Shown piece by piece: positions 1 through 64,000 of a stretch of 64,000 nucleotides of DNA. Positions within the stretch are counted from its first letter, which is position 1; each line of letters starts with the position of its first letter. Both the position numbers and the translations under genes were made by a program. Origin of the DNA: Mycobacterium sp. 050128. Lineage in GTDB: Bacteria; Actinomycetota; Actinomycetes; Mycobacteriales; Mycobacteriaceae. The notes beneath the pieces were generated by a model, which ran no database searches, was not told where the DNA came from, and was given only the letters and a program-made list of their open reading frames with translations. The DNA lies in assembly GCF_036409155.1 (NCBI RefSeq), contig NZ_JAZGLW010000001.1, positions 1,550,001-1,614,000 on the forward strand, read 5' to 3'.

Positions 1-796
1 GACCGGCATGGTGATGGGCACCGCTCAATACATCGCGCCCGAACAGGCGCTGGGCCATGACGCCACCCCCTCCAGCGACGTGTACTCCCTGGGAGTTGTT
101 GGCTACGAAGTGGTTTCGGGCAAACGGCCGTTCACCGGTGACGGCGCCCTGACGGTCGCGATGAAGCACATCAAGGAGCCACCGCCGCCGCTGCCGCCCG
201 AACTTCCGCCCAACGTGCGCGAACTCATCGAGATCACGCTGGTGAAGAACCCCGGCATGCGCTACCGCAGCGGGGGCCCGTTCGCCGACGCCGTGGCCGC
301 GGTCCGCGCCGGGCGCCGTCCGCCGCGGCCCAGCCAGTCACCGCCGCCCGGACGGGCCGCGCCGGCGGCCATTCCGTCCAGCCCGCAGGCCCGCACGACC
401 GCCGCGCCCAGTGCGCGGGCCGGTGCACCCAGCCGGTCCCGGCCGGCCACGAGCAGTCGTCGTCCACCGCCGGCCCGTCGCACCTTTTCGTCGGGGCAGC
501 GCGCGCTGCTGTGGGCGGCCGGAGTGCTGGGCGCGCTCGCCATCATCATCGCGGTGCTGATCGTCATCAATTCCCGCGGCGACACCCAGCAGCAGCCTCC
601 GCCTCCGACGGTCACCGACACCGGGACGCCGCCCGCGAGCAAGACCCCCAGCGGTTCCGGCCCCAGTTTGCGACTGGATTGGACGGATCGCGCCGGGATA
701 AGTAATTCTGGACTCCACCGCAGGCCACCCGAACTGAGCTGGGCTACCCCCTCGACGCCCAGCCGGTCGGCGGCCCGATACGAGACACCGCAATGA
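1..796 (+). CDS. pknA: Serine/threonine protein kinase PknA, C-terminal part
   Basis: This is the 3' part of a transmembrane Ser/Thr kinase controlling cell shape and division; the 5' end lies outside the window and the frame enters at base 2. What remains is the end of the kinase domain (activation-segment [10 protein letters not shown], then [12 protein letters not shown] and the C-lobe ending near RYRSGG), a long Pro/Ala/Arg-rich juxtamembrane linker, one transmembrane helix ([20 protein letters not shown]) and a short Pro/Thr-rich exported tail without PASTA repeats. All of this matches Mtb PknA. The stop overlaps the pknB start by 4 bases (ATGA), so the two kinases are probably translationally coupled at the end of the pbpA-rodA-pknA-pknB operon. 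Confidence 0.96.
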
Positions 797-2673
797 CCAC
801 CCCTCAGCACCTGTCCGACCGTTACGAACTGGGCGACATCCTCGGTTTCGGCGGTATGTCGGAGGTTCACTTAGCCCGCGACGTCCGCTTGCACCGCGAC
901 GTCGCGGTGAAAGTGCTGCGCGCCGATCTGGCGCGCGATCCGAGCTTCTACTTGCGCTTTCGTCGCGAGGCGCAAAACGCCGCGGCGCTCAATCACCCGG
1001 CGATCGTCGCCGTCTACGACACCGGCGAGGCCGAGACGCCCGCGGGTCCGCTGCCCTACATCGTCATGGAATACGTCGACGGCGTCACGCTGCGCGATAT
1101 CGTGCACAACGACGGGCCCCTGCCGCCGCGCCGCGCGATCGAGATCATCGCCGACGCCTGCCAGGCCCTGAACTTCAGCCACCAGAACGGCATCATCCAC
1201 CGCGACGTCAAACCGGCGAACATCATGATCAGCACGACCAACGCGGTCAAGGTGATGGACTTCGGCATCGCGCGGGCCATCGCCGACAGCGGCAACAGCG
1301 TCACCCAGACCGCGGCCGTGATCGGCACCGCGCAGTACCTCTCGCCGGAGCAGGCCCGCGGCGATTCCGTCGACGCCCGCTCCGATGTCTACTCGCTGGG
1401 TTGTGTGCTCTACGAAATCCTGACCGGAGAGCCACCTTTCACCGGCGACTCACCGGTTTCGGTTGCCTACCAACATGTCCGGGAAGACCCGGTGCCGCCA
1501 TCGAAACGGCATGCGGGCATTTCGCCCGACCTCGACGCCGTCGTACTCAAGGCGTTGGCCAAGAACCCGGACAACCGGTATCAGACCGCGGCGGAGATGC
1601 GCGCCGACCTGGTGCGGGTGCACAATGGTGAAACACCCGAAGCACCACGGGTTTTCACCGACGCCGAGCGGACCTCGCTGATGGCCTCGACGGGGTCCGG
1701 CCACGGGGGTCCGCGCACCGACCCGATGGCTCGCCAACGCCTCACCGAGACCGACCCCGATCGGATGGGCGGTCCCATCGGTCGTTGGGTCGTCGCGGTC
1801 GCCGTGCTGGCGGTGCTGACGATTGTCGTCGTCATCGCGTTCAACACGTTCGGCGGCTCGACCCGCGACGTGCAAGTGCCCGACATGCGAGGTCAGGTGT
1901 CCGCCGATGCCGTTGCGGCCCTGCAGAACCGCGGCTTCAAGACCCGCACGCTGCAAAAGCCCGATTCGTCGATCCCGCCCGACCATGTGATCAACACCGA
2001 CCCCGGCGCCAATGCGTCGGTGGCGGCTGGCGACGAGATCACGATCAACGTCTCGACCGGACCCGAACAGCGCGAAGTGCCCGACGTGTCCTCGATGAGT
2101 TACTCCGACGCGGTGAGCAAGCTGAAAGCCGCCGGGTTCACCAAGTTCAAACAGGCGAACTCGCCGTCGACCCCGGACCTGCTGGGCAAGGTGATCGGCA
2201 CCAACCCGCCGGCCAACCAGACGTCGGCCATCACCAACTTGATCACCGTGATCGTGGGCTCCGGACCCGAGACCAAGCAGGTGCCCGATGTCGCGGGTCA
2301 GACCGTCGACATCGCGCAGAAGAACCTCACGGTCTACGGCTTCACCAAGCTCACCCAGACGCCGGTGGACAGCCCGCGGCCGGCCGGCGAGGTCATCGGG
2401 ACCAATCCACCCAAGGGGCAGACGGTTCCGGTGGACTCGATCATCGAGCTGCAGGTGTCCAAGGGCAATCAGTTCCTGATGCCCGACCTGACGGGCATGT
2501 TCTGGACCGACGCCGAACCACGGCTACGCGCGCTGGGCTGGACCGGAGTCCTGGACAAGGGCGCCGACGTCGACGCCGGCGGCTCGCAGTCCCACAAGGT
2601 GGTGTATCAGAACCCGCCCGCCGGCGCCGGGGTCAACCGGGACGGCATCATCACGCTGAAGTTCGGTCAGTAA
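793..2673 (+). CDS. pknB: Serine/threonine protein kinase PknB with four PASTA repeats
   Basis: Essential receptor kinase that senses muropeptide or lipid II outside the cell and phosphorylates cell-wall enzymes, including CwlM and the MurJ pseudokinase that are also encoded in this window. The protein is 626 aa, the same length as Mtb PknB. The ATP lysine is K40 (VAVK), the catalytic loop is HRDVKPAN (D138), DFG is present and the activation loop carries Thr171/Thr173 (TQTAAVIGT). A linker leads to a transmembrane helix near residues 333-352, followed by four PASTA units, each with the VPD or MPD start. The gene starts inside the pknA stop. Its last 23 bases overlap the end of convergent trpG. 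Confidence 0.98.
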
Positions 2674-3349
2674 CCGCCGGTTCGGCCGGGAAATACGGCC
2701 GCACCGCGGAACGAACCTCGTTCTCCAGCCGGCGGATCAGGGTGTCATCGCGCGACCACCCGCAATAGGCCAGCCAGTTGGCCAGCATCCGGTGACCGCC
2801 CTCGGTGAGGATCGACTCCGGATGGAACTGCACACCGTGGATCGGCAGCTCGGTATGACGCACCGCCATGATGACCCCGCTGCGGGTGTGGGCCGTCACC
2901 TCGAGCACTGGCGGCAGCGATTCGGGCAGGATCGTCAGCGAGTGGTAGCGAGTCGCAGTAAAAGGATCCGGAAGCCCTTGCAGCACACCGACATTGGTGT
3001 GGTGGACACTGCTGGTCTTGCCGTGTAGCAATTCGGGCGCACGGTCGACGGTGGCGCCGAACGCGACGCCGATGGCCTGGTGCCCGAGGCAGACGCCCAG
3101 CAGCGGGGTGGCCGCCGCGGCGCACGCGCGGACCAGGTCGATCGACGCACCCGCGCGCTCCGGGGTGCCCGGTCCGGGACTGAGCAACACACCGTCGAAC
3201 CGCGCGGCGATGGCGGCGTGGCTGTCTGGTGGGTCGGAGAGCCTGGCGTCGTCGTTGCGCCATACGTCAGCCTCGACTCCGAGTTGCCCCAAGTACTGCA
3301 CGAGGTTGAACACGAAGCTGTCGTAGTTGTCGACAACCAGGATGCGCAT
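2651..3349 (-). CDS. trpG: Anthranilate/para-aminobenzoate synthase glutamine amidotransferase subunit
   Basis: Class I glutamine amidotransferase of 232 aa that releases ammonia from glutamine for anthranilate (tryptophan) or p-aminobenzoate (folate) synthesis. The triad is visible: nucleophile Cys in GVCLGHQAIG, and His and Glu in VQFHPES. The N-terminus MRILVVDNYDSFVFNL is typical of TrpG/PabA. As in Mtb (Rv0013) it lies apart from trpE or pabB, so one subunit may serve both pathways. Its end overlaps the end of pknB on the opposite strand. A -10 element lies 6 bases before the ATG, predicting a leaderless message. Confidence 0.94.
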   Translation of the reverse strand: MRILVVDNYDSFVFNLVQYLGQLGVEADVWRNDDARLSDPPDSHAAIAARFDGVLLSPGPGTPERAGASIDLVRACAAAATPLLGVCLGHQAIGVAFGATVDRAPELLHGKTSSVHHTNVGVLQGLPDPFTATRYHSLTILPESLPPVLEVTAHTRSGVIMAVRHTELPIHGVQFHPESILTEGGHRMLANWLAYCGWSRDDTLIRRLENEVRSAVRPYFPAEPAVTDRTSA

Positions 3350-3355
3350 CGTGTC

Positions 3356-3361
3356 AGGTTA
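3356..3361 (-). promoter_or_regulatory. Putative -10 element of trpG (leaderless)
   Basis: On the minus strand the hexamer TAACCT fits the mycobacterial TANNNT -10 pattern. It ends 6 bases before the trpG ATG, so the predicted transcript would begin at the start codon. No good -35 was recognised. Confidence 0.45.
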
Positions 3362-3398
3362 CCGCCCTGCCGACCACTGGTCAGTGCTCAGTGGGCCC

Positions 3399-4142
3399 TC
3401 AGTAGCCGACCGGGCCGGCCGGCTGCGCGAAATGCATCCGGACGGGTTCGGTGTGGCCGACGATCTGCACGTCGGGCTTGGCGTCCTCGTGGTAGCCGAG
3501 CCCGAACCGGACGACGTACTGCTTGTAGAGGATCACCAGGGGAGCGGCGGCCAGGGCCGCCTGCATGGCCGTGGCATTACCGATCGCGGTGACCGTGTAG
3601 GGCGGGCTGTAGGTACGGCCGTTGAGCAGCAGCGTGTTGCCGACGCAGCGCGGCACCGACGACGCGATGATCCGTTGATCCTGCATCTGGATCGCCTCCG
3701 CGCCAGCACTCCACAGGGCGTTGAGGACGGCCTGGATGTCTTGCTGGTGCACCACCAGGTCGTCGGGGGAGGCATCGCGCGGGAAGCGTCCGTTGGCGTC
3801 ACGCTGGGCGTCATCGAGTGTCACCACCAGGCCGGGCCCATGCACCGGGGTCATGTCCGCCTCGGCCGCCAGCTCGGCCGAACGACGCAGCATGGCCGTC
3901 AATGCGGCATCGGAAGACCGCAGATGCGTCGAGTCGATCTTGCCTTCCAGTTCGTCGCGTTCGGCCTTGAGGCGATTCACCGAGGCCTGGGTCTCGCGCA
4001 CCAGGTCGACCAGCCGGGGTGCATCGCTGCGGCGGATCTCGGCGCCACCGGATACCCCGTGGGTGGCCGCCAGCAGCAGTCCGGCCAGCAGGCAAACCAA
4101 CGGGACACCGAAGCGCCAAGGTGACCGGCCGGTCTGGATCAT
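3399..4142 (-). CDS. DUF881 membrane-anchored protein (Rv0012-like)
   Basis: A 247-aa protein with an N-terminal signal-anchor (WRFGVPLVCLLAGLLLAATHG, about residues 9-29), then a short coiled coil (LVRETQASVNRLKAERDELE) and a DUF881 domain. The DUF881 fold, including GPGLVVTLDDA, the central VVHQQDIQAVLNALW and the NGRTYSPPYTVTAIG stretch, resembles that of actinobacterial exported division-associated proteins. It corresponds to Mtb Rv0012, whose biochemical function is not established. It lies back-to-back with crgA and near pknB, which suggests an envelope or division role, but that is inference from position only. Confidence 0.9.
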   Translation of the reverse strand: MIQTGRSPWRFGVPLVCLLAGLLLAATHGVSGGAEIRRSDAPRLVDLVRETQASVNRLKAERDELEGKIDSTHLRSSDAALTAMLRRSAELAAEADMTPVHGPGLVVTLDDAQRDANGRFPRDASPDDLVVHQQDIQAVLNALWSAGAEAIQMQDQRIIASSVPRCVGNTLLLNGRTYSPPYTVTAIGNATAMQAALAAAPLVILYKQYVVRFGLGYHEDAKPDVQIVGHTEPVRMHFAQPAGPVGY

Positions 4143-4260
4143 CGAGTCTCCAATTTCCTGGTCGGGGGGCCAGGTGGGTTAATCTCGTAGCCAAGTCCTG
4201 CGGGTAGCTACAACCGCTATCGTTGCACCCCGTCCCGCTCACCGTGATCCCGAGGTAATC

Positions 4261-4542
4261 ATGCCCAAGTCCAAAGTCCGCAAGAAGAACGACTTCACCG
4301 TCAGCGCGGTCAGCCGGACGCCGGTGAAAGTGAAGGTCGGACCGTCCAGCGTGTGGTTCGTCGCGCTGTTCGTGAGTCTGATGCTGATCGGTCTGGTTTG
4401 GCTGATGGTGTTCCAGTTGGCCGCCGTCGGAAGCCAGGCGCCGACCGCCCTCAACTGGATGGCGCATCTTGGCCCGTGGAACTACGCGATCGCGTTCGCT
4501 TTCATGATCACCGGTTTGTTGCTCACGATGCGCTGGCACTAA
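4261..4542 (+). CDS. crgA: Cell division protein CrgA
   Basis: Small (93 aa) integral membrane septation protein which in mycobacteria interacts with FtsZ, FtsQ, FtsI and CwsA and helps place peptidoglycan synthesis machinery. It has a charged N-terminus ([12 protein letters not shown]), then two transmembrane helices (about 30-52, [18 protein letters not shown], and 70-90, [16 protein letters not shown]) joined by a short periplasmic loop, and ends MRWH as is typical. GAGG lies close to the ATG as a Shine-Dalgarno sequence. The partner gene cwsA is 1.3 kb downstream. Confidence 0.97.
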
Positions 4543-4697
4543 CCAAGATCAACTACCGAATGGATTCATCTTGGGGTCGATCCGAGGCTAAGCCAGCAAC
4601 CTTGTGAGTACCCAATCACACGCGTGTGATTTATCCCCACTGTTGATAGCTGATGTGGATAACTGCATCGGCAGTGGTGGGAGGGGCTAAGTACGGC

Positions 4698-5132
4698 ATG
4701 CAGCAAACACGGTGGGAGCCGCGCTCGGCGGGAGTCGCTGGTTGTGGCCTCGGCGGGTTGTTCATGGCTATCGCGAGTGTGACCGTGGTCACAGACCTGC
4801 CGGGCCGCCTCATGGTGGGGATTGCCGGGGCGGGTCTGCTCTTGTTTGCGGGCGCAACATGGCGCGCGCGCCCGAAGCTGGCAATTACCCCCGCCGGTTT
4901 GGTAATTCGGGGATGGTTCCGGACGCAGGTATTGCAGCACTCCGACATCAAGATCATTCGGATCACCGAGTTCCGCCGCATGGGACGCAAGGTGCGGTTC
5001 CTCGAAGTGGAAACGGCCGACGACAGCCTGGTGCTGTTTTCCCGCTGGGACCTCGGCACCGAGCCGTTGGACGTGCTCGACGCGCTTACCGACGCCGGCT
5101 ACGCCGGTCGCAACGGTGCCGAGTCGGAGTAG
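4698..5132 (+). CDS. PH-domain membrane protein (Rv0010c-like)
   Basis: A 144-aa protein equivalent to Mtb Rv0010c. Two N-terminal hydrophobic helices (GVAGCGLGGLFMAIASVTVV and MVGIAGAGLLLFAGATW) are followed by a bacterial PH-like (YdbT/DUF2581-type) domain with ITPAGLVIRGWF and FLEVETADD. The start at MQQTRWEPRS is chosen because Mtb begins there; an in-frame ATG 45 bases upstream would add an unconserved segment. Function is unknown. It is conserved between crgA and ppiA. It ends convergent with ppiA, 42 bases away. Confidence 0.85.
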   Translation: MQQTRWEPRSAGVAGCGLGGLFMAIASVTVVTDLPGRLMVGIAGAGLLLFAGATWRARPKLAITPAGLVIRGWFRTQVLQHSDIKIIRITEFRRMGRKVRFLEVETADDSLVLFSRWDLGTEPLDVLDALTDAGYAGRNGAESE

Positions 5133-5174
5133 CTGGAAACGGCCCTAGAAACGGCCTAGAAAGGCCTCGATCGG

Positions 5175-5723
5175 CTAGGAGATCGTGATCGACTCGATGA
5201 CGACCGGTTCGGTCGGACGGTCGTTGCCGTCGGTCGACGTCGTCGCGATCGCGTCGACCACCTTCTGCGACTCGGGCTCGGTCACCTCGCCGAAGATGGT
5301 GTGGCGCCGGTTCAGGTGCGGCGTCTGCCCGACGGTGATGAAGAACTGCGAGCCGTTGGTACCCGGGCCGGCGTTGGCCATCGCCAGCAGGTAGGGCTTG
5401 TCGAACTGCAGCTCGGGGTGGAACTCGTCGGCGAACTGGTAGCCCGGGCCGCCACGGCCGGTACCGGTCGGGTCGCCGCCCTGGATCATGAAGCCCTGGA
5501 TCACTCTGTGAAAGACCGCGCCATCGTAGAAAGGACCGGAAGGACTGCCCGACGCGTTTTGGGTCGAGTACTCCTTGGTGCCCTGCGCCAGGCCAACGAA
5601 GTTGGCGACGGTCTTGGGGGCATGGTTTCCAAACAGGGCGATCTTGATGTCGCCGCGGTTGGTGTGCAGTGTGGCAGTGGCAGTCTGGTGCGGGCTGTTG
5701 GTCACGACACCAGAGTCTGCCAT
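5175..5723 (-). CDS. ppiA: Cyclophilin-type peptidyl-prolyl cis-trans isomerase
   Basis: Catalyses cis-trans isomerisation of X-Pro bonds during protein folding. The 182-aa single cyclophilin domain has the core motifs FHRVIQGFMIQGGD (catalytic Arg and Gln), ANAGPGTNGSQFFIT and LNRRHTIFGEV. There is no signal peptide, so a cytoplasmic location is expected, as for Mtb PpiA (Rv0009). It is convergent with the PH-domain gene and divergent from cwsA. Confidence 0.97.
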   Translation of the reverse strand: MADSGVVTNSPHQTATATLHTNRGDIKIALFGNHAPKTVANFVGLAQGTKEYSTQNASGSPSGPFYDGAVFHRVIQGFMIQGGDPTGTGRGGPGYQFADEFHPELQFDKPYLLAMANAGPGTNGSQFFITVGQTPHLNRRHTIFGEVTEPESQKVVDAIATTSTDGNDRPTEPVVIESITIS

Positions 5724-5862
5724 TCCCTACAGACCCGCCCGCACCGGGTGTCGCTCGACGCGGCCGGACGCCGAAAATCCCGCCGCCACGCGGCAATAGG
5801 AGCGCCGGTGTTTTCATGGTGGCAGTCTGTAGGTTCCACGACCCGGTACGGAAAGGCGGCAG

Positions 5863-6297
5863 ATGAACGCGCAGGCGGAATCCCAGCTGACCCCTAGGCA
5901 GCGACTGTCCCGGGGCCTGGCTTACTCGGCAATAGGACCGGTGGACGTCGCGCGCGGTGCCATTGGTTTGGGGGCCCACTCGGTGCAGTCGACGGCATCG
6001 GAGTTGCACCGCCGCTACCGCGAGGGCCAACTGGCTCGCGACATCGCCGCAGCGCAGGAAACCCTTGCGCAGGAACTGGCCGCCGCGCAGGAGGTGGTTT
6101 CCAGCCTGCCACAGGCGCTGCAGAATGCGCGCAAATCCCAACGCCGCCGGGGCAAGCGGCCCTTGCTGATCGCGGGCGTCGCCGTCGTGGTGCTGGCCGG
6201 CGGCGCGGCCGCATTCAGCATCGTGCGGCGCTCGGTCAATCGTGATAGCCCCGAGTCGCCGCGCCCGCCTAGCGTGGATGTGCAGCCGCGCCCGTAG
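5863..6297 (+). CDS. cwsA: Cell wall synthesis protein CwsA
   Basis: A 144-aa single-pass protein homologous to Mtb Rv0008c/CwsA, which interacts with CrgA and Wag31 and affects polar growth. Residues 1-100 form a cytoplasmic helical region with a likely coiled coil (RDIAAAQETLAQELAAAQEV). A basic stop (KSQRRRGKRP) precedes a C-terminal transmembrane helix (LLIAGVAVVVLAGGAAAFSI, about 106-125) and a short Pro/Arg tail. GAAAGG precedes the ATG as a Shine-Dalgarno sequence. Confidence 0.94.
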   Translation: MNAQAESQLTPRQRLSRGLAYSAIGPVDVARGAIGLGAHSVQSTASELHRRYREGQLARDIAAAQETLAQELAAAQEVVSSLPQALQNARKSQRRRGKRPLLIAGVAVVVLAGGAAAFSIVRRSVNRDSPESPRPPSVDVQPRP

Positions 6298-6416
6298 GAG
6301 TCTCCGCCGTAGCGGCGAATATTCACCAATTGCAGTGTCTCCGTTTGCCATCCGTTGCGACAGGCGATCTGGCTAATCATCGTTGTCAGATTTAGCGTTT
6401 CGCGCAGGGGGCCGAA

Positions 6417-6551
6417 ATGAACGGAGCTGTCAATATGTCTCGTCGAACCATGAAGGCGATCGCCGGTGCGATCCTGATCGGCGCCGCGATGTCGGTGACT
6501 GCGACGGGATGCGCCAACACGCCTGCACCGACGCAAATTACGACCCAGTAA
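6417..6551 (+). CDS. Small predicted lipoprotein or exported peptide
   Basis: A 44-codon frame with Shine-Dalgarno AGGGGG 5 bases before the ATG at 6417; a second in-frame ATG at 6435 would give 38 aa. It has a basic n-region (SRRTMK), a hydrophobic core (AIAGAILIGAAMSVTA), a Cys in ATGCANT resembling a loose lipobox, and a short Thr/Pro/Gln tail ending TQITTQ. A strong hairpin begins 16 bases after the TAA. I do not recognise a family. The signal-like architecture, Shine-Dalgarno sequence and terminator argue that it is real. Confidence 0.62.
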   Translation: MNGAVNMSRRTMKAIAGAILIGAAMSVTATGCANTPAPTQITTQ

Positions 6552-6567
6552 GTCCGCCCGGATCATC

Positions 6568-6603
6568 AAAAGGCGGTACCGCGATGATGCGGTACCGCCT
6601 TTT
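6568..6603. terminator. Bidirectional intrinsic-type terminator
   Basis: A perfect 15-bp inverted repeat with a 6-base loop (GATGAT). The stem begins AAAAGGCGGTACCGC and ends in TTTT on both strands. It lies between two convergent genes, the small lipoprotein gene (+) and the CDGP gene (-), and can serve both. A stem this perfect followed by T residues is uncommon in mycobacteria. Confidence 0.85.
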
Positions 6604-6616
6604 GATGTACTCGGCT

Positions 6617-6931
6617 TTAGTCGTCGATGTGGTTCGGCGGCTGCCCAAGCGGCACCGGCTGTGCGGGGTCAACCGGGTAGCACTCGGGCGGCGGCGTCAC
6701 GTCCTCGATCACGCCCCGACCGCCAAAGACCGGGTAGCTGGGCGCCTGATGGCACCGCTCGAAGATCCCGTTCGGGCCTATCGGCTTATCGCAGTAAGAC
6801 TCGCCCGGGATTACGGTGCCCTGACAGCCCGCCGACGCGGGCGGAGCCATTGCGATGCCAATTCCAATTCCGCTGACTGTTAGTGCCGCTCCCAGCGCCG
6901 CGGTTCCGGCGACGCGCGCTGATTTCATCAT
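6617..6931 (-). CDS. Secreted CDGP-domain protein
   Basis: A 104-aa predicted secreted protein. A signal peptide (MMKSARVAGTAALGAALTVS, core to about residue 27, cleavage near PPASA-GC) is followed by a mature part of about 70 aa with four cysteines, in GCQGT, SYCDKP, ERCHQAP and PECYPV. It resembles the short CDGP-type exported proteins of mycobacteria, whose function is unknown. The even cysteine number fits two disulfides outside the cytoplasm. As far as I recall it is absent between cwsA and alaT in Mtb, so it is a lineage-specific insertion here. Confidence 0.82.
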   Translation of the reverse strand: MMKSARVAGTAALGAALTVSGIGIGIAMAPPASAGCQGTVIPGESYCDKPIGPNGIFERCHQAPSYPVFGGRGVIEDVTPPPECYPVDPAQPVPLGQPPNHIDD

Positions 6932-7194
6932 GAGCCGCAGGATACAGCCAATAGTTGCGGCTGTCGCCTCGTCTGGCGAATGATTTTACTTGGTCGGAGC
7001 AAATGACGCGGAGCTCTGCGATCCACCCGGGCAAGCGGCGAACATGCATGGGGGAGTCGGCAATTCGGCGCCGCACTCAAACTTCCGAGTTCCACCCCGC
7101 GTACCGCACCAAGATGGTCCCGCAACAACCGAACGCCATTTCAATTTCTGGCACTAGCGGAATACGACTACCGGGCGAACACAATTTGAATTTG

Positions 7195-7267
7195 TGGAGC
7201 CTAGGGGAATCGAACCCCTGACACCTGCCTTGCAAAGGCAGTGCTCTACCAACTGAGCTAAGGCCCC
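7195..7267 (-). tRNA. alaT: tRNA-Ala (TGC)
   Basis: On the minus strand this is a 73-nt cloverleaf starting GGGGCCTTAGCTC with anticodon loop TTTGCAA (anticodon TGC), the T-loop GGTTCGATTCC and discriminator A. The acceptor stem has the G3:U70 wobble pair that identifies alanine tRNAs. CCA is not encoded. Confidence 0.98.
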
Positions 7268-7406
7268 TCACCAACAGGTGTGGGATCAACTACCGCCACG
7301 TGCCAGACCTCGACCCCGCGCCGTGACCGCAGTACCGCCGCCACCAACGCAATCAGTGCCAACGGCAATGCAAGTCTCACACAACGTCTTGACGGGCACA
7401 TGGTTG

Positions 7407-7480
7407 TGGGCCTAGGAGGACTCGAACCTCCGACCTCTTCGTTATCAGCGAAGCGCTCTAACCGCCTGAGCTATAGGCCC
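7407..7480 (-). tRNA. ileT: tRNA-Ile (GAT)
   Basis: On the minus strand this is a 74-nt cloverleaf starting GGGCCTATAGCTCAGGCGG, anticodon stem-loop CTTCG-CTGATAA-CGAAG (anticodon GAT), T-arm GGAGGTTCGAGTCCTCC and discriminator A. It lies upstream of tRNA-Ala in the same direction, as ileT-alaT do after gyrA-Rv0007 in Mtb. Confidence 0.98.
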
Positions 7481-7541
7481 GTACTCGCGTACGGCCGAGC
7501 GACGAGATTACCGCAATCGTCGCCCCACCCCAAAACCCGCA

Positions 7542-8420
7542 CTAATCCCGGTCCGCCAACGTGACTTCGACGCCACCGATCAGGTCGGTCGTCAGGTTGT
7601 AGACGAACGCACCGATCGTGGCCATTGCCGTCAACAACACGATGTTGACCAAGCCGATCAGCACGGCGCCGCCGAAGATCGTCCCGCTCGAGACCAGCTC
7701 GCCGCTGCTGCCGCTGGTGTTGTTCAGCAAGTCGCCGACGTTGCTGTTGAGCTTGGCCCACACGCCCATGCCGCCGAGCACCAGGTAGAGGAACGCAACG
7801 GCGATCATCCAGACGAAGAACAGCGCCACCGAAAGCATCAGAGACACCTTCAAGGTGCTCCATGGATCGATCCGGCGGATCTGCATGCTGGCCCGGACCG
7901 GGCCCCCGCGGCGCCGCGAGACCTGAATGAGGCTGTCCCGGTTCTCCCGCGATTCCGTACTCGTCGAGCGCGCCGAGCCGGCCGGCTGCGACGACTCCGA
8001 GCTGCGCTCCGGCGTGGTGCTGCGCTGCGATCCGCGGGAAATCCCGCCGGACAGGTCCGGCAATTCGCTGGCATAGGCCTCGTGGGTGGGCCCGTCACCA
8101 CGGCTCGGCGCGTCGAAGTCGTCCCGGCGCGACGGACCCTGCCCCGCAGCGTTGCCGCCGGAAATGAAGCGGTTCACGCGAGCGTCGACACCCGCCGGCG
8201 GGCCCTGCGGCCGGGACTCCGTCGACGGTTCGCTTGGACGATTTCCCGGATTGGCGGCCCGGGCTGCCCCGCGCTGCCACGGCGGCGAATCCCCGCCCTC
8301 CTGGGCACGACCCGCCTGGGCGGGCGTCCCGCGCGGGTGCGCACCGGCACGCTCGGCCGAAACGTCCCCGTTCTGGCTGTCGCCCTTCTTGGGGGCACCC
8401 GGCTCGCTCGGTGAGGTCAC
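7542..8420 (-). CDS. DUF3566 membrane protein (Rv0007-like)
   Basis: A 292-aa protein. The first 180 residues are hydrophilic and probably disordered (Pro/Ser/Gly/Arg-rich). The C-terminal DUF3566 domain has two transmembrane helices ([20 protein letters not shown] and [20 protein letters not shown]). It lies immediately downstream of gyrA on the same strand, where Mtb has Rv0007. The function is unknown. The variable low-complexity N-terminus and conserved membrane module are normal for this family. Confidence 0.92.
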
Positions 8421-8543
8421 CCCGACTCCTTACCTCTGCTGCCTGGGCCGCCCGGTCGGTGGCCCGCGCATTGTCTCTGGTCGGGCTGAGTCTAATTGCC
8501 CGTGCCCGGCGGCAGTCCTTTGGCAGGCACTGCCGCACCCGAA

Positions 8544-11063
<2,520 letters not shown>

Positions 11064-11115
11064 CTGTTCCTCGTCGGTCGGTCAGCGGTGGCTGGTCTGA
11101 GGCGGGTCTGATCAC

Positions 11116-13173
<2,058 letters not shown>

Positions 13174-13215
13174 TCATGCGGGCGGTTCCAGTCACCGCAG
13201 CAGTCGCATCAATCC

Positions 13216-13221
13216 ACTCTA
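13216..13221 (-). promoter_or_regulatory. Putative -10 of the gyrBA operon
   Basis: Minus-strand TAGAGT fits TANNNT and lies about 65 bases before the gyrB start within the 266-base gap 13150-13415. No convincing -35 was seen. The remainder of this gap holds nothing I recognise. Confidence 0.3.
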
Positions 13222-13415
13222 CCGTGAGCGGGGGTCTGGACCGATTTTCTGGGCGCGTTTCTACCTATCTGGACGCGCCGTGCGCTCAATTTCTCTATTG
13301 ACGCCGCGTCCGGACGTGCGCGGCGGGGGTCCGTTTCGTTCTCGCGGATCTGAGAGGGTTAACCTTGACGCCTTGTCGGCACATGTCCCCGACGTACGTG
13401 AACCCCTCAATTGTG

Positions 13416-13985
13416 TCAACCGTAGGTGTCGCGCGGGCCCCGTCCGGAGATGTGTCGGGGTCCCTTCCGCCAAGACGGAGCGGCGGGCCCGGTGATTTTC
13501 AGCGATGTCACGACGCCGTTGCCCACCGCCGCGGCGATCTTGGCCAACAACTGCGACTGGATCATCCGCAATTGGGTGGCCCAGGCGGTGGATTCGGCCG
13601 TCACGCTGAGCACGCCATCGCTGAGCGCGGTCGGCGTCGCGTGATCCGCGATTTGATGGCCGACCACCGCCGTCCAGTGACCGAGCACCGTGCCTTCGGC
13701 GACACGTCCCGACCAGCCGCGCTTCTTCGCGATTTCGCGGGCAACTCTGCCCATCGGTTGCGGGTCCCTAGCATCGGGTCCCGGACCCGACCACCTCCGG
13801 CGCTGCCCGGCGACCCGGCGCGGAACCGGATTGCTTCCGCGGCCGCGGCCGGCGTCCTTGCCCTGGGCGCGCGCCGCGGCGCGGGCTTCTTCGAGAGTGC
13901 GCCGCACCAAGTCGATACCGCTGAGCCCGCTGGTGGGACCGCTTGCTGGTTCCGGCGGTGCCGCGTCTGATTCGTCGTCGGTCAT
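13416..13985 (-). CDS. dciA: DUF721 protein, DciA-type helicase loader
   Basis: A 189-aa protein corresponding to Mtb Rv0004. The DUF721/DciA domain occupies about residues 75-170: a basic segment ([15 protein letters not shown]) then [38 protein letters not shown] and QLLAKI. DciA recruits and helps load the replicative helicase DnaB in bacteria without DnaC. The N-terminal 70 residues are low complexity. Its start overlaps the recF stop by 4 bases (ATGA), placing it in the dnaN-recF unit. Confidence 0.93.
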
Positions 13986-15148
13986 GGTTGCATCACCGAA
14001 ACCCGGCCGGTGTCATCGTCTTGCAAGTCGATGTGCACCCGCCTAGCGTCCCAGCCTGCCGGGATATCTTCCAGTACCGCCGCGGTTACCAGCACTTGTT
14101 CGGCCGATTCCGCTACGGCGGCCAGGGCGCGGCGGCGCGCCGCGTCGAGTTCGGCGAAGACATCGTCGAGCAATAGCACCGGCTCGCTGCCGTCGGCGCG
14201 AAGTAACTCATACGCCGCCAGCCGCAGCGCGATCGCAAAAGACCACGATTCACCGTGGCTGGCAAAGCCTTTCGCTGGTTGATCCCCGAGACGAAGTTCC
14301 AAGTCGTCGCGGTGCGGGCCCACCAGGCACACGCCACGTTCCAGTTCGGCATTGCGGCGGGCCGCCAGCGCGGCGAGCAACGCGGCTTCCAGAAATTCGC
14401 GGTCGATGCCCGCGCCGTCTTGCGCCCCGTCGGTACCCAAACCGTCGATGCTCGTTCGGTAATTGATCCCCGCCGGCCGCGATCCCGGCGCCAGCAGCTG
14501 GTAAGCCTTCTCCACCTCCGGTGCCAGCTGGTTCACCAGATCGATACGGGCGGCCATTAATTCGGCTCCGTGCCCGGCCAGTCGGCTGTCCCACACGTCG
14601 AGCGTGTCCAACGCGCTGGTGTCGCCACGATGGCGAGATCCGGCCAGCGACTTCAACAGTGCGGTGCGCTGTCGCAGCACCTTGTCGTAATCCGCGCGCA
14701 GCGCGGCGACCGCCGGGCGGCGCACGGTCGCCAAATCATCGAGATAACGACGCCGGTCCGCGGGATCACCCCGGACCAGCGACAGGTCTTCAGGAGCAAA
14801 GAGCACCGCGCGCAATACCCCCACCACCTCGCGGGTACTGCGCATCGGCGAGCGGTTCAACCGAGCCTTGTTCGCGCGTCCGGCGGCAATCTCCAAATCG
14901 ATCGCGCATTCCCGACCCTCGTTGACCACAATCGTCGAAACCACCGCCCGATCGGCGCCCGACCGGATCAGCGGGGCATCGGTTCCGACCCGGTGTGATC
15001 CCAAAGTGGTCGAATACCAAAGTGCCTCAACCAAATTCGTCTTCCCGAAACCGTTCGGACCGACGAACACCGTCCGGCCCGGTTCGAGCTCGAGGTCGGC
15101 TTGTGCCCAGGACCGAAAATTGCGCAGCCCCAAATGCCGGACGTACAC
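13982..15148 (-). CDS. recF: DNA replication/repair protein RecF
   Basis: SMC-like ATPase (388 aa) of the RecFOR pathway that loads RecA at gaps and helps stalled forks. Walker A is [11 protein letters not shown] (about residues 29-39), the signature region is in the C-terminal half and Walker B is [11 protein letters not shown]. The start is GTG ([14 protein letters not shown]). It begins on the base next to the dnaN stop with no gap, so the genes are co-transcribed and probably translationally coupled. Confidence 0.98.
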
Positions 15149-16348
15149 CTATCCGGGCAACCGAACTGGCATCAGCAGGTAGACGTACTCCGTCGGCAAC
15201 GCCGAGAACGGACCAGTGCCCGTCGGATGGCTGTCGTCGTCGAATGCCGGACGCAGCAACGCCGGCTTGCCCGGGGTGGTGAAACCGAACGACACCCTGT
15301 CGGCCTTCACCGAGCCCAGTCCGTCGGTCAGGTAGGTCGGGTTGAATGCGATGGTCAGCGGTTCGCCGGAGAAATCGACCGCGAGTTCTTCCTCGGCGCG
15401 ACCGACATCGTCGGCGCCGGCCGACAGACGCAACAGGCCTTCGGCGAATTCCATGCGCACCTGTGCACCCCGGTCGGCCACCAACGCAACGAGCTTGATG
15501 GCCTCGGTCAGCTCGGCGACGTTGATCGTCGCGACCGCGGTGTGTTCGGCCGGCAGCAGCTGACGAAACTTCGGGAACTCCGCATCCAGCAGTCGCGTGG
15601 TGCTGCGCTTGCCGTTGCCGCTGATCCCGAGGAGCCCCTCTTTGCCGACTCCGCTGCCCGCACCCAAGGACAACCGAACCTCGGAACCGTCCGTTCCTGT
15701 CTTGGCGGCCTCGGCCAGCGTCTTCGCCGGCACCAACACGGCCGCCTCGATGTCGGACGACAACGCCGACCAGGTCAGCTCACGAACCGCCAGACGGAAC
15801 CTGTCGGTCGCGGCCAAAACCACCGTCTCACCCGAGATCTCGACCCGGATGCCGGTCAACATCGGCAACGTGTCATCCCGGCCGGCGGCGATGGCGACCT
15901 GGCTGATCGCCTCGGCGAACAAATCCGAGGGCAAGCTCCCGGTCTCTTCGGGCAGCGTCGGCAGCGTCGGGTAATCCTCGACCGCCATCGTCGGCAACGA
16001 AAACTTGGCGCTGCCACATGTCAACGCGACACGATTGCCGTCGACGTAGAAGTCGATCGGCTTGTCCGGCAACGCCCTAGTGATATCTGACAACAGCCTG
16101 CCCGACACCAAAACGCTTCCCGGAGAAGCTATTTCGGCAGGAATCTGTGCTTCCGCGGAAACTTCGTAATCGAATCCCGAGATCGTCAAGCCCTCATCCG
16201 AACCGGTCAGCAGCACGCCGGAAAGAACAGGGACCGCCGGCCTGCTCGGCAGATTCTTCGCAACCCACGACACCGCGTCGGCGAAAGATTCTCGGACCAG
16301 GCGGAACTTCAGATCGGTGAGACCAGCACTTGTCGTCGCCACGTCCAT
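15149..16348 (-). CDS. dnaN: DNA polymerase III beta subunit (sliding clamp)
   Basis: Ring-shaped processivity clamp of 399 aa with three repeated clamp domains. The start is ATG ([17 protein letters not shown]) and the C-terminus (LMPVRLPG) is the end of the clamp-ligand groove. A GAAGGGA Shine-Dalgarno sequence lies before the ATG. It is separated from dnaA by the 536-base oriC region, the standard actinobacterial arrangement. Confidence 0.99.
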
Positions 16349-16884
16349 AGCGTCCCTTCACCTACCCAAAGTTCCAAAATCCGGCAGCTAGCTTCCCGCC
16401 CCGCTAGCTTGGGGCCCGCACCGAACGCCGAGGTGAGTTACATGCCACGACGTCGACAACGGGAGTCGAATCACAACCGTAGAGCTTCTGCGCCCATCTT
16501 GAAAGCTAATCGTTAAGGCCGACAAGCCGAGTCGACGAGAGGTCCGCGAGTGCTGTGAGGCGACGCGTCCCCAAAGCTGTTCTTCAAAGAAGAAATAACG
16601 GATAGATCTCAGTACCAGTATTAAGGGCTGTGCAATCTGGGGACAGGTCCGGTTCGGCGCAGCTAGCACGTCGATCGGCTTGTGGATGACCGCGTTGGTA
16701 ACTGTGCAGTCGATGTTGGGCCACTGGGGATGGGTCGGCGGTGTGCACGTCGCGGCGGATTGCTGCACTGTTGTTTGGGACGCTTGTACACAATGCTGCG
16801 CACATCCTTCAGCTGTGACTGGAGTTGCAGACGTGCGGGAAGTTTTTTGAAAAAATTTGGCGCGCGATGGCCGAAACCGCGGAA
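16349..16884. other. oriC: Chromosomal replication origin oriC (dnaA-dnaN intergenic)
   Basis: A 536-base gene-free stretch between dnaN and dnaA, the established oriC location in mycobacteria. Near-consensus DnaA boxes (one mismatch each) are TTGTACACA at 16784-16792 and, on the minus strand, TCATCCACA at 16681-16689. A weaker minus-strand CTGTCCCCA lies near 16638. AT-rich stretches that could unwind lie at 16575-16625 and, next to the dnaA stop, 16842-16858 (GTTTTTTGAAAAAATTT). Boxes are sparse and degenerate, as known for mycobacterial origins. Confidence 0.9.
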
Positions 16885-18408
16885 TCAGCGCTTGGAGCGC
16901 TGACGGATGCGAGTGGTGAGTTCCTTGACGTGATCGAACACTTCACGCCGCTCGGCCATCTCGGACAAGATCTTTCGCTGCGCGTACATGACCGTGGTGT
17001 GGTCGCGGCCGAACGCTTGGCCGATCTTGGGCAATGACAGATCGGTGAGCTCCCGGCACAGATACATTGCGATTTGGCGTGACTGAGCCAGGGCCCGGGT
17101 CTTGCCCGGACCGCGTAACTCCTCGACGGTGGTGTCGAAGTATTCGGCGGTGGCGGCCATGATGGTCGCCGCACTGATTTGCATCGTGCTCGCATCGGCG
17201 ATCAGATCGCGCAGCACGATCTCGGCCAATGACTTGTCGATCGGCGTCTTGTTCAGCGAGGCGAACGCGGTGACCCGGATCAGGGCGCCCTCGAGTTCGC
17301 GAATGTTGCGCTCGATGCTGCTGGCGATGAGTTCGAGGACATCGTCGGGAACCGCAAGTCGTTCCATCTGTGCCTTCTTGCGCAGAATCGCGATGCGGGT
17401 TTCCAGTTCCGGCGGCTGGACGTCGGTGATCAGTCCCCACTCGAACCGTGTTCGCAGCCGGTCTTCCAGGGTGGCGAGTTGTTTGGGCGGCCGGTCCGAC
17501 GAGATGACGATCTGCTTGTTGGCATTGTGCAAGGTGTTGAAGGTGTGGAAGAACTCTTCCTGGATACCTTCTTTGCCCTCGATGAACTGAATGTCATCCA
17601 CCAGCAGGACATCGACATCGCGGTAGCTGCGCTTGAACGCGACCTTGCGGTCGTCGCGAAGCGAGTTGATGAAGTCGTTGGTGAACTCCTCGGTCGACAC
17701 GTACTTGACGCGCATACCGGGGAACAGTCGTTGCGCGTAATTCCCTGCGGCATGCAACAAGTGGGTCTTGCCGAGGCCGGACTCGCCCCAGATGAACAAC
17801 GGGTTGTAGGCGCGCGCCGGCGCCTCCGCGATGGCCAGGGCCGCGGCATGAGCGAAGCGATTGGAGGCACCGATGACGAAAGTCTCGAAGGTGTAGCGCC
17901 GGTTGAGACTGGTCCCGCCGGCGGCCGCGGCCGCGTCGTTGCTGTGCGGACGTTCGGCGAAGTAGTTGGGCCAGTTCTGTTCGACGCCGATTGCTTCACC
18001 GTTTTCGTCGGCCTCGTCGGCGTCACTTGACGTTTCTAGACCGATGTCATCGGTGAAGGTATCGCCCTGCGGAAAGGGCGGGTCGTCGGCGTCGTCGGAA
18101 GGCGGCGCGATGCGGACACCGAGTTGAATCTGCTGACCGAGCCGGCGGCTGAGCGCGTCGGTGATCGGGGTGCGCAGATGCCGCTCGATTTCGTTTTGTA
18201 CGAAACTGCTCGGCACTGACAAGAGGGCGAAGCCCTCAACGATGGTCAGCGGTTGAACAAGGTTCAGCCATGCCCGCTGTTGAGGAGTGAGCGGGGTGAC
18301 AAGCGTCGTGCGATTACCGGCCGCACCATCCGCGTCGGCCTCGCCGTTGAGCTCAGAGACGACCGCATTCCACACTGTCGTGAAACCAGAACCGGGGTCA
18401 TCGGTCAA
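16885..18408 (-). CDS. dnaA: Chromosomal replication initiator DnaA
   Basis: AAA+ initiator of 507 aa that binds 9-mer DnaA boxes and melts oriC. Domain I is at the N-terminus (WNAVVSEL...[10 protein letters not shown]) and domain II is an acidic linker. Domain III has Walker [12 protein letters not shown] and Walker [10 protein letters not shown]. Domain IV is the box-binding helix-turn-helix with [12 protein letters not shown]. The start codon is TTG ([13 protein letters not shown]), as in Mtb dnaA, which may limit translation. Confidence 0.99.
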
Positions 18409-19031
18409 CGACGCATCTCCCTGGTCCTAGAACGATCCGGGGTCGAGGTATACCCACGCTTGGCGACAAAGCAACTGTCCACATAGTTATACACAGGTGT
18501 GGACAGGATAGGCGTATGCGGGCCGCAACCTACCGGCGACGGCTCGCGATCCACGGGCTGGAGACAACCCGAGCTAGGCCGTCTGCACAGCGAGTAGATC
18601 CGCCATCATGCTTCGTTGTCGAGCGCCGTTCCGGTCTGAAACGGCATTGCCCGAAGCTAACAGTTTTCCGTGCGGCTGCCAACAGTTCTGTTGCATTCCA
18701 GTCGCGTTCTTTGGTGTTCATCGGGGCGTGCTGCGGCGTGTCGCCGACGTCTTGCCGATGGCCTGCGCCGGCAGTCAAGAATTTCAGCTCGGGTGTCAGT
18801 GGGTTCGTTGGGGCAGACCAAGTTTGACCCAGGGAACGCTCGTCAGTACCCTCATACAGTCGCCCGAAAGTCGGCGATACGGCTGCGACCCAGGAGTTAT
18901 TCGCCCGGGGACCGCGCCGGCCAGCAGCGAGAACCACTTTTCGACCGACTCACGACGCAATGTAGCTGAGCTAACGTGAACGGCCGAATGGCGGGGACAA
19001 GCTTCTAGCGAGACAGAACGAGGAGAACGCC
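18409..19031. promoter_or_regulatory. rpmH-dnaA divergent intergenic region
   Basis: A gene-free stretch of 623 bases between divergent dnaA (-) and rpmH (+); it must carry both promoters. A DnaA-box cluster lies about 70-100 bases upstream of dnaA. A TAACGT hexamer at 18972-18977 is a possible rpmH -10. I found no convincing small gene. Confidence 0.75.
18475..18506. promoter_or_regulatory. Three-box DnaA binding cluster upstream of dnaA
   Basis: CTGTCCACA (18475-18483), TTATACACA (18487-18495, a perfect match to TTATNCACA) and TGTGGACAG (18498-18506, the exact inverse of the first) lie within 32 bases. The spacing and inverted symmetry suggest cooperative DnaA binding, probably for autoregulation of dnaA, or as part of an extended origin. 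Confidence 0.75.
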
Positions 19032-19175
19032 GTGGCCAAGGGCAAGCGGACTTTCCAGCCGAACAACCGGCGCCGTGCTCGTGTGCACGGATTCCGCTTG
19101 CGGATGCGCACTCGGGCCGGGCGCGCCATCGTGTCTGACCGGCGCCGCAAGGGCCGCCGCGCGTTATCTGCCTGA
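19032..19175 (+). CDS. rpmH: Large ribosomal subunit protein bL34
   Basis: A 47-aa, very basic ribosomal protein starting at GTG with GAGGAG 7 bases upstream. It carries the family signature [25 protein letters not shown] and ends [10 protein letters not shown]. It is 14 bases upstream of rnpA, the conserved order at bacterial origins. Confidence 0.98.
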
Positions 19176-19189
19176 TCTGACCGACAGGC

Positions 19190-19555
19190 GTGCTGGCGGT
19201 GCTTCCCGCGCGCAACCGCATGAGGCGGTCACGGGAATTCGACGCGACAGTGAAGAACGGGATGCGCACCGCGCAGCCCGATCTTGTCGTCCATGTGCGC
19301 CGGGGAGACGATGACGAATCGGGTCCACACGTGGGGCTGATCGTCGCCAAGTCGGTCGGCTCGGCCGTCGATCGCCACCGGGTCTCACGCCGGCTTCGCC
19401 ACGCCGTCCGGGGCATGCTGCCCGATCTTCATCAACACGACCAGGTGGTCATCCGGGCGCTGCCGAGTAGTCGGCAGGTGTCGTCGGCGCGATTGGAGCA
19501 GGAGTTGCGCAAAGGTCTACGGCGCGCCTTCGAACGTGCGGGGACCGACCGGTGA
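19190..19555 (+). CDS. rnpA: Ribonuclease P protein component
   Basis: Protein cofactor (121 aa) of RNase P, which removes tRNA 5' leaders. The N-terminus [20 protein letters not shown] and the RNR-like basic helix [19 protein letters not shown] are diagnostic. It starts at GTG. The stop overlaps the start of yidD by 4 bases. Confidence 0.97.
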
Positions 19556-19914
19556 CCGTCACGGCGCCGGTGCGCGGGGGAATGGGCGGCGCCAGTCGGA
19601 CCCTGGTGCGCGGCCTGGTTTTCCTCATCCAGCTGTACCGGCACATGGTGTCGCCGCTGCGGCCGGCGACATGTCGCTTCGTGCCGACCTGCAGTCAATA
19701 CGCCGTGGACGCCCTCACCGAGTACGGGTTGATTCGCGGGAGCTGGCTGGCGGCGGTCAGGCTCGCCAAGTGCGGACCGTGGCATCGGGGAGGATGGGAC
19801 CCGATACCGGAACGCGCCTCAGAACGCCGGGGCTGCCGGATGGACTTTGCAGACACCAGCGCCGCCGGGGACATCCCGGCGCCGCGAGGGGAGAGTGAAT
19901 CTTTTGTCGTTTGA
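19552..19914 (+). CDS. yidD: Membrane protein insertion efficiency factor YidD
   Basis: A 120-aa protein (family core about 70-85 aa) that assists YidC-dependent membrane insertion. The core motif is [20 protein letters not shown] followed by [10 protein letters not shown] and [13 protein letters not shown], with the conserved cysteines present. A 25-30 residue C-terminal extension is unconserved. It starts with GTG inside the rnpA stop, and its end overlaps the yidC start by 20 bases. Confidence 0.96.
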
Positions 19915-21010
19915 TCTGTTTAGCCTCGACTTCGTCTACTACCCGGTGTCGTGGATCATGTGGGTTTGGTACAAGCTGTTCGCGGCATTGCTGGGGCCCT
20001 CGAACTTCTTCGCGTGGGCCCTGTCGGTGATGTTCCTGGTCTTCACGCTGCGGGCGCTGCTCTACAAGCCGTTCGTGCGGCAGATCCGCACCACTCGCCA
20101 GATGCAGGAACTGCAGCCACAGATCAAGGCGCTGCAGAAGAAGTACGGCAAGGATCGGCAGCGCATGGCGCTCGAGATGCAGAAGCTGCAACGGGAGCAC
20201 GGGTTCAACCCGATCCTCGGCTGCTTGCCGATGCTCGCCCAGATCCCGGTGTTCCTCGGGCTCTATCACGTGCTGCGTTCGTTCAACCGGACGACCGGCG
20301 GCTTCGGACAGCCGCAGATGTCGGTAGTCCAGAACCGGGCGACGGGCAACTACGTGTTCAGCCCGATGGACGTCGGGCACTTCCTGGATGCGAATCTGTT
20401 CGGCGCGCCGATCGGGGCGTCCATGACGCAGCGCACCGGGTTGGACGCCTTCATTGATTTCAGCCGGCCCTCGGTCATCTTGGTCGGCGCTCCGGTGATG
20501 ATCATGGCCGGCATCGCCACCTACTTCAACAGCCGCGCATCGGTGGCGCGACAGAGTCCCGAGGCCGCCGCCAATCCGCAGACCGCGATGATGAACAAAA
20601 TGGCGCTGTACGTGTTCCCGCTCGGTGTCGTGGTCGGCGGCCCGTTCCTACCGCTGGCCATCATCCTGTACTGGTTCGCCAACAACATCTGGACCTTCGG
20701 CCAGCAGCACTACGTGTTCAACATGATTGAGAAAGAGGACGAGGCCAAGAAGCAAGAGGTGCTGCAACGACGCGCGGCCAACGCACCGGCGCCGGGAGCC
20801 AAGCCGAAGCGCAAGGCAGCGCCGGCGAGTGGTAACGGGGCACCACCGGCTGACGACGACAGCGCACCGGAGACGGATGCCGGGGGCGGCGCGGCCGAAG
20901 GAAAGACAACTGGCGCTGTACCGGACAAACCGGACACGGCCGGGAGCGCAGACGGTTCGGCCAACCGCACGCCCCGCCCCGGGGCTCGACCGAAACGACG
21001 GAAGCGCTGA
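19895..21010 (+). CDS. yidC: Membrane protein insertase YidC
   Basis: Integral membrane insertase/chaperone of 371 aa acting alone or with Sec. Several transmembrane helices are seen ([79 protein letters not shown]), with the cytoplasmic helical hairpin [19 protein letters not shown] between them and a long charged C-terminal tail rich in Pro/Ala/Lys. The GTG at 19895 is chosen because Mtb starts at this place and GAGGGGAG precedes it. Confidence 0.97.
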
Positions 21011-21094
21011 CGAATAGCGCCACAGCTTTACCGGGCCGTCTCCGGAGAGTGATCCGAATGAGACAGGGACGGACCCATGGATGAGGGAGAGAAA

Positions 21095-21670
21095 ATGACG
21101 GACGCTGACACCACCGAACGCGAGTTGGACACCCAAGTGGCGATCGAGGATGAGGCCGACGAGACCGACGAATCGGCGGAGGCGGGTGCCGACGAAGGCG
21201 ACGACCTGGAGGAGCGGTTGGTCGCCGAGGGCGAGATCGCCGGCGACTATCTGGAAGAGCTGTTGGATCTGCTGGACTTCGACGGCGACATCGATCTCGA
21301 TGTCGAGGGCAACCGCGCGGTCGTCAGCATCGACGGCAGCGACGACCTGAACAAGTTGGTCGGCCGCGGCGGCGAGGTGCTCGATGCACTCCAGGAACTG
21401 ACCCGACTCGCGGTCCACCAGAAGACCGGAGTGCGCAGCCGGCTGATGCTCGACATCGCGGGTTGGCGGCGGCGCCGTCGCGAGGAATTGGCCGCGCTGG
21501 GCGACAAGGTCGCGCGACGGGTGCTGGAGAGCGGCGAGCGTGAAGAGCTCAAGCCGATGACCCCGTTCGAGCGAAAGATCGTCCACGACGCCGTCGCGGC
21601 GGTGGCCGGAGTCCACAGCGAGAGCGAGGGTGTGGAGCCGAGCCGGCGCGTGGTCGTCCTGCACGACTAG
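21095..21670 (+). CDS. jag: Jag/KhpB-type RNA-binding protein
   Basis: A 191-aa protein with an acidic disordered N-terminus (about 45 residues), a KH-type domain (FDGDIDLDVEGNRAVVSIDG, LNKLVGRGGEVLDALQEL) and a C-terminal R3H domain (RRRREELAALGDKVARRV, PMTPFERKIVHDAV, SEGVEPSRRVVV). Jag/KhpB proteins bind RNA and affect cell elongation. The ATG at 21095 is chosen for its GGGAGAG Shine-Dalgarno sequence and agreement with Mtb Rv3920c. An in-frame ATG at 21077 is an alternative. Confidence 0.95.
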   Translation: MTDADTTERELDTQVAIEDEADETDESAEAGADEGDDLEERLVAEGEIAGDYLEELLDLLDFDGDIDLDVEGNRAVVSIDGSDDLNKLVGRGGEVLDALQELTRLAVHQKTGVRSRLMLDIAGWRRRRREELAALGDKVARRVLESGEREELKPMTPFERKIVHDAVAAVAGVHSESEGVEPSRRVVVLHD

Positions 21671-23547
<1,877 letters not shown>

Positions 23548-23570
23548 CCACCATTCGTGAAGGGACGACA

Positions 23571-24554
23571 ATGACGACTGCGGGCAAGAAGAAGGGCGGG
23601 CTCGGCCGAGGTCTTGCTGCGCTGATCCCCACCGGACCCGCCGAGGGCGACGAGGGTCCCGCGACGCTGGGTCCGCGGATGGGAGACGCCGCTGCCGATG
23701 TGTTGATCGGCGGGCCGGCGCCGACCGCCAACGAGATGGGCGCGGTGTATCGCGAGATCTCGCCGGGCGATATCGAGCCCAACCCCAAGCAGCCCAGGCA
23801 GGTGTTCGACGACGAGGCGCTGGCCGAACTGGTGCACTCGATCCGCGAGTTCGGCCTTTTGCAGCCCATCGTGGTGCGCGCGGTCACCCCAGCACCGGGC
23901 GGCGCGCGGTACCAGATCGTGATGGGGGAGCGGCGCTGGCGGGCGGCCCAGGAGGCGCAGCTGGCCACCATTCCCGCCATCGTGCGAGAGACGACCGACG
24001 ACAACCTGCTGCGCGACGCCCTCCTCGAGAACATCCACCGGGCACAGCTGAACCCGTTGGAAGAAGCGGCGGCATACCAGCAGCTGCTCGACGAGTTCGG
24101 GGTCACCCACGACGAACTGGCCTCGCGAATCGGACGGTCGCGGCCGTTGATCACCAACATGATCCGGTTGCTCAAGCTGCCGATCGCCGTGCAGCGCCGA
24201 GTCGCTGCCGGAGTGCTGTCCGCCGGTCACGCCCGGGCACTGCTGTCGCTGGAAGCCGGGCCGGCGGCGCAGGAGGAGCTGGCGAGCCGGATCGTCGCCG
24301 AGGGTCTGTCGGTGCGCGCCACCGAAGAGGCCGTGACATTGGCCAATCGCGGCGATGCGGCGGCCCCGGCGGCGCCGCGGCGCAAGCCGATCCAGATGCC
24401 CGGTCTGCAAGATGTTGCCGATCGGCTGTCGAACGCATTCGACACCCGGGTAACCGTCAGCCTGGGCAAGCGCAAGGGCAGGATCGTGGTGGAGTTCGCT
24501 TCGGTCGAGGACCTACAGCGGATTATCGACACCATGGCCCCGCCGAAGGCATGA
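23571..24554 (+). CDS. parB: Chromosome partitioning protein ParB
   Basis: CTPase/DNA-binding clamp of 327 aa that loads at parS. N-terminal ParA-interaction motif [15 protein letters not shown], the ParB/Srx CTP-binding domain ([51 protein letters not shown]), helix-turn-helix ([21 protein letters not shown]) and a C-terminal dimerisation segment ending [13 protein letters not shown]. It is downstream of parA in the same operon. Confidence 0.98.
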
Positions 24555-24839
24555 CCAGTTACATTGTGTAATTACGTCACTGTGACAACGGATGAATTCA
24601 GACCGCGTATCTGATCCGCTCGAGCGCGGAGATCCGTTGTCCAACAGGCCTTTTCGATGCCCGGCCGTCGCCGGCGGCGCATTTCGGCGGGTTTGGGCCG
24701 CGACACCGACGTGGCCGGGTCAACACTGGCCCGAGAACAACAAACTCTCCTATCCTGGAGCGGTTGGTGGTGCACGCCAGCCTAGGTACAGCCGGGCTTG
24801 CGGCAATGGGCTGCGATACGCACGGAAGCCAGGAGGCCA

Positions 24840-25592
24840 GTGACTGCTCGAATCACGCCCCTGCGGCTCGAAGGCTTCGAGCAGCTGCCCAAGCATGCGC
24901 GCCGCTGTGTCTTCTGGGAGGTCGATCCCGCGACCCTCGGCGATCAGGACCACCTCGCCGATCCGGAATTCGAGAAAGAAGCATGGCTGTCGATGGTGAT
25001 GCTGGAGTGGGGGTCGTGCGGTCAGGTCGCGACCGCGATTCCCGACGAGCAAAGCGTCACCGATCCGCCGTGTCTGGGCTATGTGCTGTACGCGCCGCCG
25101 GGTGCGGTGCCGCGCGCGCATCGGTTTCCTACCGCGCCGGTCTCTCCGGACGCGGTGCTGCTGACTTCGATGGGTGTCGAACTCGGGCACGCCTCCGACG
25201 ACCTGCCACATGATCTGCTGGCCCGGGTGATCGACGAGTTGATGCGTCGTGGGGTCCGCGCGCTGGAAGCCTTCGGTCGCACTCCGGCGGCGTCGGAGTC
25301 CTTGGATCCCCAGCTCGCCGACCCCGACGTCCGGCCGGTGCTGGAGGCCCTCGGGGATTGCTCGGTGGACCGCTGCATCATTGATGCGGAGTTCTTGAAA
25401 GACGTGGGTTTCGTTGTGGTAGCACCACATCCGTACTTCCCGCGGCTGCGCCTCGAGCTTGACAAGGGGCTGGGGTGGAAGGCCGAGGTGGAAGCGGCCC
25501 TGGAGCGTCTACTGCAAAACGCTGAGCTTCAGCAACCGGTCGGCGCCGGATCGACAGCGGGAAATACGTTGCAGAACAAGCAGAACGGTTAA
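24840..25592 (+). CDS. GNAT-type acetyltransferase-like protein (Rv3916c-like)
   Basis: A 250-aa protein conserved after parB in mycobacteria (Mtb Rv3916c). It shows a GNAT-like fold (GYVLYAPPGAVPRA, LLTSMGVELGHASDDLPHDLLARVIDEL, LEAFGR, then CIIDAEFLKDVGFVVVAPHPYFPRLRLEL). The GTG start at 24840 is chosen for the perfect AGGAGG at 24831-24836. A -10-like TATCCT lies at 24752-24757 in the preceding 285-base gap, which otherwise holds nothing I recognise. The substrate is unknown. The 3' end overlaps convergent cwlM by 4 bases. Confidence 0.87.
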   Translation: MTARITPLRLEGFEQLPKHARRCVFWEVDPATLGDQDHLADPEFEKEAWLSMVMLEWGSCGQVATAIPDEQSVTDPPCLGYVLYAPPGAVPRAHRFPTAPVSPDAVLLTSMGVELGHASDDLPHDLLARVIDELMRRGVRALEAFGRTPAASESLDPQLADPDVRPVLEALGDCSVDRCIIDAEFLKDVGFVVVAPHPYFPRLRLELDKGLGWKAEVEAALERLLQNAELQQPVGAGSTAGNTLQNKQNG

Positions 25593-26809
25593 GTCCCGCC
25601 GAGGCGGGTCGTCCGTTCGACCGACAATTCGTGAGCAAGCAGCTCGGCGAAAGTGAAGGTGCCGGTAGGCCGGTCGTTCTTGCCCAGCAGGTAGAGCCGC
25701 TTGACCGCGGCGAGGATGCCTTCGGCCACCGCATCGCGTGTTTGCGTCGAGAGCAGCCTGTCCCGGTCACCGGGGTTGGTGATGTAGCCGACGTCGACCT
25801 GGACGGTGGGCATCCGGGTCAGTCGCAGCAGATCCCAGGTCCGACCATGCGTCCGGCAATCGCGTAACCCGGTGCGGGCCACCACTTCTCGCTGGATGAA
25901 GTCGGCGAGATTGCGGCCGATCGTCGACACCGACCCGTGCGAGTTGCCGAAGTGAAACGAGGCCACGCCGTTGGCGGGAATGCTGGCCTGAGCTTCGCAG
26001 CGCAGGCTGATCATCAGGTCGGCGCCGACGTTGTTGGCGGTAGCGGCCCGTTCGGCGTCCGACGGGCTGCGATTGGTCGGGCGGGACAGGAAGGTCTCCA
26101 TGCCGATCGCGGTCATCCGGCCTTCCAGCCGACTGGCCAAGTCCCACAAGATATCTGCTTCGCTGACCGGGCCGGTCGGTCCGTGTGCGATCAGACCATG
26201 GTCGTCACCGCCGCGACCCGGATCGATGATGATCCGCTTGCCCGAAAGTCGCGGACCCGAGCGCCGGACGAGTTCTTCTTCGCGAATGGCGTGGGGCGAA
26301 CCGCCGCTGACCCGCGAACTCAGAAAGTACAAGGAGCGCAAGGTTTCCGGTCCGCAGATGCCGTCCGCCGACATCCCGTACTCGCGTTGGTACGACATCA
26401 ACGCGTTGTGAGTTTGCAGGCCGAAATGTCCGTCGACCAAGCCGGTGTAGAAACCGAGATCTTGCAGCCGGGCCTGTAACGTCGCGACGTCGTCGCCATA
26501 GAGGGGAGCGCCGAATTGGTGGTAGAGCGTGCGCGCGCCGAGCCGGTAGGACGCCTCTTTCAGTGCCCGGTAAGTCGCCTCGCCGACGATGCCGTCAACG
26601 AGCAGGCCACGATGCTGCTGGAAGGCGCGGACGGCCTGATCAAGCTGGGCGTCGAAGACCTCGAGGGCGACATGCCGGCCCGTCGTCATATCTTCACCAG
26701 CGCCGTCCAGCAGCCCCAACGCAGCCAGCGAGGCCCGGATTTCGGTCACAGCTGCGCTGCGGTCACCACAGCGCAGAGCGTCGCCGTTTTCGCGGCGCGG
26801 ACTCGACAT
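25589..26809 (-). CDS. cwlM: CwlM, peptidoglycan-synthesis regulator of the amidase_3 family
   Basis: A 406-aa protein, the same length as Mtb CwlM, with two PG-binding-1 repeats (LDQAVRAFQQHRGLLVDGIVG; VATLQARLQDLGFYTGLVDG) and an amidase_3 domain (IIIDPGRGGDDHGLIA to TVQVDVGYITNP). Published work on the mycobacterial protein shows it is cytoplasmic, is phosphorylated by PknB, activates MurA, and is thought to have little or no amidase activity. No signal peptide is present, consistent with that. The region of the reported phospho-Thr (RPTGTFTFAELLAHEL) is intact. The start at MSSPRRENGDALRCGD matches Mtb. Confidence 0.96.
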   Translation of the reverse strand: MSSPRRENGDALRCGDRSAAVTEIRASLAALGLLDGAGEDMTTGRHVALEVFDAQLDQAVRAFQQHRGLLVDGIVGEATYRALKEASYRLGARTLYHQFGAPLYGDDVATLQARLQDLGFYTGLVDGHFGLQTHNALMSYQREYGMSADGICGPETLRSLYFLSSRVSGGSPHAIREEELVRRSGPRLSGKRIIIDPGRGGDDHGLIAHGPTGPVSEADILWDLASRLEGRMTAIGMETFLSRPTNRSPSDAERAATANNVGADLMISLRCEAQASIPANGVASFHFGNSHGSVSTIGRNLADFIQREVVARTGLRDCRTHGRTWDLLRLTRMPTVQVDVGYITNPGDRDRLLSTQTRDAVAEGILAAVKRLYLLGKNDRPTGTFTFAELLAHELSVERTTRLGGT

Positions 26810-26941
26810 ACCAAGGGCCCTCCGGGACAAACTGACAGGCTGACAAACGCACTACAGCTAACCGGTATTGTCGCAGACTCTTCTCAATTTCCGGAAAACC
26901 CCAGGCTGAACGGCGATGCGCCGCGCTAGACCGGATCGCGA

Positions 26942-29179
<2,238 letters not shown>

Positions 29180-29226
29180 CCGCCCCAGTGTCCGTCATGC
29201 CCGGGCCGACGGTCGCGCCCGGCCCG

Positions 29227-29814
29227 TTAACGCTGGCCGGCGGGGCGGTCGGGGGTGTTGTCGGCGCCGGCGTCCAGATAGCCGAGCAGATGGGCCAGCC
29301 GCACCCGGGCGCGGGCGCATCGGCTCTTGACCGTGCCCTCGGCGACGCCCAGCAGCGCGGCGGTATCGGCGATCGAGTAGCCCTGCATGTCGACCGCCAC
29401 GATGGTGGCGCGTTGCTCCACCGGAAGCCGCATCAGCGCGCGTTGCACCAGCATGGCCGTTTCGACCTGAGCCGTGCGATCGGGCACCGGATAAACGTCC
29501 TCGAGCGGTGCGGTCCGGTGAGATTTGGTGCGCCGCAGCCGATCCAGGCAGGCGTTGACCACGATCCGGTGCAGCCAGCTGCCGACCGCGGCGTCATGCC
29601 GAAACGAGCCGGCGCCGCGGTGTGCCGACAGCATGGCGTCCTGCAGCGCGTCTTCGGCGTCCTCGGGGGTGCGCGTGGTCAGCCGCGCAAGGCGGTGCAG
29701 CTGGCGCCGGTGGCGCCCGAACAGTTCGCCGAACGCATAGCGGTCACCGGCGACATGGGCTGCCAGCAGCTCGGCATCACTGCGTTCCTGCTGGATATAC
29801 CCCCCGACGCCCAC
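29227..29814 (-). CDS. sigM: ECF RNA polymerase sigma factor SigM
   Basis: A 195-aa extracytoplasmic-function sigma factor. Region 2 runs from AFGELFGRHRRQLHRLARL to EDALQDAMLSAHRGAGSFR and HDAAVGSWLHRIVVNACLDRLRR. Region 4 (LPVEQRATIVAVDMQGYSIA, GVAEGTVKSRCARARVRLA) has the helix-turn-helix. Mtb SigM controls secreted and surface functions including some Esx genes. The GTG start has a -10 immediately upstream. It is followed by the anti-sigma gene after 47 bases. Confidence 0.94.
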   Translation of the reverse strand: MGVGGYIQQERSDAELLAAHVAGDRYAFGELFGRHRRQLHRLARLTTRTPEDAEDALQDAMLSAHRGAGSFRHDAAVGSWLHRIVVNACLDRLRRTKSHRTAPLEDVYPVPDRTAQVETAMLVQRALMRLPVEQRATIVAVDMQGYSIADTAALLGVAEGTVKSRCARARVRLAHLLGYLDAGADNTPDRPAGQR

Positions 29815-29820
29815 GGCCGG

Positions 29821-29826
29821 ACAGTA
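29821..29826 (-). promoter_or_regulatory. Putative -10 of sigM (leaderless)
   Basis: Minus-strand TACTGT ends 6 bases before the sigM GTG, so the transcript would start at the initiation codon. It looks like a housekeeping-type -10. I did not see a convincing SigM-type element here. Confidence 0.4.
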
Positions 29827-29875
29827 TCCAATCGGTTGCCCTGCGGCACTTCACCCGACGGTGTGGGTGTGAGTC

Positions 29876-32800
29876 TCAGGACGCGGCCGCAACGGTGATC
29901 TCCGAGAAGCCGGCCTGGCTCTTGCCGCTGGTGGTTCCCAAGGTGGAGATCCACACCAGCAGGTTCGACGTCGGGGCGCCGGCCTTGACCGGGATGACGT
30001 TATGACCGGGCTTCAGGGTGAACGCCGGGGCCAGCACGGTGGTGTCGTCCAGCTTCGAGGGCGAAGCCGTGGACGCGGCGCGAATCTCGACCTTGGTGCC
30101 GGTGCTCGGCGTATCGATGCTGACCTGGCCGATCACCGTGGGTTTCGGCAGCTGCAGGATCAGCCCCTCGCCCTGCTTGAAGCTGGGGAACGGCACGGCA
30201 TCGGTATAGACCTCGGTCGCCCAGGCGGTGGTGGGGTCGCCGTCGATCGCCTGCCCGGCCGTACCCGGATTGTCGGCATCGCCGTCGGGCGAAAAGACCG
30301 TGGCCCGAGTGGGTTTGACGATGCTGCCCGCCGGGGCGGGGTTCGGCGACGACGTGCTCGACGAGCTCGGCCCGTTGAGTCCGAGCTCGTCCTTGTTGAG
30401 GCCGCCGCCGACATTGCCGAAGATCTTGCTCACGATCGACGCCAGCACCAACAACGCGACCACGATGATCGCGAGTGCCGCCGCGCCGCCGATGATCAGG
30501 TTGCGGCGCCGGCGGGCCGACGTCGCGTATTCGTGCCCGGTCGCATGCGGGGCCTCAGGTGGCGGGGAGTCGTCGATCGGGCCGAGCACCTCGGTGCGGT
30601 CGGCGACCGCCGTGGCCTGCTGCAAAAGGTTCAAAAGCGTTGACGCACTGCGGATTCCGCCATCTTCCTGAACCGACCGGACGGCGACCGCCGAGATCTG
30701 GAAGGGAATGTCGCGATCGATGGAGTTGGGTTCGACGGGTAGGCCCGACGCGTCCCGCTCGGCCGGCGCGAGCCCGCTTCGTACCCCGAACTCCGGCAGC
30801 GGCCACCGGTTGACCAGCAGCGCGTACAGCGTGGCGCCGATGCCGCGGATGTCGTCCTCGGGATTGGCATCGGGCATGGTCGCCGGGTAGGCCAGCACGA
30901 CATCGCCGTCGATGCTGACCCGAACCCGGCTGGGGTGGTCGATCGACAGGGCGACGCCGGCGCGGTGAGCGGTGTCGGCGGCGGCGGCCAGCGAATGCAT
31001 CGCCCGTACGGCGCCGACGGCCGACGGCGCGGTGTCGGCCACCTCTTGCAGCGAGCCGCCGCGGATCCACTCCGCGACGACCAGGCCGCCATGAGTGGAG
31101 CGGACGACGTCGAGCACGCGGGCGATGCCGGGCTTGTCGATCCGGCTCAGCCGCAGCGTGCGGGACAGGATCTCCTGCAGGACGTCCTCGGGCAGGGCGC
31201 CGTCCGGATCGACGAACGTCAGCGCCACCTGCCGGTCCAGCGCGGTGTCCAGTGCCTGCCAGAACTGCAGCGGCGGTGCACCGCCGTGGAAGACCAGCAG
31301 CCGATACCGGCCCCCGGCGATCCGGGCGCCGGGAACCAAATGGACGTCATCGCCCGACGATTCCGCCGCACGTTCGCGGACAAAATCGCCGTTGCGCGGC
31401 TCCGACGGCGGCGGCCCGGATGGTTCGGGCTTGCGCCCGGCCGGAATGTCGGGCTGGAAGTCGTCGGCAGCCGGCCTGGTTATTTGAGCGGGTCGATCGC
31501 CGCCTGCACCCAATCCGGACCCAGGGCCCGAGGCAGCGCTCTCCAAGGGGCGGTCGGTCACCTCCGGTCCTTTCGCTAGCCGGGCGTCGCCCGCTCGATC
31601 CGCAGGCCTGCGCCGGATCGGCTCCTGGACCGCATTAACCCCCGGCGGGGACGAATTCCTCTGCTCAGGGTACGTGACCGGGCCCGGCTGAGACGATCCC
31701 CGTTGGGCAGCGGGCGGCCGGGATTCCAGGGGCGTGGCCGGCCTGGCGCCGCGACCGCCGATCCGGCGCCGGACGGCCCCCATCGCCGCGACCGCCTCAG
31801 GGACCCGCGCGCGAACCATGACCGTCACCATGATCGGCGCCATGATGCAGCCCAGCAGCAACAGCCGCAGCAGCGAACCGGCAGCGCCCCCGTGTGCGGT
31901 CAGTGCGGCCAGCCCCAACAGCCGGTCGGCGATGTGGGCGATCAGGCCGGCCAGCATCGACGCGACGATCGTCACCAGGATCGTCCGTACCTCCGCAGAC
32001 CCGATCAGCTGCCCGCCGGCCGCCAGCAGCGTGCGCCGCAACAGGTAGTAGCCGACGAGCGCACCGGCGGAGAACCCGAGCCCGTTGGCCAGCCCGAGGT
32101 AGCCGGCCACCAGTTGAGGGTCGTGGGTCAGGTGCGGCGCCAGCACCGAACCGGCGATCTTGACGGCCGTGATGACCAGGATGATCACGATCGGCGTCCA
32201 GGGCTGCTCGCGCGCGTAGAACACGCGCAGCTGCAGGAGCACCAGGCCGTACGGGATCAGCGTGAACGCCGACAGGGCGATCGCGGCGCCCAGGTATCCG
32301 GCGTCGACCCCGCCGAAGTGGCCGTAGGCGAACAGCGCGCTACCGATCGCCGGCCCGCCGACGGTCATGAACGCCACGATCGGAATCAGCGTGATCAGCG
32401 TCAGCCGGGTGGCCAGCGACAAGTCGGCGAGCACCGCCTGGGTGTCGTCGGCGGCCGCGTTGCGGCTCAGGCGCGGCATCACGACGGTCAGCACCGTGAC
32501 GCCGATCATGCCGAACGGCAGCATCAGCACCAGCCAGGTGTAGTTGTAGATCGCCGGGCCGGAGGCCGCCGCGGTGCTGGCGATTTGGTTGCCCACCACC
32601 AAGCCGAGCTGGCTGATCAGCACATAGAGCACCATCGCGGCGGCCATCGCGCCGAACCGCTTGAGCCGCGCGTCGATTCCCCACAGCGGGCGCAGGCTGA
32701 CGCGCTCGCGGCGCAGCGCGATCAGCAGTACCGCGGTCTGCGCATACACGCCCAGCGTGGTTCCGATACCGAGCACCAGCAGCTTGGTGTTGCCCATCCG

Positions 32801-33526
32801 GACCGGGTCGACCGACAGCTCACCGGGGACGACCAGATACACCGCCAGGGTCGCCAGCGCGACGACATTGTTGACGACCGGCGCCCACGCCGTCGGCCCG
32901 AAAACGTTGCGGGTGTTCAGGATTGCCATGAACACCGACGTGAGGCCGTAGGCGAGCACCTGCGGCAGCAGCAGGTAGGCGAACGCGGTGGTCAGCGGCT
33001 CGTTGACCTGCGGGCTGCGGCCCAGCATCAGCCGCACCAGCAGCGGCGCGGCCGCCACCGACACCAGCGTGGCGAACACCAGCAGCGTGGTGGTCACCGT
33101 GACCAGGCGCCGGACGAACGCGGCGCCGCCGTCGGGGTCGCTCTGCTCGGCCCGGGCCAACACCGGCACGAAGATCGCGGTGAAGGTCGCCTCCAGCACG
33201 AGCGCGGCGACCAGGTTCGGCAGCTGATTGGCCACCGAGAAAGCGCTGGACAGCGCCGCACCCAGGATCGCGGCCAGCAGCACGATCCGGCCGAACCCGG
33301 TGATCCGGCTGACCAGCGTCGCGAGCGCCATCGCCCACGACCGCGATACCAGGGCGGCGTCGGACAGTTCCACCCGCCGCGTGGGCAGGTCTTGGGTGCC
33401 CGGGGCGCCCGCGGGGGCTAGCCCCGTCGGCGGCGGAATCCGGCCCGGCGGCCCGGACGGTCGTGCTGGCGGGTGCTGCCGCTGCGGCGGTTGCTGAGGA
33501 TGGGACCGCCGGTAGGCGGGTTTCAT
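29876..33526 (-). CDS. murJ: Lipid II flippase MurJ fused to an intracellular pseudokinase and an exported domain
   Basis: A protein of about 1216 aa equivalent to Mtb Rv3910. After a Pro-rich tail of about 50 residues comes an MviN/MurJ domain with roughly 14 transmembrane helices (starting SWAMALATLVSRITGFGRIV). A disordered linker follows, then a kinase-like domain (GGRYRLLVFHGGAPPLQFWQ, QVALTFVD) lacking HRD and DFG, one further transmembrane helix (NLIIGGAAALAIIVVALLVL) and an exported domain resembling discoidin-type folds. In mycobacteria PknB phosphorylates this pseudokinase and the FHA protein FhaA then binds it. The start is chosen at [10 protein letters not shown], overlapping the stop of the upstream gene (ATGA). 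Confidence 0.93.
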   Translation of the reverse strand: MKPAYRRSHPQQPPQRQHPPARPSGPPGRIPPPTGLAPAGAPGTQDLPTRRVELSDAALVSRSWAMALATLVSRITGFGRIVLLAAILGAALSSAFSVANQLPNLVAALVLEATFTAIFVPVLARAEQSDPDGGAAFVRRLVTVTTTLLVFATLVSVAAAPLLVRLMLGRSPQVNEPLTTAFAYLLLPQVLAYGLTSVFMAILNTRNVFGPTAWAPVVNNVVALATLAVYLVVPGELSVDPVRMGNTKLLVLGIGTTLGVYAQTAVLLIALRRERVSLRPLWGIDARLKRFGAMAAAMVLYVLISQLGLVVGNQIASTAAASGPAIYNYTWLVLMLPFGMIGVTVLTVVMPRLSRNAAADDTQAVLADLSLATRLTLITLIPIVAFMTVGGPAIGSALFAYGHFGGVDAGYLGAAIALSAFTLIPYGLVLLQLRVFYAREQPWTPIVIILVITAVKIAGSVLAPHLTHDPQLVAGYLGLANGLGFSAGALVGYYLLRRTLLAAGGQLIGSAEVRTILVTIVASMLAGLIAHIADRLLGLAALTAHGGAAGSLLRLLLLGCIMAPIMVTVMVRARVPEAVAAMGAVRRRIGGRGARPATPLESRPPAAQRGSSQPGPVTYPEQRNSSPPGVNAVQEPIRRRPADRAGDARLAKGPEVTDRPLESAASGPGSGLGAGGDRPAQITRPAADDFQPDIPAGRKPEPSGPPPSEPRNGDFVRERAAESSGDDVHLVPGARIAGGRYRLLVFHGGAPPLQFWQALDTALDRQVALTFVDPDGALPEDVLQEILSRTLRLSRIDKPGIARVLDVVRSTHGGLVVAEWIRGGSLQEVADTAPSAVGAVRAMHSLAAAADTAHRAGVALSIDHPSRVRVSIDGDVVLAYPATMPDANPEDDIRGIGATLYALLVNRWPLPEFGVRSGLAPAERDASGLPVEPNSIDRDIPFQISAVAVRSVQEDGGIRSASTLLNLLQQATAVADRTEVLGPIDDSPPPEAPHATGHEYATSARRRRNLIIGGAAALAIIVVALLVLASIVSKIFGNVGGGLNKDELGLNGPSSSSTSSPNPAPAGSIVKPTRATVFSPDGDADNPGTAGQAIDGDPTTAWATEVYTDAVPFPSFKQGEGLILQLPKPTVIGQVSIDTPSTGTKVEIRAASTASPSKLDDTTVLAPAFTLKPGHNVIPVKAGAPTSNLLVWISTLGTTSGKSQAGFSEITVAAAS

Positions 33527-35934
33527 ACGCGGTGCTCTTCGTCGACGCGACCGCCGACCTCGCGCCCTGCGTCGGCGGGATGGTGGTGGGGCGGGTCGGG
33601 GCGGTCCAGGTCGGCGCGGTCGGGCTGGCCGCGGAACCGGTGCCACAGCCGGCGCCCGGCGAGCAGCACCAGCACCGCCGCCGCGGTCAGGGTGATCGCG
33701 AACAGCACCTTGCCGTAGGCGTTGGAGTGCACCGACATGCGCACCGGGTCGCCCAGCCGCGTGCCGTCCGGGGTTCTCAGCGTGACGTCGATCGCGACGC
33801 GCTGGGTGAAGTTCACTTCGATGGGCACGCGCAGCGGCAGGTAGCCGGGCGGCAATTCGATCTGCCCCACGTCGGTCACGGTCATCCCGGGCGGGGCGTC
33901 GACCTGCAGGCGGACGTTGATCGGCACGGCGAGGCCGTTGTGCAGCGCCAACGGCAGGGGACTGTGCTCGGTGGCCAGGGTGTAGGACCCGCCGGGGTTG
34001 ACGATCGTCACCGCACCGAACAGGTCGTTGATCGTGTTACCGATGACCGCCAGCCGCTGCTGGGCCAGCCCGTTGCGGGTATCGGGTGGTTCGGACTGGC
34101 TCAGCGCGCGCAGCATGTCCTCACGCAGCGGAGCGGTGTATTGGACGCCGGTCAGGCCGGTGCGCTCATCGGTGCTCAGCGCGGAGGTCAGTTTCCACAG
34201 CCGGCCGGCCTGGCCATTGATGTCGGCGATGACGTTCTCGCCGAACCTGCCGCGCTCGGGGGCGGCGACGTCCAGCGGTTGCGTCGGCTCGGCGCGGGCC
34301 GCGTCGACGGCTTGGGCTTCGCCGATCACCGCCGGCAGCGGCCGCGGCACCCCCAGACCGGAACGGATCGTCGTTGCCAGCGCCGTCAGGATCACCTGCG
34401 CGTCGTCGGCGCCCAGGTTCCACGTCGCCGGCGGAACCAGGAGCTGGGTGCGCGGCGGGGCGGCTGGGTCCAGCGCATGCCACAGCATCGAGCTCAGGGC
34501 GTCTTGGCGGCGCGCGGTGTTGGAATCATGCGCGAGCCGAACCGTCAGCGACGGGTCCAGGTAGGTCGGCACGCTGGGGCGGTTGCCCGCCCCGGCCAGC
34601 GCCGCGCCGACCGCTGGGTCGAACGGCGCGACCACTACCTGCGGGGACAGCCGACGCGGTGCGGTGTCGACGGCGTCGGGCCCGGACGACGTCTGCGGAT
34701 CCGGGGCGACCAGCTCGCCGGCGGCCACCGCGACCGTGCTGTTGTTGGCGCTGAGCAGGTCGACCGTGTCGCCGGTCAGCGGGCCGTCGGGGAGCAGCGT
34801 GGCACCGCGGGTGGAGGAGACGTCCAGGATGTGGTCGACAATGTCGCCGACGCTGGTCGTGGCAATCGCGCTGAGGCCCGGATCGTTGACGCGCTGCAAC
34901 GCGTCGAGATCGGCCTGCGCGTAGGGCAGCGGTGCGACGCAGGTGCGCCTGGCCAGCGCGCGCAACCGGTTCAGCCAGCCGGTCGCCGCCGCCTGCCCGG
35001 TGCCCGGGTGCGTCGGGGTGCCCGGCTGTTGGGCCGGCCCGTCGGGAGAGTTGGACACGACATAGCCGGCCGTCATCGCGTTGACGGTCACCAGCAGGTC
35101 CGGGTCGATGGCCAGGCATAGCGCGCGGCCGACGGCGCCGTCGGGGTCGACGTCGTGGCTGGTCGCGACCTCGGCCGCGGACAGCAGGATGTCCAGCCGG
35201 CCGCCGGTGGCCAATGAGGAGGCCAGGTCGTCGTCGACCAGCCGGATTCCGATGGTGCCGCCCGGTTGGCCCGGGGACAATCGGGGGCGGTCGGCCAGCG
35301 GCCACAGCATGGTGACCCATACGGGTTTCGAGGTATCCGGCGCGACCGCGGATTCCAGGGCATCGGCGTGATCGGGCGGCACCCCGATCACCGGCAGCAG
35401 GAAGCGTGCGTTGTCCAGCCGGGCGGGGGCGCCGTAGTCGGGGGTGCCGTTGGCGTTGACCAGCAGGGGATAGATGCCCGGCTGGTTGATCCCGAGCGAC
35501 GACTTGGCCAGCGAGCGCAGCGGCGCGGACAGGGTGAAACCGACTTCTTGGCCCCGCTGGAGTTCGGGCGCCACCGTGAGGAAGTCGGCGGCCGGCTGGT
35601 ATTGATCGGTGCCGCCGTCCAGCGAGGTGCGCAGGCCCGCGGATGTGGTGACCGCGGCGGCGTGTTCGAGCCGGACCATCACGTCGCGCACCGGGCGGTC
35701 ACCGATGTTGATCACCGTTCCGCTGACCGTGACGACCGGCGGGCTCGTCGTGGTGACGACGTCCGGGGTCACCTGGTCGATGCGGACGCGGACGAAGGGC
35801 GTCGATCCGGGTTCGTCGGCCGCGGCGCGGGGCGCGCCGATGGGGCCGGTGAGCACCATCGCAAAACCGGCCACGATGCCGATCACGACGGCAAGGCGCA
35901 ACAAGGCGGCCCAGCAGAGTCGTGGCGCGGTCAC
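33523..35934 (-). CDS. Large exported membrane-anchored protein (DUF6049, Rv3909-like)
   Basis: An 803-aa protein starting at GTG. A signal peptide (about residues 1-39, hydrophobic core [19 protein letters not shown], ending PRAAADEP) precedes a large extracytoplasmic part. That part has beta-rich segments near the N-terminus ([16 protein letters not shown]) and near the C-terminus ([15 protein letters not shown]). A single transmembrane helix (about 743-760) and a basic/His-rich cytoplasmic tail end the protein. It is conserved upstream of murJ in mycobacteria with unknown function. Four-base overlaps with mutT4 and murJ indicate a mutT4-Rv3909-murJ operon, suggesting an envelope role. Confidence 0.9.
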
Positions 35935-36662
35935 GGCCCCGGACCGTGACCGTTCTTACGACCGCGGGGCTTGTCGGAATGCCGGGTTCGGGAATGGGTC
36001 TGCGGGTTGCGCCGGGGCGTGCTGGGCGGCAGCGGGGGCAGCGCGGCGGGACCGTCGGTCTGCAGCTTTCCGATCAGCTCGTTGGCGACCTCGGCGAGCC
36101 GACGTTCGTCGGCGTAGGCCAACCGCGACGGCAGCTCCTGCATCGGCACCCACGCCACCTCGGCGACTTCAAGGTCCTCATCGCACAACTCTCCGCCGGA
36201 GAAGCGCATCAAATAGTGGTGCACGGTCTTGTGCACCCGGCGACCGTCGGTGACGAACCAATAGTCGATGCGTCCGAGTGCGGCCAATACGCTGCCGCGA
36301 ATCCCGGTCTCCTCGGCGACCTCGCGGATGGCGGTCTGCTCGGCGGTCTCGCCGAGTTCGATGTGCCCCTTGGGCAGCGACCACAGCATCCGTCCACGCC
36401 GATCGATGCGCCCGATCAGCGCCGCGACCTGGGCGTCCATCGGGCCGTCGATGCCGTCGATGACCAGGCCGCCCGCGGACGTTTCATGCACGGTCCGCAG
36501 CCGCTCCGGCACCCGGCGGGGTGGGCGCGGCCGGCGCCTGTTGTTTGTCGCCGAGTCGGCGGTCACCTTGGCGTCGGCGTCGTTTTCGGACGCGCCTGCA
36601 CCGCCACGACCGCGACGGCGCCCCCGACGTCGACGTGGTTTGGCTTGTTCGCCATCCGACAC
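35931..36662 (-). CDS. mutT4: Nudix hydrolase MutT4
   Basis: A 243-aa Nudix hydrolase equivalent to Mtb Rv3908. The Nudix box (residues about 99-121) begins GHIELGET and contains REVAEETG, with all acidic metal ligands present. A basic Arg-rich N-terminus ([12 protein letters not shown]) and a Pro/Arg C-terminal tail flank the domain. MutT-family enzymes hydrolyse damaged nucleotides or other NDP-X compounds; the substrate cannot be told here. GTG at 36662 is chosen because MSDGEQAK matches the Mtb start. Confidence 0.93.
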
Positions 36663-36669
36663 CCAAGCG

Positions 36670-36675
36670 ATAGTA
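36670..36675 (-). promoter_or_regulatory. Putative -10 of mutT4 (leaderless)
   Basis: Minus-strand TACTAT lies 7 bases before the mutT4 GTG, predicting a transcript that starts at or next to the initiation codon. Confidence 0.45.
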
Positions 36676-36739
36676 GCTGGCACGAGCTGTTCTTCCGGAC
36701 ACACTCGCCGCTGGTGCGGGCGCGACGACGGCCCGCGGA

Positions 36740-36863
36740 CGACTAGGCTGAATTGTCGCGCTCCTTAGCGGGCCGTCCCTGCCCGCATCGTCACACGACT
36801 AGGTTGAATTGTCGCGCTCCTTAGCGGGCCGTCCCTGCCCGCATCGTCACACGACTAGGCTGA
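36740..36863. repeat. 56-bp tandem direct repeat in the mutT4-pcnA intergenic region
   Basis: Two full 56-bp units (36740-36795 and 36796-36851) differ at a single base (C/T at unit position 9), and a third partial copy of 12 bases (CGACTAGGCTGA) begins at 36852. Each copy starts CGACTAGG(C/T)TGA, so each carries a TAGGCT or TAGGTT hexamer of -10 type. The last copy serves as the pcnA promoter core. Confidence 0.95.
36856..36861 (+). promoter_or_regulatory. Putative -10 of pcnA
   Basis: TAGGCT in the third, partial repeat copy ends 8 bases before the pcnA GTG, so a leaderless or nearly leaderless mRNA is expected. Confidence 0.5.
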
Positions 36864-36869
36864 TCGAAC

Positions 36870-38312
36870 GTGTCTGAAGCCGCCGACGATGTAGAGCTGC
36901 TGACGTCGGCTTGGATTGCCCTGAATCAGCACGCCGCCGTGCTGGGCGGATTGGGCGCCTTGTTCGAGGCCGCGGGGCACGACCTGTATCTGGTCGGCGG
37001 ATCGGTGCGCGACGCGCTGCTGCACCGGTTGAGCCCCGATCTGGACTTCACCACCGACGCGCGGCCCGAGCAGGTGCAGCAGATGGTTCGGGGCTGGGCC
37101 GACGCGGTCTGGGATACCGGCATCCAATTCGGCACCGTGGGCGTCGGCAAGGACGAGCACCGCCTGGAAATCACCACGTTCCGCGCGGACAGCTACGACC
37201 AGGTGTCACGCAATCCCGAGGTGAAGTTCGGTGACCGCCTTGAAGACGACTTGGTGCGCCGCGATTTCACCGCAAACGCGATGGCCGTGCGCATCACGTC
37301 GACCGGCCCGGGCGAATTCCTCGATCCCCTCGGCGGTTTGGCGGCGCTCAAGGCGCGCGTACTGGACACCCCGGCGGCACCGTCGGTGTCGTTCGGCGAC
37401 GACCCGCTGCGGATGCTGCGCGCCGCGCGGTTCGTTTCGCAGCTTGGGTTCACCGTCGCCCCCCGGGTGCGCACGGCGATCGAGGAGATGGCCCCGCAGC
37501 TGGCCCGGATCAGCGCCGAACGGGTGGCCGCCGAGCTGGACAAGCTGCTCCTAGGCGCCGACCCGGTCGCCGGCATCGACTTGGTGGTGCAGACCGGGAT
37601 GGGTGAAGTTGTGCTGCCCGAAGTCGGCGCCATGCAGATGGCCATCGACGAACACCACCAGCACAAGGACGTCTACCAGCACTCGCTGACCGTGCTGCGC
37701 CAAGCCGTCGAGCTCGAAGATGACGGCCCCGACTTGGTGCTGCGCTGGGCGGCGTTGCTGCACGACATCGGCAAGCCCGCCACCAGACGCCACGAAGAAA
37801 ACGGCGGCGTGAGCTTTCACCACCATGAGGTCGTCGGCGCCAAGATGACCCGCAAGCGGATGCGGGCGCTCAAGTACTCCAAGCAGATGGTCGACGACGT
37901 CTCCCAGTTGGTGTATCTGCATCTGCGCTTCCACGGCTACGGCGACGGGAAGTGGACCGACTCCGCGGTGCGCCGCTACGTCACCGACGCCGGGCCGCTG
38001 CTGCCGCGGCTGCACAAGCTGGTCCGCGCCGACTGCACCACCCGCAACAAGCGCCGTGCCGCGCGGCTGCAGGCCAACTACGACCGGCTCGAGGCGCGCA
38101 TCGCCGAGCTGGCCGCCCAGGAGGATCTGGCGCGGGTGCGTCCCGATCTGGACGGCAATCGGATCATGGAGCTGCTGGACATTCCGGCCGGGCCGCAGGT
38201 CGGTGAGGCATGGCGGTTCTTGAAAGAGCTGCGCCTGGACCGCGGGCCGCTGACCGACGAAGAAGCCACCGCGGAGCTGCTGGCCTGGTGGAAGACGCGC
38301 GGCAACACTTAA
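36870..38312 (+). CDS. pcnA: CCA-adding tRNA nucleotidyltransferase
   Basis: Adds or repairs the 3' CCA of tRNAs, needed here because the two tRNA genes in this window do not encode CCA. It is 480 aa. The nucleotidyltransferase motif GGSVRD is at residues 43-48 with catalytic DLDF at 57-60. A conserved RRDFTANAMAV block follows, and then an HD domain (HKDVYQHSLTVL, HDIGKPATR near residue 298, FHHHEVVGA). It corresponds to Mtb Rv3907c. The start is GTG. Confidence 0.96.
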   Translation: MSEAADDVELLTSAWIALNQHAAVLGGLGALFEAAGHDLYLVGGSVRDALLHRLSPDLDFTTDARPEQVQQMVRGWADAVWDTGIQFGTVGVGKDEHRLEITTFRADSYDQVSRNPEVKFGDRLEDDLVRRDFTANAMAVRITSTGPGEFLDPLGGLAALKARVLDTPAAPSVSFGDDPLRMLRAARFVSQLGFTVAPRVRTAIEEMAPQLARISAERVAAELDKLLLGADPVAGIDLVVQTGMGEVVLPEVGAMQMAIDEHHQHKDVYQHSLTVLRQAVELEDDGPDLVLRWAALLHDIGKPATRRHEENGGVSFHHHEVVGAKMTRKRMRALKYSKQMVDDVSQLVYLHLRFHGYGDGKWTDSAVRRYVTDAGPLLPRLHKLVRADCTTRNKRRAARLQANYDRLEARIAELAAQEDLARVRPDLDGNRIMELLDIPAGPQVGEAWRFLKELRLDRGPLTDEEATAELLAWWKTRGNT

Positions 38313-38341
38313 CTCTGGCCGTGGGCGCAGCCGATGAGTTT

Positions 38342-38347
38342 TAGGAT
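38342..38347 (+). promoter_or_regulatory. Putative -10 of the first PknF-like kinase (leaderless)
   Basis: TAGGAT ends 6 bases before the ATG at 38354. The same element and spacing recur in front of the neighbouring paralogue. Confidence 0.55.
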
Positions 38348-38353
38348 TTGCCC

Positions 38354-40303
38354 ATGCCATTGGCTGAGGGGGCGCAATTCGCCGGCTATACCGTGCTACG
38401 GCCGTTGGGCGTCGGCGGTATGGGCGAAGTGTATTTGGTGCGCCACCCGCGGCTGCCCCGTTTTGAAGCGTTGAAGATCCTGCGGGCCGACGTGTCGGCG
38501 GATCCCGACTTTCAGCAGCGGTTCAACCGTGAGGCCGAACTGGCCGGCAGCCTGTGGCATCCCAATATCGTCGGCGTCCACGATCGTGGTGAATTCGACG
38601 GCCAGTTGTGGATCGCGATGGACTATGTCAACGGGCCTGATATTCGCGCGTTGATGGATCAGCACCCGGGTGGGATGCCGGTGGGTGAGGTGGTGGCGGT
38701 GGTGACCGCGGTTGCCGCGGCGCTGGACCATGCCCATCACCGCGGTCTGCTGCACCGCGACGTCAAACCGGGCAACATCATGATCAGCCGGCCCGAGGAC
38801 GGCAGTCCGCCGCGAATTCTGTTGAGTGACTTCGGTATTGCGCGACCTGTTGAGGACACCACCGGCCTGACGGTGACCAACGCGACGGTGGGGACCGTTG
38901 ATTACAGCGCTCCCGAGCAGCTGCTGGGCCACCCCATCGATGGCCGCGCCGACCAGTACGCGCTGGCGGCGACGGCCTATTTCTTGTTGACCGGCGCGAA
39001 GCTGTTCACCGGTGCCAGCCCGGTCGCGGTCATCAGCGCGCACCTGACGGCGCCGCCGCCACTGCCCGGTGCGCGGCGTCCCGATTTGGCCGCCGCCGAT
39101 CCGGCTTTCGCGCGGGCGCTGGCCAAGAACCCCGCCGAGCGGTTCGCCCGTTGCGGCGAATTCGCCGCGGCAATGGCCCGCCAGTCGCACCACGCCCCGC
39201 CCGCCGAGCCTCCTCGGCCGGCACCCGTTGCCCAGCCGACGCAGGCCCCGCCGATGCAACTCGCGCCACCCGCTTGGCCGGGGCCGCAGGCAGCTCCATC
39301 GCAGGGTCCGAAAAGGCGTGAACGGCGGCGAGGATGGCGCACCGCCGCTTTGATCACGGCCGGGGTCGCCGTCATCGGCGTCGTCGCCGCCATTGCGATC
39401 CCACGACTGATCGATCACGGGCCTCCCGCGCAGTCGGCGCCGCAACTGGCGGAAGGCGCCCGGCTGGCCGGACAGCACTACCTCGAGGCGCTGGCCCGCG
39501 GCGATGCCGCCGGCGCACTCGCATTGAGCGTAAACCCGCCGGCGACACCACAATTCGCGACAAGTGACGTATTACGTGCCCAGCTCGCGGCCGCGCCCAT
39601 CACCGACATCACCGCCACGGCGGCCCCGGTGCCCGCCGGCGACGACCCGCAGCAGGTGCAGCACCTGATGCTGTCCGCCCGATTCGGCCCGACGCTGTCA
39701 CAGGCCCGCATCGCCGTGCACCGCAAGGGCGACGAATGGAAGCTCGACAATGCGACCGTAGCCGTCGATATCGGAACGACGGGAAGCACTGACGCGTCGC
39801 TGAAAGCCGTTGCGCTGTGGGGTGTTCCGACCGACGGTGCGTCACCGGTCGCGGTCTTCCCCGGCGGCCTGTCGGTGTCGTCGAGCAACCGCTACGTCGA
39901 CATCGCGGCACAGACCCCACCGGTGCTGCTCGACGCACTCGGCGGCGCCACCGACCGTCCGACCATCAAGCCGGTGGCCACGCTCAACGATGCGGGGAAC
40001 CAGGCCGCCAAGGCGGCGTTCGACACGTGGACCCACAACTGCTACCACGGCGTCGAACCGACCGCCGATTGCGCGCGCTTGAGCCCCGACAACCCTACGA
40101 TCGCCACGGATGGCCCCGGCGATTTCAGCAAGGCCACCTTCAACTTCGACGCCAGCAGGATGGTGGTCGCGATCGGCGGCACCATCGTCTACCAGGGACA
40201 CGCGGCCGGCGTACCCGACTACACGGTGACGGAGAAACCCCTCGGCATCGTCGACCTAACTAAGGAACCCCCGGTATATGTGCGCACGGAAAAGCATGGA
40301 TAA
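38354..40303 (+). CDS. PknF-like receptor serine/threonine kinase (first of tandem pair)
   Basis: A 649-aa transmembrane kinase whose N-terminus [19 protein letters not shown] closely follows Mtb PknF. Kinase domain residues 10-275: glycine loop GVGGMGEVY, Lys41, catalytic HRDVKPGN (D136), DFG at 159-161, APEQL and DQYALAA. A Pro-rich linker leads to a transmembrane helix (about 331-350) and a roughly 300-residue exported sensor domain. That domain contains a DUF4878-like segment ([20 protein letters not shown]) and two cysteines (HNCYHG, DCARL). All catalytic residues are intact. The ligand is unknown. It lies 41 bases after pcnA and 41 bases before its paralogue. Confidence 0.9.
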
Positions 40304-40331
40304 ACACCGGTCGTCCGTCGCTCGGCGCGCC

Positions 40332-40337
40332 TAGGAT
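40332..40337 (+). promoter_or_regulatory. Putative -10 of the second PknF-like kinase (leaderless)
   Basis: TAGGAT ends 7 bases before the ATG at 40345, the start homologous to that of the first kinase. An in-frame ATG at 40336 lies inside the hexamer and is unlikely to be used. Confidence 0.5.
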
Positions 40338-40344
40338 GCAGCGC

Positions 40345-42423
40345 ATGCCGTTAAGTGAGGGGGCACAATTCGCGGGCTATACCGTGGTACGGCTGCTGGG
40401 GGCCGGCGGTATGGGTGAGGTGTATCTGGTGCGCCACCCGCGATTGCCGCGTTTTGAAGCGTTAAAGGTGTTGGGCGCCGAGGTGTCGGCGGATCCTGGC
40501 TACCAGCAACGGTTTAACCGTGAGGCCGAACTCGCGGCCGGGCTGTGGCACCCCCATATCGTGGGCGTGCAGGACCGCGGCGAGTTCGAGGGCCGGCTGT
40601 GGATCGCCATGGACTACGTCGACGGGGCCGACCTCGAGGCGCTGATGGACCAGCAATACCCGGGTCGGATGCCGGCCGAGGAAGTGCTGGCGATCGTGAC
40701 TGCGGTCGGCGCGGCGTTGGACCATGCGCATCACCGCGGTCTGCTGCACCGCGATATCAAGCCGGGCAACATCATGATCAGCCGGCCGGACGACAGCAGC
40801 CCGCCGCGAATTCTGTTGTGTGACTTCGGTATCGCTCGTCCCGTCGACGACACCACGGGTCTGACGGTGACCAATATGACGGTGGGGACCGTGCCGTATT
40901 GCGCTCCCGAGCAACTGTCGGGTCAGGCCCTGGATGGTCGCGCCGACCAGTATGCGCTCGCCGCCACCGCTTACTACCTGCTCACCGGCGCCAAATTGTT
41001 TCCGCACGTCAATCCGGTGGCGGTGATCAACGCTCACCTGACGCTGCCCGCGCCGCTACTCGGTGGGTTGCGTCCCGATTTGGCCAGCGCCAACGGGGTT
41101 TTCGCACGGGCACTGGCGAAAAGCCCCGCCGAGCGGTTCGACCGTTGCGGCGATTTCGCCGCCGCCCTGGCCGCACACCTGCCGCCCGGCCACGCCGCGG
41201 CGCCCACCCCGCCGAGCCCGGTGCCGGCATCGGAAAAGACCGCGCCCGTCGACGCGGCAGCGACCGAGGTCACCCGTCCGATCTCGCCACCGCGCCCTCA
41301 GTACCCGCCGCCCACCCTGGGCGGCTATCCGGCCCCACCCATGCCACCGCAGCCTTCGTGGGGCCCGCCGTTCAATGCCGGACCCGCGCCGCCGCGGCGC
41401 CGGAAACGCACTGTGACGCTAGTCCTTTCGGTGCTGGCCGTGCTGGCCGTGGTAGCAGGAGTGGGGATCTTCGCGGCCAGCAGGATCATCGCGGGCGACG
41501 CCACGAAACGCGCCGATCAGGACCGCGAAGCCGCCCGGTTGGCCGGGCAGCACTACCTGGAGGCGCTGGCGGTCGGCGATGCCCGCACTGCACAGTCGCT
41601 GGCAGGAGATCAGCCGGCCACACCGCAGTTGTTGACGGACAAGGTGCTGCGCGCACAACTGGCCACCACCCCAATCGCCGACATCAAGGTCACCACCGAT
41701 CCGGCCCCGGACCCGGGCGCTCCATCCGACGCCCAGCGGTTGGTCCTGGCCGCGAAATTCGGCGTCACGCCCACCCAGGTCGTGATCTGGGCGCATAAGA
41801 AAGATGGTCAGTGGAAGCTCGATACCACCACCGCCGCGCTAGCTGTGGAGAGTCCACCCGATGCGGTCGAAGCGATGAAAACCGTTGCCGTGTATGGCGT
41901 GGGCACGAACGGCTCCAATCCCATCACGGTATTTCCGGGCGTCGTTCAGGTCGGATCGACCAATCGGTACATCGATATCACCGCACCGCCGGAACGAGTA
42001 CTGCTCGAGGCGCTCACCGCACCGGCGGCCAACCGGCCGGTCATCCACCCGACCGTCGCACTCAATGATGCCGGGCGCCAGGCTGCCATGGCCGCCGTGG
42101 ATGCCCAGCTCCGCATCTGTTTCAAAAGCGGCCCCAAGCCGCCGGAGTGCTGTCCCAAAGATGGCTGCAAGCCCCAACCTGCCCCGCCTCCTGGAGTCGA
42201 GCCGGACAGCGAGACACTCCAGGACCTTGAGAACACGCAAGGCATGACCTACGACTTGGACCCCAATGCCATGACGGTTCATGTCTCGGGAGTCTTCAAC
42301 TACCGGGCGCAGGTGATTCAGTACGGCAAACCGACGATTTTCCGGGACACCGTCACCGTGCAGGACAGCCACGTCGACCTGACCAAAGACCCACCGGTCT
42401 GGTTTCGCAACCCAGGGAGCTGA
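40345..42423 (+). CDS. PknF-like receptor serine/threonine kinase (second of tandem pair)
   Basis: A 692-aa paralogue of the preceding gene ([19 protein letters not shown]). Lys41, HRDIKPGN (D137), DFG from 160, APEQL and DQYALAA are all present. The linker is longer and very Pro-rich, the transmembrane helix is at about 357-377 and the exported domain has the same [20 protein letters not shown] start. It ends differently, with a cysteine-rich insert (Cys592, Cys602, Cys603, Cys608) followed by a Pro stretch. The kinase halves are much more alike than the sensor halves, indicating duplication and divergence of ligand range. Confidence 0.9.
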
Positions 42424-42467
42424 CCCAGTCTCGGAACCACCCACGGTCGACGCGCGTCGGAACGGTC

Positions 42468-42974
42468 ATGGACTACTGCCTGGCAGGCGATAACGGCGCG
42501 GCGATGTGGCACGGCCAACCCGACCTCGACCTCGATCACGACGGCCGCCTCGAATCAATCGCACTGGACTTCGACCATGACGGCATGCGCGACGACGCGT
42601 TGGCGGACCTCGACGGCGATGGATTGGTCGATCACGCGGTGCTCGACCTCGACAATGACGGCACGCCCGAGGCGTACTTCACCGATGACGGATCGGGAAC
42701 CTGGGCGGTGGCGATGGACCGGGCCGGGGGATTGCGCTGGTACGGGCTCGACGGCGTGGAACACACCGGCGGGCCGCTGGTCGACTTCGACGGGCTCGGG
42801 CGCCCGGACGATCGGCTGCTGGACGTCGACGGCAATGGGGTGGCCGACCGGGTGCTGTGCACCGGCGAGACCGGCGTGACCGGTTATGTGGATACCGACG
42901 GCGACGGACGGTGGGATGTCCGGTTATCCGATACCGACGGTGACGGGTCGGCAGACGGCGCGGCCCGCCTTTGA
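42468..42974 (+). CDS. Aspartate-repeat protein (Rv3906c-like, dockerin/EF-hand-like motifs)
   Basis: A 168-aa acidic protein with about eight DxDxDG-like units (DLDHDG, DFDHDG, DLDGDG, DLDNDG, DVDGNG, two DTDGDG), the pattern of calcium-binding thrombospondin-3 or dockerin loops. It begins MDYCLAGDNGAAMWHG and resembles Mtb Rv3906c, which also neighbours pcnA. No signal peptide is visible, so export, if any, would need another route; proximity to ESX genes makes type VII export worth considering. The function is unknown. Confidence 0.82.
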   Translation: MDYCLAGDNGAAMWHGQPDLDLDHDGRLESIALDFDHDGMRDDALADLDGDGLVDHAVLDLDNDGTPEAYFTDDGSGTWAVAMDRAGGLRWYGLDGVEHTGGPLVDFDGLGRPDDRLLDVDGNGVADRVLCTGETGVTGYVDTDGDGRWDVRLSDTDGDGSADGAARL

Positions 42975-43039
42975 CATGGTGTTTTACGGCTTTCGCGAAT
43001 GGGTAAATCAACGCCTGTGCAGCAGGCAAACCATCTGAA

Positions 43040-43067
43040 GTGACAGACCCCGATCCCTGTCTACACT
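43040..43067 (+). promoter_or_regulatory. Putative promoter of esxD-esxC
   Basis: A -35-like GTGACA (43040-43045), a 16-base spacer and a -10 TACACT (43062-43067) predict a start near 43074 and a leader of about 42 bases with GAGGGAG before the esxD ATG. It lies in the 141-base junction between the Rv3906c-like gene and esxD, so the shortened ESX locus has its own promoter. Confidence 0.55.
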
Positions 43068-43115
43068 CTTATCCATATCCGGTCGGGGAGGCCGAGGAAA
43101 TCGAGGGAGAAAAAA

Positions 43116-43439
43116 ATGCCGAGTTCAACCGTTGTCACACCGGAACTGCTGCGCGCTTCACAGCAGAAGATCGAGTCGCGACTGCAAGAGGCAGCCGCCA
43201 TTGCCAATCAATACCTGAGCGGCCACGAGAACGTCGTCAGCGCCGCCGGGTGGACCGGCCAGGCCGGGACGACGTCGCTGAACACCGCCGGCCAAATCCA
43301 GCACGATCTGCAGCAGATCATGACCGGCGGCAACCGGTTGGCGCACGGCCTCGGCAAGACGGCCACGCTGATGGAACACCACGAAGCCGATTCGGCCCAC
43401 AACCTCAATGGTGTGTTCGGCGGAGTCCAGTCCACCTAA
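43116..43439 (+). CDS. esxD: WXG100 protein EsxD
   Basis: A 107-aa ESAT-6-like helical hairpin protein, the same length as Mtb EsxD (Rv3891c). It has the WTG turn (SAAGWTGQAG) between two helices, plus the EsxD-like HENVV, LQQIMTGGNRLAHGL and MEHHEADS stretches. It is expected to pair with EsxC as a heterodimeric type VII substrate. Shine-Dalgarno GAGGGAG precedes the ATG. The ESX-2 genes that precede esxD in Mtb (eccB2, eccC2, PE36, PPE69) are absent. Confidence 0.93.
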   Translation: MPSSTVVTPELLRASQQKIESRLQEAAAIANQYLSGHENVVSAAGWTGQAGTTSLNTAGQIQHDLQQIMTGGNRLAHGLGKTATLMEHHEADSAHNLNGVFGGVQST

Positions 43440-43482
43440 GTCGGCAACCCCAAAAGCCTAACTACCGTAAGGAATAACAAAA

Positions 43483-43779
43483 ATGTCAGACCAGATCACC
43501 TACAACCACGCCGTCGTCAGCGGCCTCACCGGTGACATCGCAACCCAAGCCGCGCAATTGATGGAAATTCACGACGACGTGCTGCACATCACCCAGTCGC
43601 TGGCCGAGTTCTTCCAGGGCCAGGGCGCCACGTCGTTCTTCGACGCGCAACAGCAGATGCTGCACGGGTTGCAGGACATGATTCAAACCGTCAGCCTGCA
43701 CGGGCACACGGTGGGCAATGTGCACGAGGCCGCCATAAACGCTGACAGTTTGACGGCCGGTTTCTTCAACCAGGCGTAG
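43483..43779 (+). CDS. esxC: WXG100-superfamily protein EsxC
   Basis: A 98-aa partner of EsxD, similar to Mtb EsxC (Rv3890c): MSDQITYNHAVVSGL, then FFQGQGATSFFDAQQQMLHG and IQTVSLHGHT. The Trp of the WXG turn is replaced by FQGQG, as in other EsxC proteins, so the recognisable WXG lies in EsxD. AAGGAA precedes the ATG. A strong hairpin follows the stop. Confidence 0.93.
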   Translation: MSDQITYNHAVVSGLTGDIATQAAQLMEIHDDVLHITQSLAEFFQGQGATSFFDAQQQMLHGLQDMIQTVSLHGHTVGNVHEAAINADSLTAGFFNQA

Positions 43780-43789
43780 TCCCGGCTTG

Positions 43790-43817
43790 GCGGGGCGCAC
43801 GTAAGCGTGCGCCCCGC
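43790..43817. terminator. GC-rich hairpin after esxC (attenuator or mRNA-end hairpin)
   Basis: A perfect 12-bp stem (GCGGGGCGCACG and its complement) with a 4-base loop TAAG, starting 10 bases after the esxC stop and 22 bases before espG2. There is no T-tract, so partial termination or 3'-end stabilisation is more likely than full termination. It could keep EsxDC levels above those of the downstream machinery. Confidence 0.65.
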
Positions 43818-43838
43818 ACTTGGCTCTAAGGGAAGACC

Positions 43839-44672
43839 GTGCTGACCACCTCTCTAGACGGCCTCTGGGTCCTACAAGTACTCACCGGCATCGAGGTCCT
43901 GGCTCCCGAGATGGGGCTGCGACCGCATCTGCCCCGCGTCGAGCCCAAACACCAGGCGCTGGCACACCCGGTGACCGCGGAGCTGCGCGCCGCCGGGGCG
44001 ATCGACGAAACCGACTCCGTCGACGGTGCGATCGTCGAATGGCTGACCGTGCTGTCGCGCCGCGACATCGGATTGCTGGTGCACTTCCGCCTGGCCGACG
44101 ACGGCGAACCGGCGCGCGCATTGCTCGCCAGGTTCGCACACTGGTGGGTCGCCATCGAGCGATCCGGAGACCTGGTCCGGATCAGCGGGGCGGGCATCGC
44201 GAACAACGAGGGCACCGCCAGCGCGGCGCTCAACACACAAATCGAAAGACTATGCGGCGCAAATGATCCTGCGCCGCTGCGTCCGGTCACGCTGGACGCG
44301 GATGCGATGCGCGCCACCGCCACCGACGAGCGATCGCTGCACGAGTTCCTGGGCAGTCAAGGCCTCGATGCCGATCAGGTGCACATGCTGAAACTGGCCA
44401 CCGATCCCAGCCGCTCGGCCCAGGCCTCGATCGTCGCCCTGCAGTCCGGGGTGGAAACCGGCCTGGCGACCCGGACCCACTTCGAACCGGGCGCAGTGAC
44501 GATCATCGATACGACGGAAGGACGTGTCGTCGCCGAACAGGTTTCGTCCGGGGGCAAGAACTGGATGATCATCGCGCCGGGGACCAAGAACAACATCGGT
44601 ACCGCGATCAACCATATGGTGCGGCGGCTTCCGGCCAACGAAGAATGGCATTCGTACCGAAAAGTCGTGTAG
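43839..44672 (+). CDS. espG2: EspG-family type VII secretion chaperone (EspG2)
   Basis: A 277-aa cytosolic protein similar to Mtb EspG2 (Rv3889c). Marks are the N-terminal LTTSLDGLWVLQVLTGIE, REWL-like VEWLTVLSRRDIGLLV, RLCGANDPAPLRPVTLDADA and the C-terminus RRLPANEEWHSYRKVV. EspG proteins bind the tip of PPE proteins in PE-PPE pairs and guide them to their own ESX system. No PE or PPE gene is present in this window, so its client must be elsewhere or lost. The start is GTG. Confidence 0.93.
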   Translation: MLTTSLDGLWVLQVLTGIEVLAPEMGLRPHLPRVEPKHQALAHPVTAELRAAGAIDETDSVDGAIVEWLTVLSRRDIGLLVHFRLADDGEPARALLARFAHWWVAIERSGDLVRISGAGIANNEGTASAALNTQIERLCGANDPAPLRPVTLDADAMRATATDERSLHEFLGSQGLDADQVHMLKLATDPSRSAQASIVALQSGVETGLATRTHFEPGAVTIIDTTEGRVVAEQVSSGGKNWMIIAPGTKNNIGTAINHMVRRLPANEEWHSYRKVV

Positions 44673-44694
44673 TCGAAAGGCAGTGCGAAAATGA

Positions 44695-44700
44695 TAGCAT
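44695..44700 (+). promoter_or_regulatory. Putative -10 of the espI-like gene (leaderless)
   Basis: TAGCAT ends 7 bases before the GTG at 44708, in the short gap after espG2, suggesting an internal promoter for the machinery half of the locus. Confidence 0.45.
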
Positions 44701-44707
44701 CGGCATC

Positions 44708-45736
44708 GTGACGAATCCGTGGACGGGCTCATCCAATTCACCGGAACAGGGCGGACCGACGCGGCGAGAAGCGCCCGCCCCGCAGTACCAAAATCAAGAT
44801 TCGGTGTCCGGAACATTACGCATTTCCGATATGGTCGCCCCGCGCAAAATTCCGCCCGGTGGAGGCTGGCGTAAATTCCTGTATCAGGTGTCGGGCCATG
44901 TCATCAACTTCGGCGAATCGCCGTCCGAAAGACACTATCGCGAGCTGCAGGAGCGCATCCGTCGTCACATCCGCAAGCAGTACGTGGTGGGGGTCGTCTC
45001 GGGAAAGGGTGGCGTCGGTAAGACCACGATGACCGCCTGCATCGGTGCGGTGTTCCGCGAATGCCGGCCCGAAAATGTCGTCGCGATCGACGCGGCCCCC
45101 GGCTTTGGCACGCTGGCGGGGCGGATCGATGAATCTCCGCCGGGCGACTACGCGGCGGTCCTCAACGACACCGACGTGCAGGGCTACGCCGATATCCGAG
45201 AACACTTGGGGCAGAACAGTCTTGGGCTCGACGTGCTGGCCGGCAACCGCGCGTCCGATCAGCCGCGGCCGTTAGTGGCCTCGATGTTCTCCGGAGTGCT
45301 GTCGCGGCTGCGCCGCACCCACACCGTGATCGTGGTGGACACCTCCGACGACCTCGAGCACCCCGTGATGAAAGCGGTGCTCGACGCGTGCGACACCCTG
45401 GTGTTCGTGTCCGGTCTCACCGCCGACACCTCGTTGCCGGTGACCCGTGCGATCGACCTGCTGCGCTCGATGGGTTACCACGAGCTGGTGTCGCGCAGCA
45501 TGGTCATCCTCAATGACAGTCGCGACAAATACGACGCGGAGGCGCGCACTTATCTCACCGAGCGTTTCGCTCAATCGGGCGCAACGGTCGAATTCATGCC
45601 GTACGACCCATTCCTCGCAAAAGGTGGGATCATTGACACCCGGCATGAACTGAAGAAGAAAACCCGCCTGCGCATATTCGAAATCACCGCGGCATTGGCC
45701 GACAAATACATTCCAGATGCCGACAGGCCGCGTTAA
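44708..45736 (+). CDS. EspI-like P-loop ATPase of the ESX-2 locus (Rv3888c-like)
   Basis: A 342-aa MinD/ParA-like ATPase. A short Pro/Gln-rich N-terminus (about 60 aa) precedes the domain with Walker A SGKGGVGKTT (residues 98-107, Lys105), VAIDAAPGFGTLAGR, VVDTSDDLEHPVMKAV and VILNDSRDKYD. It corresponds to Mtb Rv3888c. EspI of ESX-1 is thought to limit secretion when ATP is low; whether this paralogue does is not known. GTG at 44708 is chosen because MTNPW matches homologues. It abuts eccD2. Confidence 0.88.
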   Translation: MTNPWTGSSNSPEQGGPTRREAPAPQYQNQDSVSGTLRISDMVAPRKIPPGGGWRKFLYQVSGHVINFGESPSERHYRELQERIRRHIRKQYVVGVVSGKGGVGKTTMTACIGAVFRECRPENVVAIDAAPGFGTLAGRIDESPPGDYAAVLNDTDVQGYADIREHLGQNSLGLDVLAGNRASDQPRPLVASMFSGVLSRLRRTHTVIVVDTSDDLEHPVMKAVLDACDTLVFVSGLTADTSLPVTRAIDLLRSMGYHELVSRSMVILNDSRDKYDAEARTYLTERFAQSGATVEFMPYDPFLAKGGIIDTRHELKKKTRLRIFEITAALADKYIPDADRPR

Positions 45737-47230
45737 ATGACCCCGTACGTGGGTAAGGTCTCGTTTCCAGCCCGTTGTGCGGTCGCCGTCGTATGTGGAG
45801 AACATCTGGTTTCGCAGGTCTATCCGGCGTCGGTGCCGATCGAGGCCTTCATCGACAACGTCGTGGAGCTGGTCAACGAGGAACTCAAACGCCGGGGTTT
45901 CATCGGCCTCGAGTCCGGCATCGGCTACGAACTTCACAAGGCCAACGGGGTACGGCTGGACGTCACCAAGACGCTTGACGAACTCGGCGTAGAAGACGGT
46001 GCCACCCTCACCTTGGTCCCCGCGGTAGCGGGCGAATCGTTCGAGCCGCAGTATGAGTCGTTGTCGACGGGTTTGGCCCGGGTCGGCAAGGCCCTGTTCG
46101 AGCCGGTCACGCTCAAGACCGCCGCGCACACCGCGTTGGTGATCCTGGCGATGGTCTCCCTGACCCTGTTGGGACTGGCTGTGCGCCAACGCGTTTCCAC
46201 CGACTCGCTGATGCCCACCATCGTGACCGGGGCGGCCGGTCTGCTGATCGCCGGTGGCGCGACCACGGTATGGCGATGGTGGCCGGGCCGCACCGACATG
46301 GTCGACGGGCTCGGCTGGATCGCGTTGCCATTGCTCACGGCCAGCCTGGCGTCCGGCGCGCCGGGGCCCGTCGGGGCCGCGCACGCATTTATCGCCGCTC
46401 TGGCGGGCGCGATGCTGACCTGTGGAATCGCTTCTGCGACAGGGCGTCACGCGAATGTGGCGGCGACCGTGGTGACCGTACTGGGGCTCGGCGGCGCGGC
46501 CGCCGCGGCCCGGATGTGGTGGCCCGTGCCCGCGCAATGGCTGGGCATGTGCGCGCTTGTCGCCCTGCTCCTGCTGCTGACCATGGCCCCGACGATCGCG
46601 CTGTGGGTCGCGCGGATCCGGCCGCCCTATTTCGGCTCGATCACCGGGCGCGATCTGTTCCGGCGCAGCGCCGGCCTACCCGCTGACGCGGTGTCGCCCG
46701 TCGAGGAAGGCGCCGACGACGAAGCCAATTCCGACACCACGCCGCGCGGTGCCCAGATCGCGCTCGCGGCGGTCCATGCCAACAACGTGCTGACCGGAAT
46801 CTGCGTGGGAGCGGGGTTGACCCTGCCCGTCGCGGTGTGGGCCACCCTGATGCCGGGTCATGACCGCAGCCTGCCGGCCGCCGTTTTGGCCGGCCTGTTC
46901 GTGGTGATCTTCATCAGCCGGGGGCGGGCTTTCGCCGACAAACGACAGGCGATCGCGCTGGTCTGCGGTGCGGCCGCGGCGTTGTGCGTCGGCGTCGCGA
47001 AATTCGTTCTGCACGAGCCGACTTCGTCGGGCTACGGGTTGTTATGGGGTGCCCTGGTTCTGGCCGTCTTCGGCGGCGCCGGCCTGCTGTCCGCCCTACT
47101 CGTGCCGATCACCCGGTTCACCCCGCTGGTGCGGATGACCGCCGAATGGGTGGAGATCGCAGCGATCATCGCGGCCCTGCCGCTGGCCGCATGGATCGGC
47201 GGATTGTTCACCTGGGTGCGCATGCGATGA
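45737..47230 (+). CDS. eccD2: ESX-2 type VII membrane component EccD
   Basis: A 497-aa protein with a cytosolic ubiquitin-like N-terminus (about 1-95: ARCAVAVVCGEHLVSQVYPA, DGATLTLVPA) and about eleven transmembrane helices from near residue 130 (THTALVILAMVSLTLLGLAV-type stretches). EccD forms the large membrane vestibule of the ESX pore around EccB, EccC and EccE. It starts on the base after the espI-like stop and overlaps mycP2 by 4 bases (ATGA). Confidence 0.94.
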   Translation: MTPYVGKVSFPARCAVAVVCGEHLVSQVYPASVPIEAFIDNVVELVNEELKRRGFIGLESGIGYELHKANGVRLDVTKTLDELGVEDGATLTLVPAVAGESFEPQYESLSTGLARVGKALFEPVTLKTAAHTALVILAMVSLTLLGLAVRQRVSTDSLMPTIVTGAAGLLIAGGATTVWRWWPGRTDMVDGLGWIALPLLTASLASGAPGPVGAAHAFIAALAGAMLTCGIASATGRHANVAATVVTVLGLGGAAAAARMWWPVPAQWLGMCALVALLLLLTMAPTIALWVARIRPPYFGSITGRDLFRRSAGLPADAVSPVEEGADDEANSDTTPRGAQIALAAVHANNVLTGICVGAGLTLPVAVWATLMPGHDRSLPAAVLAGLFVVIFISRGRAFADKRQAIALVCGAAAALCVGVAKFVLHEPTSSGYGLLWGALVLAVFGGAGLLSALLVPITRFTPLVRMTAEWVEIAAIIAALPLAAWIGGLFTWVRMR

Positions 47231-48885
47231 CCCGGATGGCGCCCACCGCTCGCGCACTGACCCAGCGGGTCGCCGCCACGGCGCTGACGTGCCTGCTGGT
47301 TATCTTGATAGCGGGACTACCTGCGGCCCAAGCGATTCCACCGCCAGTAGTTGATCCAGGCCGGGTACCGGCCGACGGCAAGCCGGCGTCCGATCAGCCG
47401 ATGCGCCAAGCCTTCACCTGTGCACGGACGATTACCGTCGCCGATCCGAACGTGGTCCTGCCCGCGCCCGGCTTCACGATGCTCAACGTCAGCAAGGCCT
47501 GGCAGTATTCGACCGGCAACGGGGTGCCCGTCGCGGTCATCGACACCGGCATCAACCCGAGTCGCCGACTGCCGGTGGTGGCCGGTGGCGACTACATCAT
47601 GGGCGGTGACGGTCTGAGCGACTGCGACGCGCACGGCACCGTCGTGGCGTCCTTGATTGGCGCTGCGCCGCAAGGCATTCCGATGCCGGCCCCGATGCCG
47701 AGCGCCCCCGCCTTCCCGCCACCGGCGGGCCCGCCGGCAACCGATGCGGCAGCACCGCCACCCGGCGGGCCACCGCCGCCGCCCGCACCTCCGCCACCGC
47801 CCTCGCCGGTGACGATCACCCAAACGGTGGCACCGCCGCCGCCACCGCCCCCACCCGACGCGCCATCGAACGGGCCGGGGGACCCCGCGCCCGGACAGCC
47901 CGACGATCCCGAGGTGCCACCACCGCCCCCGGGCGCACCCGATGGAGTCGCGGGCATCGCGCCGCACGCGACCGTCATCTCCATCCGCCAGTCCTCGCGT
48001 GCCTTCGAGCCGGTGAACCCCGGCGGCGGCGACTTCGAGGGACGCAAGAAGGCCGGCACCATCGCGACACTGGCCAGCGCGATTGTGCACGCGGCCAACA
48101 TGGGCGCGAAGGTGATCAATATCAGTGTCACCGCCTGTGTTTCGGCCGCCGACCCGCTGGATCAGACCGCCATGGGCGCCGCGGTCTGGTACGCGGCCAC
48201 GGTCAAAGATGCGGTCATCGTCGCCGCGGCCGGCAATGACAACGAAGAAGGCTGCGCCCAAAACCCGACCTTCGACCCGCTCAACGCGTCCGATCCGCGC
48301 GACTGGCACCAGGTCAAGACGGTATCGTCGCCGTCCTGGTTCTCCGACTACGTGTTGTCGGTGGGTGCGGTCGACAACACCGGCGCACCGATCAACAAGA
48401 GCCTGGCCGGACCCTGGGTGGCCGCGGCGGCACCGGGCGTCGGGATCATGGGTCTGTCGCCGGAAACCGGGGGACCCGTGAACGCCTACCCGCCGATCCG
48501 GCCGGGCGAGAAGAACATGCCGTTCTGGGGCACCAGCTTTTCCGCGGCGTATGTCAGCGGGGTGGCGGCGTTGGTGCGGGCCAAATATCCGGGACTGTCC
48601 GCACACCAGATCATCAACAGGATTCTGCAGACCGCGCACAATCCACCCCGCGGTGTGGACAACCAGGTTGGCTACGGCGTGGTGGACCCGGTGGCCGCGC
48701 TGACCTTCGATGTGCCTGCGGGGGAACGGCTTTCACCCGGTGCCGCCAGTCGTGTTCTGCACCCGGCACCGCCGCCACCGCTACCGGATCACCGCGCCCG
48801 CAATGTCGCAATGATCTTCGCCGGTGTGGTGGCGGCGACGATCGCGGTCGTCGCGCTGATCGTTCGAGCGAGGCGCGAGCGATGA
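47227..48885 (+). CDS. mycP2: Mycosin MycP2 (membrane-anchored subtilisin-like protease)
   Basis: A 552-aa S8 protease of ESX-2 (Mtb MycP2 is about 550 aa). Signal sequence (VAATALTCLLVILIAGLPAAQA), catalytic Asp106 (VAVIDTGIN), His136 (DAHGT) and Ser437 (GTSFSAAY) are intact, with oxyanion Asn in AAAGNDNE. A Pro-rich loop of about 90 residues is inserted after His136, characteristic of MycP2. A C-terminal transmembrane helix (VAMIFAGVVAATIAVVALIV) and a short Arg tail end the protein. Mycosins stabilise the ESX complex on the periplasmic side. Confidence 0.95.
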   Translation: MTRMAPTARALTQRVAATALTCLLVILIAGLPAAQAIPPPVVDPGRVPADGKPASDQPMRQAFTCARTITVADPNVVLPAPGFTMLNVSKAWQYSTGNGVPVAVIDTGINPSRRLPVVAGGDYIMGGDGLSDCDAHGTVVASLIGAAPQGIPMPAPMPSAPAFPPPAGPPATDAAAPPPGGPPPPPAPPPPPSPVTITQTVAPPPPPPPPDAPSNGPGDPAPGQPDDPEVPPPPPGAPDGVAGIAPHATVISIRQSSRAFEPVNPGGGDFEGRKKAGTIATLASAIVHAANMGAKVINISVTACVSAADPLDQTAMGAAVWYAATVKDAVIVAAAGNDNEEGCAQNPTFDPLNASDPRDWHQVKTVSSPSWFSDYVLSVGAVDNTGAPINKSLAGPWVAAAAPGVGIMGLSPETGGPVNAYPPIRPGEKNMPFWGTSFSAAYVSGVAALVRAKYPGLSAHQIINRILQTAHNPPRGVDNQVGYGVVDPVAALTFDVPAGERLSPGAASRVLHPAPPPPLPDHRARNVAMIFAGVVAATIAVVALIVRARRER

Positions 48886-50423
48886 CCGCTGCCACGAAGC
48901 TGACGATCATCTTCGCCATCTTCATCGCCGCCACGATTGGATGGGCGGTCGGCGGATACCCCGGTGCGGCAGCGGGTTTGGTGATCGGGATCGCGCTCGG
49001 CGTGATCCGATGGCGCGGCCAGCCGATGTGGTCCTGGTTGATCCTGTGGCTTCGGCGCCGTCGCCCGATCGCGTGGACGGAGCCGCTCACGGTGGCCAAT
49101 GACCGTGCCGGCGGCGGCATCCGCTGCCAGGACGGCGTCGCCGTGGCCGCGGTCCAGCTGCTCGGAAAGGCGCACGCACCAACGCTGTTCACCGGTTCGA
49201 CCGCGACCTATACCGAAAACTCCTTCGACGTCACCGAGCTGATGCCGCTGCTGCACCAGAGCCTGGGCCTCACCCTGGATTCGCTGAGCGTGGTCACCGT
49301 GGGCGCCCGCCGTCGCAGCACGGGCGACTATCCGCGGGTGTACGACACGCTGATCGGCACACCGCCCTATGCCGGCCAGCGCGAGACGTGGCTCATCGTG
49401 CGCATCGCGGCCCTGGGCAATGTCGAGGCGCTGCGCGGGCGCACCTCGCTCGGCACCGCCACCCTCGCGGCCGCCCAGCGAATCGGCGCGGCGCTGCGGC
49501 AACGCGGCATCCGCGCCAAGGTCGCCACCGCCACCGACATCGTCGAGATGGAGCGGCGGTTGGGCCGCTCCGCGCTGGACGTCTCGAATCGGCGGTGGCG
49601 ATCGGTGCGCGGCGACAGCGGGTGGTTGACCACCTATTGGTACCGGCCCGGCGACATCACCTCGGAGACGCTGGCCGAAGCATGGTCGGCACGCGTCGAC
49701 GGGATTGTGCAGAACATCACGCTTTTCGGTGACGGCACCGCGACGGCCACCGTCACCGTACGCAGCGCCCAGCCACCGTCGGCGTCATTGAGCATGCGAC
49801 TGAAGACCTTGCGGGGCGAGCAGGCACAGGCCGTCGCCGCGAGTCTGTGCGGACCGCTGCCACCTTTGCGCGGCATCCGTCGTGGGGTGCTGCACGGTCC
49901 GCTCGTCCTCCCGATCGGGCCGTCGGGTGTGCTGCTCGGCAAGGTCGCCGGCGGGAATCGGATGCTGCTGCCGCTCGACGACGCCGGGGAGTTCAGCCGG
50001 GTGCATGTCGCCGCAGAGGACGCGCTGGCCAAGCGGTTCATCATCCGCCTGGCCGGTGCCGGCGAGCGGATCACGGTGCACACTCGAAACATGCAGCGGT
50101 GGGCCAGTGTTCGGATGCCGGACGTCGCCGTGACCGACCAGCCTAAGCCGGTGTCGGGCACCACGGTCAGCGTCGTCGACGGCAGCATGTCGCCGGCGCC
50201 GCGACCGAGCACCCTGATCTCGATCGGCGCGCCGGGCGAGCCGTACCGGGGAACCGCAAACGTGTTGATCACCCAGACGGGTCCGGCGACGGTCGATGTG
50301 ATCGCAGCCGACGGTCACCTGTATGAGGTGGAAGTCGAGCTATTCCGCGCCGAGAATAGGTACGTATCGTCGGAACCGATGGCATTGCGAACCCCTGATC
50401 TCGAAGCGGTGGACACCCCATGA
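48882..50423 (+). CDS. eccE2: ESX-2 type VII membrane component EccE
   Basis: A 513-aa protein with two N-terminal transmembrane helices (KLTIIFAIFIAATIGWAVGG and GAAAGLVIGIALGVIRW) and a periplasmic/peripheral EccE domain (GGGIRCQDGVAVAAVQLLGK, YWYRPGDI). EccE is at the outer edge of the ESX membrane complex. It overlaps both neighbours by 4 bases (ATGA), so mycP2-eccE2-eccA2 are translationally coupled. Similarity to the EccE1 further on is limited to the general fold. Confidence 0.92.
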   Translation: MTAATKLTIIFAIFIAATIGWAVGGYPGAAAGLVIGIALGVIRWRGQPMWSWLILWLRRRRPIAWTEPLTVANDRAGGGIRCQDGVAVAAVQLLGKAHAPTLFTGSTATYTENSFDVTELMPLLHQSLGLTLDSLSVVTVGARRRSTGDYPRVYDTLIGTPPYAGQRETWLIVRIAALGNVEALRGRTSLGTATLAAAQRIGAALRQRGIRAKVATATDIVEMERRLGRSALDVSNRRWRSVRGDSGWLTTYWYRPGDITSETLAEAWSARVDGIVQNITLFGDGTATATVTVRSAQPPSASLSMRLKTLRGEQAQAVAASLCGPLPPLRGIRRGVLHGPLVLPIGPSGVLLGKVAGGNRMLLPLDDAGEFSRVHVAAEDALAKRFIIRLAGAGERITVHTRNMQRWASVRMPDVAVTDQPKPVSGTTVSVVDGSMSPAPRPSTLISIGAPGEPYRGTANVLITQTGPATVDVIAADGHLYEVEVELFRAENRYVSSEPMALRTPDLEAVDTP

Positions 50424-52270
50424 CCAGCAGTACGACGCCGGCCGCCGCGCGAAAGTATTTTGACGCGGCGATGGCGTTGCTCGACAGCGACCCCGCCGCG
50501 GCCACGGCCCGGTTTCGGGAGGCAACCGAAGTCGACCCGTCGATGGCCGACGCCTGGCTGGGCCGGATCGCCGCGGGTGACGAGGCGTTGTCGACCGTCG
50601 AACAGCTCTACAACTACGGCAGCCGGCTGCACCGCGAGACCAACCGGATCGGTGCGCGACTGTCGGCCCCGATCAAAGCCGGGCCGTATCTGTCGATTTC
50701 GGTGACCGAGGCCTCGCATGCCGGCCTGGCGCTGGCGAGTGCGCTCATCGACGATCGCCAATACGAGAAAGCCGAAGCGCTGCTTGGTGATTCGACGTTG
50801 CTGGACACCTGGGAAAACCACCAGTGGAAGCAGTACATCGAGTCCTACCTGATGTTCGCCACCCAACGGTGGCCGGATGTCATCTCGGTGGCCGCGGCCA
50901 TCTTGCCACCGCAGGCCATCATCATGTCGGCGGTCACCGCGGCCACCTGCACGCTGGCGGCACATGCCGCGGCCCATCTCGGGCAGGCTCGCGTCGCGCT
51001 GGAATGGACCGACCGGGTCGAGCTGCGCGCCGGGTTCGGCGTCCCGACCGAGACGCGTCGTCAGCACCTCGAAACCGCGGTCACCGCAGTCGATCCCACC
51101 GACTTCCCGTTGATCGCCGCCGACCTCGCCTACGTGCGCGGGATGGCACATCGCCAGCTCGGCGAGGAGCCCAAGGCGCAGATCTGGCTGTCGAAGGCGA
51201 CGATCAACGGCGCATTGATCGAGCCGGCCAAACAAGCGCTGGCCGACCCCGCGCTGCAGTTGGTCGTCACCGACGAGGACGCCATCAGTTCGCGCACCAA
51301 CAAATGGGACGTGACCACCGAGCTGTCGGAGCAACAGCGACAGGAGGAGGAGCACCAGGAGCGGCGCACCGAACTGCTGCAGGAGGGCCGCGCGTTACTC
51401 GACAACCAAGTCGGGTTGGCCGACGTCAAACGCGCGGTCGCCGAACTCGAAGACCAGATCGAGGTTCGTGCGCTACGGCTGGCGGCGGGCCTGCCGGTGG
51501 CCAATCAGACCAACCACATGCTGCTGGTCGGACCGCCCGGCACCGGTAAGACCACTACCGCCGAGGCGCTCGGCAAGATCTACGCCGGGCTGGGCATCGT
51601 GCGTCATCCGGAGATCGTCGAAGTCAAGCGGGCGGATTTCTGCGGCGAGCACATCGGCGCATCGGGGCCGAAGACCAACGAGCTGATCAACCGATCGCTG
51701 GGCCGCATCCTGTTCATGGACGAGTTCTATTCGCTGGTGGAACGCCACCAGGACGGTCGGCCGGACATGATCGGCATGGAGGCGGTCAACCAGCTGCTGG
51801 TCGCGCTCGAGGTGCACCGGTTCGACTTCTGCTTCATCGGCGCGGGATACGAAAAGGAAGTCGACGAATTCCTCACCGTGAACCCGGGTCTGGCGGGCCG
51901 GTTCAACCGCAAACTGCGCTTCGAGTCCTACACACCCGATGAGTTGGTGGAAATCGCCGTCCGCTACGGCAAGCCGCGCGCCACGGTTCTCGAACCCGCC
52001 ACCGCCGAGGCGCTGAGCGCCGCCTGCGCAACATTACGCGGGTACCGCGCACCCGATGGCCAGCACGGTATCGACGTCATGCACAACGGCCGGTTCGCGC
52101 GCAATGTCGTTGAGCGAGCGGAACGGTTGCGCGACTCGCGGGTGGCCGCGCAGCACCGTGTCGACAAAGGGTCGGTGACCGTCGAGGATCTGCAAACGCT
52201 ACGTACCCAGGACGTCGTTGCGGCGGTGCGGGACGCGTGTGCGGAAAAGCATGTGCCGATAGTGCTTTGA
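50420..52270 (+). CDS. eccA2: ESX-2 cytosolic AAA+ ATPase EccA
   Basis: A 616-aa CbbX-type AAA+ protein (Mtb EccA2 is about 619 aa). The N-terminal half is a TPR-like helical array (AAARKYFDAAMALLDSDPAAA, YEKAEALLGDS). The C-terminal ATPase has Walker A GPPGTGKT (371-378), Walker B ILFMDEFY and an arginine-finger region (GLAGRFNRKLRFESY). EccA is thought to dissociate EspG from PE-PPE clients or act on Esx substrates. It ends the ESX-2 part; a 155-base gap follows. Confidence 0.95.
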   Translation: MTSSTTPAAARKYFDAAMALLDSDPAAATARFREATEVDPSMADAWLGRIAAGDEALSTVEQLYNYGSRLHRETNRIGARLSAPIKAGPYLSISVTEASHAGLALASALIDDRQYEKAEALLGDSTLLDTWENHQWKQYIESYLMFATQRWPDVISVAAAILPPQAIIMSAVTAATCTLAAHAAAHLGQARVALEWTDRVELRAGFGVPTETRRQHLETAVTAVDPTDFPLIAADLAYVRGMAHRQLGEEPKAQIWLSKATINGALIEPAKQALADPALQLVVTDEDAISSRTNKWDVTTELSEQQRQEEEHQERRTELLQEGRALLDNQVGLADVKRAVAELEDQIEVRALRLAAGLPVANQTNHMLLVGPPGTGKTTTAEALGKIYAGLGIVRHPEIVEVKRADFCGEHIGASGPKTNELINRSLGRILFMDEFYSLVERHQDGRPDMIGMEAVNQLLVALEVHRFDFCFIGAGYEKEVDEFLTVNPGLAGRFNRKLRFESYTPDELVEIAVRYGKPRATVLEPATAEALSAACATLRGYRAPDGQHGIDVMHNGRFARNVVERAERLRDSRVAAQHRVDKGSVTVEDLQTLRTQDVVAAVRDACAEKHVPIVL

Positions 52271-52332
52271 TCAGCCCGGATCCGCGAGCGGAGGCGCTCG
52301 GGCGCGCAGGTGCCAGCGTTGCGGGAAACCCG

Positions 52333-52360
52333 TTGTCGGCGCAGCCGGAAAGCTTAAGAT
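52333..52360 (+). promoter_or_regulatory. Putative promoter of mycP1-eccE1
   Basis: TTGTCG (52333-52338), a 16-base spacer and TAAGAT (52355-52360) lie in the 155-base gap between eccA2 and mycP1, compatible with separate transcription of the ESX-1 remnant. Confidence 0.35.
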
Positions 52361-52425
52361 GCACGCAGGCCCGCGACCGGGATAGTGCGGTGGCGAAACA
52401 AGGCTGACGAATGGAGCGTCCGGCG

Positions 52426-53772
52426 GTGCACCGTATCTTGCTGATCACGGTGGCGTTGCTGCTAGCCATGGTCAGTGCACCTCCCGCCGTGGCGGTATCG
52501 CCACCGTTGATCGACTCGACGGCGGTTCCACCCGATGTGACGGGTCCCGATCAGCCCCTGGAGCAGAAGCGTGTCTGTAAGGCGCCGTTGTCACTGCCGG
52601 GCACCAATTTCCACGACGCACCGTGGCCCAATACCTACCTCGGGATCACCCAGGCCCAGAAGTTCGCGACGGGAGCCGGCGTCACGGTGGCCGTGATCGA
52701 TACCGGGGTGGACGCCTCGCCCCGGGTTCCGGCCGAGCCTGGTGGCGACTTCGTCGTCAAGGACGGCAACGGGCTCTCCGATTGCGACTCGCACGGGACG
52801 CTCACCGCGTCGATCATCGCCGGGCGGCCCTCGCTGACCGACGGATTCGTCGGTGTCGCACCCGACGCGCGTTTGGTCTCGGTGCGCCAGACGTCGGAGG
52901 CCTTCGAGCCGAAGGATTCCCAACCCGACCAAAGCGACCCGAACGCGACGCCGGCCGCCGGCTCCGTACGCAGCTTGGCCCGCGCGGTGGTGCACGCGGC
53001 CAATCTGGGTGCCGGAGTGATCAACATCAGCGAGGCGGCCTGCTTCAAGGCGAAAAAGCAGGTCGACGAGACCACCTTGGGTGGCGCGCTCAACTACGCG
53101 GTCAACGTCAAGGGCGCCGTGGTCGTCGTCGCGGCCGGCAACGTCGGCGGGGATTGCCAGCAGAATCCGCCGCCCGACGCGGCCATTCCCTCCGATCCCC
53201 GCGGCTGGCAAGTGGTTCAGACGATTGTCACGCCGGCCTGGTACGCGCCACTGGTGCTGACCGTCGGGGGCGTCGGGCAAAACGGGGCACCGAGCGAATT
53301 TTCGATGCACGGACCGTGGGTGAGTGTGGCCGCCGCCGCCGACAACGTGATCGCGCTCGGCCCCGGCGGCGACCCGGTGGATGCGTTGTCGGGCAAGGAG
53401 GGCCCGGTGCCGATCGCGGGGACCTCGTTCGCGGCGGCGTACGTGTCCGGTCTGGCGGCGCTGGTGCGGCAGAAATTCCCCGACCTGACGCCGGCGCAGG
53501 TCATGCACCGGATCGTTGCGACGGCGCGCCACCCCGGGGGCGGCGTGGACGATGCCGTCGGTACGGGCATCATCGATGCGGTCGCGGCGCTCACCTGGGA
53601 CGTGCCCACCGGGCCGCCGACGACGGTGGATCCGGTCAAAGCGATTCAAGCCCCGGTGCCGGTGCCGGGCCCCGATCACGGGCCGATCGATGCTGTCACG
53701 ATGGGGGTCATGGGTTTGCTCGTCGCGCTGGGCCTGGCCGCGCTCGTCGGGCGAGCACTGAAACGGGACTGA
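52426..53772 (+). CDS. mycP1: Mycosin MycP1 (ESX-1-type)
   Basis: A 448-aa subtilisin-like protease closely similar to Mtb MycP1 (446 aa), unlike the neighbouring MycP2. It has a signal peptide (ILLITVALLLAMVSAPPAVA), catalytic Asp92 (VAVIDTGVD), His123 (DSHGT) and Ser334 (GTSFAAAY), and a C-terminal transmembrane helix (MGVMGLLVALGLAALVG). GTG at 52426 aligns with the Mtb start; ATG at 52411 is an alternative. In Mtb, MycP1 cleaves EspB and stabilises ESX-1; espB and the rest of ESX-1 are missing here. Confidence 0.94.
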   Translation: MHRILLITVALLLAMVSAPPAVAVSPPLIDSTAVPPDVTGPDQPLEQKRVCKAPLSLPGTNFHDAPWPNTYLGITQAQKFATGAGVTVAVIDTGVDASPRVPAEPGGDFVVKDGNGLSDCDSHGTLTASIIAGRPSLTDGFVGVAPDARLVSVRQTSEAFEPKDSQPDQSDPNATPAAGSVRSLARAVVHAANLGAGVINISEAACFKAKKQVDETTLGGALNYAVNVKGAVVVVAAGNVGGDCQQNPPPDAAIPSDPRGWQVVQTIVTPAWYAPLVLTVGGVGQNGAPSEFSMHGPWVSVAAAADNVIALGPGGDPVDALSGKEGPVPIAGTSFAAAYVSGLAALVRQKFPDLTPAQVMHRIVATARHPGGGVDDAVGTGIIDAVAALTWDVPTGPPTTVDPVKAIQAPVPVPGPDHGPIDAVTMGVMGLLVALGLAALVGRALKRD

Positions 53773-53780
53773 CGAAGCCC

Positions 53781-55181
53781 ATGCGATCACTACGACTCCG
53801 GTTCAGCAGCGGTCACGCGATGTGGGCGGCCGCGCTGGCTCCGCTGTGCATCCTGCTGTTCATGGGGACGCGCTACGAGTGGGCCGGCCCAACCCTGGTG
53901 GGGGTCGGCGCCGTGATCGCGACGGTCACCTTCCGCGGCCGGCGGCTCACCGGCTGGGTGGTGGCGATGTTCGCTTGGCTGCTGCGGCATCGCCGGTCAC
54001 TCGAACTCCCCTCCGAGGCCGAGGTCGGTGCCACCGTCCTGCCCGGCGACCACGTGGCCGTGCGCTGGCAAGGCGAGCATCTGGTCGCGGTCATCGAGCT
54101 CATTCCGCGGCCGTTCACGCCGACGGTGGTCGTCGACGGGAAGGCGAACACCGACGATGTGGTCGACACGCGGTTGCTCGAGCAACTGCTCGCGGTGCAC
54201 TGCCCCGACTTGGAGGCCGAGGTGGTGTCGGCCGGCTTCCGGGTGGGCAAGACGGCGTCCGCGGAGGTGCTGAATTTGTACCGGGAAGTGATCGGTCGTG
54301 ACCCCGCGCCGGCGTACCGGCGGACCTGGATCGTGATGCGCGCCGACCCGCTGCGCGCTCAGGCGTCGGCGCGGCGGCGCGACGAGGGCGCCGCGGGGAT
54401 CGCCCGCTACCTGGTGGCGTCGACCACGCGGATCGCCGACCGGTTGGCCAGCCACGGCGTCGATGCCGAATGTGCACGCAGTTTCGACGATTTCGACCAC
54501 GCGACCGAGATCAGCTTCGTGCGGGAGAAGTGGTCGAAGATCAAGGGGCAGGACAACTTCACCGCCGCCTACATCGCGCCGGGCGGCCCGGATGTGTGGT
54601 GGTCGGCGCCGGCCGATCACACCATCACCCGGGTCCGCATCGCCGCGGGGATGGCGCCGCGCTCCACGGTGCTGCTGACCACGGCGAAGAAAGCGAAAAG
54701 ACCGCGCGGCTTTTCGCGCGTATCGGGTGGGCAGCGTGCCGCGCTGCAAGGCCAGACCGTCGTCTCCGGCCGCCACTGGCAACTGCCGATCGGCTCGGCG
54801 GGCGTACTGGTCGGCGAGACGGCGAGCCAGTATCCGGTCTACATGCCGTTCGACGATGTCGACGCGAGCATCAACCTGGGTGATGCCCGGGCATTCATGC
54901 AATTCGCCGTCCGTGCGGCGGCCGCGGGCGGAACCGTGACGCTCGCAGCGCATTTCCAGGAATTCGCCGATCTGATCGGCGCGAACGTCGGGCCGGAGTC
55001 GAAGGTGTCGTGGCCGCACGCGACAACGTATCTGGGCCGGCATTCCGGGGTGGACCGGGTGATCTTGCGCAACAACGTGATCAGCACCCCACGGCACCGC
55101 CAATTGCCGATCCAACCGGTTTCCCAGCCCGACGAAAGCCGCTATCTGAGCGCGCTGCCCGGTAGGCGCGAAGGCTCCTGA
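53781..55181 (+). CDS. eccE1: ESX-1-type membrane component EccE1
   Basis: A 466-aa protein (Mtb EccE1 is about 462 aa) 8 bases after mycP1. There are two N-terminal transmembrane helices (MWAAALAPLCILLFMG and GPTLVGVGAVIATVTF), then the EccE domain (GDHVAVRWQGEHLVAVIEL, WSAPADHTITRVRIA) and the C-terminus RYLSALPGRREGS. A much longer open frame continues upstream but there it only shadows mycP1; the ATG at 53781 is the family start. Confidence 0.92.
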   Translation: MRSLRLRFSSGHAMWAAALAPLCILLFMGTRYEWAGPTLVGVGAVIATVTFRGRRLTGWVVAMFAWLLRHRRSLELPSEAEVGATVLPGDHVAVRWQGEHLVAVIELIPRPFTPTVVVDGKANTDDVVDTRLLEQLLAVHCPDLEAEVVSAGFRVGKTASAEVLNLYREVIGRDPAPAYRRTWIVMRADPLRAQASARRRDEGAAGIARYLVASTTRIADRLASHGVDAECARSFDDFDHATEISFVREKWSKIKGQDNFTAAYIAPGGPDVWWSAPADHTITRVRIAAGMAPRSTVLLTTAKKAKRPRGFSRVSGGQRAALQGQTVVSGRHWQLPIGSAGVLVGETASQYPVYMPFDDVDASINLGDARAFMQFAVRAAAAGGTVTLAAHFQEFADLIGANVGPESKVSWPHATTYLGRHSGVDRVILRNNVISTPRHRQLPIQPVSQPDESRYLSALPGRREGS

Positions 55182-55329
55182 CGCCCTAGCTCAGGGCACC
55201 GGGTTGGCCCAGATGAACAGGTATTTAACTGTCTTCGGGGTACTGCGGGTCGCCTTACACTAAGAGTCTGCGTGGCCGAGGCACTCGCCCAGGCAGGCCG
55301 GCTATCCCCGACGCGAAGGAAGATCTGAC

Positions 55330-55677
55330 GTGCAACCACAAGAGCACCCGCAGGCCACTGCGGTCATGGACGAGTTCAAGAAGTTCGGCGACGTCCTCGA
55401 GGGCGCCTTGAAGCAGCGGGGCACCGGCTCCTTCACGGCCAAGGACGAATCGGAGACCGTCGAGGTGGTCATCAACGGTGACATGTGTGTGACGCAGGTT
55501 CACATCGAGGACGGCCTGCTGCGGTTGGGCGCCGAAACAGTGCAGGAGCGCATCAACGAGGCGCTCGCGAAGGCCACCTCCGAGGCGGCGGCGAGCATCG
55601 AGGCGAGCCAGGCGGAGACCTTCGAAAAGCTGTCCAAGATCGTCGATTCGCTGCAGAAGATCGCCGGAGAGGATTAG
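55330..55677 (+). CDS. espL: EspL-like YbaB/EbfC-family protein
   Basis: A 115-aa protein, the same length as Mtb EspL (Rv3880c) and with the same core: LKQRGTGSFTAKDESETVEV, NGDMCVTQVHIEDGLLRLGAETVQERINEAL split over two blocks, and a C-terminal helix. YbaB-like proteins bind DNA or act as chaperones; EspL stabilises EspE, EspF and EspH in ESX-1 organisms. None of those partners is in this window. In Mtb espB lies between eccE1 and espL; here the 148-base gap has no espB. A -10-like TACACT is at 55256-55261. Confidence 0.88.
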   Translation: MQPQEHPQATAVMDEFKKFGDVLEGALKQRGTGSFTAKDESETVEVVINGDMCVTQVHIEDGLLRLGAETVQERINEALAKATSEAAASIEASQAETFEKLSKIVDSLQKIAGED

Positions 55678-55731
55678 GCGAACCGACATTTTCGCTGCGG
55701 CGGGCGACCGTTCAGGGGATACGGTCAAGCC

Positions 55732-56517
55732 GTGCAGCTGTTTGTCGTGGGGCCGCCGAGGTCCGGGTTGACCATCGTCACCCAGTTCCTCAACGACCAT
55801 GAAGACATCAAGATCTTCGACGAGATCGATCTGATCGAAGTCGATCGGTCCGGGGGGCCGGTCGTGGGAACTTTGGCGGCCTTCCTGCTCGAGCGTGACC
55901 GCTACCAGGCTTATCGGCGCCGCCTGCAGGAGACGGCGGACCCGGCCCAGGCCCTGCGGGCGATCATGAGCGAAATCGCCCGGCCCTGCCCGATCTGGGG
56001 CGAGAAGAACCCGAGGTATGCGATGCGGCTGGCGGGCCTGCGGCGATGCTTTCCCGAGGCTGTCGTCCTGTTCGTGCTGCGCGATCCGCGTGAGGTGGTG
56101 AACTCGTATCTGCTGCACCGGGATTCGGACCAGCGCACCGATTTGGACTTCTGGATCAAGGACACGGTTGCCGACGCCCTCGCGCTGGTGGAAGGTTCCC
56201 TGGATCCGCTGGCGGCTGACGACGCAGCGTTGGTGACGCTGCGCTACGAAGCCTTTGCGGCTCAGCCCAGGGAGACGCTCGACACCGCCTTGCAGCCGTG
56301 GGGTCTGAGGTTTTCCGACAACGCGGTCGCATCGGCTCATCACGCCCCGGAGACGGTCGGCGACAACCAGTTCTACCGTAGTGGCGCCCCGCTGCCGTGG
56401 AAGGCCGGTAACCTCGCGCCGCTTCGCCGGGCACCATCGCGCCGGGCCCGCATCGATGCCGACGACCCGACCTGGTCCCAGGTCGATGCCCTGGCGCAGC
56501 GCTTCGGTTACAACTGA
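55732..56517 (+). CDS. Sulfotransferase-family protein
   Basis: A 261-aa PAPS-dependent sulfotransferase-like protein. The 5'-phosphosulfate loop is VVGPPRSGLT (residues 5-14; usual form PRSGTT), and the 3'-phosphate loop is VLRDPREVVNSYLLHRD. WGEKNPRYAMRL in between is typical of the bacterial stf family. There is no signal or transmembrane segment, so it is cytosolic. The GTG start is 54 bases after espL; gene order and spacing suggest it begins the rightward accessory operon (sulfotransferase, two GT9, DUF4254). The acceptor is unknown. Confidence 0.85.
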   Translation: MQLFVVGPPRSGLTIVTQFLNDHEDIKIFDEIDLIEVDRSGGPVVGTLAAFLLERDRYQAYRRRLQETADPAQALRAIMSEIARPCPIWGEKNPRYAMRLAGLRRCFPEAVVLFVLRDPREVVNSYLLHRDSDQRTDLDFWIKDTVADALALVEGSLDPLAADDAALVTLRYEAFAAQPRETLDTALQPWGLRFSDNAVASAHHAPETVGDNQFYRSGAPLPWKAGNLAPLRRAPSRRARIDADDPTWSQVDALAQRFGYN

Positions 56518-56529
56518 CCAGGTCTGCGG

Positions 56530-57546
56530 ATGGCGTTAAGTGAACTGCTGCAGGCGCAAAGACCCGCGTTTTGTTTCGTCACCAATGTCGGCGACGCCGT
56601 GCTGACGCTGCCCACCCTGCGTGCGTTGGGCGAAATGTTCAGTGCACCAATCACATTGATCTGTCCCAAGGTCGCATTCGACCTGTGCTTCCGGGAGGTA
56701 AGCCCGCGGCTCATCGACGTCACGGGCCTGCCCCTGATAGGACCGCCGCCATTGCCGGGAGGTCCGCAGCGGCCTCCCGATTACGATGCGCTGGCGGCGG
56801 AAATCGGTCCGGTCGATGTCTTCATCGACATGCTGCCGTGGAGCTCGCTGTCCAGCATCATCATTCACCCCCTCCTGCAACGCCTGGCGCCGACGATGAG
56901 CATCGGCTTTACCGCCGGGCACGACATCGTGATCCCCAAAGGGGATTGTCACTCTGCGGACTCGACATTCAGGTTGGCCCAGCTGTTCGATCCGTCGCTG
57001 CGCATCGAAAGCTATGCCCAGCCGGTGCCCATCCCGGCGTCCGTGCAGCAGCAGGCCCGATCGATGCGGGCCGCGGTTGCAGCCCGGACCAAAGTGCTCG
57101 CCGTGCATGCGGACAGCAATTGGATGGAGAAGCGCTGGCCCGTCACCAGATTCATCGATCTGCTGGATCAGTTCTTGGCGCGTCACTCCGACTTTGTGGC
57201 CTGGGTGGTCGGGATGGGAAACGAGGACCTCAATGTCGGCCGGCACGGCGATCGCGTGGTTTCGCACCTCGGACTGCCACTCGACCTCACTATGGGCTTG
57301 GTCGCCGCCGCAGACCTTTTCGTCGGGATAGATTCCAGCATGCTGCATGCCGCCGATCTGGCGCGAGTGCCCGGCGTCGGGCTTTTCGGCGCAACGCGTG
57401 CCGAGGAATGGGGGTTCAGGTTTGCGCCACACCGTCACATCGATACGAGCACGATGGCCGACATCACGGTCGAAGCGGTCCTGGACGCGCTGGAAGAGCT
57501 GGTCGACCATGACATTGTGGTGCGACGCGACGGCCCGGCCGTCTAA
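56530..57546 (+). CDS. GT9-type (heptosyltransferase-like) glycosyltransferase, copy 1
   Basis: A 338-aa GT-B protein of the ADP-heptose:LPS heptosyltransferase superfamily. An N-terminal Rossmann part (FVTNVGDAVLTLPTLRAL, LICPKVAFDLCF) and a C-terminal nucleotide-sugar part (LAVHADSNWMEKRWPVTRFI, DLFVGIDSSMLHAADLARVPGVGLFG) are intact. Mycobacteria lack LPS, so the donor sugar and acceptor must differ. It is 12 bases after the sulfotransferase. Its paralogue follows 22 bases later. Confidence 0.86.
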   Translation: MALSELLQAQRPAFCFVTNVGDAVLTLPTLRALGEMFSAPITLICPKVAFDLCFREVSPRLIDVTGLPLIGPPPLPGGPQRPPDYDALAAEIGPVDVFIDMLPWSSLSSIIIHPLLQRLAPTMSIGFTAGHDIVIPKGDCHSADSTFRLAQLFDPSLRIESYAQPVPIPASVQQQARSMRAAVAARTKVLAVHADSNWMEKRWPVTRFIDLLDQFLARHSDFVAWVVGMGNEDLNVGRHGDRVVSHLGLPLDLTMGLVAAADLFVGIDSSMLHAADLARVPGVGLFGATRAEEWGFRFAPHRHIDTSTMADITVEAVLDALEELVDHDIVVRRDGPAV

Positions 57547-57568
57547 GCTCTCGCTGGAGGTTGGTCGG

Positions 57569-58612
57569 GTGAACGAAATTACAGTTCTGCGGGGCGGCCG
57601 CACGTCAAGCGTTGAGCCTGACGTGCTCGCCAATCTGCTGCGGGCACGCACCCCGGTGGTGTATTTCTCCACCCTGATCGGGGACTCGATCCTGACCCTG
57701 CCCACGCTGCGCGCGCTGGCCGAAATGTTCACCGCCCCACTCACATTGATCTGTCCCAAGGACGCCTTCGACCTCTGCTTCCATGCGGTCAGCCCGCGCT
57801 TCATCGACATCACCGGCACGGCTCCGGGGGGACCCCCGATAGGGCGGCAGGCAAGCCGGACCCTCGACTACGACGAACTGGTGTCCGACATCGGCGCCGT
57901 CGACGTCTTTATCAACGCCATCCCGTGGGACATCCCGTCGAACATTTTCGTCCGCTCCCTGTGGCGGCGCCTGGCTCCCACCACGAGTATCGGCTTCCCC
58001 ACCGATGACGACTACGACATCATCGTCCCGCGAGATCTGCCACACTCGGCCGACCTGACGTTCAAGCTGGCCCGGCTGTTCGATCCGTCGCTGCGCATCG
58101 AAAGCTATGCCCAGCCCGTGCCTCTCGCGCAATCGGTGCGGGACGAAGCCCGGTCCATTCGCGCCGCCGTACCTGCCGGTACCAAGGTAATGGTGGTGCA
58201 CGCCGACGCCGGCTGGACAGACAAGCGTTGGCCCGCAACAAGGTTCATCGATGTGCTGGACCGTTTCTTGTCACGACACCGCGATTTTGTAGTGTGGGTG
58301 GTCGGGATGGGCGACGAGGAACTGAACGTCGGGCGCGAGCGTGACCGCGTCTTTCCCTATCTGGGGCTACCACTCGACCTCGCCATGGGCATGGTCGCGA
58401 ACGCGGACCTTTTCCTCGGCGTCGACTCCGCGATGCTGCACGCCGCCGATCTGGCACGGGTGCCCGGCGTCGGCCTATTCGGACCGACCCGGCCAGCGCT
58501 ATGGGGATTCCGATTCGGGCCGCACCGTCACATCGATCGGAGCACCATGACGGAAATCACCGTGGAGGAAGTGCTCGAGGCGCTGGAAGAGATTGTGGCA
58601 GAGCATGTCTGA
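57569..58612 (+). CDS. GT9-type glycosyltransferase, copy 2
   Basis: A 347-aa tandem paralogue of the preceding gene. It shares FDPSLRIESYAQPVP, DKRWPATRFIDVLDRF, WVVGMGDEELNVGRE and LHAADLARVPGVGLFG, but differs in the loop after the first Rossmann strand and in the sugar-site surroundings. GTG at 57569 is chosen because GGAGG lies 8 bases upstream; an upstream in-frame extension only shadows copy 1. The stop overlaps the DUF4254 start (ATGTCTGA). Confidence 0.86.
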   Translation: MNEITVLRGGRTSSVEPDVLANLLRARTPVVYFSTLIGDSILTLPTLRALAEMFTAPLTLICPKDAFDLCFHAVSPRFIDITGTAPGGPPIGRQASRTLDYDELVSDIGAVDVFINAIPWDIPSNIFVRSLWRRLAPTTSIGFPTDDDYDIIVPRDLPHSADLTFKLARLFDPSLRIESYAQPVPLAQSVRDEARSIRAAVPAGTKVMVVHADAGWTDKRWPATRFIDVLDRFLSRHRDFVVWVVGMGDEELNVGRERDRVFPYLGLPLDLAMGMVANADLFLGVDSAMLHAADLARVPGVGLFGPTRPALWGFRFGPHRHIDRSTMTEITVEEVLEALEEIVAEHV

Positions 58613-59195
58613 GCTAGGCGAAGGCGCAGTGCGCGACTCAACGAGCGCGGACTTGCTCACCGCCGTGCGTCGGTTCCACGACATTGCGATGCGCTGGCAC
58701 ACGCAAGACTCCCCCGAGGCTGCCGTGGGCGACGGCATCGCGGCGAAGGCCCTGCACCTGCACGCGCTGAACTTCGCGCTGTGGCATCACGAAGACGCCG
58801 TTCGTCGGCCCGGCACCGACGACCAGGAGGTCGCGCGCCGGAAACGCTGCATCGACGACGTCAATGCCCGGCGCAATGGGGCGATCGAAGACATCGACGC
58901 GAACGTGCTCGATCTCGTCGAACTGAACCCACATGCGCCGCTGCACACCGAAACTCCCGGCACCATCGTCGACCGGCTGTCCGTCCTTGCCCTGCGGATC
59001 GTGCACACGAATCGTGACGACCAGCCCGGCGCACGTCTGGCCGTGCTCGACGAGCAGTACGGCGACCTGTTCGGTGGGCTCGAACAGCTTCTCGCGCGCA
59101 TGCAGGCCGGAGAGGTGCGCTTCAAGGTGTACCGGCAATTCAAGTCGGCAGCTCAACGAAGCTATTGCGACCTGTTCGAGGACCACGACCCCTAA
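58605..59195 (+). CDS. DUF4254 protein
   Basis: A 196-aa mostly helical protein with the DUF4254 pattern: an N-terminal HTQDSPEA, LHALNFALWHHEDAVRRP, CIDDVNARRNGAIEDID, TPGTIVDRLSVLALRIVH and a C-terminal FKVYRQFKSAAQRSYCDLF. DUF4254 genes commonly neighbour heptosyltransferase-like GT9 genes, as here, but their activity is not known to me. The ATG at 58605, overlapping the GT9 stop, is preferred to a GTG at 58593. It is convergent with the next gene, 4 bases away. Confidence 0.82.
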   Translation: MSELGEGAVRDSTSADLLTAVRRFHDIAMRWHTQDSPEAAVGDGIAAKALHLHALNFALWHHEDAVRRPGTDDQEVARRKRCIDDVNARRNGAIEDIDANVLDLVELNPHAPLHTETPGTIVDRLSVLALRIVHTNRDDQPGARLAVLDEQYGDLFGGLEQLLARMQAGEVRFKVYRQFKSAAQRSYCDLFEDHDP

Positions 59196-59199
59196 CGCA

Positions 59200-59976
59200 T
59201 CAATAGGCCGCGGCTGCCCACCATTGGCTCCAGTCGAGGTACGGGTCCTTGTGTTCCTCGTACTGAAGATGAAGTGCCAGTGAGGGTATCGGGGTATACA
59301 GGGTGACTTGCTCTCGCCAGATCTTGTTGATGGTCGACGCTTCGAAGATTTGGTGCTGTTGGCCATAGGGCGTGCTCGAATGGCGGGCGAGCAGCTCGAA
59401 CAGCTCCCAGTTTCGCCGCAGCGTCTCGATCTCTACCCAACAGGTATTCGTGGTGTGCGTGTTGGTGCGCCAGTGCCTCTTGGTGCCGTATACGACGCGA
59501 CAGTCCTCCCGGCTGAATATCGGGCTCCAGTAATTCTTCGGATCGTCATACGGGTGCAGCGCGACCTCACCGCCGCCGAGTCGCTGCCGCAGCAACACGT
59601 GGACGTCGAGCATCTCCTGGATCGCCGAGGGGGTGTGCAGGTAGTCGTCTTCGACGAGATAGACGAGCTCGCGGCCTTCGTCGCGCGCCCTGGAGAATGA
59701 GGACAGACAGGAGGCGTTGTACCCGCGATCGTCAAGCGCAATGAATTCGACCGGATGGCTACATGTTTCGAGTATCCGGTGCAGCGTCGGCAGCACTTCG
59801 CGCGACGAGTGGTCATCGAACACCCGCAAGACGATGTCGCCCTCGGCGTGATTGATCGACGTGACGAGCGATTGCGCACAGCGCAACAGGATCTCACTTT
59901 TGGGCGCATCGACGTAGCGGTGCGCACCGTGCACGCTGATGTCGGAATGGGTCTGCAGGTGAATGTCCAGTTTCAT
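59200..59976 (-). CDS. GT-A fold glycosyltransferase (GT2-like)
   Basis: A 258-aa protein with the features of a family-2-like glycosyltransferase: the nucleotide-binding strand RVFDDHSS (52-58), DDRGYNASCLSSFSRA, and the metal-binding triad EDD (109-111 in VYLVEDDYLH). There is no transmembrane segment. The start at MKLDIHLQTHSD is chosen; it overlaps the stop of the upstream DUF1796-type gene by 4 bases. The sugar and acceptor are unknown. Confidence 0.76.
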   Translation of the reverse strand: MKLDIHLQTHSDISVHGAHRYVDAPKSEILLRCAQSLVTSINHAEGDIVLRVFDDHSSREVLPTLHRILETCSHPVEFIALDDRGYNASCLSSFSRARDEGRELVYLVEDDYLHTPSAIQEMLDVHVLLRQRLGGGEVALHPYDDPKNYWSPIFSREDCRVVYGTKRHWRTNTHTTNTCWVEIETLRRNWELFELLARHSSTPYGQQHQIFEASTINKIWREQVTLYTPIPSLALHLQYEEHKDPYLDWSQWWAAAAY

Positions 59977-60629
59977 GTCGTGGACCGTCGCAGCATCGTG
60001 CGAAAGACCGCGGACCAATCGGAATCGGAGCCGCGGATACCCCGGGTGATATCCATCAGCAGCAACCGATCAAGGTTGGCAGGCGCCGTAAGTTCGTGGC
60101 GCATCGGTGTCGACACCACATAGAGCGCCGCGTCAAAGCGTTGTGATACGGCCGCGGCGAGGCGGTCGATCGCCTGGTCGGTGAATATGTACGGGACCGC
60201 GGCGACGGACTGAACTTCGTCGGCGAGGTTGTCCTGGGTGTTGGCTACGAAGAAGATCCGGCGCTTGAATACAGAGACGCCTCTGAGCGTCTGCGATATG
60301 TGTGCAAACTTGGCCGAGAATGAACCAGGGCACGATGCAACGTTTTTCGGCTCATGCCAGAAATAACAGTCACCCACGGCAGGCCAACGCGGCGGCGCAT
60401 CGGGGCGGCATTCCAATTCGGAGACGTGCTCCGGGTAGTACCGATCGGTTGAGATCATGGTCGCAGCGGTCGCCGGCGGGCAGATCAGCCAGTCGAACGG
60501 CGTGCGTTTGATGACGGCCGCGGACCCGAGCATCTCGGCCACAAGTGCGCGGTGCACCTGCAGTTGGATTGCCCCCTGGCACGACATCCCGAGGCTCACC
60601 AGAGCGACGTCGGCACACAACAACGCCAT
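59973..60629 (-). CDS. DUF1796-type putative cysteine peptidase fold protein
   Basis: A 218-aa protein with the DUF1796 signature VSLGMSCQGAIQLQVHRAL (candidate nucleophile Cys17), KRTPFDWLICPP and a downstream histidine in YFWHE (His92), suggesting a papain-like fold. Members often sit in surface-polysaccharide clusters with no proven reaction. It is translationally coupled to the glycosyltransferase and lies 4 bases after the second sulfotransferase gene. Confidence 0.75.
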   Translation of the reverse strand: MALLCADVALVSLGMSCQGAIQLQVHRALVAEMLGSAAVIKRTPFDWLICPPATAATMISTDRYYPEHVSELECRPDAPPRWPAVGDCYFWHEPKNVASCPGSFSAKFAHISQTLRGVSVFKRRIFFVANTQDNLADEVQSVAAVPYIFTDQAIDRLAAAVSQRFDAALYVVSTPMRHELTAPANLDRLLLMDITRGIRGSDSDWSAVFRTMLRRSTT

Positions 60630-60633
60630 TTCG

Positions 60634-61626
60634 TCACCCCTCGTCTCGTGGAACTGTGGCTCGGGTCAATTCCACGCTATCCAGTGCGCGATAGCCGGGT
60701 CCGGCGAATTGCTCGGCAATCTCTCGTGTCGTCTCGGACACCGGCCGCTCTTCGACGGCACCGCGGGCGAAGGGCCGAGGCGTGGGGTCCTTCGAGTAGA
60801 ACCGGGATTGTTCGGCCATGCGGTCGATCGCGCCCGCACCAATTTCGAGCCCGAAATGCGGTGCCACACGCGCCCATACGGCATCGGGCAGGTCGGCATA
60901 GTCAACGACAAGCCGCCCGGCGGGTTGGTCTGCTGCCGCCTCGAGCATTGCGGCGAGCGCGCGGGACGCGAATTCGGCACGCCGCATCCCCGGTACCAAA
61001 GTCGGATCGATCCCGAATAGCGGTGCGGCTTTAACGAGGTCGGCCCGGGGCGCCAGCCAACCCGGCGGTTCGGCGAGAAGCGAGGCCAGGACGCGAACCG
61101 GATCTCGCTGGACCCAGATCCACGGAGTTTTAGGGAACGCCGCGGCAAGCACCTCCCGACGGACGATGTTCCAGCTGGTGCATTTCAGCACGAGGTGCCG
61201 TTCGTCGCCATGTCGGCGTCGGCCGAGCGCCCGCACCAGCAGCCGCACCGCCTTGACCAGGGAGGCCGGGTCGACGTGTGCGGGATCGAGGCCGAGCAGC
61301 GAGTTCAGCGGCGCCGGCTCGGCCACCACGACGATGCCGGGCTGTGTTCCGAGCAGCCGCGACACCAGGGTCGATCCGCACCGCGAGAGATGAAAGATCA
61401 TGCCCGCTGGATCGAGTGACGGTGCGCCGTCGAGACCCTCGAGCTCGTCGAGCCCGGTGCGTACCAGCGGTCGCGCCGTCGGGCCGGATTCCCAGCGGGC
61501 GACGGTTTGGTCGAAGAACGGATCGGTGAACCGCTCGCCCGAAAGATCGGCCCACCAGACCGCCGGGGCCGGACCGGAGAAATCCAATCGGATCGGCGTC
61601 CAGTCGGCGAGTTCGGTGCGGCCCAT
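60634..61626 (-). CDS. Sulfotransferase-family protein (large, second type)
   Basis: A 330-aa protein with an N-terminal extension (about 70 aa: TPIRLDFSGPAPAVWWADLSG, FTDPFFDQTV), then a P-loop FHLSRCGSTLVSRLLG (SRCGST at 81-86) and the 3'-phosphate region IWVQRDPVRVLASLL. The extension and SRCGST loop are typical of a separate sulfotransferase-like family, distinct from the gene at 55732. There is no membrane segment. The substrate is unknown. Confidence 0.82.
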   Translation of the reverse strand: MGRTELADWTPIRLDFSGPAPAVWWADLSGERFTDPFFDQTVARWESGPTARPLVRTGLDELEGLDGAPSLDPAGMIFHLSRCGSTLVSRLLGTQPGIVVVAEPAPLNSLLGLDPAHVDPASLVKAVRLLVRALGRRRHGDERHLVLKCTSWNIVRREVLAAAFPKTPWIWVQRDPVRVLASLLAEPPGWLAPRADLVKAAPLFGIDPTLVPGMRRAEFASRALAAMLEAAADQPAGRLVVDYADLPDAVWARVAPHFGLEIGAGAIDRMAEQSRFYSKDPTPRPFARGAVEERPVSETTREIAEQFAGPGYRALDSVELTRATVPRDEG

Positions 61627-61642
61627 CAGAAGTATCGGAACC

Positions 61643-62467
61643 TCAGCGGGTTCCGTCGCGGTGCGTTACCAGGGTCGGAATCGGCCATCCGCAGATCTCC
61701 TCTTCGACGCGCGTGAAAGGCCGTAACCGCATGCGGGTTTCATGATCCGGTGCCGCCGAGCCGTCGGGGAGCTTGCCCCGCAAGTAGTCCTTCTGCCAAC
61801 CCGCCTGGCGAGCGAACGACCCGGGATACTGCAGATCCGCATTGAACGCACGGCGGTTCTGCCACCAGGTGTGATAGGCGGTGCGCAACTCATCGGGAGC
61901 CGCCGCGATCGACACCGTCTTCGGCACGAATTCGTCGAGCTCGCCCCGCCGTTGCGGTACCAGCATGCCGACCGGCTCGTCCTCTTCGAAGGTCGCCCAG
62001 ACCCGGGGCCGGGTGAACTTCCAGTTGAGCGTGAAAGTTGAAGGCGACCAGTCGGTTTCGACAAGTCCTTCCAGAGCCGCGATACCGTGCTTCGGACAGT
62101 TGACCGGACCCCGGACCAGCAGATTGAAGCCGGGCGGGGTGCGGAACAGGAACGGCAGGCTCCAGGTAATGATCCCGTGCCCGAAGTGGCTGGCCGGCCG
62201 AAACGTCGGCGCACAATCACCGTAGTCGAATTCGATGGAGTCCTGCGCCGCCCCGCCATTCCACCGCGCCCGCACGCGCGCAGTATTCATGACAAGCCAG
62301 CCGGCCTGGTTGGCCATTAGCAGGGGCAGGCAACGATTGGCGAATCGCTCGCGCGTCGAGTCCATCCAGCCGCGATCGCGCGAAGCCGGGACCAACTCGA
62401 TGCCGTGCCCGCTGTGCAGCTCGTAGGCAATGAATTCACGATCGCTCGCGGACGCCTGCGCTGACAT
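61643..62467 (-). CDS. DUF6065 protein
   Basis: A 274-aa protein with the DUF6065 marks FANRCLPLLMANQAGWLVMN, FGHGIITWSLPFLFRTPPG, NLLVRGPVNCPKHGIAALEG and MLVPQRRGELDEF. No catalytic motif can be assigned and the function is unknown to me. Short gaps on both sides (16 bases to the sulfotransferase, 14 to the dioxygenase) support one leftward transcript. Confidence 0.78.
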   Translation of the reverse strand: MSAQASASDREFIAYELHSGHGIELVPASRDRGWMDSTRERFANRCLPLLMANQAGWLVMNTARVRARWNGGAAQDSIEFDYGDCAPTFRPASHFGHGIITWSLPFLFRTPPGFNLLVRGPVNCPKHGIAALEGLVETDWSPSTFTLNWKFTRPRVWATFEEDEPVGMLVPQRRGELDEFVPKTVSIAAAPDELRTAYHTWWQNRRAFNADLQYPGSFARQAGWQKDYLRGKLPDGSAAPDHETRMRLRPFTRVEEEICGWPIPTLVTHRDGTR

Positions 62468-62481
62468 GAGATCCCCGCTTC

Positions 62482-63450
62482 CTAGTCCGAAATCGATTCG
62501 GGTGTCCCACCGCTGAGCTGCCGGCTACGCCGCCCGTGAATATCGACCGGGACCTCGCCGATCAACGCGACACGGTGCATGAGGCGGTACTCGTTGTCGT
62601 AGTCGTCGACCGCGCGGTGCTGGGTGGCGTAGTTGTCCCATATCGCCACGTCGCCGGGCTGCCAATCCCAGCGAATAGTGTTCTCCGGCAACGTGATACG
62701 GCGTTGCAGCAACTCGAACAGCGTTTGCGACTCGTAATTCTCGAGGCCGATGAATCCGCGCGCCCACTGCCCGAGCAGCAGCGCGCGCTCGCCGGTCCCG
62801 GGGTGCACCCGCACCACCGGATGTTCGACTCGGAAGGTGGCTTCCTCTTCGCGCGCGGCCTGCAACTGGTTGCTCAGCATGTTGGTGTCTTCCAGCGCGT
62901 GGTACGGGGTCGGGGTGCCGCCCGGAGTCAACACGGCGCCTACCCCCTCGACGTAGCCGAGCTGGTCATAGCGGTTGCTGCTGTGCAGTGCCCAGAGATT
63001 TTCGGTGAGGTGTTTCAGCGGCGCGGGTAACGACGCGTAGGCCGCCGCGGTCGATGCCCACAAGGTCGATCCGCCGTAGCCGGGCAGGGTCACCGCACGC
63101 AGTATCGAGGCCCTCGGGATATTGAGGGTGAACGTGTGGTCGGTATGCCAGCGCGTTGCCTTGCCCCGGTGGGAGTCGACCAGAGACACCCCGGGTGGGC
63201 CGTCGGGAATCGCATTGGCGCCGAACACCCGGATCGGCGCGCCGAGCCGCTTGGCGAAGGCGAAATGCAGCTCGTCGTCGAGGTGATGCTGATCCCGGAA
63301 GAAGATCACCTTGTGGCGCAGCAGCGCCGCGTGCAGCCGGTCCACCACGCCCGCATCGAGATCACCGCCGAGCCGCACCCCATCGATGCGCGCGCCGATA
63401 TGGGTGCCCAATTTGGTCACGGTGAGCGCGATTTCTGCCGGCCTGACCAT
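62482..63450 (-). CDS. TauD/TfdA-family Fe(II)/2-oxoglutarate dioxygenase
   Basis: A 322-aa dioxygenase. Iron ligands are His102 and Asp104 (WHTDHTF) and distal His278 ([10 protein letters not shown]), with the 2-oxoglutarate Arg in [11 protein letters not shown]. The N-terminus has the family start ([31 protein letters not shown]). The family includes taurine and alkylsulfate dioxygenases that release sulfite or sulfate, which is notable beside two sulfotransferases. The ATG at 63450 is chosen for its AGGAGGG; an upstream in-frame extension lacks the family pattern. Confidence 0.88.
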
Positions 63451-63602
63451 CGCGGTGGTTCCCTCCTGATTGCGGATGGGCGTGGCGATGCGAAATATAC
63501 CCATCAATGGCCCCGCCGGGGGCATATCGCGCTTCGGGAATGACCAAGTCGGCCGCGGGTACTGCTCGTCGCAACCATACGGTTGCAAAAAATGACCAAT
63601 GT

Positions 63603-63608
63603 TAGTGT
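63603..63608 (+). promoter_or_regulatory. Putative -10 of the FkbM gene (leaderless)
   Basis: TAGTGT ends 6 bases before the ATG at 63615. A TTGCAA at 63583-63588 is a possible but closely spaced -35. It lies in the AT-richer 164-base gap between divergent genes. Confidence 0.45.
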
Positions 63609-63614
63609 TACGCA

Positions 63615-64000
63615 ATGGGTTTGTATTGGATCACGAACCGGGCCGAGAAGGAGGTGAAGAACTACCATTCCGAATTGGCGTGGCGGCGCAGATTCGTGGA
63701 CGAACTCAAATCTCGAGGCGTCGACGTCGTTCTCGATGTCGGTGCCAATTCCGGCCAGTACGCCGGCCGGCTGCGTGAGGCAGATTTCGACGGCCGCATC
63801 GTTTCGTTCGAACCTCTCTCCGGGCCGTTTGCCCGCCTGCAGCGCAGCGCCTCGAAGCTCCCGCGGTGGGATTGCCGGCGCTGTGCGCTGGGTGATTTCG
63901 ACGGCGCGATTTCGATGAATGTCGCGGGCAACGCGGGCGAAAGTAGCTCCATCCTGGCGATGCTGCAGCGACATCGTGACGTGTTCCCCCGGGCAAACTA
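63615..64000 (+). CDS. FkbM-family methyltransferase, N-terminal part
   Basis: Start of a SAM-dependent methyltransferase that continues past the window; 128 codons are visible. SAM-binding motif I is [20 protein letters not shown] (residues 35-54), motif II is [16 protein letters not shown] and then [16 protein letters not shown]. FkbM-type enzymes O-methylate sugars or polyketides, in mycobacteria for example glycopeptidolipid rhamnose. It is divergent from the dioxygenase gene and is probably part of the same glycan cluster. Confidence 0.87.

What the first reader, a model, noticed from the sequence alone, without database searches (positions are those of the whole stretch)
43116..55677. 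Composite ESX-2/ESX-1 type VII locus without EccB or EccC but with every remaining frame intact
The order esxD-esxC-espG2-espI-like-eccD2-mycP2-eccE2-eccA2-mycP1-eccE1-espL reproduces the end of the Mtb ESX-2 locus joined to the end of ESX-1. The window has no EccB, no EccC motor ATPase, no PE and no PPE gene. EccB and EccC are core parts of every known ESX pore, so this set cannot work alone. Yet no stop, frameshift or lost catalytic residue is seen, and the MycP and EccA active sites are conserved. Either it borrows EccB/EccC from another locus, or it has a reduced role, or the deletion is recent.
Basis: partly seen in the sequence, partly recalled or inferred. Interest (0 to 1): 0.85.

Follow-up and report, generated by a model that had tools for sequence, protein, structure and literature searches.

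The report
Secretion system split across replication origin
A protein-export machine of mycobacteria that looked half missing here is in fact complete: an ancient flip of the chromosome around the replication origin left its two halves on opposite sides of the origin, and both halves are still intact and carry the same kind of switch-like DNA element.

Summary
The gene order is real: esxD-esxC-espG2-espI-like-eccD2-mycP2-eccE2-eccA2 followed by mycP1-eccE1, all open, with no EccB or EccC in the window. The paradox is not. The ESX-1 genes belong to a complete ESX-1 whose EccB1/EccCa1/EccCb1 lie 11-17 kb past the window end. An intact eccB2-eccC2-PE-like-PPE block lies 22-30 kb before the window start, inverted, with dnaA between the halves. 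Unsplit relatives show how: one origin-spanning inversion (breaks PPE69|esxD and h168|o-30351) converts their order into this one. Eleven further genomes show the same split; both halves give the split genomes as one clade and are under purifying selection. A promoter-like TGAANNGAC element precedes esxD in 49 of 49 genomes and PE36 in 13 of 16 split ones. A split ESX-2 is already in print (M. paragordonae, read as lateral transfer; M. avium complex, 'transposition'), so the kind is known. New here: the oriC inversion, its clade-wide spread, the shared element, and two M. gordonae genomes that lack EccC2 through a base-identical deletion yet keep the other half open.

The parts
16885..18375 (-). 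dnaA; oriC is expected next to it, between the two ESX-2 halves
   Evidence: TIGR00362 over cut-off, with dnaN, recF, gyrB, gyrA following; oriC itself not mapped
36870..38312 (+). CCA tRNA nucleotidyltransferase (pcnA), synteny anchor
   Evidence: TIGR02692
38354..42423 (+). two Ser/Thr kinase genes between pcnA and h168, present in some members of the clade
   Evidence: PF00069; gene orders
42468..42974 (+). h168, anchor gene; next to o-30351 in unsplit relatives
   Evidence: DUF6802 below cut-off
42975..43115 (.). inversion junction h168|esxD
   Evidence: in unsplit genomes esxD follows PPE69 and h168 meets o-30351
43036..43045 (+). TGAAGTGACA, promoter-like element 80 bp before esxD; TACACT at 43062-43067
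43116..43439 (+). esxD
   Evidence: PF06013
43483..43779 (+). esxC
   Evidence: PF06013
43839..44672 (+). espG2
   Evidence: PF14011
44831..45736 (+). espI-like P-loop ATPase (longest frame from 44645)
   Evidence: PF01656
45737..47230 (+). eccD2
   Evidence: TIGR03920
47227..48885 (+). mycP2 (longest frame from 46984)
   Evidence: TIGR03921
48882..50423 (+). eccE2
   Evidence: TIGR03923
50420..52270 (+). eccA2
   Evidence: TIGR03922
52411..53772 (+). mycP1, part of ESX-1
   Evidence: TIGR03921
53820..55181 (+). eccE1, part of ESX-1
   Evidence: PF11203 in the longer frame from 52623; start
55330..55677 (+). YbaB-family frame in the espL position
   Evidence: PF02575

Best explanation
The window holds one half of a complete ESX-2 system and the tail of a complete ESX-1. 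Shown: the other ESX-2 half (eccB2-eccC2-PE-like-PPE) lies intact on the same contig, inverted, on the far side of dnaA. One origin-spanning inversion, with breaks at PPE69|esxD and h168|o-30351, derives this order from the order kept in unsplit relatives. The break fell at what is the widest gap inside ESX-2 in those relatives, just upstream of the promoter-like element of esxD, so no frame was harmed. The two halves have been co-inherited and constrained since. Inferred: both halves are transcribed from their own promoters, which share the TGAANNGAC element, and the products assemble in trans into one membrane pore: EccB2-EccC2 from one locus, EccD2-EccE2-MycP2-EccA2 from the other, handling PE/PPE from the first and EsxC/EsxD from the second with EspG2 as chaperone.
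For: EccB and EccC present with PPE. dnaA lies between the halves in 12 genomes, the window's included; in 5 of these across the contig ends of what I take to be circular chromosomes. The predicted pre-inversion neighbours h168 and o-30351 were found side by side in 6 of 10 unsplit lineage-A genomes (one with a small called frame between), with two other called genes between in 3; the tenth, G083, lacks o-30351. Unsplit G060 has the whole ESX-2 where the C-half still sits. C-half tree (16 split rows) and D-half tree (15 split rows) each give them as one clade, SH-aLRT 100. EccC2 in 65 of 66 genomes with EccD2. dN/dS in G000/G110/G132: eccB2 0.05-0.06, eccC2 0.04-0.05, eccD2 0.07-0.08, mycP2 0.08-0.10, eccE2 0.09-0.13, eccA2 0.06-0.08. 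Shared element; controls eccA2 0 of 15, espG2 0 of 19, h168 0 of 19, eccC2 0 of 16, eccB2 0 of 16.
Against: No expression or secretion data; assembly in trans is inferred. The element before PE36 is missing in 3 of 16 split genomes and in 11 of 12 other lineage-A genomes, and its number in the window or in 154 kb is no higher than chance, so it may be an ordinary -35 region; only its place and conservation speak for it. Some split genomes have broken frames: G031 eccC2, G108 eccD2, and both halves in G076, the M. genavense contig. A four-gene tree with gyrA/gyrB placed G060 and G083 inside the inverted set; trees with rpoB did not.
Confidence: 0.85

Rival explanations
1. The D-half works with an EccB/EccC borrowed from a paralogous ESX system.
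For: Six other EccB and six other EccC loci exist in this genome. Two M. gordonae genomes keep an open D-half without EccC2.
Against: Unneeded here: cognate EccB2/EccC2 of the same lineage are present, constrained and co-inherited. The own EccB paralogues are 34-46% identical; the one own EccC paralogue listed is 33%.
Confidence: 0.06
2. The EccB2/EccC2 half came later by lateral transfer, as proposed for M. paragordonae (PMC6616192).
For: Printed claim. G148, close to G006 (dS 0.02-0.14 by gene), shares with G120 a base-exact deletion of this half, so a regain in G006 is possible.
Against: In the split clade the half sits in its ancestral place beside h262/WhiB, its tree gives the same clade as the other half, and plasmid relatives reach only 47.7%.
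Confidence: 0.04
3. The locus is decaying after a recent break.
For: Broken frames in G031, G076 and G108; M. gordonae lost one half.
Against: dN/dS far below 1 in both halves; one junction shared by a large clade.
Confidence: 0.04
4. The split is an assembly error.
For: The own genome is a 52-contig draft.
Against: Both halves are on one 3.64-Mb contig, and five single-contig genomes (G110, G031, G143, G006, G045) show the same split.
Confidence: 0.01

Closest known systems
ESX-2 of M. paragordonae (PMC6616192, passages read)
   Same: ESX-2 in two distant regions; first part (8 ORFs) next to ESX-1, second part with pe36, eccC2, eccB2; those genes not detected in M. gordonae
   Different: the passages read do not place oriC between the parts, name no inversion, and read the second part as lateral transfer
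ESX-2 of the M. avium complex (PMC4791881, passages read)
   Same: eccB2-eccC2 displaced; among the genomes here G036, G046 and G080, which I take to be of this kind, have dnaA between the parts
   Different: break at eccC2|PE36 instead of PPE69|esxD, and a divergent ESX-2 lineage (EccD 50-52%, EccC 57-58%)
ESX-2 of M. tuberculosis (order Rv3884c-Rv3895c, recalled; span also in PMC6616192)
   Same: same kinds of genes in the same order within each half; EccC2 needed for phagosome permeabilisation there (PMC8593097, passages)
   Different: contiguous; no named M. tuberculosis sequence was compared here

Membership tests
ESX-2 type VII secretion system | EccB, EccC, EccD, EccE, MycP, EccA present | tested here: met
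   NCBIfam models over cut-off for EccA2, EccD2, EccE2, MycP2 and EccB2, EccC2
ESX-2 type VII secretion system | WXG100 pair and EspG | tested here: met
   PF06013 x2, PF14011 over cut-off; the NCBIfam WXG100 model stays below its cut-off
ESX-2 type VII secretion system | PE and PPE genes | tested here: inconclusive
   PPE met (PF00823 E 9.8e-14); the PE-like frame only E 0.25, named by position
ESX-2 type VII secretion system | closest by sequence to the ESX-2 clade | tested here: inconclusive
   EccC 59-62% to the second chromosomal lineage (67% for one fragment), then 41% or less among listed matches; no named M. tuberculosis protein compared
ESX-2 type VII secretion system | secretes its Esx/PE/PPE substrates | not testable with these tools
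   needs proteomics
ESX-1 | EccB1, split EccCa1/EccCb1, EccD1, EsxA/EsxB, MycP1, EccE1 | tested here: met
   PPE and EspB beside them

The most novel reading that the evidence does not exclude
In the M. gordonae group the D-half (EsxC/D, EspG2, EccD2, MycP2, EccE2, EccA2) has outlived the loss of its own EccB2/EccC2: two genomes share a base-identical deletion and still keep these frames open, as far as covered, and as constrained as in complete relatives.
Probability: 0.15. Interest if true: 0.8.

Novelty: new member of a known kind. Interest (0 to 1): 0.5.

Why it matters
It removes an apparent exception to the rule that every ESX pore has its own EccB and EccC, and warns that a core gene missing from one window can lie across oriC. 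It offers an inversion in place of lateral transfer as the origin of split ESX-2 loci in the M. simiae/szulgai/asiaticum/gordonae groups, gives a shared promoter-like element as a test of how halves on both sides of the origin are kept in step, and points to M. gordonae as a natural test of whether one ESX system can use another's motor.

Tried and rejected
Rejected: borrowing, decay, lateral transfer and assembly error for this genome (see rivals). I first thought a truncated PPE69 in M. gordonae refuted lateral transfer everywhere. The base-exact deletion shared by G120 and G148, while G006, close to G148, has the half, leaves a regain in G006 open, so I withdrew that for G006. A search for remnants of eccB2-PPE69 beside o-30351 in G026, G029, G105 and G017 gave nothing convincing (in G026 two PPE-like genes with 27-42% local matches to PPE69). 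One search is a faulty tree (antisense rpoB frames) and was replaced. The four-gene tree conflicts on G060 and G083. The low dN/dS of the M. gordonae PPE69 remnant (0.08; a cruder extraction gave 0.28-0.29 for G120 against G006 and G047) is odd if the deletion is old and is unexplained. A paper search for the 10-mer gave no mycobacterial paper among the 10 of 26 listed. No structure prediction was run: it could not decide between the readings.
Full report
What is there. The window is C1:1550001-1614000 of a 6.73-Mb, 52-contig draft. No EccB or EccC profile match lies in the window; the genome has seven EccB loci, each with an EccC within a few kb. By EccD2 the nearest named relatives are M. 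ahvazicum (97%) and M. triplex (94%) (the own species may be left out there).

ESX-1. Beyond the window end, on the minus strand, lie EccD1, two WXG100 proteins in the EsxA/EsxB positions, EccCb1, EccCa1, EccB1 and EccA1, with a PPE gene on the same strand and EspB on the plus strand. With mycP1-eccE1 in the window this is a complete, convergently arranged ESX-1. The order resembles that of M. tuberculosis, which I recall.

The missing ESX-2 half. At C1:1520441-1527730 (window coordinates -29559 to -22270), minus strand, lie eccB2, eccC2 (1359 aa, EccCa and EccCb models over cut-off), a 101-aa PE-like frame (PE model only E 0.25) and a PPE gene. Upstream of them are DUF2710, DUF5631/5632, DUF2694, EspC-like, DUF4226, NlpC/P60 and HTH_3 genes, then a divergent WhiB gene. 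dnaA lies between this block and esxD. Gene names such as h168, h262, o-30351 and o-14812 are labels; o-30351 is a maleylpyruvate-isomerase-like gene and o-14812 the WhiB gene.

How it came about. EccD2 and EccC2 were searched in 148 genomes of the genus and dnaA in 39 chosen ones. EccD2 at E <= 1e-60 is found in 66 of 148; by identity 34 are of this lineage (A, 58% or more) and 32 of a second lineage (B, 54% or less); none of the 66 shows both at this threshold. In lineage A, 12 genomes (own included) have dnaA between the halves: seven on one contig, five across the ends of a chromosome-sized contig. Four more show the junction genes on separate contigs (G113, G010, G076 at both junctions; G007 at h168|esxD only, its other contig ends after PE36) and one has the D-half only (G120). 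Ten have the halves adjacent on one strand. G094 and G072 have the halves on different contigs, broken at eccC2|PE36. Five were too fragmented to judge. At the PPE69 end, G064 and G023 have other genes next to PPE69 and the G116 contig ends there. In the unsplit G060 the whole ESX-2 abuts the WhiB gene on the gyrA side, exactly where the C-half sits in the split genomes. One inversion around oriC, with breaks at PPE69|esxD and h168|o-30351, turns the first order into the second. It predicts h168 next to o-30351 in unsplit genomes. Of ten examined this was seen in G060 (with one 80-aa called frame between), G009, G071, G098, G084 and G012; G136, G093 and G024 have two other called genes between o-30351 and pcnA; G083 lacks o-30351.

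Clade and names. Of 80 named loci kept from 100 relatives found, 43 are lineage A, and 28 of these have h168 within two genes upstream of esxD, among them M. ahvazicum, M. triplex, M. montefiorense, M. szulgai, M. angelicum, M. asiaticum, M. gordonae, M. genavense, M. intermedium and M. sherrisii; 13 have PPE69 there and 2 neither. In three trees of 30 chosen genomes (rpoB alone; rpoB plus seven genes as protein and as DNA) the 18 genomes with the inverted order form one clade (SH-aLRT 99-100), and the 12 split lineage-A genomes alone do not: one-clade AU tests give p 1e-95 (DNA), 0.0013 (rpoB) and 0.0021 (protein). Lineage-B genomes G026, G029, G105 and G017 are nested among them and still hold the lineage-A accessory block beside o-30351, in G026 and G105 with a few frames between. 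My inference is that the split is ancestral in this clade and that lineage B later replaced it more than once (3 to 5 changes on the trees). Against this: no remnant of the lost half was found, the tree with gyrA/gyrB disagrees on G060 and G083, and the added markers other than rpoB lie near oriC.

Do the halves belong together? The C-half tree (16 split rows) and the D-half tree (15; G116 and G120 fell short of the gene minimum) each give the split genomes as one clade with support 100. EccC2 accompanies EccD2 in 65 of 66 genomes (one as a fragment only); of 82 without EccD2, five have EccC2, three of them from genomes no more than 80% complete and one truncated (read off the tables). dN/dS among G000, G110 and G132 is 0.04-0.06 for eccB2/eccC2 and 0.06-0.13 for eccD2, mycP2, eccE2 and eccA2; PE36 (0.15-0.31), PPE69 (0.14-0.16) and espG2 (0.13-0.21) are looser. 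Unsplit G136/G024 give 0.03-0.06 for the six machine genes. Higher values: eccD2 0.24 in G108-G007 (G108 broken), mycP2 0.49 in G064-G023 (G023 in two called pieces), espG2 0.57 in G000-G076. In the M. genavense contig (G076) both halves are broken while pcnA, mutT4 and the Rv3909 homologue are whole.

Why the break was harmless. In whole lineage-A loci the widest gap is PPE69|esxD (median 143.5 bp, n=8) and the next is eccC2|PE36 (116 bp, n=9). The breaks inside ESX-2 seen here fall at these two: the first in this clade, the second in G036, G046, G080, G094 and G072. In lineage B the widest gap is another one, espG2|espI-like (364 bp), where no break was seen.

A shared element. TGAANNGAC precedes esxD in 19 of 19 split-A genomes, 11 of 11 other lineage-A genomes in which esxD was located (G012 was not, though its locus L233 holds the exact motif) and 19 of 19 lineage-B genomes: TGAAGTGACA in A, TGAATCGACA in B. 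A -10-like box (TANN[CA]T) follows at 16-17 bp in 19 of 19 B genomes but in only 7 of 19 split-A and 7 of 11 other A genomes. The element precedes PE36 in 13 of 16 split-A genomes (as TGAATCGACA), in 1 of 12 other A genomes (at -4, probably chance) and in 6 of 19 B genomes. It precedes DUF2710, the gene before eccB2, in 15 of 15 (as TGAATTGACG; chosen after looking). Controls: eccA2 0 of 15, espG2 0 of 19, h168 0 of 19, eccC2 0 of 16, eccB2 itself 0 of 16. In the own 154 kb TGAANNGACA occurs twice, before esxD and before PE36, with 1.9 expected by chance; in the window once with 1.1 expected. So the number is ordinary; the places and the conservation are not. The looser TGAANNGAC occurs ten times with 15.8 expected, and only these two have TANNNT at the right distance. 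It may be no more than a -35 region with a conserved TGAA in front. The HTH_3 and WhiB genes by the C-half are candidate binders; this is a guess.

M. gordonae. G148 (M. gordonae CTRI 14-8773) has no EccC2 (best 34%); EccB2 was not searched there. In both, PPE69 from about codon 121 is fused into the WhiB gene at the same base, without a repeat at the junction. Their D-half genes are open where covered (mycP2 and eccA2 in part) and as constrained as in complete relatives: G120-G148 eccD2 0.15, eccE2 0.17, eccA2 0.07, against 0.11-0.18, 0.14-0.16 and 0.06-0.08 in G006/G047/G149 pairs. As G148 is much closer to G006, which has the half, the history involves a regain, a lineage-sorting case or a recurrent deletion; the M. 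marinum group shows a like pattern, which its authors read as incomplete lineage sorting (PMC9241763, passages). If the deletions are recent, the low dN/dS says little.

Known or new. PMC4791881 (passages): the M. avium complex is distinguished 'by the transposition of EccB2 and EccC2'. PMC6616192 (passages): ESX-2 of M. paragordonae in two distant regions, the second read as lateral transfer. PMC3749206 (passages) gives EccC2 of M. avium TH135 as MAH_4605 at 4.914 Mb and PPE69 as MAH_0168, which by tag number fits halves on both sides of the origin. Passages of PMC10619280 and PMC8025370 did not bear on the split. I found no paper that places oriC between the halves or describes the inversion, in the listings of searches of an open-licence library and the passages named here; the other listed papers were not opened. 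PMC8593097 (passages) shows that eccC2 is needed for phagosome permeabilisation in M. tuberculosis and calls ESX-2 restricted to that species; 66 of 148 genomes here carry an ESX-2-type EccD.

Noticed in passing
L149 and L150 (M. numidiamassiliense, one contig): Two inverted copies of the pcnA-h168-esxD...mycP1 region about 150 kb apart: a real duplication or an assembly artefact.
   Followed up: no
window 55732-63504: An island of two sulfotransferase-like genes, two GT9 glycosyltransferases, DUF4254, DUF6065 and TauD genes sits inside ESX-1 between the espL-like frame and espB.
   Followed up: partly
window 38354-42423: Two Ser/Thr kinase genes lie between pcnA and h168 in G000, G110, G031, G132 and M. 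ahvazicum, but not in M. triplex.
   Followed up: partly
66 of 148 genomes of the genus: ESX-2 lineages A (34 genomes) and B (32 genomes) were never found together at E <= 1e-60.
   Followed up: partly
G120, G080, G036, G001, G062 and others: Many draft contigs end about 100-600 bases after eccD2, near the start of mycP2, suggesting a stretch that is hard to assemble.
   Followed up: no
L029:14301-15089 (-) and L029:15188-15652 (+): An HTH_3 gene heads the block upstream of eccB2, divergent from a WhiB gene: candidate regulators of the shared element.
   Followed up: no
L123, L236, L237, L299, L301, L303: Extra genes are inserted between eccC2 and PE36 in G060, G029, G105, G057, G074 and G091, a recurrent insertion and break site.
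   Followed up: partly
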